This document shows positions 1 through 64,000 of a DNA stretch of 64,000 nucleotides, piece by piece (the first letter of the stretch is position 1; each line of letters opens with the position of its first letter). This DNA is from Hydractinia symbiolongicarpus (lineage: Eukaryota; Cnidaria; Hydrozoa; Anthoathecata; Hydractiniidae): contig NC_079878.1 in the NCBI RefSeq assembly GCF_029227915.1, positions 11,534,001 through 11,598,000 of the forward strand, read 5' to 3'. The position numbers were made by a program, and so were the translations under genes. The notes under the pieces were generated by a model. That model saw only the letters and a program-made list of their open reading frames with translations, was not told the DNA's origin and ran no database searches.

Positions 1-1500
1 TTTTTTTTACTTCACTTTTTGAGTTTTTTAGTTTCTCTTTTTCTGTTCTTTCTTGACAATTTTAAAGGTTATCAACATTATAGTTATACTTAATTGATAT
101 GCGTTATTTCTGACGTTGTTATTATCGGTGTTGTGGCTGTTGGTGTTGTGACTGCCAATGTTGTAACTTTGTAGTATCCACACTTACATCTTGCAAGCCG
201 GTTTTTTTATATTTTGTGTAAGGTTTTGTGGGAAGGATTTGATTCGATATAATATTTTGTTAAGACTTTAGGAACATTTTCTGTTAAATTAGGAATTAAA
301 CCTTGCAATAGCCCTTTTTTACATTTTTAGATTATTTTTTGTGCTAAAGAACAGTATGCAATATGCTGAAATATTTGCTGACGTCATTAAAATTTATAAT
401 TGCCTTTCTGCCTAAGTGGATTGCTCCATGGCCCTTATTGACAAGTAGCTTATATTATTAGGCTACTTCCGTCTGTCTTTCTGTTTTTCTGTCTGTAACA
501 GGCGAGTGAACAGGCTCATTCTCCCTTTATGTACCCGAAGAAGTTATGTCTTATTTCCCAATTTTTCTGACGTTGCGGCACGATGCCAATGCCTCTTAGA
601 CTGATGGCAATATCATGTTTAGAATTAGTAAAGCCATTGCATTGCATATTTAAATTTAACGCCGAATAACTAGAAAACGGACGGGAATGATTGAATTCAT
701 CTTCTGCGTTGGTAAGGTATTAAAGTTGGACAAATTTCTAAAAACTGAGCCAATTCACCCGTTTCGGAATAGATAGGTTAATGACGTCATCAAGAATCTT
801 TAAACCCCAAAATCATTTCAACATTTCATCAAAAATACAAAAAGCTAATCAAGGAAATGTGTCGGATATACATTTTCTTGATCAGCTTTTGAAGCTCTAC
901 GCGAGAGAGGCAACCAGTAAACTAATGTCTAAAAAAATTATTTTGCACTTCCGTATCTTTGCTTACGTCATTAAAGTTTTTAATCTCCTATATGACTTGA
1001 TCGTTTGCTGATGATCCTATACGTTATTTTGACAAGAACCCAATGAAAGCAATTTCTATTTAAATTTCTACAAATTCTTTTTGATATGCGTTGCTGATGT
1101 CATCAAAATTCCTATAATTTCAGAACTATTCCATTCTCCTAACTGCGTAACTGGATTTCTCCACGGATCTTATCGATTAGTCTTCCCTTTTAATAATAAA
1201 GAGTGTGTGTGTGTGTCTGTCTGTAATAAGTAAAATAGATGTTTTCATTTTCCTTTAATATAGCCGAAAATCACTGCATATAGATCGTCATTTCATTAAA
1301 TAAGAATAGTGAAACTCTGCGTGGGTAACTAGGGGCCACCGGGGACCAAATTGAGTAAGTGTCTAAATGTCCAATCGTTAGTTGAAAGTACTTATATTGG
1401 ACCTACATTGAAAGCAACGGTCAATTACATTTCTGAAAAAACTTGATAACTTGCTTAATATAAAGTATTTTTTCAAAACCACTGTACTTCGTATATTGCT
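1..1500. repeat. Dispersed repeat fragments, no gene seen
   Basis: I see no convincing gene. Two similar blocks (about 370-520 and 1085-1240) share a core of the type TGACGTCATTAAAAT followed by a CTGTCTGTCTGT-like run and then lead into similar text, so they look like fragments of one dispersed family. A related GTCTGTCTGTCTGTCACG stretch occurs near 62925-62945. The short reading frames here have no recognisable content and probably arise by chance. Confidence 0.35.
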
Positions 1501-1529
1501 CCAATTTTATTATTTCCTATAATCAACCA

Positions 1530-2930
1530 TGAATAGAGGAAGGAACAGAACGAACTTGCAAAAATCATTAAATGTTCAGAGATTGACGCTTACTGGTGAT
1601 GGTCACTGTGATTCACCTGGGCATAATGCCACGTAAAACACTGTGTCTGCTATGGAGGATCCAACATTGTCCACGTTAAGGTTAGTACGGGGGTGCTACA
1701 GCAACAAATGTCTATGATGAAATTTCACAACCTAGGGCCATTTTTCGAGGATAATATATTCTCTAAGGAGTCTTCAGTTCTCAGACAATGAAGAAAAAAC
1801 ATTAGTTGCAATAACAACATTTAAAGTTCTTTCAATCTGCAAATTTCCCTCCTATAAACCGATAAGCACGCCTCATATTAAGAAAGTGTTGAGGACAGAT
1901 CCACGGTAAGTTGTTATTTTTGTTAGTGCGTCCTGATTAAAACACTTGGCCAACATCAATATATAAAAATTCTAACAATTCTTTATTAATAAACCCAGAT
2001 TCAACAAAATTCATCATCAGTTTGATCCGTGGCATATTGGAAAAAGAATTCTTAAAATACTTGTAAAGGAATCCAAAAGAGAAGTTGCCTAAATCAGCTA
2101 GTTTTTTTTTTCGATGATAAATCATATGAAAGTATTTTTTTGCGTTTTCAATTTGAGTTTTTCCTTAGATTCGAAAATCCTTGAAAATTGGTCAACAGCC
2201 ATCGTTAACCACCTTTACTGCTCCATAGCAACATGTGGGGGAATGACCAGGAGCTTGTAGAAAGGTTCAAGTCAGTAGTACATCACTGCGTAAATAAGCA
2301 CTCCTCTCCGCATAATAAGTACTATATAAAGTGTGACTATGTTACATTATGTGACGATGATGTGCGGAGCAAAGAATAGCTTATCATGGGCTCACAGGCT
2401 CACTCAAAGTTAATAAAAATAGTTACCGAGACCAGATTTATGAAAGACCTTGAGAAAATAACCGAACAAGTTCACACAACTATGCTTGAGGCATACCACT
2501 CTCTCAATATCCGGTATCTTCCAAAAAGCACCATATGAAAAAGATGTTAGCCGGAACACAGTTAGCCGCACTCAATCATAATCACGAAGTTAATCGTGGC
2601 CAAGGTAGATTAATTTTACATTTTTTAAACTAAGTAAGTTGGTTGTTTTAAGTTGTACCGTTTCAAATTATTTTAGAAATGCGTGGAAGATGAAAACGGC
2701 AAGATAAAACCACTAACCTTTGTGTTCATATTCAAAGCCAACAAAACGATTTGTGGCCAAGGTGGTAAAAGAGGAGAAAAATTAGGAATACTTGCCAAAA
2801 TATTATTAAAAAATTACTGCTCGCGCTAGCGAAAAGAAGTCGGAGGGCCAGAAGGACCGACCAGAAGCGTCTGCTGGAACTTGTTGCACCAGAAGAAAGC
2901 CTTTTTCGCGACGAAATAATTAAAAGATAA
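1530..2930 (+). pseudogene. Decayed transposase-like gene of a cnidarian/fish repeat family
   Basis: Fragments of a protein family common in cnidarian and fish genomes (often annotated as uncharacterised or transposon-like) can be read across several frames. The diagnostic GDGHCDSPGH motif lies at 1594-1623. Further on are an HLYCSIATCGG-like segment (about 2205-2240), a KYYIKCD segment (about 2320), a long readable stretch with TRFMKDLEKITEQVHTTMLE (about 2430-2500) and a GTQLAAL segment near 2555. The conserved order of these blocks supports one gene. Stops and frame changes break it throughout, and the middle of the protein between about 1900 and 2160 is not recognisable. A basic tail near 2820-2930 (RARRTDQKRLLELVAPEE) may be its end or a separate fragment. 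I do not know the transposase superfamily with certainty. Confidence 0.6.
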
Positions 2931-2939
2931 TTAAAAGAT

Positions 2940-3950
2940 TGTAAATTATAATTTGTTTTTTATTCCTCAATCAAAGAATACAGAAAAAAGAAATTTACTA
3001 AGCTGGCCTATTAGTCGAAAGCGTGGTTAACCAAGCTGGTCAAAAATACTAAAATTGGAAGTACTAAAAGCCCTAAAAGGGACCAAATCACCGTTGCTAA
3101 GGACCGTTGCCAGGGGGACATTCACTGGTAATGGGCTAATTCCTGAAAAACTATACCAGATATCAAAAATTGGTTTTCAGAATCGTTTTCAGGGATATTT
3201 AATTACTTTAAATCAACTAAAATCTCAAAATCGAATTTTTGACCAAAATCGGGTATTTTTTATTGGTGAGCCACCTTAAATAAATAAATTTATAGATATA
3301 TTATTTTGTCCCTAAATTTTTAGTTTTTTTTAATAAGCTGAACACGTAGTCCAGCAGAAATTTACTTTAAATAAAAACCACTTCTTTACAACGATCAAGA
3401 TAAATTTTAAGATGTTTAAAAGTAATAGTAACAGGTTTATTCTAAATTCTTAAAAAGTAGAAACACATCAAAACTTACACGTTCTTACAAGAAACTGAAT
3501 TATTTTTGTAAGAATATTTCTTAGGAAATAAGCTTGGGAAGCATCTGGGGGTGTAGTGCTTTTACTCGCCTTTCTTGTCTTTGTTTTTCTATACAAACGT
3601 CTACGTCAAACGTATAATTACGCATACTAAATTATTTACCCAGTCTCTTTTATGCGTAAGTCATTTGAAAAGTGAGCGCTGTGTTTCAACATGGCCAAGT
3701 ATATTTTTCTTTATGTTGACACAAGATAAATCTAGCAAACTTTAACCAGCTTCATCTTTCTCTCCTATGTTGTTTTATTTTTATAGCAGACACCACCTTT
3801 AACTATTTCGAATTCCCAGTGGTAAGAAAAATTATGCTCTGTCTCCTTGCTATACCCACTAGTCTCAAAAACAAACCGTGACATGATCCCATTTTAAAGT
3901 TCTTCTAACTAAACCCGCAAAACAAAAAAAGAAAATAGTATACAAAAACC
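2940..3950. other. Gene-free stretch
   Basis: AT-rich sequence with no coding signal I trust. One open stretch near 3055-3279 contains no motif and uses a non-ATG start. Confidence 0.4.
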
Positions 3951-3954
3951 ACAT

Positions 3955-4075
3955 AGTACCTTATCGGTGAAAAAAAAGTGACGAAAATTAAAAAAAAGTT
4001 TCGTCACTTTTTACCGGCGAAATTTTATAACCGACGAAAAAATTTGGCCGATGAAATTTTAACCGATAAGGTACA
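3955..4075. mobile_element. Short foldback element (MITE-like)
   Basis: The ends are a perfect 13-bp inverted pair, GTACCTTATCGGT and ACCGATAAGGTAC. Inside is a second inverted pair around GTGACGAAA and TTTCGTCAC. The unit is about 120 bp long and has no coding capacity. It resembles a small non-autonomous DNA transposon; I cannot assign a superfamily. Confidence 0.5.
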
Positions 4076-5199
4076 TAGCTTCACATTATATATTCAATAA
4101 TGAATATCATTTCAAAAACAAATTAAAATCGAATAATCACACATTGAAGACAACTTTCTACACTAGTTTTGCTTTCATTATTTTATATTCTCAAAGGAAA
4201 TCCATACAAATCTGAGAAATATAAACAGAAATAGACACAGATGTTCTATATATGCCTTTTAAACAATTCGACACACTGCTCGTGCTATAGTTGTATAACC
4301 AGAGAGCATATGCTATATCAAAGAGCTTCTTTTGCTGTTCAGTTTGTAAACACCTCTTAAAACCGAGTACTGTACGAATCGACTGTTAAGTTCATGAAAG
4401 TTCTGAGTTGACCCATTTCCATGTAACATATTTCAAGTTTTGTTCTGAGAATTTAGTTTGTTGTTGTCTTTTGTTAGAAAATCATGCAGCAAAATGTATG
4501 TCTAGTTTTAAATGAATTGATGTCTGAGCTTGTCCCTCCAAGGACTGAGATAGATAAAAATTGTGCCGAAATTATTTTTTTATGTCTGAAACTGAACAGG
4601 CTTTGGCCATTCCATGGGTTGAAATATTCAAGAAATATTTTAACCTGTAACAAAAACAAAAACAATTTCTAGTTACAAAGTTAATATCTCCTCAGCTAGT
4701 CAACAAGTACGTTTATATGTATAACGAATAACGGGAGATAATAAAATTATTCACACAAAAATATAAAATCCCACAGATTTAACTTTTAATCGAAGCAATA
4801 AATATAATTCTATATACTTTAAATTCCCATAAACTGCAAATTTAGAGATAAATTATCTAACATAAATAACAACAAAAATATAATTCAAAACCACATAACT
4901 CTTCAACAATAACACGTCCACCCATTAAAACAAACAAGAGTCTTTCCTTTACAAGGAGGTGCCCAGTTTAAAAAGATTTGAAAGAGGTGAAGAAGACGGA
5001 AATGGAATTGATTTGGGCACCTGAATCACAAAATTCGAAAAATACCGTTCTCTATTTTTTGCCTCGCTTCAGCAAAAAACATTCTACGGTTTTTGTCACG
5101 TGATTGCACATCACAGGGAAATAACCCGGTTGTTTATTTAAAAATTTACAAGTTTTTATTTAAGAAACGTTTCTTTTGCGCCACAAGCAGTATTAAATA
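4076..5199. other. Gene-free stretch
   Basis: AT-rich sequence. Two overlapping open frames on opposite strands near 4474-4672 show no motif. I see nothing else. Confidence 0.4.
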
Positions 5200-5478
5200 T
5201 ACAGTAGACTCCCGGTTATTCGAAGCCTCAAGGCGGATAAGAATTTACTTCGAATAACCGGGAGTTCGAATAACTGAAAAATTCGTTTTCCCGCCAGATT
5301 TTCAACTTAACCTTAATGGGATGGACTTTTCTTAAGTAATTGAGGCATTGTGGTTCAGTTGAGCGTGTAAACACAAAGAATTTTTACTTTTTGAAGAAAG
5401 AATAAATTTGAACAAATTGTTAACAGGTTTTAAAATATGAAAGTTATAAAGAAAATGTATCTAGTAAATACAAGGAGT

Positions 5479-7053
5479 TCAACTCTTAAAAAAATCTCTA
5501 ATGCTACATTGTTTTTTACTATCGATGTAGTGTTTTTGACATGTACGTGTTATCATGTTTAACTGCTTTCTGATTTCAAGACCATTCTCGTCAAACAAAG
5601 ACCATCTTTCCAACAATTCTAAGGCCTCTTCCAACTCTGACTGCTTTGGCTTCTTCGGGGGGATGTCATGTGCCTCAATTTCATCATCATCGTCATCCTC
5701 GAGATTCGGCGCGTTTTGATCTTTGTCCTCATTAAGTACGATTTCCACGATTTCCTCATCAGTCAATTAAATTGATTTACTCGTGCATACCTCAAAATCA
5801 ATATCCACAAAATCATCTGCGTTAAAGATGTCGCCGTCAACTTCTCTTTTTTTCAACTCGCTTATGCTGTCAGAAAGAGATTTAAATGGGTCATCAGCAT
5901 CATTGAGACTCGTGATCTGTGCTTCTTTTGAGATGCCTGCCTTCTTAAAGCAGTTTTTAACGGTGTCTTTTGAAACAGCGTCCCATAATTTGACCAAGAT
6001 TTGCATCCCTTTAAGAATGTTAATTTTAGGAACGTCTTTACCGCCGTCAATGAACTTTATTTGACGTTTCACAAGATTTGACCGGTAATATGCCTTCAAT
6101 GCTCGGATTACACCTTGATCCATGGGCTGGGTCTTAGACGTTGTATTTGGTGGTAGAAAAACTAATTCTACTGCTTTAAGACCAGTGACTTCTGGATGAG
6201 CTGGGCAATTGTCAATTATCAAGACAATCTTTCGACCCGCAGTTTCAAATTTAACATCGAGTTTTTTCACATAATCGGTAAAGATTTCAGAATCCATCCA
6301 GGCCTTCTTTTGAGCTTTGTACTGACAGGGAAGACTTCTGACTCCTTTGAAACAGCGCGGTGTAACCGATTTTCCGATAACGAACATGGACAACTTTTCA
6401 CCTAGGGCATTTCCTGCTGCAAGTCCTGTTAAACGAACTTTGCTGAACTTTCCACCAGCACATCTTTCACCTTTGGCATGATAGGTATTTGTTGGAAGCA
6501 TCTGGTAGAACAAGCCGAATTCATCAGCATTGAAAATGTCTTGTAAATCATAGCGTGACAAAATGGTTGGCAGGTGTGTTTCTTCCCAGCTTGCTGTCAT
6601 CCCTGGTGTACAAAACTTTTCCTCTCCAGAAGTAATTCTGTAAATGATGTTTTGTCTGTACTTCCATCTGTCTAGCCAGCCTTCTGAAGCTTTAAAATCA
6701 GGTTCGTTGAATTGCTTTGCAAAATCCAATGCTTTTTCTTGAATGATTTGACCACTAATCGGCACAGTTCTTTCACGAGCGTTAACGAACCACTTGTAAA
6801 CTGCTTTATCAATGTTATCGTATTTTCCGGAAGAAAGCTTTTGTCTTTTAACTCCATACTGGCCTGATTCATACTTGGTAAAAATGTCACTTTTATTCTT
6901 AACCCAGTATGAAAGTGTGTTAGGTGGGACACCATACTTTTTAGCAATAGACTTTTTAGTTGTTCCTTCTTTTTCAAGCTCTTTCAAAGCAAGATATTTT
7001 TCTTTGATCGTCAGAACAGTTTTCTTCCTTGAAGTTGTCTGAGCGGTTGCCAT
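5479..7053 (-). pseudogene. Tigger-like transposase (CENP-B HTH plus DDE), one internal stop
   Basis: The frame starts at ATG 7053 and stays open for 428 codons to a TAA at 5767-5769, then continues in the same frame for 95 codons to a stop at 5479. Full length would be about 524 residues, normal for Tigger transposases. Residues about 10-55 form the first helix-turn-helix (KKSIAKKYGVPPNTLSYWVK); residues about 75-135 form the CENP-B-type DNA-binding domain. The DDE nuclease follows, with catalytic Asp in NADEFGLF, in IIDNCPAH and in TQPMDQGV. The C-terminal part after the stop is acidic (EDDDDDEIEAHD) and is the usual tail, so the stop leaves the catalytic core whole. The protein would bind the terminal repeats and cut and paste the element. 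With a single defect it is among the youngest insertions here. Confidence 0.92.
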
Positions 7054-7281
7054 CTTTAATGTGGATTTGAAGAGCCTTTAAAAAGTTTGTTTACATCCAC
7101 CCACTTGTTTTTTAATCGAGCTTTCGAAACGTTCGAAAATTAGATGAAACGTTTGAAAATCAAAGGAAACGTTCGAATTTTGAATGATCCTTTTAAAACG
7201 TTCGAATGTTATAAAACGAAACGAAACAACACAACAACAAAGCAGTCACACCACAATTAGGACGAAGAAGTGAAAATTACA

Positions 7282-7703
7282 ATGGATCTTGTTTCAATGA
7301 TAATCAACGAAACACAGCCGATAGAAATCATTCTTATCAAGTATTATGAGAGTAACTCAACCGTTATGGGATATCATGAGTATCAAAAGAAATGGAACGC
7401 TGTTATTGGTGAAGTCCTAGAAGCTAAAATGGAACCAACAAACGACATAGACAAATATGCAGTGGCGGTCTGCAAAAAAGGAGATATTGTTGGTCATTTG
7501 CCTAAAGGAAAAACGGAAAATTTGCCAAAACGATATTTTACTTTCTGAAGTCAGAGATGTTGTGTACTTGCAAAGTAAAAGTGACAGGGAAAAGAACTAA
7601 CTTTGGAGATGATAAGGGATTGAGGATCCCCTGTTTGCTTCAATTCTCTGGACCGAAGGAGAATATTGAACTTTTGAAGAAATTGCTTGAAGAGTGTAAA
7701 TAG
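7282..7703 (+). pseudogene. HIRAN-like passenger protein of the Tigger element, frameshifted
   Basis: Starts at ATG 7282, preceded by an in-frame GTG at 7270. The first part, open to a stop at 7546, includes GYHEYQKKWNAVIGEVLEAK, then NDIDKYAVAV and GDIVGHLPKG, the typical order of a HIRAN fold (a small DNA-end-binding domain known from HLTF/Rad5-type proteins and fused to or carried by some transposons). Near 7520 the similarity moves to another frame, which continues through FAKTIFYFLKSEM to CSF-like strand residues and ends at TAG 7703. The protein lies head to head with the transposase inside the same inverted repeats, so it is a passenger gene of the transposon. Its role in transposition is unknown; binding of 3 prime DNA ends would be a reasonable guess. 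Confidence 0.7.
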
Positions 7704-8010
7704 CCATGAATATTGAAACCTGATTTTTTGAAGAAAAAAAGTGTTTTAATCGCAGAAAATCAATGTTCTCACTCGACGATCTCCCAATAAGAAAAATTCG
7801 AAGAAAACTGAGGGTGACTTAGCCTATAATTGGCCCCAAGGGGAATAAAAATCACTTCGAATAACCGAATTATTCGAATAACTGAAGTTCGAATAACCGA
7901 GAGTGTTTTTGCCTGAGTTGGGTAAGCAGATCCAAGGGGAACGCCATCTCACTTCGAATAACCGAATTATTCGAATAATTGCAGGTTCGAATAACCGGGA
8001 GTCTACTGTA

Positions 8011-8770
8011 AAACTGAACTATTTATTATGATGTTGAAGGAATAGACTTTTCGACCTTAGGGTTAGACGTGTCGGCAAACTTCTTAAAATTAAACTATGT
8101 ACGTTTCTGGATTCTGTCTGCGCCGTACATGTTTTGTTCATAAGAAGGTTTCTTAGCTTAGGTTGACTTGGAAGAAGGAAAGAACGCAGATTACAAATAA
8201 CTTCTTTTAGTATGCCTTAAATTCATTGTTTTTTTTTATTGTTTTTGATTGTAAATAAATTAGAGCGCGATGTGCTTAACTGATTCTTTTTTCCCGTATT
8301 AATCATGTTTTAAATCTTCTTTAAAGCTTGGTTCTCACTATGGACTAACGATGAACTAACCATAGTGCGCATATGCGTTAGCCGATTGCAATTTTTGAGC
8401 TGCGGGTACCTGATGTATTCGTTTTACGTTCACTCTATTGTGCATCATATTAGCTGTTTGTAGCCGAATCTAAAGGCTGATCTCCATTAGGCGAATTTTG
8501 GTCGCTCGGGCTGTAGCGATCCGAGTATGGTTGCTCATATGTAGCAATATTCAACGACTCATATATGCACTATAAATATTGATATATGTGATGTGTATAT
8601 ATGATATGTAACTGATCATATATATGATAAACTGACAACTGATCATATATGATGTAACTAATCATATATATGATCTTTATTTCGTTTATTCGGGGTTTAA
8701 TTTACACAAATCTAGCTTTCCCGTCTGCAGTTTTTACATCGCCGGACTAGTGAAGACTCATACGGAGAAG
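8011..8770. other. Gene-free stretch with ATATATGATC repeats
   Basis: No gene seen. Positions 8560-8670 contain several near copies of ACTGATCATATATGAT, a simple local duplication. Confidence 0.4.
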
Positions 8771-8879
8771 AAGCTGGGCATGTAGCCCGGGTTCCTGACG
8801 CTCTCGGCATTACGGGGACTACACGGTACAGGGCCGCGAAAAGTAGAAAAAATCAAAAGTACAAGTCAAACAGGAAAGC

Positions 8880-9763
8880 GTCAGGTGGACCCTCCTTGAA
8901 TTTGAATTCACAATCTGAATTCACGTCGCTGATTGGCTAAAATTTTAATTGTCGGCGTGAAAAAAAAATATAAATAAGTTGTCGGTGAGGCACGTTCAAC
9001 GAGCCTCACCGACAAAAGGAAAGCAAAACGAAAGCTTTTTAATCAACCTAGACCCCAACTTTATTTATTTAAGTTGTCGAGAAGTAATAAGTTGTTCAAC
9101 CGGTGCCGTCTAATTTACATATGAATAGACGGCAGCTGTTGGGGATTGTTTCCATGATCATTAGCTGTTAGGGTGGTTTGTTTTTGCTTTTTAATAAATA
9201 ATTCTGCTTATTGTCACTTCTTTCATTCTTATGTCATATTCCGTACTTCATAATTTCATTATATTGCTTATAAAATGTTCATAAACGCCCTACCTCCTGT
9301 AAATGGCTCCTGAAATAAGAAAAAGTACTGATGATAAACACCAGGCTTTTACACAAACTTTCTTTTTACGTTCTTTGTGACCTCACATGCTCACATGTAC
9401 TATGAAATAACAACAAGAGTTTCTTCAAAGAAATACACCTATACCATGTCCACAGCGTTAAAAACAAAGTGCTCAACAAACAGAGCGGACGAAGTAGCGC
9501 AGTTCGAAGCTTTGGTTCGTTAAACATATGAATAACATTGCATTTGGTATAAAATTTCATTTTCATCATTTCAACCGCTGAAGGTCCTTTTAGGTTAAAA
9601 GCTTTTTCGTTTTCTGATCACTGCTTCTATTACCCCTACCATTTTTAAGATAACATTTAAATTCGCATAATTATGAGTAACTACGAAATTAAGCCGGAAA
9701 ATTTCGAAAATTCAAAGTTCTTTTTTTTTAACTGTCAAAAATTTAAATCAGGGTCCACCTGAC
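8880..9763. mobile_element. Possible non-autonomous DNA element with two internal hairpins
   Basis: A perfect 14-bp inverted pair, GTCAGGTGGACCCT (8880-8893) and AGGGTCCACCTGAC (9750-9763), bounds 884 bp without a credible gene. A second, looser inverted pair lies outside it (8779-8805 and 9820-9845, sharing CATGTAGCCCGG-like text), suggesting nested or composite ends. Inside are a 13-bp perfect hairpin (8979-9015) and a 9-bp hairpin (9104-9134). No target duplication was identified. This could be a MITE or a foldback element; confidence is limited by the short ends. Confidence 0.45.
8979..9015. other. Perfect 13-bp hairpin
   Basis: TTGTCGGTGAGGC pairs perfectly with GCCTCACCGACAA across an 11-nt loop. 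It sits just after an AT-rich TATAAATAAG stretch. It is unlike the histone mRNA 3 prime stem-loop. Confidence 0.7.
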
Positions 9764-10049
9764 TCTTTTTTCTTCCCTCACTTAAAAACTGGAGAAGAAG
9801 AATTAGAAGAAAAAAGTCAGGTAGACCGGGCTACTCGACATGTAGCAAGAGATTTTTAGCTACTAATAGCTTACTTATATAAGAAGTCAAATACATATTA
9901 TTTTACAGAATTAGGCTAATTAGGTGGAAAATAAAGTTAGTTTGTTGTAGCTAATTTTGTGTACACTCTTATTTTTAGAGTTATTGTTTCTATTAGAGAG
10001 CAAAATACCTGGTATCTCTCCCTCCCTCATGTCAGAAAAGAGCTTAGCT
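9764..10049. other. Short gene-free stretch
   Basis: No gene seen between the foldback element and the Polinton terminal repeat. Confidence 0.4.
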
Positions 10050-10310
10050 AGCTTATAGATAGAGAAATGTTCCTTCTGGCGCAGTCGCGTGCGCGTACAA
10101 CAGTGACGTCACAACAAATCCACCACCCTGCGGCACCTACCATGCTTAGCCATGGCTAGGGAGGGTAAAGTCCCTCTAAAGTGATGACGTCATCTGTAGA
10201 ATAAAAGATCCAAAAATATATAGCGCAAATTCCCATAATATTCTACGCACATACAGGGATGATTCCCTAATGATACTAATATTCCTTAACAATCAACGCA
10301 TGCGCAGTAA
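10050..10310. repeat. Polinton left terminal inverted repeat
   Basis: It matches the reverse complement of 24577-24838 over its whole length with scattered mismatches. Shared blocks include GAAATGTTCCTTCTGGC near the outer end, GTGATGACGTCATCTGTAGA in the middle and AATCAACGCATGCGCAGTA at the inner end. The palindromic TGACGTCA is a CREB/ATF-type site and could serve transcription inward, which is an inference. Confidence 0.93.
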
Positions 10311-10373
10311 AAACGCGCTAGGTCGAGCAGAATGAAATCTTCTGACAAAACAAAAAATCGTATATAATAAAGA

Positions 10374-13300
10374 ATGAACACACAAAACGTGAAACGACTA
10401 CGCGATATTACGAAGGGCCGTGATCTAACCGGGTATTACAAGCTACGCAAGGACGAATTGGTTGCCCTATTGGAGAACGTACCACAGAAACCGGTCAGGC
10501 CTATAACATCGGAGTATATGGACATCTTTGACAGACAGGAGATGGCCAAGACCCGTCCAACCATTGGGGGTAAAATCAGGGAATGGTACAACTGGGTATT
10601 GCCCCCATCTGAGATGGACGTCTTCGAGAAACAGGAACTGTCGAAAAATCGTCCCATTTTAAAGGATAAGATGCGGGGATGGTACAACTGGCTTGTTGAC
10701 GCTGTTCCAACGCCCAAAAAAAAGAGGGGGCAAAGAGTACTTATGCAGCATTCAAACGAAGGGGTGATGGGGTTCTATAACAGGACAGCCAACACAGGGT
10801 CTACACACCATGATGAGGTAGAAAAAGAGGCCGGGGAAGACTATCAATATGAACAGCCGGGAAAGATTTTACACTACAGGAACATAAGCATGCTCTCCAC
10901 AAGACCTTCCGAAATCTCCGAATTCCCGGTATAGGAGGGGCCGACGTTGACGGGTATATAGGGATGGTGCGATCAAACGTGAAAACCTTGGTTGGGGACC
11001 AGGTAAAAGATATGGGCTCGGCAGAGGTACAGCTTTCACTATGGATTATGTGGAGGAAGCCTTCAAATATAGAGGGTGCTAACGATGAGTACATTGAGGT
11101 GAAGAACGTCTTTCATAGTAATATGGCCTCAGTACTCAGGGCAGTGATGTAAATGATGTGCTGGATAGGATGTTCAAATCAAAAGAGGTGTGGAAAATCC
11201 GGCACTACCAGAATGGCTTTACGATCTCTCAAATCGTATACCTCGATGCAGATTTTTACAAATTGAGGTTAACAAGAAGCTCATCGTCTATTGAACTACC
11301 AATATGGGTAGTATCCAAAAAGGCAATTATTAGCCCAAAAAAAGTAGAATGAAGAGTGTTTGAAGTGGGCCATTATAGCATCTCTACATCATGATTAGAT
11401 TGAAAAAGAACCACAAAGGATCAGCAAGCTGAGGCCCCATGTAGACCTTTATAATTGGGAGGGTATAGAGTTTCCAACCAGCACCAAGAGTATATACAAA
11501 TTTGAGGCAAATAATACCGACATTGCGGTGAACGTCCTCTATATAGATGGAAAGAAGATCATTATCCTACGTCGATCGGTGCATAATGGACGTACCGAGG
11601 TGGTGACTCTATTGCTTATAACAGATAAAAAAAGACACACTATACGGCTGTCAAAGGTCTATCGAGGCTCCTGGGCAAGGAGACCTCAAAGAATAGGAAT
11701 GTAATGTACTTCTGCCCAAACTGCCTACAAGCCTTTCCCACGGTTGAATCGAGGGACAAGCACTATAGGTACTGCATTGATCATGGTCAAATTTCGATGC
11801 CAAATGACGCTAAAAATAGCTATACTATAGGGATGGCCAACAGCAATTCAGGGTACCCTTTGCCATCTATGCAGACTTTGAGAGCCTGCTAGCCCCGGTA
11901 GAAGATGCAAGGGATACCAAGACGAAAAGGCTAAGAAAGCATGTACCATCTGGCTGGTGTACGTATAATACATTTGCCTATGGGAATGTACCAGATCCTC
12001 TAACAGTATACAGAGGTGAGGATTGTGTGACGAAGTTCGCAAATCACCTAGAGGCCGAGGTGAAAAGACTATATTATACCTACTCGCAGCAACCCATGAC
12101 CAAAATAACAGAAGTCCTAAAAAGGAAACATGACGAGGCCACGCACTGCCATATCTGCCTAAAACCCTTTGGTAACTATGACAATAACCGTAAGATCAGG
12201 AACCACTGCTACTATACAGGTCTGTATAGAGGCGCAGCGCACGCGATATGCAACCTCAAATACAAGATACCCAGCCACATCCCTGTAATCTTCCAGAACC
12301 TTTTAGCGTATGATGCCCATCTCTTCATACGGGAACTGGGTGAAAAGTATGACACCTTGAACATCAGCTGTATAGCGGAAAACGTTGAAAAATATATAAG
12401 TTTCAACGTGAAAATCAAGGAACCCCTTGGAGGTATGAGATGTGATGATGGCAAGACGTATAAGAAGATCGAAATCAAGTTTATCGACTCCTGTCGATTC
12501 ATAGCATCAAGCCTAGACAAATTAGCAAGCAATCTGATTGGTACAAACGCCGCGGGTATGAAGTGTCTTCAATGTGCGGATATCTGTCTTAAATTCCAAG
12601 ACATAGACGCCGAATACATGGCAAAATTCTACTGTAAAAATTACGACTCGAGTACCACGAAGCAGCTTCATCAGGACAAGGTAAAGGCAAACGTACCGTC
12701 CATGGCAAAGTTCATCAACAAGGATGATTTCTTTATTCTAATGCTGAGAAATGGTGTGTACCCTTACGAGTACATGGATTGATGGCAGCGAATCGAAGAG
12801 CTGGAACTACCTCCCAAGGAAACCTTTTAAAGCAAGCTGAATATGAAGGGTATAAGCGATAGGGACTATATATATGCGAAAAAGGTATGGAATGTCATTA
12901 CCCCCGAGGATGATAACGTTATTATGAGGGACTACCATGACACCTACCTGACCATAGACGTTCTGCTACTGGCCGATGTCTTCGAGACATTTAGAGGCGT
13001 ATGCTTGGACAACTACAGCCATGATCCCGCCCATTTCTACTCTGCGCCTGGCTTGGCATGAAAAGTAAATTTACAGGTATATGCTCCTAATGTTCGAAAA
13101 AGGTATTAGAGGAGGTATAACCCAGGCTGTACATCATTATGTCAAAGCCAACAATAGGTACATGGGAGAGCAGTTTAACCCGGATGAGGTGAGGACACTG
13201 CAATATCTGGATGCAAACAAACTATACGGCTGGGCCATGCGTCAAGATGTCCCAACGGACAACTTCAAATGGGTATCAAACGTCAATGCCTTTACAGAAA

Positions 13301-14387
13301 GGCGGGTCGGGAAGCTTGTTGGGATAATAAGCATGGGTACATAGCAGAGGTTGATATCGAATACCCCAAGAAGCTACACGACAAACATAACGAGCTGCCG
13401 TTCCTACCTGAGCGCGCGATGGTCCACAAGGTTGAGAAATTAGTACCGAATTTGGAGGATAAGCGGTAATATGTAGTACATATTAGAGCATTAAATGAGG
13501 GTATAAAACTTAAATTGAAGAAAGTGCGCATCGATCACAACACTGATTTGAGAACAAACGCAATGAACGAGTTCAAGAAGGATTTCTATAAACTTATGAA
13601 CCTCTCGGTATTCGATAAGACCATGGAGAATATCCGAAATCACCGCAAAATCCAGCTTGTTACCAACGAAAACAAATATACGAAGCTCGTCATGAAGTCA
13701 AATTTCAAGGGTGGAAGCAGGTTTAGCAAGCACCTGGTAGGTGTAGAGATGGGTAAAACAGAGGTTAAAATGAATAATCCCGTATACATTGGCCAGACCA
13801 TCCTAGATATGTCAAAAATGGTAATGTACGAGTTCCATTACGATTTCATGCAACCAAAATATGGTAGCAAATTACAGCTCTGCTACATGCACACAGACTC
13901 CTTTGTGTATCATATAAGGACGCATGATTTCCACGTTGATATAGCTAAATATATTGAGGCACGCTTCGATACAAGTGCCTATAATCCGGATGATTGTAGG
14001 CCTCTTCCTATGGAGAAAAACAAGAAGGTGGTAGGCCTCATGAAGGACGAATTGAGCGGTAAAATCATGGCCGAGTTCATCACCTTAAGGGCCAAGCTAT
14101 ATGCTCACAAGAGCCTTACAAAAGAGGGTCGTGACAGGAAAGTCAAGGGCGTCAAAACATATGTGACTAAAAAATCCATTACCTTCGATGACTACCAGCG
14201 ATGTCTGAAAGAGGGCGTTGACATCCACAAGAGTTAGATATTCATACAAAACAATGGCCATCGGGTATACACCTAAGAGGTCACCAAGTTGGCACTCAAC
14301 ATGGCAGAAGACAAACGTATCGTGCGGCGGGGTCAAATTACGACGCTTGCCCGTGGCCATTACCGCCTAGCGTCTACAGGGGAATAA
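10374..14387 (+). pseudogene. Polinton protein-primed DNA polymerase B, heavily broken
   Basis: One gene can be followed across all three frames. Residues 1-50 form a SAP/Rho-N-like fold (RDLTGYYKLRKDELVALLEN), followed by duplicated WYNW linkers (10600-10720). Next come a segment with YLDADFYKLRLTR (11240), a C2H2-like MYFCPNCLQAFPT (11704), a 3 prime-5 prime exonuclease region with FQNLLAYDAHLFIREL (12290), a thumb/TPR-type stretch with DTYLTIDVLLLADVFETF (12945), palm motif A in YLDANKLYGWAM (13207), motif B in KLMNLSVFDKTMEN (13590) and motif C in YMHTDSF (13882). The C-terminus (14238-14387) follows two in-frame stops at 14235-14237 and 14271-14273. At least six frame changes or stops lie in between. 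In motif C the first catalytic Asp is His, and motif B also departs from the usual Asn and Gly. It replicated the element with a terminal protein; it cannot work now. Confidence 0.93.
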
Positions 14388-14388
14388 A

Positions 14389-14830
14389 ATGGAAAAAATG
14401 GATACTACCGTATGCTCTGATTGCCTATGTACCTTTTTGATATCGACGTATAATAAAGAAGAAGTGCACGGAAGGGTTTGTCGATAAGGCCCCGGCAGAG
14501 GCCACCAAAAAGGTCCATGCAGAGTATGTACAACGTGAATTGCAAGAGAAGGGGGAGGAAACAGCAAAAGCACTGTCTACCCTTGTTATTAGTCTATATG
14601 CTAGCATGATCGGAAATTTCGTGGATATCGACAGTGTTGACGAGGTACGCAGGGATATCGAGGAGGATCCTATTATCCGGGACAGTATGACGGATCTACT
14701 TATACTTGTGTATTGCACCATAGGGTGGTGTTTAGCCCCACTACTTGTGGCGCGCCATACAGCTCGGCATATGAGCAGGAAGAAGAAGGATGCGGAGAAT
14801 GAGTTAGAGAACGCTGAGACGGTGCTATAA
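14389..14830 (+). pseudogene. Polinton small membrane protein, unknown function
   Basis: Directly after the polymerase stop, a frame runs through KKWILPYALIAYVPF (a hydrophobic N-terminal segment), hits one TGA, and continues in the same frame to TAA at 14830. The second part has a charged region (KGEETAKALSTLVISLYASM), an acidic stretch and a C-terminal transmembrane helix around LLILVYCTIGWCLAPLLVA followed by a basic tail (SRKKKDAENELENAE). No ATG is evident for the full frame. The position between polymerase and other small proteins fits a virion or membrane accessory protein. I do not recognise a named family. Confidence 0.5.
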
Positions 14831-14836
14831 GAATAA

Positions 14837-15175
14837 ATGAGCGAAGAGGTTCAGAAACAACAAGAGGAGAGTGTTATAACAAAACCACCGAAGAAAGAGG
14901 GCTCAAGAGACTTGCCGAATGGAATAGGAAGAACAAGGCGGACTTACAGAAGAACGTGGGCAAAGATTCTTCACAAAATAATCAAGAATCTGTCGCAACC
15001 CCTAGCAAGTCAATGGATGTATACCTTTATGGAATCGACCATATTGGCGGTAGGACTTTGGTGTAAATTTGACAGGGGTAAAGATGAATCCAACAAGCCG
15101 GCAACCGATCCGGAGCCCCAACAGGGCAAACAGTGCAAAACCCAGCTTCAGATTGACATCTCCAAGATGCAATGA
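14837..15175 (+). pseudogene. Polinton small basic membrane-anchored protein
   Basis: Starts at ATG 14837, 7 bases after the preceding stop. The Lys-rich N-terminus (KQQEESVITKPPKK) leads in another frame to RLAEWNRKNKADLQ, then the hydrophobic AVGLW region and a Pro/Glu-rich tail (NKPATDPEPQQGKQ) in the original frame. The jump out of and back into frame (about 14895 and 15030) suggests two small indels in a protein type seen next to polymerase in cnidarian Polintons. Function is unknown; a single-pass virion membrane protein is possible. Confidence 0.45.
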
Positions 15176-15199
15176 ATTTTGCTAAAAATAATACTTAAT

Positions 15200-15460
15200 A
15201 AATGTCAACAAGACATGATGAAAGTATGGGTCCTAAGGAAACCATGATTATTGATGCTTTGTGGGAGTCTGTCAGGCTCGTTTCATGCACAATTCTGATT
15301 GCTATGGGCGTAAAAAGGCGTTGGGGTTTCCAATCCGGGTGCTAAGATGGATATGGATGATGGTTTGAAGCTAGCCGGCTACATGAGTGCGGCAATCCTA
15401 TTTTACAAATACGCGATAAAACAAGGTTGGTACAAAAAATCGTTAATAGCTCCTAAGTAG
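15200..15460 (+). pseudogene. Small Polinton membrane protein, frameshifted
   Basis: An ATG at 15200 opens a 48-codon frame with a hydrophobic stretch (LVSCTILIAMGV) that ends at 15346. An overlapping frame then reads MDDGLKLAGYMSAAILFYKY and ends IAPK at 15460. Together they suggest a short protein of about 85 residues with one or two transmembrane helices and one frameshift near 15320. No family is recognised. Confidence 0.4.
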
Positions 15461-15495
15461 ACCGTCCAATAATATTTATATTTGCCGCTAGGGCA

Positions 15496-15861
15496 AATAG
15501 AAACAAGGAAGAGAAAAAATGTCTCGTGTGTTCAAAATCTCTCCCCCTGAACCATTTCAAGGCAAAGAGTAAAGGTCCGACAAAAACATGCATTCCATGC
15601 CTTGATCTCGGGAGAATTTCAAAGGGTCATACTAGACGTCGCATTTACATGCAACCCCTATATGAGTTAATAATTATACTCCAGGATCGTATTCAAGCCC
15701 AGTTTTCCGAGGGGTACAAGTTAGAAAATTTTGCGAGACATGTAAATAATAAGGTACACGTCAGATATGATGAAACATTTAATTCTTCAACGCTTGCTGA
15801 GGTCACCAATGCATTACGGCGGGCCCAGTATGCCATAGTAAATGGATATCAGATGTTGTAG
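15496..15861 (+). CDS. Polinton Cys-box protein 1 (probable zinc ribbon/treble clef)
   Basis: The frame reads KKCLVCSKSLPLNHF early on and closes the box with CIPC about 22 residues later, a four-Cys zinc-binding layout. An alpha-helical middle (YMQPLYELIIILQDRIQAQF) and a C-terminal stretch with EVTNALRRAQYAI follow. It ends at TAG 15861. No ATG lies at the expected start, so the N-terminus may be lost. Its 3 prime end overlaps the start of a second Cys-box gene. It may bind nucleic acid during infection, but no function is established. Confidence 0.5.
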   Translation, partial: NRNKEEKKCLVCSKSLPLNHFKAKSKGPTKTCIPCLDLGRISKGHTRRRIYMQPLYELIIILQDRIQAQFSEGYKLENFARHVNNKVHVRYDETFNSSTLAEVTNALRRAQYAIVNGYQML

Positions 15862-16057
15862 GACATGTAGAAAAATATTATCCCTGGATCAGTTCAAAAT
15901 CAGGGGGAATGGTAGGAACAAAACATGTATAGGTTGTCTGTATAAAGGGAAGGAGAGGCGGCCTGTCCAAAATGATATCCAGGACGTTGAATATAAAATA
16001 GATCCCTTGCTGGCGATGGAAAAATTCGGGCGGTTCAACAGGATAATAGTTACCTGA
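15842..16057 (+). CDS. Polinton Cys-box protein 2
   Basis: Begins at ATG 15842, overlapping the previous gene by 20 bases. MDIRCCRTCRKILSLDQF is followed by CIGC, the same CxxC-x(20)-CxxC layout and the same K-I/L-L-S/P-L-D/N-x-F core as gene 1, so the two are tandem paralogs. It has 71 residues and no further domain. It appears intact. Confidence 0.5.
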   Translation: MDIRCCRTCRKILSLDQFKIRGNGRNKTCIGCLYKGKERRPVQNDIQDVEYKIDPLLAMEKFGRFNRIIVT

Positions 16058-16063
16058 TTTTAT

Positions 16064-17093
16064 ATGATCTCTTTACATAAAACATCATACCTCAGTATAC
16101 GGAAATAAATCGGGGATTGCCCTAAGAAGGCAAGGCTGGTCGAGAGATATTGCAAGGCACTGCAATGCCTACAAGGTAAATTAGCATATACTCCACTAAC
16201 CCTCGAATACCAGGCTCGAAATACCAAGCTTTGCCCTGCCTGCCGAGGGTCTTTGGTGAACAATCACGACGACCTTATTTATCGCAACCCATAGCAAAAA
16301 TACTCAGCTCAAGTGTTATACAGAGTCAATTTACTTATGCACCCCTTATTTGGATGTTCTGCAGTAAAACTGCATATAGTAAAATAGAGCGAGTACATTA
16401 TAAAACATTGAAGGTTGTATACGATATAGTGAAAGCTGACTATATTGACATTTTAGAAAAATACAAAGGACAAATCCATCCACCAACGCCACTTAAAAAC
16501 TTTAGCAATAGAGGTGTTTAAAAGCATTAAGAATCTGAACACTGAATTCATGTGGTGCTTATTTAGTTTTAACACATACCAATGTGAGCATAACCTCCGG
16601 AGAGGCCCTTCTTTGACTTTACCTAAAGCTAAAACCACTACCTATGGTACAAATTCCATCTTGTATCAAAGTTGTTGGATATGGAATAATCTTCCCCGTG
16701 AAATTAAAAATAGTTCAACCATTAAAGAGTTCACGGTTAAATTAGCCTGCCAGGATTCTATTTTATGTAATTGTAAAATATGTAAAAAAAATTGATGAAA
16801 AAAAAAGTGTAAAATATGAATTGTAAACTTTAATTTATCTTTGCCCAGAATTTTATTTTTCATTATTATTATTACTATTATTATTATTTGTTACGTTAGT
16901 TGGTTTTTATTAGCGAAAGCTATCTTGTAAATTTGACCAACGTAAATAAAGAAACATACATACACAATCGACGAAGAGACGAATTTGATATCTGATTGGT
17001 ATCAAATTAAGGCTGAATTGAAAAAATCCAAGCATGTATATCTATACGTAAGGCTTGAGCACCCCAGGGCTTGGAAAATTCTCGAATGAGCAT
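16064..17093 (+). pseudogene. Third Polinton Cys-motif gene, split by a LINE
   Basis: From ATG 16064 a frame runs through one TAA (16106-16108) into KKARLVERYCKALQCLQGKL and then LCPACRGSLVNNHDDLIYR, ending near 16285 where a LINE begins. After the LINE (about 16966) the sequence resumes with ISDWYQIKAELKKSKHVYLY and stops at about 17090. The two halves plausibly belonged to one gene. The CPAC pair suggests half of a zinc site. No function is known. Confidence 0.4.
16290..16965 (+). mobile_element. 5 prime-truncated LINE (CR1/jockey-like) inside the Polinton
   Basis: The reading frame carries the end of a LINE reverse transcriptase ORF: SQFTYAPLIWMFCSKT, then RVHYKTLKVVYD, and in a shifted frame (from about 16505) SCWIWNNLPREIKNSSTIKE, ending at 16794. 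This is the typical C-terminus downstream of the polymerase domain. The 3 prime tail has ATT-rich microsatellite (16860-16890) and ends near AATAAAGAAACATACATACA. It shares no coding with Polinton genes and its codon usage is more AT-rich, supporting a later insertion. Confidence 0.8.
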
Positions 17094-17118
17094 ACAAACG
17101 ATCTACCTTTTGAGATGA

Positions 17119-18051
17119 CAAAAAAGAAGATGTCATCTGAAAAGGTTGTTACGCTGCTTGCCTGACGAGGATTGTGAGGCCCCATGGTTCAAAAGAGCTG
17201 ATATTGTTAGGCTTTTGGGTATTGTAAGGAATAAAACATCATACAGAGATATTAAAGGACAACGTAGGGATAAAATTTCTCAATCATCCTCGTCCCGATT
17301 AGGTATGCTGGGAAGAGGAAAAAATGGGCATGATATATTTATTTCTGCCGAAGTCGTCAAGGAAATCCTGGTTCGATGAAAAATCTTGGAAGCTATTAAA
17401 ATTGCGAGGCGTTGTGGTATGGAAATCCAAAACATAAAGCTTTCATCCAAGGAGGAAGGCACCCTTTAGAACAATGAATCAAGTATTGGAAATTGTGCGT
17501 AGGTCAAAAAAGTATAAAGCGGTGGGGCTAATCAAATGGCTGACCCGGGCGGGCATTCAAAAATTACAGCATATAATTAAGGAGCATCGTCAAGCCCTTC
17601 CTTACTAGGTGATGAAATCGAGGATAGGGACAACCAACTCCTGGCACTCAGGGATGAGCTCGAGGATAGAGATGAAAAACTTAGTGCCCTTAAACAAGAC
17701 GACTCGGAACTACGGCATAGGCATGCTCCACATCGATATTAATATGATACGGTGCTATGCGTGGCTGATAAAAAACGATCCTCACGAGCATGGAAAAAAA
17801 GTATACATAAGCACTATATGATCCGATGCCAGCGTAGACAACTCAGTGCAAGAATAAACACGTTAAAAGCAATGTACCCCGAGATGACTGTAACGAAACG
17901 ATAATGTGATGATCTGAATGCCGTACATGCCTGGTGCCGATTCAGAGACGATACCCTAGGTACCGAAAATTGTTACCTAAATCACTTCACGTTGCCCGAT
18001 GGTGATACACGGGATCTATTTGAAGGGATGTTTGATATTGACATGTCGTAG
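17119..18051 (+). pseudogene. Bro-N/MSV199-like protein with coiled coil, broken
   Basis: ATG 17119 leads through a frameshift into PWFKRADIVRLLGIVRNKTS, the start of a Bro-N/MSV199-like DNA-binding fold, followed by RDKISQ and GKNGHDIFISAEVVKEIL. After a stop at 17377-17379 a coiled-coil segment EDRDNQLLALRDELEDRDEK lies at about 17625-17690. A C-terminal domain of the DUF3627 type reads MIRCQRRQLSARINTLKAMY, then NAVHAWCRFRD and TRDLFEGMFDIDM, ending at TAG 18051. At least four disruptions are present. In iridoviruses, poxviruses and phages such proteins are thought to regulate viral or host transcription; here it is the last plus-strand gene before the integrase. Confidence 0.6.
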
Positions 18052-18191
18052 GCAGATTACTACTCTTGCAGGGTAGTGAAAATTATTTTGCTGAAAGGAG
18101 GTGGTGGCACTGACTCCTTGTAGGAGTTATGCCAACTGTACCGGGCGGGCACAGTAGTTCAGGTATGCTAATTGAGAGGCTTACCAATCCT

Positions 18192-19154
18192 TCACATGTT
18201 CTGGACAAGCATCAATTCCTCAGACACAAAGCTTTATTCAGGACCGTCTTTTAAATAGTACAGCACGCGACTACCTGCTACTATACGGTCCAACCTATAG
18301 GTTTTCTTGCTCCAAAAGGCGTCAGTGGCGCGTCTCTTTTGATCACCGTGTTCCTCTCCGATTGGCAGGAAGTACACAAATAAACCATCCTCGGTTAGGG
18401 GTCTCTCTTCTGGATATTCCTTTTTTTTCGCGAGCGGCACCTCATCGAGTTTGATTGCTTTGCTAGGTTTAATATCGATCATACCAGTCTTTGTATTGTT
18501 GAGACCCTTCACCATGGTATACAGATGCTTGACCCAAGTGCTTCACGTCTCGTTAGAAACCAATTCTTGTGCATCTTGCGGTTTGAAGAGTATTTCTGCA
18601 AAATTTGTAAGATTCCACAAGGGCCGTGTGGTGATATTTAGTGGTGGCACGTTTATTCTCAACTCTCTTATCCTCCATCAGCTTGGTTACATCCGATTTG
18701 TATTCGGAACCATTGTCTCACTGAAAAAACTTTAGGTATTGTAAAGGTCCGGCATTGTCAATGTCCTTTATCATCCCTGTGACCTAGTTAGCTTTCTTTT
18801 TTTCTTAGGGGCCTCGCTACCTTAACCTTGAAGCTACGTCAATCCCCGCCAGGATGTATTTATATGTACTACCGTACAAACGATCGTGGGGCATGTACAA
18901 TAGACTAAACTGATGCATCTCATTCGGTCTTGTAATTGTGAAGTGCGGATAATCGATACGTTTTGGGCCCCTGATGTGCCTGAGCCAGACCAGCTGCCTG
19001 GATAGCCAGTGAGTGACCTTCTTTTAGGAGAGACCACTCTCCTTTGCAAGCAATCCGATAGCTTTCCGTCCAGTCCACAAATGTCCAGGGTATAATAGAT
19101 ATTACTGAGATTTTCAGCCTCTTCCTCTGTAAAAATGTGTGAAGTTTTTGACAT
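18192..19154 (-). pseudogene. Polinton retroviral-type integrase, many stops
   Basis: Starts at ATG 19154 (MSKTSHIFTEEEAENLSNIYY) and after an early shift reads on through PHFTITRPNEMHQFSLLYMP. The rve catalytic core shows the first Asp in YILAGIDVASR (about 18830-18860), the second in DNGSEYKSDVTKLM (about 18670-18720) and the Glu in HHTALVESYKF (about 18600-18630). The C-terminal chromo/SH3-like part is KKKEYPEERPLTEDGLF to KKTYRLDRIVAGSRVLYYL. An in-frame TAA at 18234-18236 is followed by a tail reaching TGA 18192-18194. I count at least five in-frame stops plus frame changes. The enzyme inserted the element into host DNA; this copy is inactive. Confidence 0.88.
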
Positions 19155-19191
19155 GTCGTCTTTATTATATACATGTTAAAAATGCACGTTG

Positions 19192-19595
19192 TTACAAAGA
19201 TTTGTAAGCTACGAAGCGTAGCAGGGACAATGAGCCAACAACGAAGGCCAATTCCCCATCCTGTTGCTGAGGAGAAGGGGTGTAAAAATCCTTCAACTGC
19301 GGAGCTTTTTTGTCCGAGTTGATGTAAAATTGATACATGTCGTTGTCCAGGTCCCGAAGGCTCTTACCCGCCTGGATTTGCATCTCTCTTTGTTCTTTGA
19401 ACCAGTCAAGTTTAGCCTGCCTTTTCCTGATCCATTGGGACTGAGATGCATTAAGCTTTTCAGCGGCCTCATCGTGTCTTTTCCTCTCGGCTTTGCCGTG
19501 CCCTGAGAGCTTAGAAAATAGATAATTCGTTCCGAAGAATGCGAGGGCGTTGATTAGCGCGCCCCCTTCATGATCATAAGAGTAGCCATTTTATT
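19192..19595 (-). pseudogene. Polinton small virion-type protein with C-terminal hydrophobic tail
   Basis: ATG at about 19593 opens MATLMIMKG and a one-base shift in a G run (about 19560) moves to the main frame: ALINALAFFGTNYLFSKLSG, an amphipathic basic middle (KRHDEAAEKLNASQSQWIRK), a linker with DFYTPSPQQQDGE and the hydrophobic end LAFVVGSLSLLRFVAYKSL, stopping at 19192. The arrangement, a Gly/Ala-rich N-terminal helix followed by a helical middle and a terminal anchor, recurs next to the capsid gene in cnidarian Polintons. It could be a membrane-active or minor virion protein; that is inference. Confidence 0.55.
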
Positions 19596-19670
19596 TCAGT
19601 ACTCCACACCATCGAGCCTACTATCCAGGATATTCATTTGCGCGTCCATAAGGAGATATACATAACGTGT

Positions 19671-20917
19671 CTAATCTCCGGTTCCGTCTGCCTTCATTGT
19701 GATATGTAGGGTAATCCCATCAGACAGACGTTGCAATGGTCTTCCGCTACCATGCAAAATATTGTCGGGGAATGTCCTAATGTCGATAAACAGAGCATAC
19801 CTCTCTGTCATGAACTTCCCAATTGTAACGTTAGAACCATGGGCACCAAAAATATTGAAAATCTGTTCAAGGTGGTCCTTGGGGAACATGGCATGGCTAT
19901 ACAGTTCATTAAGTTCCCCTTCCATTGTTACGCTTACACTCTCAATTTTCGGGTTGTATACGAAGTCATTGACACTGGCATAGGGCTTCATTTTCCCAGG
20001 GTGCATGAACATTAGCAAAACACCTTCCAAGGACTTGGCGGGAGTGTCAATTTGGAGGTTATACGAAGTATCAGCCTTATTATCTTGACTATTTTGCTAC
20101 GGAGTATCCGTTCATAAGCCATTGTCAATCTTGCATACCGTGACATCATAGCACTTGCCAGGCCTTCATGACTCACTTTGTCAAACTCGAGCTTGATGTT
20201 GGTAATTTTGTAGGCAGCATCGGCCACCTTGGCTGCCGTGCTTCTCGAGGCCGCCGTCCCTGCATCCTTAATGACGTCACAATGTGGCGCAAAATGTAGG
20301 ACTAACTACCATCGGTCATATAAGCCCGCTGGATGAAAATGTAAGTCATGGGTTAATTTAAACATCTTACCAAGGGGGATTAAAAACATGTTGCCATAAG
20401 CCGTAACAATCGCGTTTTCTTCATCCGTCCCGACGTGATCACTGACTTTGACTTGTAGGGCTGTAATGGTCCCATCGTTGGGTTTGATCCCCTTGAGAAT
20501 GAGGTTATTGTCACGGTCAACTTTGGGCAGCCAGAGATCCCGGTACACTGCCAGGATATTATAATCCGATATATTCTGGATCTCTTTACAATTAAGCGGT
20601 ATGCGTAGATTTCTTCTAAGGCTTTTACCTATACTCGACACGATCGTACGCTTTATGTTGGTACCTGTCAGCGTCAGGTCGAACAGAAGCTTGAGACTAC
20701 CCGGAAAAATGACATCATTCTGTGGCATGTTGGGGATATCCACATTGAGGTCTTCGTTCTGAATAATGGTTGAGGGTATGTGAGATATCTGAACACGTTG
20801 ACGACGGCCTTTTACACCCAGGAGCTGCTTCGTTTCCGCATAGGGATCAGTATGGTTCCAAATGCATTCATATTTATTATATAGGGGATTTTTAAAAAAA
20901 GATGCTGATGAACCCAA
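19671..20917 (-). pseudogene. Polinton major capsid protein (double jelly-roll), frameshifted
   Basis: The N-terminal part, ATG 20917 to 20306, contains VDIPNMPQNDVIFPGSLKLL, then YNILAVYRDLWLPKVDRDNN and ENAIVTAYGNMFLIPLGKMF, strongly like Polinton/adintovirus capsid proteins. After a break near 20300 the second half resumes with YKITNIKLEFDKVSHEGLAS (about 20150-20220). Another shift near 20030 leads to the C-terminal part with FVYNPKIESVSVTMEGELNE and RYALFIDIRTFPDNILHGSG, ending at 19671. Length (about 415 codons) and order match a double jelly-roll protein. It would build the capsid shell; here at least two shifts disable it. It is transcribed away from the coiled-coil gene starting near 20935, so the gap between them should hold a divergent promoter. 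Confidence 0.85.
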
Positions 20918-20934
20918 TATTCACACATGAGGAT

Positions 20935-22122
20935 GATATAGGTAGGGATGATAGGGGTGTTAAGGGTGATAAGGAAGATACCCAACAATCGACGCAACTC
21001 CCTGGAACATCGGGGTCTTGAACGCCAGGTCAGCAGCAGGGAGGTGCGCGTAGGCGATTGGGGTTGGGCACAGAGTCGGCCGGGGACATGCTATTTAGAT
21101 CGAAGGTTGATAGCTTATACACGAATCTTAGGGATGGGATGGGATTGACGCCCAATGCGATACATAGGGATATATTTAGAATCGGGGTGATTGACGAACT
21201 TATTATTAAAAACATTGCTAGGAGGAAGGAAATCTTAACGTAAAAAGTACTCACCTTGGAGAATGGTACCTTCCCAACTATTAAACAGCTCAAAAAGAGA
21301 CTGGGTAGTACGCGTATGAAGGCCATAGGGTTTTATAAATATCAAACACCCAACAAGGGTAGCAAGCCAGAGGAGGGTGAGATAATTCAAATGGAAACAA
21401 TGCAAGTTATACAAAATTTTGCATATGATGTAAAGGGTTTTGTAGATACTTCATTTGCTGGTATCGATCATGAGGAGGATATTAATATAGGAGGATTAAA
21501 ATCCGAAATGGAAACCTTGCAGAATAATATCAAGGAATTGAAGGGTAAAATTATTTCATATGATAGCGAAATCAAGACGAAGGAGGGTAGGCTGAAAGAA
21601 CTCAAAAAGCACAAGGCTGGGGTGCGAAGGCTTCAGGACATTGCCGATCTTAAGAAGGAGATTGATAAATTGAAGAAGGATAGGAAGGTTGCACTGGGTA
21701 GGCATAGTCTACTTTCCTCCGATACTTTTAAGCATCTGAAGAATATTAAGTCCGAGTTGATGAAGATTGCCGGGGATGATATGCTTTTGCTGGAGAAACT
21801 TAAAACCCTTTTCCGGGAGCAGGGGATAACTATGGCGAGTATCGTCTCTGCTATTGGTCTATTGATAAGCACTATTGTACTCTCCGTTACAGAGGAAAGC
21901 GCCGGGGGTACTGCAGGAGGAAGTGCCACAGGAGGTAATGGAAAAGGGTTCGTACAAAAGCAACTTGAGAGGCTTGGGAACTTCCTGAAATATCTTGCTG
22001 CCTTACCCGGTATCATCAGTACGGTAGTCTCCTTCCTTCTGAGGGTAGCATCAACTATCGTGGAATACGCGGCCAAGTATCGTGCTATACGTGAGGAAAT
22101 AGCCTATTTAAGCCATATATAG
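20935..22122 (+). pseudogene. Polinton coiled-coil protein with Gly-rich linker and membrane segments
   Basis: The frame can be read from about 20935, crosses in-frame stops near 21018 and at 21241-21243, then stays open for 288 codons to TAG 22122. Early residues (DMLFRSKVDSLYTNLRDGMG) and TFPTIKQLKKRLGSTRMKA are followed by a long coiled coil (ENLQ-type heptads, about 21510-21700, ending KKEIDKLKKDRK). Near 21820 REQGITMASIVSAIGLLIST begins a hydrophobic helix, then a Gly/Ala/Ser linker, then a second hydrophobic region (YLAALPGIISTVVSFLLRVA). Proteins ending REQG(V/I)T-x-ASI-x-x-AIG are common in cnidarian Polintons but have no proven role; a spike or membrane-penetration protein is possible. 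Confidence 0.65.
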
Positions 22123-22176
22123 GCAACGATGATGTCTGCTCCTATCGTGATTAATGCGACCTTGCTATCCTCCGTG

Positions 22177-22717
22177 TTAATTTTGTGGGGGTTGTTCGGG
22201 TATAGGAGTATGTTTTGGAGGCGTAGTATGTTTGGGAGATATGGATGCTATAGGCTGTTTAGTATGATCGGGAGTATGTATAGGAGGTATAGGAGGTGTA
22301 CTATGCCTAGGAGGTATAGCAGGTTTAGTATGCTTGAGGGGTTCGGCATGCCTCACAATAGGCTTGTTATTTAAATCAAGCTGGATGACATTGGCTGGCC
22401 CAGTCACAATGTTGTTGTTATACCCTACAATTTTTCCTATGCGCAAGTTTATGTCAAAAGGCAACATGTACACGCCATGCATAACGGCAAAATTCACCGG
22501 TGTTTTAGCATATTGTAACACCTTCTGGAATTCTGTAATGTCATGCCCTACATTCTTGACCTTCTACCATGGCTTCAAATATTTGCAATAGGATCTGCCT
22601 TGCTGTGAAGTTGTCTGCATCGAGCCTAGAAGGGATGCCTTGGCCCCTGCTTGAGACCCTATCAATAAGACCAGATAAACCCTGATATTCTCGCTTAGCT
22701 TGGTTAGACCTTCCCAT
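22177..22717 (-). pseudogene. Polinton conserved protein with proline-rich tail, unknown function
   Basis: ATG 22717 begins MGRSNQAKREYQGLSGLIDR and continues to DNFTARQILLQIFEAMVEGQ. A stop near 22543 and a shift lead into a second frame: FQKVLQYAKTPVNFAVMHGV, then MLPFDINLRIGKIVGYNNN and a Pro/His/Thr repeat tail (several PPIPP/PKHTPP units), stopping at 22177. The start lies 2 bases past the stop of the gene upstream, so the two are cotranscribed. No family is recognised. The tail repeats also create a misleading Arg/Tyr/Met frame on the other strand. Confidence 0.45.
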
Positions 22718-22718
22718 G

Positions 22719-23135
22719 TTAGGCCCTGACTATGTGGTAATAGACGTGAAATTTAAAAATGGAGTTGAAAAGGGGTACGGAACCCGTCTTGTGCTTGGTA
22801 CAGATGCCTAGGGCCGTTGTGGTGCAGTGTGTTCCAAAATTTACCTGGATATTCCAGTAGTCCAAGGCCTGCCCTTTCCACCCCAGTTGAACGAGGTCAT
22901 CAAGGTAGATTGTTGGAAACCTGATAACATACTTCGTAAACTCCGGAAATACCACTGAAATATGGGAGTCTGTACTCACGTACAGGTCCTGGTGCTCCAA
23001 ATTTGTAATACCAAGTGGCAATTCTCCCCCGTTACTTTTGCATTTTGCCGGGGGATTATATTTGTATATGTTCTTCTTTGTTATAAAACAAAAGGATATG
23101 AAACAACTGTATATTACAGATATCAGGAAACCCAC
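22719..23135 (-). CDS. Polinton minus-strand protein, possible minor virion protein
   Basis: An open frame of 138 codons ends at 22719. The convincing part begins around KSNGGELPLGITNLEHQDLY (about 23040) and reads through VVFPEFTKYVIRFPTIYLDD, WKGQALDYWNIQVNFGTHC and FKFHVYYHIVRA. Its beta-rich composition would suit a jelly-roll or similar. The upstream hydrophobic residues overlap the start of the opposite-strand gene and are probably not part of it, so the real start is unclear. It is followed immediately by the Pro-rich protein gene. Confidence 0.45.
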   Translation of the reverse strand: MGFLISVIYSCFISFCFITKKNIYKYNPPAKCKSNGGELPLGITNLEHQDLYVSTDSHISVVFPEFTKYVIRFPTIYLDDLVQLGWKGQALDYWNIQVNFGTHCTTTALGICTKHKTGSVPLFNSIFKFHVYYHIVRA

Positions 23136-23657
23136 GATATTTGAAGACTACCTTGGACAAGATAGTAGGATAGCTCTGAAATCCATCAGTATCAGACCCG
23201 GATTTGTATAGTAATAACGAGCTTACTATATGTAAGGTGGGGCCTGACCAGAGGGTGACCCGTATCGAGATTATAAACGGTCTGTACAGGATAGAAGATA
23301 CTGCGGGTATCGCCAATAGCCAATCAGAAGATAAGATCAAACTGTTCGTCCTGAAATCTGGCTACTGCAGGCTTTTTGTCAGCGATGGGTACACGGTGGT
23401 GATTAACAGACCCCTACAGGAGCTTTTGGGCTCCTGTAGGGGTCCTACGACCCCGCAAAAAATACTACACGAGCGGTGACTACGATGCTCTATACAGGAC
23501 TGATATTTACAATAGGTTAAAACTCGTTTGTCCACAGTTAGATGGAGACGACTGCCTGCTCGAGGGTAAAACATCTAAAATCTTGGCCCTGCTTCTCTTC
23601 CGCCATGGAAAGAACGTTACGTTCACCAGCCTTACGATGCATATTCTCATAGAATGA
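23098..23657 (+). pseudogene. Polinton minor-capsid-like protein, frameshifted
   Basis: ATG 23098 gives MKQLYITDIRKPTIFEDYLG and ALKSISIRPGF before stops at about 23209. A second frame continues with NNELTICKV, VTRIEIINGLYRIEDTAGIA and KIKLFVLKSGYCRLFVSDGY to PLQELLG. A third frame carries YYTSGDYDALYRTDIYNRLK and CPQLDGDDCLLEGKTSKILA, ending at 23657. The order fits the second, smaller capsid-type protein (penton-like) of Polintons. A perfect 15-bp inverted repeat (23409-23444) falls exactly where the second frame loses similarity, so it may mark the damaging mutation. Confidence 0.6.
23409..23444. repeat. Perfect 15-bp inverted repeat inside a coding region
   Basis: GACCCCTACAGGAGC is followed by a 6-nt loop and its exact complement. 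It lies inside the minor-capsid-like gene and looks like a local template-switch product rather than a designed terminator, although a transcriptional role cannot be excluded. Confidence 0.7.
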
Positions 23658-24020
23658 ATGAATGATGTACCTAAGCTGTACCTAAATTTACCTAGTGCAC
23701 CTGCGCAAGGCGATATGCAGGATGAAGGACAGGTCTTTAGGTTAAAAAAGATCGAGGAAACAGAACAATATCTCCGGGATTAACACATGGGTTCGCTTCT
23801 GCGACCATGGATTGCTTGGCGTTAGGGTATTTACGTCTGGATTGGGGATAGGAGCTATGGCCTCAGGTATAGAGTCCCCTTGGCATGTGTAGCCTGATTA
23901 GCCGCGAAAAGTTATATGCTGCTGAAGGAACAGATGCGACAACGCTTTAATAGGATAGTAAATAGTATTAACAAACAAGCGCGTGCACAGTTAGTTGCCA
24001 GAGGAAGAGAGGAGGGAAGG
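23658..24020 (+). pseudogene. Polinton small conserved protein, broken
   Basis: ATG 23658 follows the previous stop directly. The first frame reads LPSAPAQGDMQDEGQVFRLK and KIEETEQYLRD, then stops at 23781-23783. Similarity-like text continues in another frame (GVRVFTSGLGIGAMASGI, about 23815-23870), and a later frame gives LLKEQMRQRFNRIVNSINKQ to about 24010. The pattern (short acidic N-terminus, Gly/Ala-rich hydrophobic middle, basic helical end) is typical of a small protein near the end of cnidarian Polintons. Function is unknown. Confidence 0.4.
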
Positions 24021-24163
24021 CAAGATGTTTTTTAAAAAAATCAATCTGTGAAGTATGTGAGTGGCACTTCCATTAAGATGCTTTGCTGGTACATTTATTA
24101 TAGTTTTGTTACAACAGGGTTGTAAGATAACGTTTCAAATCACCCCAAAAAAGGTAGCCCCCT

Positions 24164-24526
24164 TCACACATATTTGAGCACCCAGGGCTTCTTTTCAACA
24201 GCCTTGTTACACATGTCTTGAGTCCTGAGATGATCCGGAACATCCTTAAGCCTGGGGTGATTCTTTTCAACAACCCCATTCCACATATCCTGCGTCTTGA
24301 AACGGTCCGAAATATGCTCAAGTATAACAAGATCTTTTTGAACAGCCTTGTTACACATGTCCTATGTCTTGAACCTATCCGGTACATACTTCAGCACCCG
24401 GTGATTCATTTCAATAGCCTTGTTACACATGTCCTGCGTCCTGAGCCTGTCCGGTACATACTCGAGCATATAGGCCTGCTTTTCAACAGCCTTGTTGCAC
24501 ATGTCCTGTGTCTTGAAACAACTCAT
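24164..24526 (-). pseudogene. Short-repeat protein (DUF4116-like), one stop
   Basis: From ATG 24526 the protein is five copies of a unit of about 24 residues, of the form TQDMCNKAVEKxxxxLxYVPDRL. The repeats are near-perfect; an in-frame TAG (24362-24364) replaces Gln in the third, and the frame ends at TGA 24164. A TATATATAA stretch lies just before the start. Such arrays resemble DUF4116 repeats found in some viral, bacterial and cnidarian mobile proteins; their function is unknown. It faces the right terminal repeat. Confidence 0.65.
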
Positions 24527-24576
24527 TTATATATACACATTTCAAAAAATTTATAGGATTACACAGTTAATCCCCT

Positions 24577-24838
24577 TTTTACTGCGCATGCGTTGATTTT
24601 TAAGGAATATTAGTATCATTAGGGGATTCCCCCTGTATGCGCGTAGAATATTATGGGAAATTGCGCTAGAAGTTTTTTGATCTTTTATTCTACAGATGAC
24701 GTCATCACTTTATAGGGACTTTACCCCGCTAGGCATGGCTAAGCATGGTATGGTGCGGCAGGGTGCTGGATTTGTTGTGACGTAACTGTTGTACACGCAC
24801 GCGACTGAGCCAGAAGGAACATTTCCCTATCTCTAGCT
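24577..24838. repeat. Polinton right terminal inverted repeat
   Basis: Reverse complement of the left repeat with scattered substitutions, for example TACTGCGCATGCGTTGATT at its inner end and GCCAGAAGGAACATTTCCC near its outer end. The substitution level between the two arms indicates they diverged after insertion. Confidence 0.93.
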
Positions 24839-25374
24839 TCTGCGTCACTCACAACTTTTTGTTCTGAAAGCTGCCTCTCTATGCCTTGCGCCATCCCTTT
24901 TTCACCACTGCAGTCAGTAATTCTGAGGTAAGTAGCAATTCTCAGGGATAGCTATACCCTTCCCAGCTTTTAAAAAATTTATTGGACCGAAGATAAAAAA
25001 TAATGTTATGATCATTTTTATTAAGTGATTGTCATTTTCTTCGAACTTTTGTGAATGAAATATTGGCTAGGCATGGCAAAAGAAAAAAGTCTCGACAAAC
25101 TTTTTCTCTGCGTGATAAAACACCATTAAAAACAAGGCAAAAAAAGGCTTAACGTAATTCTTAGTATAAACTCATCTTGTAAGTACATTTAAAATATACT
25201 ATAACCTTACTAAGTTTCACGGAACTAGGTTTTGCGGATGGGTGGGCTCATTTTTATTATTCATAATTATTCGTTTTGCGGGAATTAAGTTTGTCGAAAA
25301 CTTAATAAACTTGCGAATCCCAAAATTTATTTCCACGAAATTTCGTTTCATTTGAGAACAATAACAAATAACAT
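24839..25374. other. Gene-free stretch
   Basis: Nothing supportable is seen apart from a GAGGTAAGT-like donor at about 24925 that could end a short exon. Confidence 0.35.
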
Positions 25375-25700
25375 TTTGCTCATAAGCCGGCCTGTCCCGG
25401 TTATGTTCGTTCTCTAAGTGCTAAATAATATTTTTATAACTGTCGTACATAAGTGCCAAATAATATAAAAAGTGTCGTACCTGCCCCCATTATGCACGTT
25501 CTATAAATTCCAAAAAATATTAGACTGTCGTACATAAGTCGGCCTGCCCCGATTATGTGCATTTTTTAAGTAACAAATGATATTAGACTGTCGTATATAA
25601 ACCCTGCCCTGATTATGTTCCTTTTAAAAGTGCCAAATAATATTTTTTAACTGTCGTACATTATAAGCCGGCCTTTCCTGATTAGGTTGCCCTGATTATG
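25375..25700. repeat. Degenerate tandem repeat, unit about 70-80 bp
   Basis: About five units of the pattern AAGCCGGCCTGTCCCGGTTATG, a TTCT run, AAGTGCCAAATAATATT and ACTGTCGTACAT. Units differ by small indels. No coding. Confidence 0.65.
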
Positions 25701-27370
25701 TATTTTCTGACCCATTGTTACACCTGGACAAGCTGCCGTACATAATCAGGGCATCGTTTATTATCCGGGCATATTTTTTAATTGTGTGTCCCTACTCTTT
25801 AGTGGAGGATTCTAAGTATCGTTTGTAGAGAGAGGATGTTGTGTGGGTAAAGTGATGACCTACGAATCAAGGGCTTCAGCAGAGGCACAGGCCTGGTTTC
25901 TTATACCGCTTTCTGCTCGGGAAATTGATCCATGATAGAGTCAAAACAACCCGACCTAACGTGAGCGGTCGGTCATTATGAAGGGCCTGTTTATAACGAA
26001 AGGGTTACCTCTATATAATTCTTTCTCAATTTGTTTGTTAGCCATGCTTAACAGATTTGGTAAGTTATCGATGTCAAGCCACGTGCGATTATTGCTAAAG
26101 AAGACTAAGTCACGTGATTTATGGGCAAATATAATGGGTAGGTGAAAGGAACTATAATGGTGAGATTTTAATTGTTTAGGGGGACCACTGCGCCTTGGGC
26201 AAGTGACGTAATGTAAAGTTTGTGAGTAGCGAATGTAAAACAAGACCGATGCGCCGTGTTGGTGACGTGGAACACGCGCGCCTAGGGGTAATCTCGATGA
26301 ATATTAAAGTAGGCTAACGACCGAGCAAGCGTGTATGTACAGTGCAAACACTCGATAAAATTTTTTCCTATAAAGGGGTAAAGGAAATGGTGAAGGTATT
26401 CATACACCCTTCCCTCTTGTGTATACGGACTCTTGAAACGCGGGTACACCGCAGAGCTGGTTGTATTTGCTGGGGTAAAAAAATTCAATTCTGAAACCGA
26501 AAATAGGACTGAAAACACAAGAGTTGATAATAAAAATTGATAAATAACAAAAGCTGCATAGACAGTCTTGTTATATAATGCAAGGTATAAAATGTATTAT
26601 GCATAACATGTTAATTCGGTACAAATAGAATAATATCCATTTTATTTGATAGTGGTAATTGTCTGTGATACATTCTATATAGTAAGTATACAGCCGTTAT
26701 CGAAGTAGGTTACATCGGTAAAGCTTTAACAGTGTCTGCGGTTAGCTTAGCTGCGTTCCTATGTCGTTTTAGTACAAAAAATCGCAATATAGCTGTTTCC
26801 CAGGTCTGTCATAATGGGTGTTTTGCATTGTTGTCTAACCCAGCGTCATAATGACTTATTTAATACTGGTCTAGCAAAAGGAATGTCAATTTCGATGGGT
26901 GATTGGATTTTACAATATTCCGTCGTTATTGTTACGTCATTGTTTATTTTTACCAACATGATAGTAGGTTTTTTGCATTACAATTTTTTTTAATTCGATT
27001 AAAAACGATGATGTGCCAATGTCGAGGGATCCATATCGTCGATTCCGAGGCAAAGAACATGTTGGGATGGGGCCTAAAAAGAGAGAGGGATGTTCCGGTA
27101 ATAGCATGATAAATAGTTATGTAAATACAAAGTTGTTGGTAGGAACATGAGCCTAAAAAGAGAAAGGAAGGGATGTTTTTTACAGAAGATATGGTAACCC
27201 ATCTGTTCTATCAGGATAACTAGTTATATAAATACAAATGGATTGGTAGGTGGTTCGTGTTATATAAAATCTTGTTATAGTATATAATAATCCTGAAATT
27301 TTTTTAGTTTATTTTAAGTCTTAAATCATTTTGAGTTTGTAATTGCTAGTGAGACTCAGTTAATTTTACA
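25701..27370. other. Gene-free stretch with short open frames
   Basis: Two minus-strand open frames (25956-26243 and 26282-26518) have no recognised motif. Positions 27000-27190 contain two related copies of a block with CCTAAAAAGAGAGAGGGATG-like text. I see no supported gene. Confidence 0.35.
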
Positions 27371-27379
27371 CTCGGGAGC

Positions 27380-28920
27380 TTATACAACCCTTGTCTTGAC
27401 AAGTAAATCCTTGATCTTCTTATGCCGCATAGTTGCAATAATGGGAGAGTCAGGCCAGATTTTATTGAGCTCTTGGCCATTCTCTATAAGGTTTATTAAT
27501 AATTTTATATAGCAATGTTTATTAATAATTTTTTTGATTGTAGTATTGTCCTTGGAAAACTGTATGAGGAAAACTAGAAATCTTTGCGTATTATCTATTT
27601 TAGGTGTATCGTGATAGAGTACATCCTTTTGTGATAAGTTTTTTATTTTTTTCATGTTTTCTTGTATTAGTTTTTTGGGATATCCTCGGTTTTTATTAAC
27701 ACATTCCAAATTTTTAATGCTTTTTTGAGCATATCATCCTTGGTAAGAAGCATTCTGTATCTTAGGGATTGGCAGTATATGATGGAGGATTTCGTAAATG
27801 TTGGATGGAAGGAGATGAAGTGGAGGAGGCTAAATGTATCAGGGGGTTTGGTGTATCAACTAGAATAAGGCTTTCGATCTTTTCCTACATGTATTTATGT
27901 GTCCAAAAATTAATTTTCTCCCTAGAATAGGTAAAAGTGAATTTGATATGGGAGTAAAGTGAATTAATTTTTTCAAAAAGTTTTCGTAGACATTCTTCTG
28001 TGACAGTACATATGAAAAAACGTCATCGATAAAACGTTTCCAAAGCATAAAAGCTGTGGTAAGGGGAAATATGTTAATACTTTCATGGTGGCCTATGCAA
28101 ATACACGATTAAGGGGGTGCACATTTAGAGCCCATGGCTGTGCCATGCATTTGTTAGTAATAATCATCCATGAATATAAAACAGTTTTGTTTTAGGACAA
28201 AGTCCATCATTATTATAATAGTGTTTAAAGGAGGAGTTTCTGGGGGAAGGTTGTCATTATTTTTTGATAGAGTTTCTAGTAAAACTTCGATGCCTTCATC
28301 ACGAGGTATGTTAGTGTAGAGTGATACTACATCAGCAGTAACTAAAATAGCATTTGGGGGAAGGGGAGGAAGTTCTAAAATATTTCTGAGAAAATGTTTA
28401 GTATCCTTTATGTAAGAAGGTAATAACTTCATGACAGGTTGGCATATATGATCTAAAAATGCTGATATGTTTTTTGTTGGAGAGTCGTTAGCTGATGCTA
28501 TGGGTCTAGGGGGTACATTAGGTTTGCGTATTTTGGGTAATCCATAAAAAAGTTGTGTGCGTGGAGGAGTGGTTGGTTCTAAAAAATTAGCAAGTTCTCT
28601 TGTTATTCTATGTATGGAATATAGAAAGCGAAAAAGTGTTGATATATCATTCGCAATCTGAAAAGTGGGGTCAAAAGGTAACTTTTTGTAGTATTTTGTG
28701 TTTTGTCTGCTGCTTGAAATATGAGGTCAGAGTTGTTTTTCAAATTTTGTAAGAGTTCAACTTCTTCGTATGACAAATTGTGGGACATAAATAATTGTCA
28801 ATTGGGGGAATAATTAAAAGTAACTTCAATTTCACTTTTTATTCTACAGAAATATTCCTGGAGATTAGGCTGTTGGGTAGGAGGGGGACTCCAGTTGGAG
28901 GGTTTCTTAGGCATTGTAAG
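27380..28920 (-). pseudogene. Penelope-like reverse transcriptase, broken
   Basis: ATG at about 28913 begins MPKKPSNWSPPPTQQPN. Next come LSYEEVELLQNLKNNSDLIF (28790), a LYGLPKIRKPNVPPRPIAS-type stretch across a shift (about 28510-28550), SYIKDTKHFLRNILELPPLP (28420), motif A in LVTADVVSLYTNIP (28300-28340), QMHGTAMGSKCAPP (28130-28170), motif C in LWKRFIDDVFSYV (28010-28045) and the C-terminal NKIWPDSPIIATMRHKKIKD (27400-27470), ending at 27380. This order is specific for Penelope-like RTs. Stops occur after MDDYY, after the motif-B region and elsewhere, with at least three frame changes, so it is inactive. Confidence 0.85.
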
Positions 28921-29143
28921 GCTTGAGTTGCATAAGCGAAAGTAATATCATAGGCTTATACACCTTATAATTTTTTATAAGGGTTTTGACTGGTCAATTA
29001 AAAAAGTGGATGTAATAGGTATAAATTTTAATTTTCCTTCAATATAAATTGTGATAATTTGTAAGAGGATAAATTTCTAGTTAGTCGTGTTAGGAAATTA
29101 TTTTGATTAATTCTATTTTTTGTTTTGTTTTTACAATTTGTGC

Positions 29144-30130
29144 TTAGTCCCATGGATCAGTATTTCTTGGGTTCCTTATGGTTAAAGTGGATGTCAAGCA
29201 GTTGTTATGGTTTTTGTCTTCTTGTATTTCCGTGTTGTTTATCGTTATGTGTTGGTGGTCGGGTAGGAGTGAAATTATGTCTATTGCAGAAATGGATCTG
29301 TTGTGTCTGGTGCTTGAGAGAGGGTTGTGGTGTAGCATATGTAACCTCTTGCGGCTATAATGTGTAGTATGTGGATAGTTATTGTTAGTGTTTTGTTGCT
29401 CAGTCAGTTTAACCTTTTTTGTCATGTCAGGTTGAGGTCTTGTTGTGGTAGCTGGTCGTTTTGGAGTTTGTTGTCCTGTGATTTTTGTTACGTGTTGTTT
29501 GGGTCTTAGAGAGGATGGTGGTAGTTTAGGTTGTTGTGAGGAATTCATAGTTACATAATTTTCTTTTAGTTTTTCAGTTATATTTGGGCTAGATAGGCTG
29601 TTTCTCAATGTGTCTACTTTCTGTTTACATTTGTTTGTTTGTGCTTTGTGACACTCCAGCATAGTATCTCTTACTTGTGTGGATGCGTTATGTAATATGT
29701 CATTTCCATATAGTCATTAGGTTTGGAGAAAGTTCGTATGCACGTGTAAGTTTCACTGTAAGTCCTCCAGGTATAAAGTCAATACGTTTGGTTAAAGTTA
29801 AGGTTTTAAGTTGGTTAATGTGATAGTCCATGGTTGAATGTAAGGTATTGTAAAGGGATCGCACATTTCTGTAAGTGTGTGGGAGTGATATAAAGTCAGA
29901 ATTAGTGGTGGCAGCCTGTTTGTTTTCAGCAGGAGTGGTACCTACTTCAGAAACAGCAGTGACAGCACTGGTAGCTGTACTACGCAACTCTTTCTCAGTG
30001 GAAGGATCACTTGTCACGGCAGAGTTGATTTCCCCTGGTGTAACTGTAGGACTCCTCCCCTCAAGTGCTGGAGACCCAGAACGCGTTCAGTCACGCAACA
30101 GACTTTCTTCTTTTCTAAGAGGTGGCTTTT
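29144..30130 (-). pseudogene. Penelope-like element ORF1-type protein, broken
   Basis: The upstream part (from about 30130, with one TGA) contains TYRNVRSLYNTLHSTMDYHI and KRIDFIPGGLTVKLTRAYEL and stops at 29700. After two stops it resumes with MLECHKAQTNKCKQKVDTLR, a helical segment, then a Pro/Thr/Gln-rich basic region with KRPATTTRPQPDMTKKVKL, ending at 29144. It precedes the RT as expected for the N-terminal product of such elements. A nucleic-acid-binding role is likely from the basic composition but unproven. Confidence 0.55.
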
Positions 30131-32479
30131 AGCTATTGATAATCTTAAATTAATTTTTTTAGTTAAATAAATCTAATCAGAAAGCTAGCCCAATTAGACA
30201 CCTTATTAGGGTTGAAAAACAGGTTGGCCCTGATTGACAAAAGCTAGCTAGAGAGAGAGCATAGCTAGGTAGCTAAAAAAATGTTGATGAAAAAAGTTTG
30301 CTAAGAAAACTAAAGTATCACGGGCAACTTATTGTCATTTTTCAAATTAAAATTTGTTGATATGAAATACTAAAAACCTCAGTTAAAAATTTCTAATTCA
30401 GCCATTTAATACACCACTTTCTGTGTGACGTAGTTATTTTGTTTCATTTTGAGAACAATAGGCATGTGTGAATTCTTGTGTACGTAAAAAAGCAGGTCTC
30501 ACGAAGGGAAAAATGGCTATTAAAGAAAGATTTTTTTTGAGAAGCATAAAATAAATTATTACTTACAACAGGAACTGAATTTTTTTTTGGATGGATTTCT
30601 GTGATTACTGTGGTCTGTTGTGCATATATTGTACCTACAGAAATGTTTGCGCATGTGCAAAAATACCAATTTATGGGATATGTATTCCTAAGGGAATTTC
30701 CTGGCCAATGTTAAAAGAAGCCTTTCTATACATAATGTATAAAAGAACTTTTTATTAATTGTCTGTCCTTGTGTATATACTATTCCAATTTGAAACACGT
30801 TGCTGAGCCTATTTGCAAAGGCGAAAGAATCTCATATCTTGATCTAAAACTGTGAAAGCCTTTTACTTTTTAACCTGTACCTACTACCCAAACAGAGCAC
30901 ATCTTGTGTTCTAACAAAAAATGAATTTGAAAAAATATGTTACTTTACCTTACTTCACCTTCAGCTCTCACATCCCCTGAATAGTTTTTTTTGTTTCAAC
31001 ATGAATATTCTAAACTTAGGCAAAAATCATCATGATATATTCATACAATATCCTTAACATAAGATTTAAAGATCTAGAAATGCAGCCTGGTGTAAAAATC
31101 GCGCCTAAGTTGCTGCTTTTTAAGTAGACTAGTTCAACTGAGAGACAAAAAACTAGAATTTATGGGAAAATGTCTTTAAATTAAATCTGAGGAGAGACAT
31201 GTTATGTCAATAAAAGATGCAAGTAAATACTTTTTTTGTTGATGCAAACAAAATTTCAATGTAAGCATAGGATCTTAGTTTATTTATACATTTTTGTCTA
31301 ATTTCATCTTGACTATCCTATAGACTATATTTTTATATTAAAAAAGGGTGTATAAACTTTTTGAAGAACAGACAATATTTTTTTCTATTTTTAATACTAC
31401 TTTTGAATGCCTGGACATGTTCATACAACATGGCAGGCAACATTGCAAAAATTCCAAATTTGATCTTTCAACTTTTCTGTGCCCAATATGTACGTCCCCC
31501 CCCCTGCATTTTAAGTTAATTATTTGAGTTTTTGTTGGTTTAGTCCATTCACTCCATGTGATCTTTCTTTTTTACTGCCAGTATATATGGAAATGTTCAT
31601 AACTTGTCTATAGCTATGCATTAAAAAATGAAATGTACGAGTATAGGCAAGTTACGTTTGTTTATTCCTGTAACAATAAATTGGCTGTAAGAAGGGAAAG
31701 GGCTCAAGTTGTTTTCTATATTATAAAAATTTAGTTGATAATAATTATAATAATATCTGTGTATGGTATACAATATAAAAACAGTATAGTATAATAATAG
31801 TATAGAAATAGTCTGTACTATAGTTTTTAAAATGATCGATACATAGTCGATAGTTTGTACACGCAGCAGACTACTTTTACTGTTGGTGTGACACATGAAG
31901 GACCATTTGTTTAGTTTAACATCCTGCCATTATCATCCCTTCTAGTTATTATGTCAATTTAGAGTGATTTTATATCTATTTCTTATGTTAAAAAATAATT
32001 ATTTGAGGAAACTTTGTTAAATAATATATTTGTTAAACGTTTATATACCTATTTAAAAAATGGCAGATTGTCCTACCTTTTTTAAAGTAATTTTACTTAT
32101 TTTATTATAGATGGATTTAAAAATGTTTAAAAGAAAATACAAGGCTGGATCACCATACCAAGTTGAATGGTCGCATTCCAAAGAGAGCCTCTGGGACAGT
32201 GAAAGTCTCAAGCCAGCTAAATTTTATTATTTTGTTCGAATTTTGTGTTGTATAATTAGTGATTATACTTACAAGATGTAAAGTTATATATATTTCTACG
32301 TATTTAAAAAACTTTGAACAAAATTCCATCAAAGTTGTTTTAAATTTCATCTTCCAAAGGAAGTTTGGAAAAATACCCTGTATCTATAAGAAATCTATAC
32401 ACATAAAACTTGGCCACCCTTCATAGAACGTATGGCTGTAACTTTTAATTTAAAAAAGTCATCCATGCAAATGATAAAA
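30131..32479. other. Gene-free AT-rich stretch
   Basis: No supported gene. It includes a poly-C tract near 31498-31505 and several low-complexity AT runs. Confidence 0.4.
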
Positions 32480-32900
32480 CGTTGAATTTTGGCCTAAAAA
32501 GAATTTTAAGAAGAAAAGACTCCGAATTAAATGCGAGTCTGCGGCAATTCTTCCTTATGTCCGCTCAGTTTATGTTGTTTCGTTAAATTTAGGCATGAAA
32601 AGGGATTTTGGGGTAGAAAAGATTCAGAATAAAGGGCGTATCCGCGACAATTCTTCCTTATCTGCGATCAGTTGTTTCGTTGAATTTTGGCCTGAAAAGG
32701 AATTTTAAGTAGAAAAGATTCCGAATGAAAGGCAAGTCCGCGACAATTTTTTTTTATGTACGCTTTTTTATGTTAAGTTGTTACGTTAGAGTTTGGTCTC
32801 AAAAAAAATTCTAAGAAGAAAAGATTCCGAATTAAACGCAAATCTACAATAAATCTTTTTTATGCTCGCTCAGTTTATATTGTTGAATTTTGGCCGGAAA
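32480..32900. repeat. Tandem repeat, unit about 110 bp, about four copies
   Basis: Each unit has TTGAATTTTGGCCTGAAAAG, then AATTTTAAGAAGAAAAGATTCCG-like text, AATTCTTCCTTATG and CTCAGTTTATGTTGTT. Units diverge by substitution and small indels. No coding is seen. Confidence 0.7.
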
Positions 32901-33500
32901 ACAAAATAATTCTTTGAAAAACTAAATCTAAATCCGACACTAGGCTCCTGAGGAGGAGGTTGATCACGGAAAACAAATGTTAATTTTAAAGTGACATATT
33001 TTCTAGTTGTTATTTTAAGATACATAAACTGTTTCTTAAAATTAGCTTTATACCTGTGATCTACGTTTTTGTTTCATTTTCGTCAATTAGGTCGTTACCG
33101 TCGGTGTTATGTCTATTACCGTCCAAGGCTTTATGTAATGATGTTGTTAGAGATTCTTTAATTATTAATTGTATGTTAAGGATGTTGTCAAAGTTATAAG
33201 TCGTCCACTAAGAAAGTATAAATAGAAAGAAAAAAAATTAAAACAAAGAACATTAGCTGCAAACATATTATGAATATTCAATATTTATCATGCGTACTAG
33301 CATGACTTAATGCGAGCCGTAGTTAATTTTCGTAGCATGACTTCTTCTTTTGATTCAAAATATGAATCATAAACTGTGCAAAAAACATGTTTGGGACATA
33401 TCTTTTGCAGAAGACTTGATACATTGTAGGTATGAATTAAACTGCTTACATATGGATGTGTTTGCAGAGGTTAAACCAACCAATGAACAGCCGTGACTGT
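32901..33500. other. Gene-free stretch
   Basis: Nothing supportable is seen. Confidence 0.35.
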
Positions 33501-35400
33501 AACCGTGAAAGACATCATGGAAAAAACGATTATTTCTAAAGTACACAGCCTATTTAATCAGTGCTCTTCAAAGCAGCAGGAAAAAGGCGTGTCGTCATGT
33601 ATTAAGGATGTGCGTTCGTTGTCAATGTCGAACTTTCGAGCGTCTCTTATTTCCCCGTCCCCCGGCTGGTGTAAAATAATACGCTCGTCCATACCTTGGT
33701 AGGTTGTAACAGCGTATAACCAGAGGTTCTTCAGGTAATGCGTCGTTTTCATGAATGGACATCACCCTAGCAAATAAATGTCTTACTACGTTTATAGCAT
33801 CGTTATAAAGACTGCTGTCAAGAAAGAACAAATTGATGAAGGTGCCAATTACGGGTGCAATTTTTTTTGAATTTGTTGGCAGCGGTCATGTTTGGGACTC
33901 TTCTGTAGTCGACATAATCCAGAAATTGAGCAAGGGTTGAAAAAAAACCCTTGAAATAACTGGTCGAAGTGGTGAGTCGTAACTTAACAACCAAAATAAT
34001 CTCGTCATAACAATTTTTGAATCGTTGCCTATTTCCTTCTGGAAAAGTCGACGCAAAAGATTTCGGCATGGTTTTGGAAAACACTCCAGCAATGTTTCTG
34101 TTGGCTAATTCTTAAGCAGTTAGAGATGGTTGACACAGAAAACCGTTATGAGAAGACATGATTTGTTTATGATTTTTTTGCTCTCGTTGATTAAAGCTTC
34201 CACTCTCTTTCGATCTTCAAGCCTAAGGAAAGTTTCTTTTGGTGGTTACGGTAGAAAACATTAGTCAAATCTTCTGTGAATGGTACGTTGAAATTCTTGC
34301 GGGCCACACCAATCTTCGTTGCATCAGCTGCCAATATCTTTGGCTCATTTCCACACCAAGAGCAAGCCACACGAAAATCGACATTTTGGTTAGACGCCCA
34401 TGTAAAAAACAGTTTTCTAAATGTTTTAGTTGACATGAAAGAAACAGAACTAGAATTGTTGCGTTGACATCTCGAAGTAACTATATCGCAATATGCGGCA
34501 AAGTCACACTTGCCTATAGTGACCATTTCGACAAATTCCCAGCAGATTTTGTTCCCAGCACAAATCTCTTATGACACACGAAATATACACTTATTGCAGC
34601 CATTCCACCGATTAACACATGTGTTAGTCAAACAAACCAGTTTAAAAACTTTGACCTTTAAAAGACCAGTTAAAGTATACAGTGTAGTAACACAATCGAA
34701 AGTGTAATTACTAAGCAAGTTTCTTTCGAACGGATCTTGACTCACAGTATGAGGAAATCGTAATTTAATTACCACATTCCAGTGAATGGATCAAAAGCCT
34801 TTTTTCACTAAAGGTATAGATATTGTAATCCGTACATTAGAAAGGACAGTAATTTAAAATAAAATTTGACATAGTCATACTTTGTAAAATAATTGGAAAA
34901 TAAGGATTAAGGCATTACCAAATGATCAGCCAATCCACCCTCGCTAACAATTTCTTCTTCTAACTCTAAATTGACATCCTCTACGTCATCAGTAATATCT
35001 ATCTCTCCATCTTCACTATCAGAAACGTTATCTGACCTATTTACCAGTTCTGTAGCGAAACATAAAATGGAAGATATAGATACATTTTTTAATTGACAAT
35101 GCATTTGTTATAAATTCAAAATAATTATAAATGTCACACAAGACCTTAAAACGATTTTTAATGAAGTAAACACGTCACATTTAAGATAAAACTACGAAAA
35201 TAGAAAAAAAACGACGCAAACAAATTGTATAATTTACCTCTTGTGTTTTTTATCTCCCAATTTGGAATAAACTAGCAACTCTTAGTTAAAACAAAATTAT
35301 AAAAATATACCTTGTAAATTGGATAGCTCTTCTTTATGACTTCGGAAAACTTTAAGATGTTCACAAGTCTGTTCGTTATCATCTAAAGTCACCTACTTTC
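33500..35400 (-). pseudogene. Decayed multi-exon transposon-like gene with CSWCG signature
   Basis: Read on the minus strand, possible exons include one near 35330-35400 (EQTCEHLKVFRSHKEELSN), one at about 34919-35058 with a very acidic run (DSEDGEIDITDDVEDVNLEL) bounded by AG and GT, and a longer frame at 34191-34526 with VACSWCGNEPKILAADATKI. Downstream frames (33818-34092, 33622-33831 and 33558-33752) carry FPEGNRQRFKNCYDEIILVV, FLDYVDYRRVPNMTAANKF and PEEPLVIRCYNLPRYGRAYY. The Cys-Gly-x-x-P-K-I-L-x-x-D-A-T pattern resembles a group of CxC/KDZ-associated mobile-element proteins in cnidarians. Stops and shifts make it a relic. Family assignment is tentative. Confidence 0.4.
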
Positions 35401-35414
35401 TCTTTTTTCCAAAT

Positions 35415-36990
35415 ATAGTGGCATAAACCTGATAAAAAAGAGAGGTATGAGGTGTTAAACAAGATGCAATGGTTCTAATTTTAGAATATTTAATTAGTAT
35501 TTTTCTATTTATGTCATTAATGTGCTCTTTCCATTGTATTTTTGGAATGTTACCCCGAGATATTTTACTTTTTCGCTCCTTTTCAAAGGAATACCCATAT
35601 AGTTGATAGTTCAGTCTTTTTAACTAGCTGTGGTTGCCGAAGAAGATTGTTTCAGTTTTGTCCGTAATAATAGTCATTTTGTTATTATTCAGCCAGAGGT
35701 CGACCTGGGAGACAAGGTTTCTAAGTTTTTATGGGATGAAATAATTATTGTATCATAATTCATCAATATATAAAAGAAAAAGCAGGAGGCCCAACACAGA
35801 TCCCTGCAGCACCCCAAAAGCATCTTCATAAAGCAGACCTGATCTGAGAGTTAGCTGCATTCGGCCCGTTAAGTAGGACTCAAACCAGTCAAAGGCAACA
35901 TCTCTGATTTCAAAACATCATTGCTTTTTTGACAAAATTTTATGATCAACAGTGTCAAAAGCTTTTTTAAGGTCAATGAGCACAGCACAAACAAATTATT
36001 GTTGGTCGAGCTCAGTAAGAATAAAATCAGAGACTACTGCAGTTTCTGTGGGAAAAAAAGTTTTACAAATCCGGACTGTCTGTCATTTAGGAAGTTGTGC
36101 TCAGAAATAAAATGAGACATTTGCTCATGCACTAACTTTGCAAAAATTTTCATAGGAATTGGCAGAATGGAGATACGCCAATAGCTGTTTCATTGCCACT
36201 TTTAAAAATAGGCGAGACCCTTCTGGTCTTCCAACATTTAAGTACATAACCAGTAAATAAAGATTTGTTGAAAAGACTTGATAAATAAATACTTAAAACT
36301 GACGAACATGCTTTTAGCAGTCGTGAACCAATTCCGTCCAAGCCTGTAGCTTCAATTAGTAAACTATCGAACTATTATTGTTTCGACACTTTTGGTCTCA
36401 ATACGAGGTCACGGAAAATCGTGTCTGCTAACAAGTGGATTAAAAATGAATTGAATGTGTTTGAAATTTCTCTTAGGTGACATGCTTCTGTACCATCGTT
36501 CTGGAATACTCGTTTTATTGAGGTAGTATTGCCTGACATATCAGGAACTAGTTTTTTAAGGTTTTCTAAAGTTGTCTTGGCTGTTTTTAAAAGTCCTGCA
36601 AAACATCATTATAGTACTTGTTTCCTGCAGGTGGCCTGTAAACCGACCAAGTAAATAGGTTTAGTTTGTTTCAGGCACACTTTCAGCCATAGTGATTCAA
36701 CATTTTTGAAGTATAGGTGTTTCAAAAGGTGGCTATTTAAGTTTTCATTAACAAAAATTAAAACACCCCCACCTCGTCTATTACGATCATTCCTATAACA
36801 AACTTAGCCATCAATTTTAACGTCATTGTCAGTGATGGTGTCATCAATTTTGGTTTCACAGATGGAGAATACATCAAGTTTTGTTTCATGTAGTAGAAGT
36901 TTAACATAGTCTAGTTTGGAGGACAGATTAATGTTGAAATGGTTCATTTTTATGCCCTTCCCATTTCTGATTGCCTCAAAATCAAAGTAA
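35415..36990 (-). pseudogene. LINE (CR1/jockey-like) endonuclease-reverse transcriptase fragment
   Basis: On the minus strand the APE-type endonuclease is visible at about 36740-36950: NHFNINLSSKLDYVKLLLHE, SICETKIDDT with the catalytic Glu, and NRRGGGVLIFV. The reverse transcriptase follows with LDGIGSRLLKACSSVLSIYL (36290-36345), VLKCWKTRRVSPIFKSGN, LIDLKKAFDTVDHKIL (about 35945) with the motif A Asp, GVLQGSVLGLLLFLLYI (about 35775-35825) and VKYLGVTFQKYN. The frame is interrupted several times. The 3 prime end (C-terminus of ORF2, UTR) is missing at about 35415, where it meets the CSWCG gene relic; the 5 prime part before the endonuclease is also missing. Confidence 0.82.
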
Positions 36991-38550
36991 CCATTTCCAA
37001 CACACTGACAGAAAAAATCTAGTAATAAAGGGACTAGCCGAGGGACCCGCGTTAAAATGCCGATTACGCCACAAGTAAGTGTGACCCGGTGACGCTAAGT
37101 TGAGCGCCAAATAAGAACCATAGACTCTACTACACACTAAGGTGCGTAATAGAGTCTCTTTGAAACATACAGAAAATGAATAGCAGATCTACAAACCGGA
37201 CCTTCGTAGCATGCTACCAATTTTGTCCGTTTTAGAGAGGTGTCTATAAAGTTAACTAATTTTTAGTGCGTAGTGGACCCTCGACAGCCTTTTTCATTGT
37301 TTAGCAGCAGAAATGTTACTTAACAAATCAAAAATAGTTTCTTAGATGCAACCTATGCATACAAGTGATGAAATCTAGCAGATTAAAGAAATAACATGCA
37401 GAACAATACTTAGGAGTAAGAAAGTCAATTAAAGACATTAATGTCTTTTAATATCCGTCATATGGAGCTTAACTTTAACCAAAATGTTTACTTGGGATAT
37501 GAAAAAGACAGTTCTATAAAGACAAATGCTTTTGAAAGATTCCTCTTTGTAAATTTCTTTGAAAAATTTTTTCAGGACAAATAAATCTGTCCGTCATATA
37601 TAAGTGTCCACGTAAAAAAATTGACTGGTTCCCAGATTTTGATAATTTTGAAGAGAATAGGGAGTAATGGGTAGTGAGGTGTCACGCAAAAGTTTTACAT
37701 TCTCACATTTATTTACTCAATTTAAATTATTTTACCGATGTTAAAAGATGTTAAATACTAAGTAAGGGAGGTTAGTCAATGTGATATTTCGCAAAAATTA
37801 CATTATGTTACACCGCCGCTTATCTTATAGAACACATATCCTTCTTGATAATGGATGAGGTCATAAACTTCTTCTTGTTCTTTAAACCCATTAAAGGAGA
37901 TTTGCAGCTACAACATTACGAAGAGTATGTTAGTTCAATTGTCACAACATATATGTAGGGGAGATCACAGTTAACAGATATTCAAATTGGCGAATAGGTT
38001 ATATTGTTATCAATAAATTAATCAACAATGTCGTAAAAATGCTGTGCAAGTTGTATTTTATCAGCATAAATGCCGGGAAACTAGGATTTTTATTTTGATA
38101 CGTATCGAAAATACAATAAAAAAGAAAATATCTGGGGTGATACGATATTATTTCTATGTCGTTAGTCGGTCTGATTAATCACTTAACATTTTATACCCAT
38201 GAAAATGCTTTGCATTATTCAAAATTCTATTTCTATTTTTTTTTGTTTAAAGTCTTACTTATAATACTGTGAACGAATTATCACTACTTCAACCAACATG
38301 TAAAGTGTGCAAACATTTCCTTCCTAGATTTAGTACGACTAAAGTTCCCGTGTATTGTCCATATGTAAACAGATACGAAGCGCGGAGTGTGGTAGAGATA
38401 TATGATTGTTATGATTAAACAAAATTTATGGGAAAACCAGCTGTTTAGTGTACTTTTAATACACACAAGATGCACGCGTAAAATCAAGGAACAAGTTTTA
38501 GCCGTTATTGCAAATTTAGCGGAAACATTACATACTTTATAGTGGGGACA
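36991..38550. other. Gene-free stretch
   Basis: AT-rich. One short inverted pair is visible (ATAGACTCTACTACACAC and its partner around TAATAGAGTCT, 37120-37165). I see no supported gene. Confidence 0.35.
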
Positions 38551-40440
38551 TCAAGCAAAGCAACCATGCAGAAAAAGTGTGCAGAAAGGTCAAAGACTCC
38601 ATCATTGGTAGTACCCTATCAAATTAGATATTGCCATGCGCATTCCTTTGTGAGGTGAAATGCAAATTTATGTACTCAAAATGATAAATTGTATGCACCA
38701 AAATACCCTTTTGAGCCTGATTCTCTCTTTCTTTTAGTTTTTAAAAACGTGTAGGCATGAAAATTATATTTCAAATGACAGATTTCCTTTTACCACAAAG
38801 AAATAATTTGAGAATAGTTAGTCAGTAACAGAACTATTATCTCATTTAAATTTGTCTAGAATTTATTACAGACGTAAAAACATTCAAGTTTTATTTAGTA
38901 ATGATCATGAGAACCTACTTATCACGTACCGAAAATAACAAAGTGTAAAACCACTGAAGATTACTGCGACCAAACGTGGGATGTGCACATGGCTATTTTT
39001 ATTGCGTCGAAATACCGTGGAAACACTTTAAGCCAGAAATTTTTATGATTAAAACGCGATCTCTAGGGCATAATTTTAATTTTCCATTTCGCAAATAAAA
39101 AACGGGAAGTGTTTTGCATACAAGTAAGAATGTAGGAATAAATTAAAAATTCTGATACATTTTTTGAATTTTTATAGAAAATTCCGATTAATTTAAAAAA
39201 AATCAGTCATTTTTAGCTATATGTGTTTAGAATAAGTTTACGGTCATCGTAACTTTTGAAAGACAGGAAAGTTGAGCATTTAATAGATTTATCACATCTT
39301 AAAATACGAGTTATTGCAAAGGCGTTAATTGACAGGAGCAACAGATGTTATCTAAACATCAAAGGTTAAAGAATCATGAGGTATCAATGAGAAAGATAAT
39401 ATTTAGAACTGCACTATTTCCTGCAAAGTATTGTTACGTAAATATCCAATTATTTGTTTCTATCCAAAATGTTTCATAACAGGTTTCAAACACGTCTAAA
39501 AATCTGCCGTAGTCTTAAGGCATGTGGATGCATAATAAGCGGTAGATGTTTCGATAATTTAGTGGCATCACTACATGAGTGTGCACATTACCCTGAAAAA
39601 CGAAGGGTTATAGTAAAAACACCTGCCAATCAAGTAGGTATTTCTTGTTTTATGCCAAAACACACTGTGAAACAAGGACTATTGATTTTATGAGATTTAT
39701 ATCGTTCTAGCATTGGTTGGGATTTGTACCTTGGCGCTTGCCGAAGATGTAAAACCGGATACCACACACGAAACCACTGATCTTGAATATTCTACATACT
39801 TCAGAACATGTAAGTTCTTCTTTTTGTATTTTGATAACAAATTGCCTCAACTGCTTTAGCTGGCTAGTACTGCAGAAAGTAATTTTAAAACGTACCTTAC
39901 ATTACTTTATAGTTGGACCTTACAAATGTTGTCGCTCTGCAACACACTATTGCTACTGAAACAAACTTTACAGCAGAAAATAGTATCGATATTGCGGAAA
40001 AAACATCTACAACATCAGAAGTCATTTCTGCTTCCGAAGACGCGTCTACGCAAATACCGTATTTGTGGCTACCGTGTTTGTAACAGACGTACTCAGTTTT
40101 GCTGGAAGAGAAGGTGCTACTCAAAGAGATGGTACAGAAACTGCAGATATGGTGTTTGCAACAAACACATAATTTTGTTGGAGTTGTATATTCTACTTGA
40201 AAAAATCGTACGGGATCTGTGGCTATGTTGTTTTTCCCCAGCGAACACATTTTTGTCACCGTCACCAATGCTACAACAAGAAGTTGTACGGCTATTGTGA
40301 AAAATCCATCTACAGAAAAAGTAGCTACAGATGTTACTGCAACAAACCTCAACCACACAAACCATACTAAATGAAATGTAAATTTTATCATGTTTCTGTT
40401 AAATATACAAAAATGAGCATTTAAAAGCTGTTTCAACTTT
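38550..40440. repeat. Tandem duplication unit A of the Cys-rich gene locus (degraded)
   Basis: This block carries the oldest copy of the gene plus upstream text similar to the other two units, for example CCTACTTATCACGTACCGAAAAT (38917) against the equivalents at 43248 and 49370, and ACACGTCTAAAA (39490) against ACGTCTAAAATG at 44487. Similarity is much lower than between units B and C. Confidence 0.6.
39690..40370 (+). pseudogene. Cys-rich repeat secreted protein, copy A (dead)
   Basis: The leader exon lines up with those of copies B and C (ALVGICTLALAEDV and then an acidic stretch) but ATG 39690 is out of frame by a one-base deletion. The donor GTAAGT at 39810 and acceptor AG at 39911-39912 are kept. 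In the repeat exon, two stops replace codons early on (after HYCY and after SRK), an 8-base deletion removes part of a degenerate unit, and a later indel destroys the third unit. The end HKPY-type tail and TAA 40368-40370 are kept. No TATA box comparable to the other copies is seen. This is a clear pseudogene of the same family. Confidence 0.85.
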
Positions 40441-41890
40441 TATAGCCCATATTCTCTCTTTTCATCACTAACATGTTGCTATAGGGGAATAGATGTGATG
40501 CCATCTGGCTGTTCATACCTAACTAATGGGTGCCTAGCTGCCTAATTTTTTCATCCGATATCACCGAAATTTCTAGGTACTAGGTACTTATGATCACCGA
40601 AACTTCTAGGTACTAGGTACTTATGTATTTCTATGAATTGTAATAGGTATCATGTAATAATTTCTATGGTTGGAATTTGAAACTTTCAGCATATGTTTAT
40701 TTCATTATGGAAAATTATTTTGTAACGTTTATTGTGTTCCCGATTTTGCTGCATTTTACCGTAAAATCGTTGTTCGTGAATTTTTTAGATATCTGACATC
40801 TGAACTATGTTGAAAGCGGAAGGTATATTAAATGAAATTTAATAATTCGCAGGAACTTAAAGAATTGAAATTAGTTCTAGAACTAATGAATTGGGAAAAA
40901 TGATATTTTGGACAAATTGTGAGTTTCGAATCACGTTACATAAAAAAAAACAAAAAACTATTGGCAACATTTTCTTTTAAGACTTAAATTATCTCCGCAG
41001 TAAAACCTCGAAAAGGTTTAATATCTTTAAAGTTAAATATGAGTAAACCATATTGTAGTTCCTGGTTTACTAAAATTACTTGTTAACAAGACGGTGAACA
41101 CATTCATCCTTGGTCTGAGTTTTGAGTATGAACAGTGAAATCTTCACCATACTAAAATAAGCAGATCAAAGAATTTGAATTTCACTTTCTGCAAAAAATA
41201 AAATGAACAGTTCTTTTTGGTATTGATGATAGCTTATTTAAAGACTTACTAAACAAGTCTTAAAAGGTGTCTTGTTTAACTCACTGTTTCACACTACCAA
41301 TGTTGCATAATGTTCTTGCGCGTATTTTAACACATACTGGTATGACGAAGGCCCTGTAACGCCCTGTCTGTAATTTTTAACAAGCTAAATTATCTTTAAT
41401 TGATAGCCATTATAATTTAACAACATTCCTCCATTTCCAAGTAATTAGTTATATTAATGATTACATTTTTTCTTGATGATTTTTAGTGACATATCGGTAA
41501 ATGTATTAAGAGTACGCAAATCCAATGTACGTTTGGCATTGGTTTTGCGTTTTTCTTGTTTCATGAATATTTCTTTTAGCATGTAAAACTTGCGAAATTT
41601 TCTAGAGCATTTATTATTGGTAGTTTGAATACACTGAAATATACTGAATGTGTGTCCCGCTATATGACCCATAAAACCTTTTTGAGTTTAAATAATTTAT
41701 TTGTTTGAGTATGCAAGTTTGTGAATTAGTAGGATTATTGAGAAGTAAGTTAAAAATTAATTTCTTTTTCATGTTCTACTTCTCCTGGTAGTGCTGATTG
41801 TGTTAAAGTGAGAATGATAATCGATGCAACAGTTACACAGCATCATTCTAGATGAAGAAAATTTCAGTAAGCTCGTGTTTATAATGAAAT
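40441..41890. other. Gene-free stretch with a short duplication
   Basis: Positions 40560-40626 hold two copies of a 34-bp unit containing TTCTAGGTACTAGGTACTTA. I see nothing else. Confidence 0.45.
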
Positions 41891-44603
41891 GTTAAACAGG
41901 CCTTCTTCAACATGTAGGTGACCTACAATAATTTCGTATTGCCGACGTTTGCGGCAAATCTCCAAAAGTTAAAGAAATGATACAAAATGATAAATCTGTG
42001 TGTCTTAAAACAAAAAGTGGTGCAACAGCGTATCCGTGGGTATAATACGAAATGGCTGAAATGCGTGCCTGGAATGTCAATACGAATGGGGAAAATGAGT
42101 ATCAGTGATGGTAGTAAAAGTTGTAAAACTGCCTGTTTCGGATAACAATATGAAATGCTAATACGAAATGCCTAAACTGCAATTCTGAAATAGTAATACG
42201 AAATTGCGAAAGCCTTTTTGCATTGGACATTGTATTTTAATAGCATTATCTCGAATTTATCCGATCAGGTAGAATTTTATTTTTCGATTTGCACTGGCCG
42301 TTGATTTGCACTGACCGACATGTCTTACATACAGAACTATTAACAATTTTTGTTTAATAATTTTGTGTTTTAAAAATTAATTAGGATTTTTAGAAAAACA
42401 GGATTATCTCCTACTTCTTGTTAAAAAATCAAGGAAGTGTTTTGTTGTCATGATTTTATCTAAATATTAAATAAATGTTCCTAAATTTTTCATTGCTCTA
42501 ATCACTTTGTTTAAATTACTTTGCAAGTACTCTTTTTCCTATTAATGCGAACATGCTCTTAAACGAGACATCTTTATTTTCTTCTCTGTTACTTCCTTCT
42601 TCGTAATTTTTAGAAATTTGTGACTCCAAGGGGATCGAATGTATGCAAAGAATGATAAATAATAGCATTCTCATTACCACAACGCTTAAAGGGAGATTAA
42701 TGTATATAATCACGTTAAAGAAACATTTACTTTGACAGAAGAATCAACCGTAAAACCTGGTACAATACAACATGTATTTTTGTTTGTTTCAATGCAATAA
42801 TATCAGTATTGAAAAAACATTCGCCATAATACGGAGTGTACTTCACCATAAACTAAAACGGATTTTTAGTTCGTTAATTTAAGGTGTTTCTTTTTAATTT
42901 AAAATAAATGATAAACGGAAACATTCAGCTCTATTATAACTTGTTCATTCTATAATTACTTTCGATGGCGCAGCAATAGAATCTTCCATAATTAAATCGG
43001 CTAAAAATCTTGATTACATTAGCATTTTTGGGTGATTACAATCGTTACTGAGTGTGCAATTAACATAAGTTTCTGTCCCTAAAGAAGGCGAATATAGAAG
43101 TAACGATAGTTTCTGGAATACGCTACATTTCTCTAAACCCCTTGACTATCGTGCTCATCTGCCAAAAACTATCCTTGAAGTTCTAAACCATTCACCCCAT
43201 GATATACAAATAATGTATTAATGGTTAGCTAATGATAAAACGAGTCTACTTATCACCTACTGAAAATATTACTATGTAAAAAATTTAATGATTGTCGACC
43301 AGTCGTCAACATGGCGCATGGTTGTTTCAGCAGCATTACAACACCACAATTGTCTTTACGGAATTATTAGATCATAAAAGAAATCACTAATTGTAGCACT
43401 TAAAGAGCAGATAATAATAGAATCAAACAATCAAAAGACATATTTTCTCACTCTTTAAGGGTTAAATGTGCAACCTCTTAAGAAAAGTGAGTTTTCACTT
43501 CTATTTTGGAAATGTAATAGGCTTACGGGGCTGTACATAGGGACTTGATGGTTTAAAATCGGCTGATGGGAACTAATCTGTGCAATAACTTGACTCAAAT
43601 TCTGCTATGAACGACAGCTGGTCGGCATACTTAGAGTTGTCATGCAGTTGTCATTTTATTAGTTTATGCTGGAATAATACTTGACATATCAAACGTTAGG
43701 AAGGTCATTTCCTTCTACTTTTCAAAAAGAAAATCCTTATACAAGAAATAACTACAATCGTGGACAAACTCAACAAAACAATAACAGTTTTATTGAGACT
43801 TTTTATACATGATCAAAAGGTTCCAATGGCCTGTACTCCGCAACCAGCAGACTATCAAGTCGTTAACTTTGCAAATTTTGCTAGTAACATTTCCCAGCGC
43901 ACCTGCACACCGAAATAATTCACGTCGGACGCCAAAAAAGTCCAAAATTAAGAGAAAATATTCGTGCTGATCCCAGCAAAAATTGGGACAGGTCAAGAGT
44001 TTGAGACTAACGATCTTACGTTATTTGATTAGACCGACTTGAAAATCACCAACTACTTTATGGCGAAACCTTATAACTTAAAATCCTTTGCAACTTCTAT
44101 CTTTACTGACCTAATGCTCTCAAGTTCACATTTTAGATGCAACATTAAATTAATGAAGAATATTTAGGCTTGTATATTTATTGTAGATCTGATATAAATA
44201 GTACTTAATCACTTAAATAGAAGTCGAGCAACGAAAATGATCGCATTGCTGTTAGTAAAGCATCTCCCACAGATGAAGTCTGTAAACGACACTACACTAC
44301 AACAAAAATCTGATGACATAATACTAACAACATATACTTCCGCTGCAAAACTTTTTCCTAAATTTCCTCCTAAAGGTAGAACGAAAGAACCTGAACCGTT
44401 AAACAGAAATTGTAGTGTCACTTCCTGTCCTGCTTTATTTAAATTATTTTCTTCCCTTGACAATTGACATCAATGGGTTTCCAATACGTCTAAAATGCAA
44501 CTGTGGTCTTGATAACCTTATTAAGGCATGTGCTGATATAATTAGCGGTAAATATTTTATTCATTTATTTCATCTTTTCATGATTAAGCACTTTTTACAA
44601 AGG

Positions 44604-44610
44604 TATATAA
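44604..44610 (+). promoter_or_regulatory. TATA box of copy B
   Basis: TATATAA within AAAGGTATATAACGGGG, conserved at the same place in copy C (TATAAAA). It lies 65 bases before a good splice donor (CAG/GTAAG at 44669/44670), so a short non-coding first exon starting near 44635 is likely. Confidence 0.6.
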
Positions 44611-44754
44611 CGGGGAAAATATCATGCAGTTTTACATTGTGTCCCTGAGAGACAAAAGTATAGAAACAGGTAAGTGCATCTACTTTTTTTAACTACGACG
44701 AAATCTTGTGTTACACGACGGTTATTATTATACAACAAAATCTTTTCATAGAGA

Positions 44755-45529
44755 ATGAAGCTGTACATAGCTCTTGCATTGATCGGCATTTGCGCTTTTG
44801 CGCTTGCAGAAGAAGTAGAACAGGATAACACCAGCGAATCAATTGATCTTGAAGATCCCACTTACTACAGAAGATGTAAGTTCTTTGTTTATAGTTTTTA
44901 TAGGGAGTTTACTCAGTGTCTTCCGGTGGCCGTACCAACTGGAATTATGTAGTTATTAGATTTTTCCTACTTTTCTTCTTCTAGGTGGACCATACAGGCG
45001 CTATAGCTCTGCAACCCACTATTGCTACCGAAACAAACTTTATAGTAGAAAATACTATAGATATTGCGGAAAAAACATCTACAACATCAGAAGTCACTTC
45101 TGCTTCCGAAGACGCGTCTATGCAAAGAGGTATTACCGTATCTGTGGTTACCGTGTTTGTAACAGACGTACTCAGTTTTGCTGGAAGAAAAGATGCTACT
45201 CAAAAAGATGGTACCACATATGTGGATATAAAGTATGCAACAAACATACTCAATTCTGTTGGAGACGTCGATGCTACTCGAAGAGATGGTATAAAATCTG
45301 TGGTTATGCTGTTTGCAACAAGCACACGCAATTTTGTTGGAGACGTAGATGCTACTTGAAAAGATGGTACAGAATCTGTGGATATGGGGTTTGTGACAAG
45401 CGAACACATTTCTGTCACCGACGTCGATGTTACAGCAAAAAATTGTACGGCTACTGCGGAAAGTCTTTCTACCGAAAAAGTAGCTACCGATGTTACTACA
45501 ATAAACTTCGACGAAACAAGCCATATTAG
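44755..45529 (+). CDS. Secreted cationic Cys-rich repeat protein, copy B (two coding exons)
   Basis: Coding exons are 44755-44875 and 44985-45529; the intron has GTAAGT and a TTCTTCTTCTAG acceptor, and the split codon (T/GT) makes Cys. A 5 prime non-coding exon probably ends at 44669. The protein has 221 residues. Residues 1-18 are a signal peptide (MKLYIALALIGICAFALA); residues 19-40 are acidic and end in the dibasic RR, a likely cleavage site. The rest is seven repeats of about 26 residues: four canonical units of the form C-x4-C-x6-C-x4-C-x8 (for example CGYRVCNRRTQFCWKKRC) and three degenerate ones keeping only the first and third Cys. The mature part has 22 Cys and is rich in Arg, Lys and Tyr. 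It is predicted to be secreted or stored in vesicles. An antimicrobial, venom or structural role is possible; none is shown. Confidence 0.85.
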
Positions 45530-45650
45530 ATGACAATTGTAACTTTTATTATAGGTGTTGGTCAAATATAAACAAAAGGAGCATTTAAAAGCTCTTTGTA
45601 TTTATTTTTACCTATCATATTCTCCTTTAACTTCTTGGTCCAGTGAAATG

Positions 45651-46980
45651 TCCTTAAACACGCAATAAAATCATGTATGCAATTTTTACAATCTACAATT
45701 TAACTTTGCAGTACTTTGTATCTTACATCAAGTAAGCCAACTATGGGTACCAGTAATCTATGTTACAAATTTCTTTGGTAAGAATACAATTACTCCATAT
45801 TCTAAAGTATTTAGTCTTTCCCGCTGGAGGCATGACATGGTTGTCTTAGGCTGATGTCAAAAGCAGTTAAGAATTCATCATGGCATAAAATAGAACGTTT
45901 CAGAAGGTATTACTTTTACGGGTGTTGTAAAAACGAAAAATGAACTATTCGTTTTTAATCTTAAGGATAACTTATTATATGACTTATTAGTCTTACCCCT
46001 ATTCGGTCCAAGGTTGGGGAGAGGGCTGATTCCGATCCCCCCTGCCGTTTTTTTATTAATAACTGTTTTTTCTATGTTGCTTGGTTATGATACTTAATGA
46101 GTTTTTTATTTATCTATTAAGCACCTGTATGCGAAATATTTGGGTCCCATCCGCTCGGCGTTTTAGATATTAGCTATTACTCGAAATTATCCCTAAAAAT
46201 CCAGCAAAGAGAAATACACATGCTGTTTTCTAAGTACGCTGTAGTTCTTTGCACTTTGTAGGTGCGTGTTCATAATCACTGCAATTAATTAATAACACAA
46301 TTAGAGCTCTGAACCAGCTCTTGTCGAAAAGAAGTTGAGTAGTTCTTCAGTTCACGTAGGGTTAACCTTGTTGATGCGATTTTTTAAAGTTGGAATATCC
46401 ATGTTATATTTTATACAATTTCCGAATAAAATTTAAATGGCGGTTTTAATACGCACATATTCGTGTAAACAAAGTCGACATTTGACTCCAGGTTGAGCAT
46501 ATCGTTTGGCAGATACTCAGTTGAAAGAACAATAGACGCCACGTTTTAAATAGACTGCGTGGCTGCGTCACATTATTTCTTGCGGAGCAAAAGTGATTTT
46601 GATGATATATTACAGTAAATTTATTGAGGTGAGAAAAACAACAAGATTAACTTCAATTCTGTTTGTTTCTAGTTAATGAAAATTTCATCGAGCTTATAAA
46701 AATAGCAGGCCCTTTTAGAACATTGATTTTTGTAAAAAAAGACATTTATAATTTACCTTGAATGTACTAAAATGTGTTACTACTTAAATAGGAACAGAAC
46801 ACTTGAGCACACACAAAAACGGCGAAAAGCTTTAAATATTCGATTTACTTTACAATTCGGTAAGAACCAAAAAAATTCTCTGTTTTATCATACACTGCTT
46901 CTTCTGCTAATGTTAAACTGACATCTGCATAACAGTTACGCAGAACCACTCTAAGTAAAGACCGTTTTAGTACGCGTATG
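45651..46980. other. Gene-free stretch between duplication units
   Basis: Nothing supportable is seen. A polyadenylation-like AATAAA occurs near 45665, downstream of copy B. Confidence 0.35.
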
Positions 46981-48790
46981 TTAACATATGGAATACACCT
47001 TGTCCAACAGGTAGGTGACCTACGAAATTGGTGAATGGTAAATCTGTGTAGCAGTGGTAGTGGTACAAATGGCACTGTGTGTCTATAATAACAATACGAA
47101 TTGCTAAAATGCGCATCTGGAATAAGAATACGAGATTGTCAGCCTTTTGCATCGGTTATTCATTTTAATGACGTCGTTACGAACTTATCCCCATTAGGTC
47201 GCATTGTATTTTTCGAATCGGACTGGCTGTTGCTACACTTCAAATTTATACGACATGTTCTTTATACAGAATTATTAACAACTTTTGCCTGATAATTTTT
47301 GTGCCTTACAAGCTAATTAGGGATTATAAAGTTTAAATTACATGCTTAAATACTTTGACATAACAGATGATTTTCTACTCCTTGACATAATTTTAAGAAA
47401 AGTGTTGGTGAAGGTATAGTTTTTCAAAAGATCTAATTAGGCGATTCAAAATTCATGTTATTAAGAATTCAATCAGAAAGTGAACAGCAACAGGGTTACT
47501 TTAATACACGAAGCACTGTCATCTTCTGGTTTGAAGTATTGAGTGTTGTGCCTTTGTTGTGTCTGTGAAATAAGCATCAAAGTTCAATGTTTTTAGTTAA
47601 TTTAATTGTTTTAAAAAAATCCTTTTTTGTTTATTGAAATACTTCTTATTCGTAGCATCTAACTTCGTAATTGTTAACAAATTTCGTGTTTAGTGTTAGT
47701 GCATCAAATGGCAGGAAGAAAAATAATTACAGTCCTGAGTTTAAATTCATTTGCCGATTATATTGTTTTAGGCTAAGTAAACTTTTGTTATCAACATTAC
47801 TTCGTATAAAGTTAAGATTTTAGCCATTTTTTTGTCATCATTTTTATGTGAATATAAGGAAATTATCGCTAAGAATTCCATTGATGTGCCAGTTCGATAT
47901 TAGAAAAGCGTCTTTTTTCTGAGAAAAATGAAAGTTTGAAAAACCGTCATCACCATATTATGCCACAAGGCAGTTTATATCTTAACATACTATAATGTTT
48001 TTTGAATTACTTCACAAGTACTCTTTTTCCTATCAATGCAGACAGGCTATAACGAGGCATCTTTGCGTTCTTCTCTGTTATTTTAACTTCCTTTTTCCTA
48101 ATTTTTAGAAACTGCAGGCTTTAAGTGTGTGCTTTGTTTATATTTGATTTCTAATTTGCAACCTCAGGTGCATTGATTTTTGGGGCATCTAGGGTCACCT
48201 ACTGATTTTATTCAGCTTATCTAATGACGCTAAGCGGAGTTGAACCAGTTGCTAAAGAATGAAACCAATATTCAAATCAAACTGAACACAAAATTATTGC
48301 TTACTGTTAGATCATATATTGTTATAGCATTATCTTTCCAATAACCAAGTTTATTAACAAAAAGACGGTCATATCAACTAATCGATTTGTTATTTATAAG
48401 CAAATATTCTTGTAACAAGACTCTTGCATACCTTGAAGCCGAAAAAGCAAAAATAATTGTTTTTATCACTTCTTACTAATACAAACTATAGATATGTCGA
48501 ACTTATTTGACATATTATCTTCCCTGTGAAATAACTAGAGTATATTATCGCTCTAATACCTGGTCCAATACCGCATGAATTTTTCTTTGTTTTTAATATA
48601 AAAGTTTGAAATAGAAAAGGCATATGTGTTCTCTATTGCTCTATAAACGAGGACACATTTCAGTTGGTTAATTTAAAAAGGGCTTTTAATTCATTTCTGT
48701 TTTAATTAATTCAATGAAAAATCTTGCTAATTATCGCAACATGAAAAAAAATTATATTGAAGAAGAACTAATTTGTTCATCACTAACATA

Positions 48791-48869
48791 CTGCCAAGCA
48801 GTGACCGGGATTCGATCCGCGGTCCCCAGAACTGGGAGCCGCAGACGAACTCACTACCCTACGTGCGGC
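48791..48869 (-). repeat. tRNA-like sequence (SINE or tRNA relic)
   Basis: On the minus strand there is a good B box (GGATCGAATCCC) and an A-box-like TAGGGTAGTGAG, but the ends do not form an acceptor stem. This suggests a tRNA-derived SINE head or a dead tRNA rather than a working gene. Confidence 0.4.
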
Positions 48870-48916
48870 AATATGATAGCGATGAACTCAGATAGTTTAT
48901 CCGGATGGTGTGTATA

Positions 48917-49028
48917 CATATAGGTGAATATTTATCATAGCACATCCGTATTTCATTCTCAACATCCGTATTTCATTCTCTATTGAGAATGAAATACGGA
49001 TGTGCTATGATAAATATTCACCTATATG
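48917..49028. repeat. Perfect 44-bp inverted repeat with 24-nt loop
   Basis: The arm 48917-48960 and the arm 48985-49028 are exact complements. The loop contains a second copy of CATCCGTATTTCATTCTC, which is also the inner end of the left arm. Single-stranded, it would fold into a long hairpin with alternative pairing. It lies in unit C only. Confidence 0.9.
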
Positions 49029-50180
49029 AACAGAAATATTTAACGACACAAAAACTTAATAACAAACTGGATCAGCGTAAAAAATTGATTACTTTGTCAC
49101 TTTTTAGTGAGTAGTATCGTTAATTAGTGATCAAGTCATTATTCATTTCTGTCACTAAAGAAGGCATGTTAGGAGGTAACGACAGTTTCTGGCATACGTT
49201 ACAATTGCTTAAAGTTCCTAGATGAGTGCGTTAGTTTAACGGCAATATACTGCTTGACCTATTTGAACCTATTGTCTGTATCTACAAAAAGACCATCCTT
49301 GACATTCTAAAAAAGTTACCCCACAATGTAAAATAAATGTATTGATGGTTAGCTAATGATAAAACGAATCTACTTATCTCGTACTGGATATTTTAATATG
49401 TAAAATATGTCATGATTGGTGACCAGACGTCGAAATGACACATGGTTGCTTCATCAACATTACAATACCACAACTGTTTTTTTGGAATAATTGGATCATA
49501 AAAAATACTATTAGTTTTAGCACTCAAAGAGCGCAGATTAATTGATTCAAACAACCAAAAGTGATATTTTCTCACTTTGTGACGGTTGAATTTGTGACGG
49601 TTCAGCACTTTTAGATAAATTAGTTTTCCTTTCTAATTTTGGAAGGTGAAAGGCGTACTATGGCGTACATAGGGACTGGATAGTCTTAAATCAGCTGATG
49701 GTGACCGATCAGTGCCATGAATTTAAAAAATTATGCATATCTAAGAGGTATGCCCTCCGCATACAAAGCGTTAGCGAGTCAATTTCTCTCTCCGTTTGAA
49801 AAAGTAAAATACTTTTACAAGGAATAGCTACAATAAAGCACAATAAAACAATAGCTGTTTTATCGCCATTTTTCATACATGATAAAGGTTCCGCAAACAG
49901 TAGTCTACAGATTTGCTTATTTTGCAAAATTTTATAGTAACATTTTCCGGCGTACACACAAAAGTAATCCACGTCTGCCTTCATGACAGTCCCGAAATTC
50001 TTGAAAAATATTCGCACTGATATCAGAAACAATTGGGACGGGTCAAGAGTTTAGGACTTTCGATCTTAGAACATTTGATTAAATCGACTTGAAAATCACT
50101 GGCTATCCTATGACAGAACTCTACAACTTACCATCCCTTGCCAAACCTAGCATTACTGACCTAATGGTTGCAAGTTCAGA

Positions 50181-51142
50181 CTCTATCTAACTCTATCAGA
50201 TAACTTCAACAAAGCATATAAAAAAGCTTCTTCTCGTTTACGTCTGTTACAAAATCTGAGAAAGAACATGGACAATAATACTGCCACAACAATTTACAAC
50301 TCTATGATTATACCACTGGTAGTTTTCAACAGTATCATAAATTTGAACTTGTCAAGAACCGAAATAAATAAATTGAATTCTCTGGACAGTCGTGCAAAAC
50401 AGATAACCAAAAACGCAAACATCAAATCAACTTACACTGTTATTTTGCATGCTTGTAAAACGGTGAAGAAATGCATTACTGGTGAAACATGTAGTAACAT
50501 GAAAGAATTAAATTCTCACTCCAAATGCACGAGAAACCAAAACTGTTTGCTGAAGATTCCAAAAATCAAATTGGAAGTAACACGAGGCAGTTTTCGTTAT
50601 ATGGGAGCGAAAATATATAATAGTTTGCCACTAGATATACGAAAAGCGACAACTGTGAATGATTTTAATCAAAAGATCAAAGATTTCGTATTTTAGATTA
50701 TTATTTACCTAATATTTTTACGGTAGTTCTTAATTTTCTTTTTATCAACAGCTCTCTATTTTTGGTCTCGTATTAGTTTTCAACATTTCATTTTCTCACA
50801 TTCGTTTCAATCTATCTAACTATTTATTTTGAAGAACATATTATATTATATAACATGTGCGCAGACTTATCATTTATAGTTTTCTATTTTTAATATATGC
50901 TTAGTAAATTTACCCTTCTCTCTCACATTTGTTTAGATATAGTCTGTTTGGGTATGTTTATAATCTTCTCTGTCTATTATATAAATATTTTTCTTTTGAA
51001 TAGTTTATTTTATATATAATTTATTTTTTAAATCATTACTTTTATATTTTAAACAGGACACATATTTATAGCAGTTTTTTAAAACTGAAATGTACATATC
51101 CTGTATAAATATTCTAATAAATAAAAAAAATATATAAATAGA
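50181..51142 (+). mobile_element. 5 prime-truncated LINE inserted in unit C
   Basis: The insertion is absent from unit B: CAAGTTCA is followed by text that matches again at GATGCAA after the insertion, so the borders are unusually well defined. The coding part is 50188-50696 and encodes the last part of a reverse transcriptase ORF: SDNFNKAYKKASSRLRLLQN, NNTATTIYNSMIIPLVVFNS and FRYMGAKIYNSLPLDIRKAT. The 3 prime end has AATAAATAAAAAAAATATATAAATAG. Confidence 0.85.
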
Positions 51143-51622
51143 TGCAAAATTAATCAATCGAGAATATTTAAGCTGCATTTTTATTTTAGATCGGAAAAAA
51201 TAGTACTTAATCATTTAAATAGATGTCGAACAACGACAATGATCGCACTGTTGTTAGAATATTAGCTACAGATGTAGTCTGTAAGCGACAAGGAAGAAAA
51301 ATGTTTATCATATCACCACCCTTTATTAAAAAAATCAATATTCCGCTGTCAAACTTTTCTTCAATTTTCTTTTAAAGATAATCTTTCATGCGTGCATTAC
51401 ACCGTTAACGAAAAAAACCTTTAATTAGACAAGTGTCACTTCCTGCCCTGCGTTTATTTAAAATATTTTCTTCCCTTGACAATTGATATCAATGGGTTCC
51501 AATACGTCTAAAATGGAACTGTGGTCTTGATAGCCTCATTAAAGCATGTGCTGATATAATTAGCGGTAAATATTTTATTTCATTTATTTTATCTTTTCAT
51601 GATTAAGCACTTTTCAAAAAGG

Positions 51623-51629
51623 TATAAAA
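51623..51629 (+). promoter_or_regulatory. TATA box of copy C
   Basis: TATAAAA in AAAAGGTATAAAACGGGG, at the same position as in copy B and followed by the same short exon and donor (exon end 51688). Confidence 0.6.
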
Positions 51630-51774
51630 CGGGGAAAATATCATGCAGTTTTACATTGTGTCCCTGAGAGGCAATAGTATTGAAACAGGTAAGTGCACCT
51701 ATTTATTCCTTAACTAGGGAGAAATCCAGTGTTACACGACGGTTATTGTTATACAACGACATTTTTTATAGAGA

Positions 51775-52471
51775 ATGAAGCTGTACATAGCTCTTGCATT
51801 GATCGGCATTTGCGCTTTTGCGCTTGCAGAAGAAGTAGAACAGGATAACACCAGCGAATCAATTTATCTTGAAGATCCTACTTACTACAGAAGATGTAAG
51901 TTCTTTGTTTACAGTTTTTATAGGGAGTTTACTCAGTGTCTTCCGGTGGCCGTACCAACTGGAATTATGTAGTTATTAGATTTTTCCTACTTTTCTTCTT
52001 CTAGGTGGACCATACAGGCGCTATAGCTCTGCAACCCACTATTGCTACCGAAACAAACTTTACAGCAGAAAATACTATCGTTATTGCGGAAAAAAAATCT
52101 ACAACATCAGAAGTCACTTCTGCTTCCGAAGACGTGTCTATGCAAAGAGGCATTACCGTATCTGTGGCTACCGTGTTTGTAACAGACGTACTCAGTTTTG
52201 CTGGAAGAGAAGATGCTACTCAAAGAGATGGTATCGCATATGCGGATATGGTGTTTGTAATAAACACACTCAATTCTGTTGGAAACGTAGATGCTATTTG
52301 AAAAAATGGTACAGAGTCTGTGGATATGGTGTTTGTCGAAAGCGTACACATTTCTGTCACCAACGTCGTTGTTACAGCAAAAAATTGTACGGCTATTGCG
52401 GAAGATCTGTCTACCGAAAAAGTAGCTACCGATGTTATTACAACAAACTTCGACGATTTAAGCCTTACTAA
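51775..52471 (+). CDS. Secreted cationic Cys-rich repeat protein, copy C (two coding exons)
   Basis: Coding exons are 51775-51895 and 52005-52471, with the same splice signals and split Cys codon as copy B. It has 195 residues, exactly 26 fewer than copy B: three canonical four-Cys repeats rather than four, with the same degenerate first two units and degenerate last unit. The leader is identical except one residue in the pro-region (Tyr for Asp). The mature part has 18 Cys. Canonical units read, for example, CGYGVCNKHTQFCWKRRC. No stop or shift interrupts it, so it is probably functional. The loss or gain of one 78-bp repeat is best explained by unequal exchange. Confidence 0.85.
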
Positions 52472-52540
52472 ATGACAATTGTAAATTCTATCACGGGTGT
52501 TGTCTTAATATAAGCAAAACGAACATTAAACAGTCGCATT

Positions 52541-52961
52541 TCTTTTGCCTTCATACACAAATGGCACAACACAAAATGAGAAATTTCTTTCAGGAAAAAC
52601 GTTCTATTTTCGCGCCTAGCGAGACGTGTTTTCTGTTCAAAAAAAAGAACTTTTTAAAACTAAATTCAAACTATAAACAATTTATATAAAAATCCCCATG
52701 CAAAATCAGATCTGTTCCTGTTCCGGAAATCACTTTAAGGGAATATCACATGAAATCCTCTTGATTAAATGGATCTATATAATTCCAACAGATGGGACAG
52801 TCCCGTTAATACAAAAATTCTAGTTTTCTGATTGTGTTGCTAATTTATTTCCTTAAATGCAAAGTTTAATACTTCTGTTTTAGCTTCACGTTTTTTTTCT
52901 CAAGTTTTTGCAAGGAAGGGTTTTTAAGCCATTTGCGAAAAGATTTTGTAAGCTTTGCCCA
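52541..52961. other. Gene-free stretch
   Basis: Nothing supportable is seen. Confidence 0.35.
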
Positions 52962-53078
52962 GCAGTTTGACAGAAAGCAATATTTGACAGGAAGCAAGGT
53001 TTGACGGGAAGCAAAGTTTGATATGAAGCAAAGTTTCACACGAAGGAAGGTTTGACACGAAGGAAGGTTTTACGGGAA
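52962..53078. repeat. 17-bp minisatellite, seven units
   Basis: One 15-bp and six 17-bp units of the type GCAAGGTTTGACGGGAA, tandem and nearly regular. Confidence 0.85.
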
Positions 53079-54280
53079 GCAGTATTGAAAGCAAAAATAT
53101 CCGCCAGGACGGGTTACCATATTTTCCAGCTATATAATTATATTTTTTATTTTATCACTTCATGCAATTTTTTTTATTTTTTTAAATGGAGCATTAAAAA
53201 TTGTGTGCCAGAGGCAAATGCACGTCACTAAATAATTCCTTCAGTCGTTTTTACTTGAAAACTTTTGAAACCTTACTCTTAAAGTTAAAAATTAGCGAAA
53301 AAGTTTCTAATTTGTTTCAAAGGAATTTTGAAATTGTTAAAAAATAATCCACTTTACGAAAAACCTTGCACCACAATAGAAGCAAAACGTGGATAGGGCG
53401 TTGTCATTTCACGCATAATGGTATTCCATGATGTGCTGAAACAACATGTCTCCCTTCATTGGCAGTGTGACTTAACGTGTTAAGTAATTGATGATAGGAT
53501 GTCTTGACCGGATGAAAGGATGTCTTAAACTTATTCTCAACGCAGCGGACAAATTTTGTTCCCCATTATAAATACATTTTAGTTTTTCCAATCATTCATT
53601 AAAGACATCGTCCTTTCATCAATTATTTTACACGTAACTTACCATGAAGAGTGTCAATGTCAGTGCACTAAGTTATTGAAATATTTGCATCGTCAGGTTA
53701 AATAAAAGCACATCCTACAACACAAGCACATCCTATGTCTTTATGAAGTTAATTGCGTTAAAAAATCCCTAGTATCACAGGTTAATCGACACTTTTTCCC
53801 ATATTGATTTAATAAACTTTACACTTTTGACAAAGTTTATATTACAGTAAACGGCGTAGGTATGAAACTGTATTTAGCATCAGAAAGCTTATTTGAAGAC
53901 TTTGTTGCAGCCAACTGTATTTGGCTAGTTTCACTTTCTAGCCAGAGGTAGCTAACAGCTAGATAGCCACAGCCTGCAGTTTCTAGTTGGTAAAAATCTG
54001 ATTGCGGAAGACAGGATTAAAAGCTCTTATCCCAAACTGAATAATAATGGTCCCTTTAAAATCTACGTTTGTAGCCAAAACTTATTCATTAGCTTAAACT
54101 TTATACACGGCATTCATACACATGTTAAAAATACGGTTGCTCTGCCAATCCCCTACAAAGCAACGTTAATACTCTATACTAACAGGCCAACAAGAATGCA
54201 TGAAATACTGACGCAAGAAATATATGTACGAAGGGAGAATTTCGGGGGAGGGGGTATTATATTTATCTATTGGACACCTA
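53079..54280. other. Gene-free stretch
   Basis: Nothing supportable is seen. Confidence 0.35.
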
Positions 54281-54289
54281 CATGTCAAT

Positions 54290-54440
54290 TTTTTAGGTTC
54301 AGAATACCGGTTAATTTATCTCTTCTCTTTATAGCAGCTGCACCTAGAGGCAAACCAGAGAAATTTTCACAATTTTTGTGGGGTATTAGATTGAGCATAA
54401 CTAAACGTGCACGTTGGCTCCCCAAGTGTTGTAAAGATCG
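54290..54440. repeat. Dispersed repeat, also present near 59700
   Basis: This block resembles 59700-59830: both contain a TCTCTTTATAGCAGCTGCA-like stretch, then GAAAATTTT-CACAATTTTTGTGG-like text and AACGTGCACG-like text. The open frame of 140 codons that crosses it on the plus strand has no recognised motif and probably arises by chance. Confidence 0.45.
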
Positions 54441-54813
54441 TGGAATGGATAGACGTTCTATCCAAATAGCAATCGATCGATTGCGTGGGTACAGTAATCG
54501 CCCGGTACAATCGTATGGCATAACATTGTGTGACATGACAAATAGAGATAAACAATGGCATCATGTTAATGATTTGTACCACACTCTGGCTAGACTTAGC
54601 GTCGTCGTGCCAAACTAGCAAATTTGTTCAGACAAAAGAAGTACGTCGTTTTCTTTTTTCTCTATCTTAATACCCAGAAATTTAGCTCCTTTCTTAGGAC
54701 AATTATCCCACCACAACGTAACTTTTACACCACGTCACATCACTAATTTTTGTGATTGGTCTTATCAGATTTAACTGCATGTACAGCGCCATATTTTTAG
54801 GCGAGATCAACAC

Positions 54814-55095
54814 CTACTTTAAAACCGAAAAGTCCTGAACATATAAAGTACGTGCACAATATGCAAAAAGCACGGACATGATTTTCCTGATATTCATGCT
54901 CGTATTGATTCCTCTGCACTGCGGAAATTGCTTTCTGTACCACTTTAAGACATTGCGCAGACCATTCTGCTTAGCAAGTTCAAGAAAGAACCAAAAAATA
55001 AGTGAAGGAACAACGTGCTCAATATCAGTGTTTTGAACGTCTGCTAGAATTTGCCAATTTTTTTCATTAGTGAATAAACGAAATAACATCAACAA
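54814..55095 (-). other. Open frame without recognised domain
   Basis: A 93-codon frame with a protein-like composition, including WQILADVQNTDIEHVVPSL and LAKQNGLRNVLKWYRKQFP. I recognise no family, and there are no clear splice or promoter signals. It could be an exon or chance. Confidence 0.25.
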
Positions 55096-55369
55096 TTAAA
55101 CGAAATTTTTTAATGCAATTATTCACACATGGTGACCTCTTGAGTTACTATTGATACTGCTTTCAAAGAGGGTCCTGCGAAGGGTTTCCTAGTGTCAGTA
55201 GTCATTTAAAGCTCCCATTTAAGCTACTAAAGTCGTTCAAGCACAGCAATCGCTCAACTAGACAACTGCCTAAGATATCAATGCTATTCTCATTCTACGC
55301 TTTACAACAAAGCTACAAGAGAACAACTAGAATTTGTCAATTATGGTTTGCGTTTAATATTTCCGCCAT

Positions 55370-55905
55370 AATATCGATAGCTATTTCTTAGGCAGACGTA
55401 TCATCCACAATACACGTACAGTTTCCTGTCTTAGCATCTTCGACGGTAGCAAAAGTGAGTTAAACTTGTTGCACACGCGAAGCCAACATACTCCATAATA
55501 TCTCTCCTTGTAACATCTACGTCTCAAACAGAAGTGAGTGTTCTTGTTACAAATACGTTCACCACACACAAAGCGTGCGTGCGTGCTTTTCTATATAGAC
55601 ATGTTTGCGGAAACAGAATTGCTTTTGGATATTTTAGATGTTTCTCCCACAGTTGTATCGTTCAATAACAATAACAATGAGTGGTCGCAGAATTGTAGAC
55701 TTTTTTGAGAGGACCACCTAAGGGTATAGATAAGCTCATAATCGTGGGTAAATCATAAATCATATTTTGTAGCGAGCAGGGTCTTCGGCATCCGTGACTT
55801 CGTCTGTAAGATCCTTTTCTACTTTCTCTAAAAGTGCTAAAGCACAAATGCTAATGAATGCAAAAGCTATAGACAGCCTTATCCTAAATGAAATAGTAGA
55901 AAAAT
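55370..55905 (-). pseudogene. Cys-rich repeat protein, copy D (dead, inverted)
   Basis: On the minus strand the leader (SIAFAFISICALALLEKVEK) corresponds to that of copies B and C, but the ATG is changed to ATA. The repeat exon begins with GGPLKKVYNSATTHCYCY, where the other copies have a similar start, and quickly runs into a stop. Fragments of later units are visible in different frames (CGERICNKNTHFCLRRRCY and THFCYRRRC). Immediately upstream of the leader is a pure trinucleotide microsatellite, so the original promoter and first exon have been replaced or pushed away. Confidence 0.75.
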
Positions 55906-55926
55906 CAAAACGTTTTACAATTGAAA

Positions 55927-56145
55927 TCTTCTTCTTCTTCTTCTTCTTCTTCTTCTTCTTCTTCTTCTTCTTCTTCTTCTTCTTCTTCTTCTTCTTCTTC
56001 TTCTTCTTCTTCTTCTTCTTCTTCTTCTTCTTCTTCTTCTTCTTCTTCTTCTTCTTCTTCTTCTTCTTCTTCTTCTTCTTCTTCTTCTTCTTCTTCTTCT
56101 TCTTCTTCTTCTTCTTCTTCTTCTTCTTCTTCTTCTTCTTCTTCA
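55927..56145. repeat. Long pure (TTC)n microsatellite
   Basis: About 72 uninterrupted TTC units (GAA on the other strand). Reading frames of pure Phe, Ser or Lys here are artefacts. GAA/TTC arrays of this length are known to form triplex structures. Confidence 0.95.
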
Positions 56146-56199
56146 AGTCATTTGCTTCTGTAGACTAATCCCTTTATGTTAAAATAAACAGGGAGACGG

Positions 56200-58500
56200 G
56201 ACGTCAGTCCGCCATTTTGACGAACCTTTTTAATGAATGCGTTAGATCAAGTCAAGTTTTTTCTACTTCATCAATTTTATCGACGTTTTGTGTTTCATGT
56301 TTGTCCGATCCGGTAGCAGAAAGACGTTGCATATTGTGAATCAGTAAACCATTGTGCATGCTACATTTTATGACGCCCTTGGCAAAATCAAAATAAGAAA
56401 AATTGAGCAAGTTTGTGGTTTATAGATCAATTAGGGGTCCTAATATTTTCAAGCATTCTTTAGAGATTAATTAGGCTCTTATTTGTGATGCATAGAGCTC
56501 TCTCTAGACGATTAAGTTAAATTAAGTAGATGGTTCTGCATTTTATGTCATGCAAGCGTTTTAAAATACCTTTGACTTTAGTGATGACTTTATACAGCAC
56601 TTTTTGACATTGTCATGCCAACTGGAAAAGATTTGTAGTAGCCGATCACCATTAGATTAGGAAAGTCTGTTTCTTTGTATTTCCTTGATAAAAAACACCT
56701 AAGATTTCATAAAATCTATACCCGTTGTTTCTATGTATTTTAAAGGCGTGTTACAGGTACACGCAAGCGGGACTAGTGGAATAAAGAGAACGGTTGAACC
56801 CGTCAATCTATCCACTGGTTGCCTACTAGTCTCTATATTAATAGCTGTTTGCCTGTGTCTACGCAAAATGGCTACACCAAAGCATACCTTCGGAACCCTC
56901 TTCCACATGGTAATTTTATTACTCCTGCTAACAGACGAACCAGAATGCAAGACATAGCAATGCAGTGATATTTCGTTGAACGTCCCTATGTTTGTCTATG
57001 AGCCACAATGGTGTCTGAGCGTAGCTATGGACGAATTGATTGTGATACAGATTTACCCGGCAAAGTAAAAGAAAGACATGACATTGTGGAGAAACGATCA
57101 ACCATTTCTGCATGCTTTGTTTATATGTCACACAACGTTATTATAAAGAAACATTAAACAATAACTTTGTGACTTAGTAGTCATTTAAATTCCTATTCTT
57201 GTCATGTCATGAAAGAAAAAAAACACATGTTTGTTTTAAAGCTCTTTGATACATTTGCAATTCAGGGATTTAATACTTTTAAAATCTTTGTTTCCGACGT
57301 TTGCTGGGGATGGTAAACATATTTGTTTGGATTATTTGGGTCATCAAATATGCATATGCACATAAAACAATGAATATAAATGTTTCACGCGGTCTCACAT
57401 AAACTTCTCTTGAAAATTCTGCTGTGACATCGCAAACTTTTATACAACAGTCTATAAATTTACTTGGCAGTATTTGTGCAAATATTCTCTAGCTATTCTT
57501 GTGCAAAAGCGGAAAGAACGCTGCATTGCGATATTTCGTACAAACCCGTGGCGACGTCAAAAAGCACGTGAAATTTGATGTTAACGACTCTTTTCCGTAC
57601 CTAATCAGTCTTTGTTGTTTTTGAGAAAAGAAAGTATATTTTTCCATTCTTTCGCCCAATTTTGCGCTCTAAAATAGTGCTTTTGAAATTAGTTAAAGAA
57701 AAAATTAAAAAAATCATATTATAATCAGATTTTTTAACATCGTAATGCAGTATTCCTTTATTTATTCATTTTACTCATTTATTGAAAAACTTAAAAATAC
57801 AAAATATACCTTTTCCGAATTTCATAAATTATAATAATTATGACGTCATCCCAAATTTTATAATGGTTCTGTGCTCTTCAAATAAAGATATTCGGATAGA
57901 ATATTAAATTATCACGAGAAAAATGAAGTTTTTAGAGCAATATAATATTCTGGTTGGATTTTATTTTGATTTGAAGATAATAATTATTTTGAAAACGAGA
58001 CTATTCTTGGAAAGCTCGGCTATATTAAGGGTTTGACCGTAACCTTCTGCTTCGAATGGAGGCACTTAACAAACAGAAATATTTACGAAATTAGGTAATT
58101 TGTTCTACCTTTTTGTTAAGGAACTTAGGGATAAGAATCGTTTTTAATATCGACTGTTTTAATTGAGTTTGGCATAATTAGGAAATTCGGGAAAGGTAAA
58201 AAAATTAAAAGACAGGAAAACTAGTAGAAAGATTTATCTAGCAATGCAACGGGTATGACTGCACAAAAAGATGTTAGGAAACACGACAGCATGTAACAAC
58301 TAAATTGCATAAACTCCATAAAAAATGTGATAAGCTTCAACATAATTTTGTCAATCAAAATATATCGCAAAGCCCGTTAGAATTCTCAAAGGGTTCAGTT
58401 TGTTTATTTCAGTGACCAAGGAATTCAAGTTCTACACCTACTGAGAAAGAGCAAGAGCGAGCAAGGTTGAGTTCCACTTAAGAATTTTTTTAATTAATAT
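56200..58500. other. Gene-free stretch
   Basis: Nothing supportable is seen; a few short open frames lack motifs. Confidence 0.35.
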
Positions 58501-58508
58501 TCATAAAG

Positions 58509-58760
58509 TTACTGATCTGTTGCTTTTGTCTCTTTGTCTAAAACCCAGATTAATTGCGGCCATTTTTGTTGGAACTCCAAATCTTCTACCAAAGCTTGGT
58601 AAAACAGCTTTATACTTCCTACCAAATTCTTCTGGAATCTGAGAAACATCTTTGGCTTTCTATGTAACAAATAAATCTGGCACACCCAGCCTTTGGCAAA
58701 AAAACTGAGATGATGGTCTACAGTATCCACTTCTTTTACATCATTGTCAAATTTACACAT
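58509..58760 (-). other. Possible terminal exon of an unidentified gene
   Basis: An 83-codon frame bounded upstream by an AG acceptor (CCAAG/ATG) and ending in TAA. It contains VDHHLSFFAKGWVCQIYLLH, MFLRFQKNLVGSIKLFYQAL and WPQLIWVLDKETKA, which looks like real protein. It could be the last exon of the gene whose internal exons lie at 61324-62827, since the phase agrees, but that link is only inference. Confidence 0.4.
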
Positions 58761-59520
58761 CTTGGCAATTACCTAAATTAGAAAGTACGTTAAAAATTAT
58801 TTTGTTGAAGCACAATGGTTAACCTGGGTAGGGTTACCAAATAAAAATTTATGGATGAAAAGTGACGAAATTTTAAATCTTATGCTATGCATCCTGGATA
58901 TAAACCTTGGGTTTTAGCATTTATCTGTTAGACACCAGCTTTGGCCGTTACTCGAAACTACCCCTTAAATATCTAGGAAATCTTTTTAATTGGGAAACAG
59001 GAATGCCTTACTACATAAACTTACAAGACAATTTTTATTTTATCAAGCTATTTCCCGATTACGTCGGATTTTATACATTTTATACGACAAATCATATTTT
59101 CGGAAAATGATTGTTAATTTCCATGCGAATTGTGGAAATTGAAACAGGAACATATTTTTCATTTTGATATCAGAAACTTTAAAGGAGAACTGTGTTGTTG
59201 TGCGGCTGCTGAATAAAAGTTTATGATGAGTGTTGATTTTAAAGACCAGACTGATTGGCTTAGGCGTCTGCTCCATGAAAAAACCCCACTATAAATCAAC
59301 TTTGTTTGAATTGTTGTGGGTGCTAAATTACTTATAATTGAGTAATTTTACAAACTTTTTTATGAACATTTGCCAAACAGGTGACTTAAATAAAAAACAA
59401 TGGAATATATTTCTATTTATTGTGATGGTCACGGATCAATGTACACAAAAGAATTAAAAAAGAAAAAGCTAATGACTTCAAAAATATTACCACTGAATTT
59501 TAAATAATATTGAATATTGA
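58761..59520. other. Gene-free stretch
   Basis: Nothing supportable is seen. Confidence 0.35.
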
Positions 59521-59524
59521 ATAA

Positions 59525-59632
59525 TATTAATATTATCATGTCATGACGAAGCGAGTTTATTCTAGTCTATGTTTCGACAGCTACAGCCTAGAATAAACAA
59601 GTTTGTTTATGACATGATAATAATATCTATAT
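59525..59632. mobile_element. Foldback repeat of about 105 bp
   Basis: Two nested inverted pairs (ATATTATCATGTC with GACATGATAATAAT, and GTTTATTCTAG with CTAGAATAAAC) enclose a short loop. It is MITE-like, without coding. Confidence 0.5.
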
Positions 59633-59699
59633 CATTCTAAAAAGAATAAATACCAAAGTCATACATACCGCACGTAGACTGAGCACGCGATATTTGTTT

Positions 59700-59945
59700 C
59701 TTTTCAGGATTCCGCTCAATTCATCTCTTTTCTTTATAGCAGCTGCAGTTGGAGGCTGTAGGTAAAACAGAAAATTTTTCCCAATATTTGTGGAATAATA
59801 CAATGAACATAAGGCAACCTGTACGATGACGTCTCATGTGCTGTAAAAGAGGTGAACCGATAGTATCGGGTTGATCGCAGTCGGTAGAGCAACCCCGGCA
59901 AGTGAGAGGTCGTGGGTTCAAGTTACATGCCACCCATCTTCTTGG
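59700..59945. repeat. Dispersed repeat with tRNA-like head
   Basis: The first part (59700-59830) matches 54290-54440. The second part (about 59870-59940, plus strand) has A-box and B-box-like text: GCAGTCGGTAGAGC and GAGGTCGTGGGTTCAAGTTA. It is a tRNA-derived SINE relic rather than a working tRNA because no acceptor stem forms. Confidence 0.45.
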
Positions 59946-60054
59946 GACACTTTGCTAATTTCATTATTCTATTATCACTATTAGTATTTGCCGTTAGTTT
60001 AGTTTTTATTATTTTTTTAATTATTAAGTTATTTTAATAATCCCTCTGATAGAA

Positions 60055-60115
60055 CATAATAATTAAAATAATGCTTAATAATTAAAATAATGCTTAATAA
60101 TTAAAATAATGCTTA
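60055..60115. repeat. 19-bp tandem repeat, three units
   Basis: Three copies of AATAATTAAAATAATGCTT in tandem. Confidence 0.9.
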
Positions 60116-60780
60116 AAGGGGTTACGAAACGATTCAGTAAGCTCAATCCCTGCAATTTCCGAAAAATGACGTGTAATTGACGGACCACTCAAAATATTAA
60201 GGTGCAAGAAATTACATAAACTTTAGAACCACATAGAGGCCTAGACAACTTGTTTATGAATAATTTATTTTTTATGATAAACTTGCTACTTTTATTTTCT
60301 AAAAATAGAATTCTTTTTTAGCGGTAAAATAACCTACGGTCTGTAAAATATATTAAATATCAGTAATCGAAAGTTGGTTTTGACGATGGGACAGAGACTG
60401 GCTTTATTGTACAATAAACTTATATGTTTCTATACGAAATGTTGAAGGATAAAGCTAGCTAGTTGATTCAAAAGGTTTTAAGTTTATTTTATTAGAAAGT
60501 TTGAGTTAAAAGCAAGGTAAGTACTCATCTCGAATAAATCATGGATATTCAATATATGTAGGGAACTTTTCTGTCATTTTCAAATATAATTACACGCCCA
60601 ATATAATATTTGAGATGATTTAAGTTGTTGTTTATGTTCACAGTATTCATAAACGTTTCCACCGCCATTATTTCGACTTCGTGTAAGTTCCTAAAGTCGA
60701 AAACCAGTTTCGCAGCCCCTTTAAAGATTATATGGCATGGCAACCAAAGATTTGTAAAGACTTTAATTTAAGGATTTGTA

Positions 60781-61235
60781 CAGTAGACTATTTATAACTC
60801 CAATACTGACAGGGAAAAATCGTTGGAGTAATATAGTGTTGGACTAATAAAACGTTAATCTATCTCTTGCGTTTTTTGCATATATAGCTTTTCAGCAAGG
60901 TCCCTTAATGCCCTTATAATTTCCCATTATTTCTTTTGCTTGTAGTTTTCCAGGGTCAGCTGCCTAAAACAATTCTTTCAAGACGCCTGCGCCAAATGGC
61001 GTAATGTCAAAACAAAGAAGGTGAGTATTTACAAACAATTCGTAAACCAAATGTGCTCTTCAACTAGCATTAGAATCACTTTTAGTTCATGAAACATGTC
61101 TTAATGTTCGAGTTATCGAGAAAAAATGCTCTATGGGACAAAAATAATTGTTAGAATTAATGAACTGTGCTGAAAAGTGTTCGAGTTAAGTAAAGGTTCG
61201 AGTAATCAAAATTTGAGTTATAGCTAGTCTACTCC
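60781..61235. mobile_element. Possible Tigger-related MITE
   Basis: CAGTAGACTATTTATAACTC at the left, preceded by TA, resembles the inverse of GAGTTATAGCTAGTCTACTC at the right, and both resemble Tigger-type ends. Inside are text blocks of the TTCGAGTTA type. A short open exon-like stretch bounded by AG and GTGAGT lies at 60946-61020. The right end differs from the left by several bases, so it is a candidate only. Confidence 0.4.
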
Positions 61236-61323
61236 ATCACTCTTTAGCAGAGATAACGTCCTCGTGCAGAAATAACAATTTTTATATTTGTAACATTCTG
61301 ACCGAATTACACAATAAAAGTAC

Positions 61324-62827
61324 CTGATACCCTTTTTTATTCGTCATCTTAATACCAAGAAATGTGAAGTATTCGTTTAGCAGTTGGAAGTAAGCTCCAA
61401 GATTCTTTTGAAGCTAAGGAGATAACAATTAAAGTTTAAAAATAAAAGTTATTTCGACACAAAATCAAACATAAAATGCTTCTTCAATCGTAAACTTCTA
61501 ATTTAATTTGAAATTAAGATTGGTGTAGAAATATTTAAATATTCAAATTTGCTTACTTTTCCCTGTCTGTTGAAACCAATGATATCTTTGACTGTAAACT
61601 TGCATACATCTTTGTGGTGTCTTTCACTGTTCGGTATCTTTGGTAGTTTCTTAAAACATAAATGTATGTATAAAATGTTTGTATGAGTAGCTGAAACTAG
61701 TCGTTACTCCATCAGGAAATCCGCAATAATTAGCCCATAACTGCTCACAGTTGCCCTTTTTGTTATATAGGCAGACAACAGGTAGTATAATATGGACTAA
61801 GATTGATCCGCGGAAAAGTTTACTGATTCGCTTTAACGAAAATTAATGAATTCCTTCGGGGCCTAAGATAAGGCCGCGCTTAGATATTTCGAACACGCAG
61901 ACGGAATGCGATTATTGCCTTAAAAACTAATCCCTAACATGCGAAGTGTAGTCTGGCAGAGACACGGATCCGATAAGCTATTTGATTAACTAGTAAGTAA
62001 ATACGTGACGCAAATACATTATAATCGCTATAACTTAGACTAAACCTCCTTGCTTAGACTTCAAACGACAAACGTAAAATGTAATCCGAGATCCATTTTA
62101 GAATATTTTAAGCAAATGATATGCGATGCCCATTTTCAAAGAGACTGTCTTATACAGTAAACAGTATAACTTCTTAGAATGCCGGCGTCAGCAAAAATTT
62201 GATTAAAATATACCGTAATGCTTCGAATAGTTAATTAAATTTTTTAACATTTTTGGTGTGCGTCTATTCGAGGGGGCGTTTAAAAGAGGTGGGTGTTCAA
62301 TAAATCTTTTAAACTTCGTCTCTTTTGCAGTTTTTAAAGATACCAATATTTTAAACTTTACAATATATCTAGTTCATCGCCATCTATGTCAATAATATTG
62401 AAATCAGGGGAAGCATGAGCTACATCTTCTTCTGTGATCTCGAATGGATTTTTATCTAAGTCCTAATCGGCGAAATTCAACATTTGATTTTCTGTTTCTG
62501 TTTTCTGTTTTCTGTTCAAGGGAGACTCTATTAGAGGGAGCGTTTATTTAAAAAATGACTGAAAAGGAGGCGTCTGTTCGAGGGGGCGTTTAATAGAAGG
62601 GGGCGTCTATTCGAAGCATCACGGTATACGAATTTGCTTCCTTTAAGAACTGTCAAAGCAGAGTAGAATTTTTCAATGAATGTATACAGTTACAATTACC
62701 ACAAGCTTTCGAAAACTGTCGGCCTTTGCTGCAAAGTTCTCTTTCTTCATCTCTGTTACGATGATTTTTATTTTCTCTTGAACTTGAGGTGTCATTTTGA
62801 CATCACAGTAGCCATTTTTCTCTCCAT
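61324..62827 (-). CDS. Three consecutive exons of an unidentified host gene (fragment)
   Basis: Three stretches on the minus strand fit exon rules. Exon 1 (62700-62827) begins after TTTGTTTAG and includes GYCDVKMTPQVQEKIKIIV and KKENFAAKADSFRKL. Exon 2 (61557-61649) contains PNSERHHKDVCKFTVKDIIG. Exon 3 (61324-61413) contains NLGAYFQLLNEYFTFLGIKM. Exons 1-2 and 2-3 join in phase 0 without a stop, each with GT donor and AG acceptor, so chance is unlikely. I do not recognise the protein. Upstream exons would lie beyond 62830, possibly outside the window; a downstream one may be at 58509-58760. It could also be a repeated gene fragment. Confidence 0.5.
62211..62626. mobile_element. MITE-like element with coding remnant
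   Basis: Inverted ends TACCGTAATGCTTCGAATAG (62211-62230) and CTATTCGAAGCATCACGGTA (62607-62626), flanked by TA-like sequence, enclose about 416 bp with several copies of a GGGGGCGTTTAATAG-like motif. On the minus strand a short acidic stretch (ITEEDVAHASPDFNIIDIDG) at about 62345-62480 looks like the C-terminus of a transposase, suggesting an internally deleted copy of a larger element. It sits in the intron between exons 1 and 2 of the unidentified gene. Confidence 0.55.
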
Positions 62828-63423
62828 CTAAACAAAGTAATTGCTTACATAGTTATATATTAAAGTATAATACTTTCTTTAAATGTTAGAAGGTCTTTAA
62901 AAATCTATATTATAAAACCCGTATACGTCTGTCTGTCTGTCACGAAAAATGGTACCGCAAGTAGTGAGACGCTCGCAATGCAGTATAGAAAGAATGGTCA
63001 AACCCGTGGATTTTTCCATGGGGGACGGATTAGTAGATATACATGTTCTTTCACCCAAAATTAAGTCATGTACCTTTTTGTGTTATTTAATGTAAGAAGG
63101 GGTCACCTAGAAAACAAACTATATCGCATGGGACCTTTTCTTATCTTATGTCCCCTTCTTAGCGCTAAAATACAAACTGAAAAGCATTTCAAGATTTATT
63201 ACCGGTTATGCTTCTTAAAGACCACCACTGTGAAATATGGGAAACAAGTCTTTCATAGGTTTATTATTCTTCAACGGTATTGATTCAGAATTTTTAAGAC
63301 AAAAAGGACGTCAATGCATAGTAAATCTAGAACTTTATCGGCAGAATTTGTCGAAGTCAAAACTGCAATAAAAAAATCAGTTCCACATTAATTATACGCG
63401 GCGGTAATGTCTGACACAAGAAA

Positions 63424-63509
63424 CTGAAAACAATTGGCATTCTACTTTTGAGGATCTTGCTTGGCGTGGTTTCGAGAGTTATGCAGAGAGAAAACCGTAT
63501 AAAGACCAG
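63424..63509 (+). other. Possible exon
   Basis: An open stretch of about 28 codons with NNWHSTFEDLAWRGFESYAE ends at a strong donor (GACCAG/GTAAGT). The upstream boundary is uncertain. Nothing identifies the gene. Confidence 0.25.
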
Positions 63510-64000
63510 GTAAGTTAGCACTATTTCAACCTTCAAAGTACCTAATAAGCCTTAAGACTAATGGATGACTGGTCTAATGTTCCCAGATTTTATGCTTTTA
63601 GAATTTTTGAATTTGTTTCTATCTTTTGGGAAAAATATAGCTAAATTAGCATGCCTATAAACTTTCAGGTCATTTGGGCTTCATAAGGTTCGGATTTTGT
63701 GGCATTATATTGTTACGTTAAACTGTTCTTAATTTACGAGCCTAACTTTTAAACAAAGATCAAATTTTTTATAATTAAATAAACCTTTGGAGCAGCAAAA
63801 CTACTTGCAGCTTGATGTTAAACCTTTGACACAATTTCTTGGAGAGAATTTCGAATATTTTGTTTATCTTCTTTCAAAAAACATTTGTTTTAAAAAATTG
63901 TGGCACACTAAAGAAAATAAATTTGGGAAGTGTCTATTTGATGACGTATTCGATTGACGACAAGCCCAATCGATGTCGACTTCTCTTCGGAGTTTCACTT

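Follow-up and report, generated by a model that had tools for sequence, protein, structure and literature searches.

Genes B and C in the window

The window, a stretch of 64,000 nucleotides of Hydractinia symbiolongicarpus DNA, carries on its forward strand two genes, B and C, each with two coding exons separated by a phase 1 intron. In B, coding exon 1 (44755..44875, ATG at 44755) encodes a signal-like start and an acidic segment (net charge −6) and ends with YYRR plus the first base of a Cys codon, which is interrupted by the GT-AG intron (44876..44984; GTAAGT...TTCTAG). Coding exon 2 (44985..45529) encodes seven units with 2-2-4-4-4-4-2 Cys per unit (22 Cys, net charge +52), to give a protein of 221 aa. 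Within it, a second two-Cys N-cap unit (45065..45142; a-x11-c) is followed by four internal units of the form C-x4-C-x6-C-x4-C-x8 (45143..45454) and by a two-Cys C-terminal cap unit (45455..45526), which has no Carb_bind match, unlike the corresponding end in several paralogues. Gene C, as read from the sequence, has coding exon 1 at 51775..51895, an intron at 51896..52004 that is 99% identical to the B intron, and coding exon 2 at 52005..52471 with six units (2-2-4-4-4-2; 18 Cys, net charge +47), for a protein of 195 aa.

The initial annotation had proposed both this two-coding-exon layout, with junctions at 44875/44985 and 51895/52005, and the C-x4-C-x6-C-x4-C-x8 spacing of the arrays; both were borne out, the layout by the sequence and by models of the paralogues. 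It had further held that exon 2 is easily overlooked because it lacks an ATG and is masked by a longer decoy frame. The missing ATG stands, but the masking was wrong, since from one stop to the next the true frame measures 189 aa in B and 163 aa in C, and the decoy only 124 and 98.

A TATA-like box (TATATAA), a putative promoter element, lies upstream of B on the same strand (44604..44610), and alignment of upstream regions places one at 51623..51629 for C. Among nine aligned upstream regions from cluster copies, such a box is present in seven (L017 and L019 are without it), a GTAAGTG donor in five and an AG just before the ATG in all nine. In B, a putative 5′ UTR intron (44670..44751, forward strand; GTAAGTG...ATAG) would end three bases before the ATG. 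From these sequences a 5′ non-coding leader is likely in the B-like copies, with trans-splicing as an alternative to the 5′ UTR intron in B.

Two broken paralogues, both with approximate limits, were found by tblastn and DNA alignment: copy A (39689..40370, forward strand), with a signal exon and an array containing frameshifts and stops (internal stops appeared in the genome search too), and copy D (55337..55893, reverse strand), which was also recovered in the genome search. The presence of A and D within the window, together with the genome matches, the common models and the pooled pN/pS of 0.22 described below, indicates that the pattern of B and C is more than chance, and we regard it as almost certain that both are real genes.

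Family members, array organization and predicted fold

With B as query, a search of the whole Hydractinia symbiolongicarpus HSymV2.0 genome (E≤0.01) returned 110 matches on five scaffolds. A phase-free script produced 13 models from 16 loci, in all 13 of which the array starts at a Cys split by a phase 1 intron, and a second script with phase 1 imposed produced 25 models from 31 loci. The latter gave no model for L019, L053 and L062-L065; L019 was modelled by the phase-free script, and L062 joined the array-parsing set by hand. Left out of parsing were three loci with an open array for which the script gave no model (L053, L063 and L065), L064 with its broken frame and missing Cys, the fragment L056, the broken L069, the near-copy of L070 located at C4:26.207 Mb, the decayed A, L015, D, L022 and L023, and the D-like pieces of L068 at C4:11.614-11.620 Mb. 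A manual tally over several searches gives about 29 open four-Cys loci in the genome, with 2 to 28 four-Cys units each, and the longest parsed arrays comprise up to 31 units. Judged from sequence, B and C belong to a large Hydractinia family of secreted-looking, cationic proteins with Cys-rich repeats. The initial annotation had already described a secreted-looking, strongly cationic cnidarian family, and the signal-like, hydrophobic N-terminus and the basic array agree with it.

The dibasic end that had been proposed for the acidic pro-region is local and not conserved family-wide: it precedes the array in 8 of the 25 listed models, all from the window's cluster, and in L019, another member of that cluster, the residues at this position are YYRS. 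RXRR, the endoprotease site given for galaxin sensu stricto in PMC6824150, is absent from the last four residues before the array in all 25 listed models.

The units, 26-27 residues long, follow the signal-like N-terminus in a regular order. In 25 of the 27 parsed arrays, four-Cys units are flanked on both sides by one or more two-Cys caps; the two that do not conform are L067, which has two-Cys units throughout, and L059, an exception. Together the 27 arrays contain 190 four-Cys units, 95 two-Cys units and three stray Cys, and the number of Cys is even in all but L059 (39). Adjacent Cys pairs (di-Cys motifs) are absent from the regular-unit spacings of these 27 arrays. The b-d spacing is 11 residues in 189 of the 190 four-Cys units, the a-c spacing is 11 or 12 in all counted units but one (L067 left out), and, with one exception, gain or loss of Cys b goes with that of Cys d. 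From this joint gain and loss we infer a-c and b-d disulfides, and a ladder built of these two pairs is a probable model. The odd Cys number of L059 and single Cys losses in the decayed L064 run against strict b-d pairing.

AlphaFold predicted a ladder of 13-residue hairpins from two input rows (mean pLDDT 83.1) and a hairpin every 13 residues from seven rows taken from those two arrays (mean pLDDT 91.3), although the lowest of the five models per run reached pLDDT 71.6 (two rows) and 49.7 (seven rows) and the program is prone to over-regular solenoids on repeat sequences. The predicted hairpin ladder is a confident but unconfirmed fold. The ladder had no structural match in the PDB at E≤0.001, and a comparison of the B sequence with PDB sequences did not find the four-Cys array. 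Caps combined with so regular a ladder point to a single rigid rod and not to a chain of individual hairpin peptides.

Probable relation to galaxin and Carb_bind

No known family had been recognized in the initial annotation. The four-Cys array indeed lacks a convincing Pfam match, and our literature search found no description of it, but the family is connected to known ones through the paralogue L067 (C11:11.127 Mb). L067 has the same gene architecture, including the split first Cys, and a pre-region with a net charge of 0 despite an acidic stretch. It scores 138.9 bits against the family N-cap profile (0 of 1000 Cys-fixed shuffles as high, best 13.9) and 144.7 bits against the C-cap profile (a score reached by none of the 999 Cys-fixed shuffles reported). 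Because its scores also exceed the Pfam thresholds for Galaxin_repeat (59.8 bits, cut-off 28) and Carb_bind (31.8 bits, cut-off 25), the family is not an orphan. Carb_bind suggests carbohydrate binding here through its name, and we take the profile to be the glucan-binding CBM52.

A genome-wide Carb_bind search gave 22 places, of which the 14 best all belong to this family, including L067 and two broken members, with none of the 14 in the window's cluster; four family loci exceed the cut-off, one of them through the tool's neighbour rule. An isolated C-cap doublet scores 29.9 bits against Carb_bind, and none of nine Cys-fixed shuffles (three caps) matched Carb_bind or Galaxin_repeat. By hmmscan, the seven four-Cys exons that matched in one scan score 16.8 to 22.2 bits, and L024 in another scan scores 17.0, all under the Carb_bind cut-off of 25. 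The window proteins gave no Galaxin_repeat (cut-off 28) or Carb_bind match at E≤10, and the B array minus its first unit gave neither at E≤1. A cysrichin fragment, the positive control, scored 71.4 bits with the galaxin profile. When nine di-Cys galaxin fragments, picked and trimmed by hand among ORFs of the same genome, were scored with the cap profiles, the N-cap profile exceeded all 300 Cys-fixed shuffles for seven, with two within shuffle range, and the C-cap profile did so for three, with the remaining six within shuffle range.

Like the present secreted-looking proteins, galaxins (Pfam PF24748; Galaxea, Acropora, cysrichin) are secreted and built of tandem Cys repeats, each about 26-30 residues long, and the motif given for cysrichin in PMC10045328, C-G-x3-Y-[DN]-x-R-x3-C with 11 residues between Cys, also occurs in the window's second cap unit. 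They differ from the Hydractinia arrays, which lack di-Cys, have a second Cys pair five or six residues off and are strongly cationic, and whose window members miss the Pfam profile. The calculated pI of the family proteins is 9.6-10.3, compared with about 4.5 for the acidic coral galaxins (PMC2726143); some coral relatives carry an acidic domain, and Amgalaxin-like 1 has a basic pI of 9.09. For Carb_bind (Pfam PF10645), the C-cap doublet of the C14, C12 and C11 members covers nearly the whole 49-position model, whereas here the module caps a long array and the window members are unmatched.

It is quite improbable that the likeness to galaxin and Carb_bind reflects convergence, in which Tyr/Gly-rich repeats would share their Cys spacing and nothing more and the family would be a hydrozoan invention. 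Such an origin would fit the failure of the window proteins to match either profile, the galaxin fragments within shuffle range and the statement in PMC6824150 that likeness among galaxin-related proteins is often limited to di-Cys motifs. L067, however, ties the two sides together at scores far beyond those of Cys-fixed shuffles and has the split first Cys, and the Carb_bind genome ranking and the cap shuffle control also speak against it. Since the similarity through L067 to galaxin repeats and Carb_bind exceeds Cys-fixed shuffles, it extends beyond Cys spacing. Relatedness to galaxin and Carb_bind is, on this sequence evidence, highly probable, and the family is most likely an unusual galaxin offshoot, not an unrelated new kind of peptide.

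Pfam matches to Circovir_ORF3, Toxin_28, PH_34 and TraQ were rejected as repeat or composition artefacts (best stretches of 15-37 residues, models of 35-149); apart from the giant arrays L021 and L066 and the trimmed B array (26.8 bits), no sequence brought them over the cut-off. One ORF in the same genome combines a CBM_14 chitin-binding domain with Galaxin repeats.

Candidate roles of the arrays

We propose that each 26-residue unit would form two short β-hairpins joined by the a-c and b-d disulfides, so that an array would be one stiff stapled rod with its length set by the number of units. The Arg/Lys/Tyr/Trp surface of the rod could bind acidic or neutral polysaccharides (candidates are chitin, glucan, glycocalyx and mineral-associated glycans), the acidic segment would maintain its solubility until secretion, and the rod would then act as a cross-linking matrix protein in the outer coat, stolon sheath or skeleton. 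Cationic glycan-binding matrix rods appear to be the most likely role, with an antimicrobial one as the main rival; taken by itself, a matrix or glycan-binding role has about an even chance.

Were the proteins antimicrobial precursors, which seems rather unlikely, cleavage at the dibasic site would remove the acidic segment, and the remaining cationic array, active whole or after cutting at basic sites between units, would kill or bind surface bacteria. The strong net charge of the cluster arrays (+45 to +70 in eight, with Glu absent and Asp ≤0.6%) favours this role, as do the acidic-basic bipartite precursors and clustered paralogues, a pattern of Hydra AMPs (PMC10945409), and the inclusion of galaxin among squid mucus antimicrobials (PMC8547416). 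Against it, the dibasic end is confined to the 8 models from the window's cluster, the strictness of the caps and of the Cys spacing points to a single fold, and arrays reach 31 units. Many AMPs diverge fast, unlike the cluster genes, for which pooled pN/pS is 0.22 (28 pairs from eight of the nine open genes, L013 being absent; the pairs are not independent and gene conversion is likely). The analogy to defence peptides drawn in the initial annotation is weak, given that the dibasic processing site between acidic and basic parts, taken as a defining feature of arminin-like peptides, is unconserved and that caps and ladder suggest one rod. By description, the Hydra AMPs (arminin, periculin, hydramacin, HyCWR) share clustered paralogues and the acidic/basic split, and HyCWR is Cys/Trp-rich like the Hydractinia arrays but has six Cys and, in the description consulted, no array. 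Tachyplesin-type β-hairpin peptides are single short cationic peptides with aromatic/Arg runs, C-x3-C spacing and no caps, so that, again by description, the cationic hairpins are alike but spacing, length and caps differ. SCREPs, the tandem Cys-rich venom repeats of PMC6262176, are also secreted and disulfide-rich, but the examples consulted are known toxin or inhibitor domains with linkers, whereas the Hydractinia arrays are modelled as linker-free 13-residue hairpins.

Still less likely is a nematocyst component, a structural or cargo capsule protein retained by the acidic capsule matrix. Minicollagens and other capsule proteins begin with a signal and pre-region followed by a Cys-rich part, which the present proteins resemble, but Pfam scans gave no nematocyst-family match and we know of no galaxin-type relatives that are capsule proteins. 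In its favour, uncharacterized sequences make up 24.8% of 105 venom-like transcripts in a nematocyst-enriched transcriptome of the same species, according to PMC8917316.

Beyond the matrix role itself, we tentatively suggest, as a possible but doubtful model, that the arrays represent a new class of extracellular rod, in which hairpins stapled by two parallel disulfide ladders would serve as tunable glycan-binding struts of the colony. If so, a second Cys pair would have been added to galaxin/Carb_bind-type units before the expansion in Hydractinia, the rods would be struts of the colony coat or the chitinous-calcareous mat, and galaxin repeats would belong with the Carb_bind module to one ancient superfamily. 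Galaxin was the earliest protein described from coral skeleton, and its role and relationships are unsettled. The family yields a simple disulfide prediction from the co-loss of Cys pairs, offers a bridge from galaxin to a carbohydrate-binding profile and has expanded greatly in a colonial cnidarian that is amenable to genetic work and has calcifiers in its taxonomic family; the disulfide prediction, fold, profile bridge and tractable host make role and structure directly testable. Low-complexity segments rich in Gly/His/Leu or Gly/Tyr/Pro/Gln occur in the pre-regions of five paralogues (L024, L051, L052, L054 and L058) and are compatible with matrix proteins.

Gene structure and genomic distribution

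Copy B (plus strand; ATG at 44755, donor at 44876, acceptor before 44985) encodes a protein of 221 aa, and copy C (plus strand; ATG at 51775, donor at 51896, acceptor before 52005) one of 195 aa. The window sequence bears out the two-exon structures that the initial annotation had placed at 44875/44985 and 51895/52005, and in both genes the first Cys codon is split by a phase-1 intron. The accompanying claim that a longer decoy frame masks the true frame of the second exon failed when the frames of B and C were compared. Two additional copies, A (∼39.69–40.37 kb, plus strand) and D (∼55.89–55.34 kb, minus strand), are broken. Because B and C are 80% identical across 1.5 kb and their introns 99% identical, the comparison suggests recent duplication or conversion.

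Relatives were sought within the H. symbiolongicarpus genome, where the protein sequence of B as query had 110 matches (E≤0.01). These fall in a cluster on scaffold C4 at 11.57–11.67 Mb that overlaps the window, itself at C4:11534001–11598000 (nine open genes in the cluster, the remainder decayed), in a second cluster at C4:26.16–26.29 Mb, and at C4:7.29 and C4:14.17, C11:6.82 and 11.13, C12:19.33 and 19.67, C14:4.44–12.38 and C10:14.54. By our own tally this one genome holds ∼29 open four-Cys loci. Over 28 non-independent pairs among eight genes of the window's cluster, pooled pN/pS was 0.22. With intron phase unconstrained, gene models were obtained for 13 of 16 loci, and in all 13 a phase-1 intron interrupted the codon of the Cys that opens the array; a second script that imposed phase 1 gave models for 25 of 31 loci. 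The six loci without a model under imposed phase 1 include L019, although it was modelled by the phase-free script, L062, L063 and L065, for which signal exons are visible, L053, which is an open array only, and L064, which is broken. Giant arrays were found at L021 (C4:14.17 Mb; 746 residues, 28 units) and L066 (C4:26.28 Mb; 807 residues, 31 units), and the near-identity of internal units within each suggests ongoing homogenisation. Our literature search, with most subscription papers outside its coverage, found no paper describing the four-Cys array.

Array grammar and probable relation to galaxin repeats

We named the Cys slots of a unit a, b, c and d, following the rule a-x4/5-b-x6-c-x4-d-x8. 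The 27 arrays parsed contain 190 units with all four Cys, 95 with a and c only, and 3 stray Cys. In 25 of these arrays the four-Cys units are enclosed by two-Cys units, two at the front (but one in L066) and one or two at the end; the array of L067 (C11:11.127 Mb) consists of ten units, all two-Cys. The sole exception among the 27 is L059, which has b without d and an odd Cys total (39); Cys have been lost singly in broken L064 too, outside the parsed set. In all but one of the 190 four-Cys units (189), 11 residues separate b from d, and the a–c spacing is 11 or 12 in all units counted but one (L067 left out). From the co-occurrence of b and d and these near-constant spacings, we infer that disulfides would join a to c and b to d. 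In a register joining c to the next a, the end Cys would stay unpaired.

Neither Galaxin_repeat (PF24748) nor Carb_bind (PF10645) matched the window proteins at E≤10 in a Pfam scan. The 440-aa exon of L067 scored 59.8 bits against Galaxin_repeat (cut-off 28) and 31.8 bits against Carb_bind (cut-off 25), and its first five units by themselves 38.5 and 30.4 bits, respectively. B as query reaches this exon at E 1.2e-9 in the genome protein search. Against family cap profiles built on 24 models with L067 left out, L067 scored 138.9 bits for the N-cap (best Cys-fixed shuffle 13.9, n=1000) and 144.7 bits for the C-cap (best Cys-fixed shuffle 9.7, 999 reported). As in other members, the codon of the Cys that opens its array is interrupted by a phase-1 intron; the upstream frame combines a signal-like start with an acidic stretch, yet the net charge of the pre-region is 0.

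A Carb_bind search of the whole genome gave 22 places, the best 14 all within the family; these 14 include L067 and the broken loci L056 and L064, but no member of the window's cluster. Four of the 14 pass the cut-off, one of them through the search tool's neighbour rule. As evidence to the contrary, four-Cys exons that match Carb_bind in hmmscan score 16.8 to 22.2 bits, below the cut-off. An isolated cap doublet reached 29.9 bits against Carb_bind and 15.9 bits against Galaxin_repeat, and neither profile matched any of nine Cys-fixed shuffles made from three caps.

For nine di-Cys galaxin fragments hand-picked from the same genome, the N-cap profile exceeded all 300 shuffles in seven and the C-cap profile in three. 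Di-Cys galaxin genes at C13:14.59, 22.25 and 14.84 Mb (L038–L040) have their repeats across many short exons. Like the family, the cysrichin motif printed in PMC10045328 has its Cys spaced by 11 residues and carries C-G-x3-Y-[DN]-x-R; it scored 2.5 bits against the cap profile, with 11 of 2000 Cys-fixed shuffles equally high, and −10.1 bits against the four-Cys profile. A hydrozoan galaxin-related clade has been reported (PMC6824150).

Possible function

The family models have a signal-like start, and charge is split between a pre-region of net −2 to −9 (four-Cys models) and an array of net +22 to +153. Gly-rich low-complexity repeats (HLGN/HLGG or GGYPQ) precede the array in the pre-regions of L024, L052 and L054 (C14), L051 (C11) and L058 (C12). 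At L048 (C9:15.217 Mb), a 452-aa ORF (606–1961) encodes Galaxin repeats (57.4 bits) preceded by a chitin-binding domain of the CBM_14 type (33.0 bits), both above curated cut-offs. Coral galaxin relatives are reported to be skeletal extracellular matrix proteins; coral galaxins have a dibasic site, and galaxin-like proteins an acidic domain, one of these proteins being basic (PMC2726143). Hydractinia stolons are reported to be chitinous, and a mat of calcium carbonate is also described (PMC11876637). Because of the charge split, the Gly-rich pre-regions, the CBM_14–Galaxin ORF, the coral galaxins and the chitin and carbonate of Hydractinia, we favour the reading that these proteins are putative glycan-binding matrix rods, and give it about an even chance. 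They might instead be antimicrobial, which we rank second and consider rather unlikely, or act in the nematocyst, a role that comes third and seems distinctly improbable.

Other features of the window

A perfect TCT trinucleotide run of 72.7 copies (55927–56144) adjoins broken copy D, and between B and C lies a 178-aa frame (50160–50696) that we take to resemble the terminal part of a reverse transcriptase of LINE type. Inverted repeats of 151 nt, 92% complementary and 14.3 kb apart, with long ORFs between them, bound an element (10163–24726) that is presumably Polinton/Maverick-like, and a 436-aa ORF (5767–7077, minus strand) resembles, we assume, a Tigger/jerky-type transposase.
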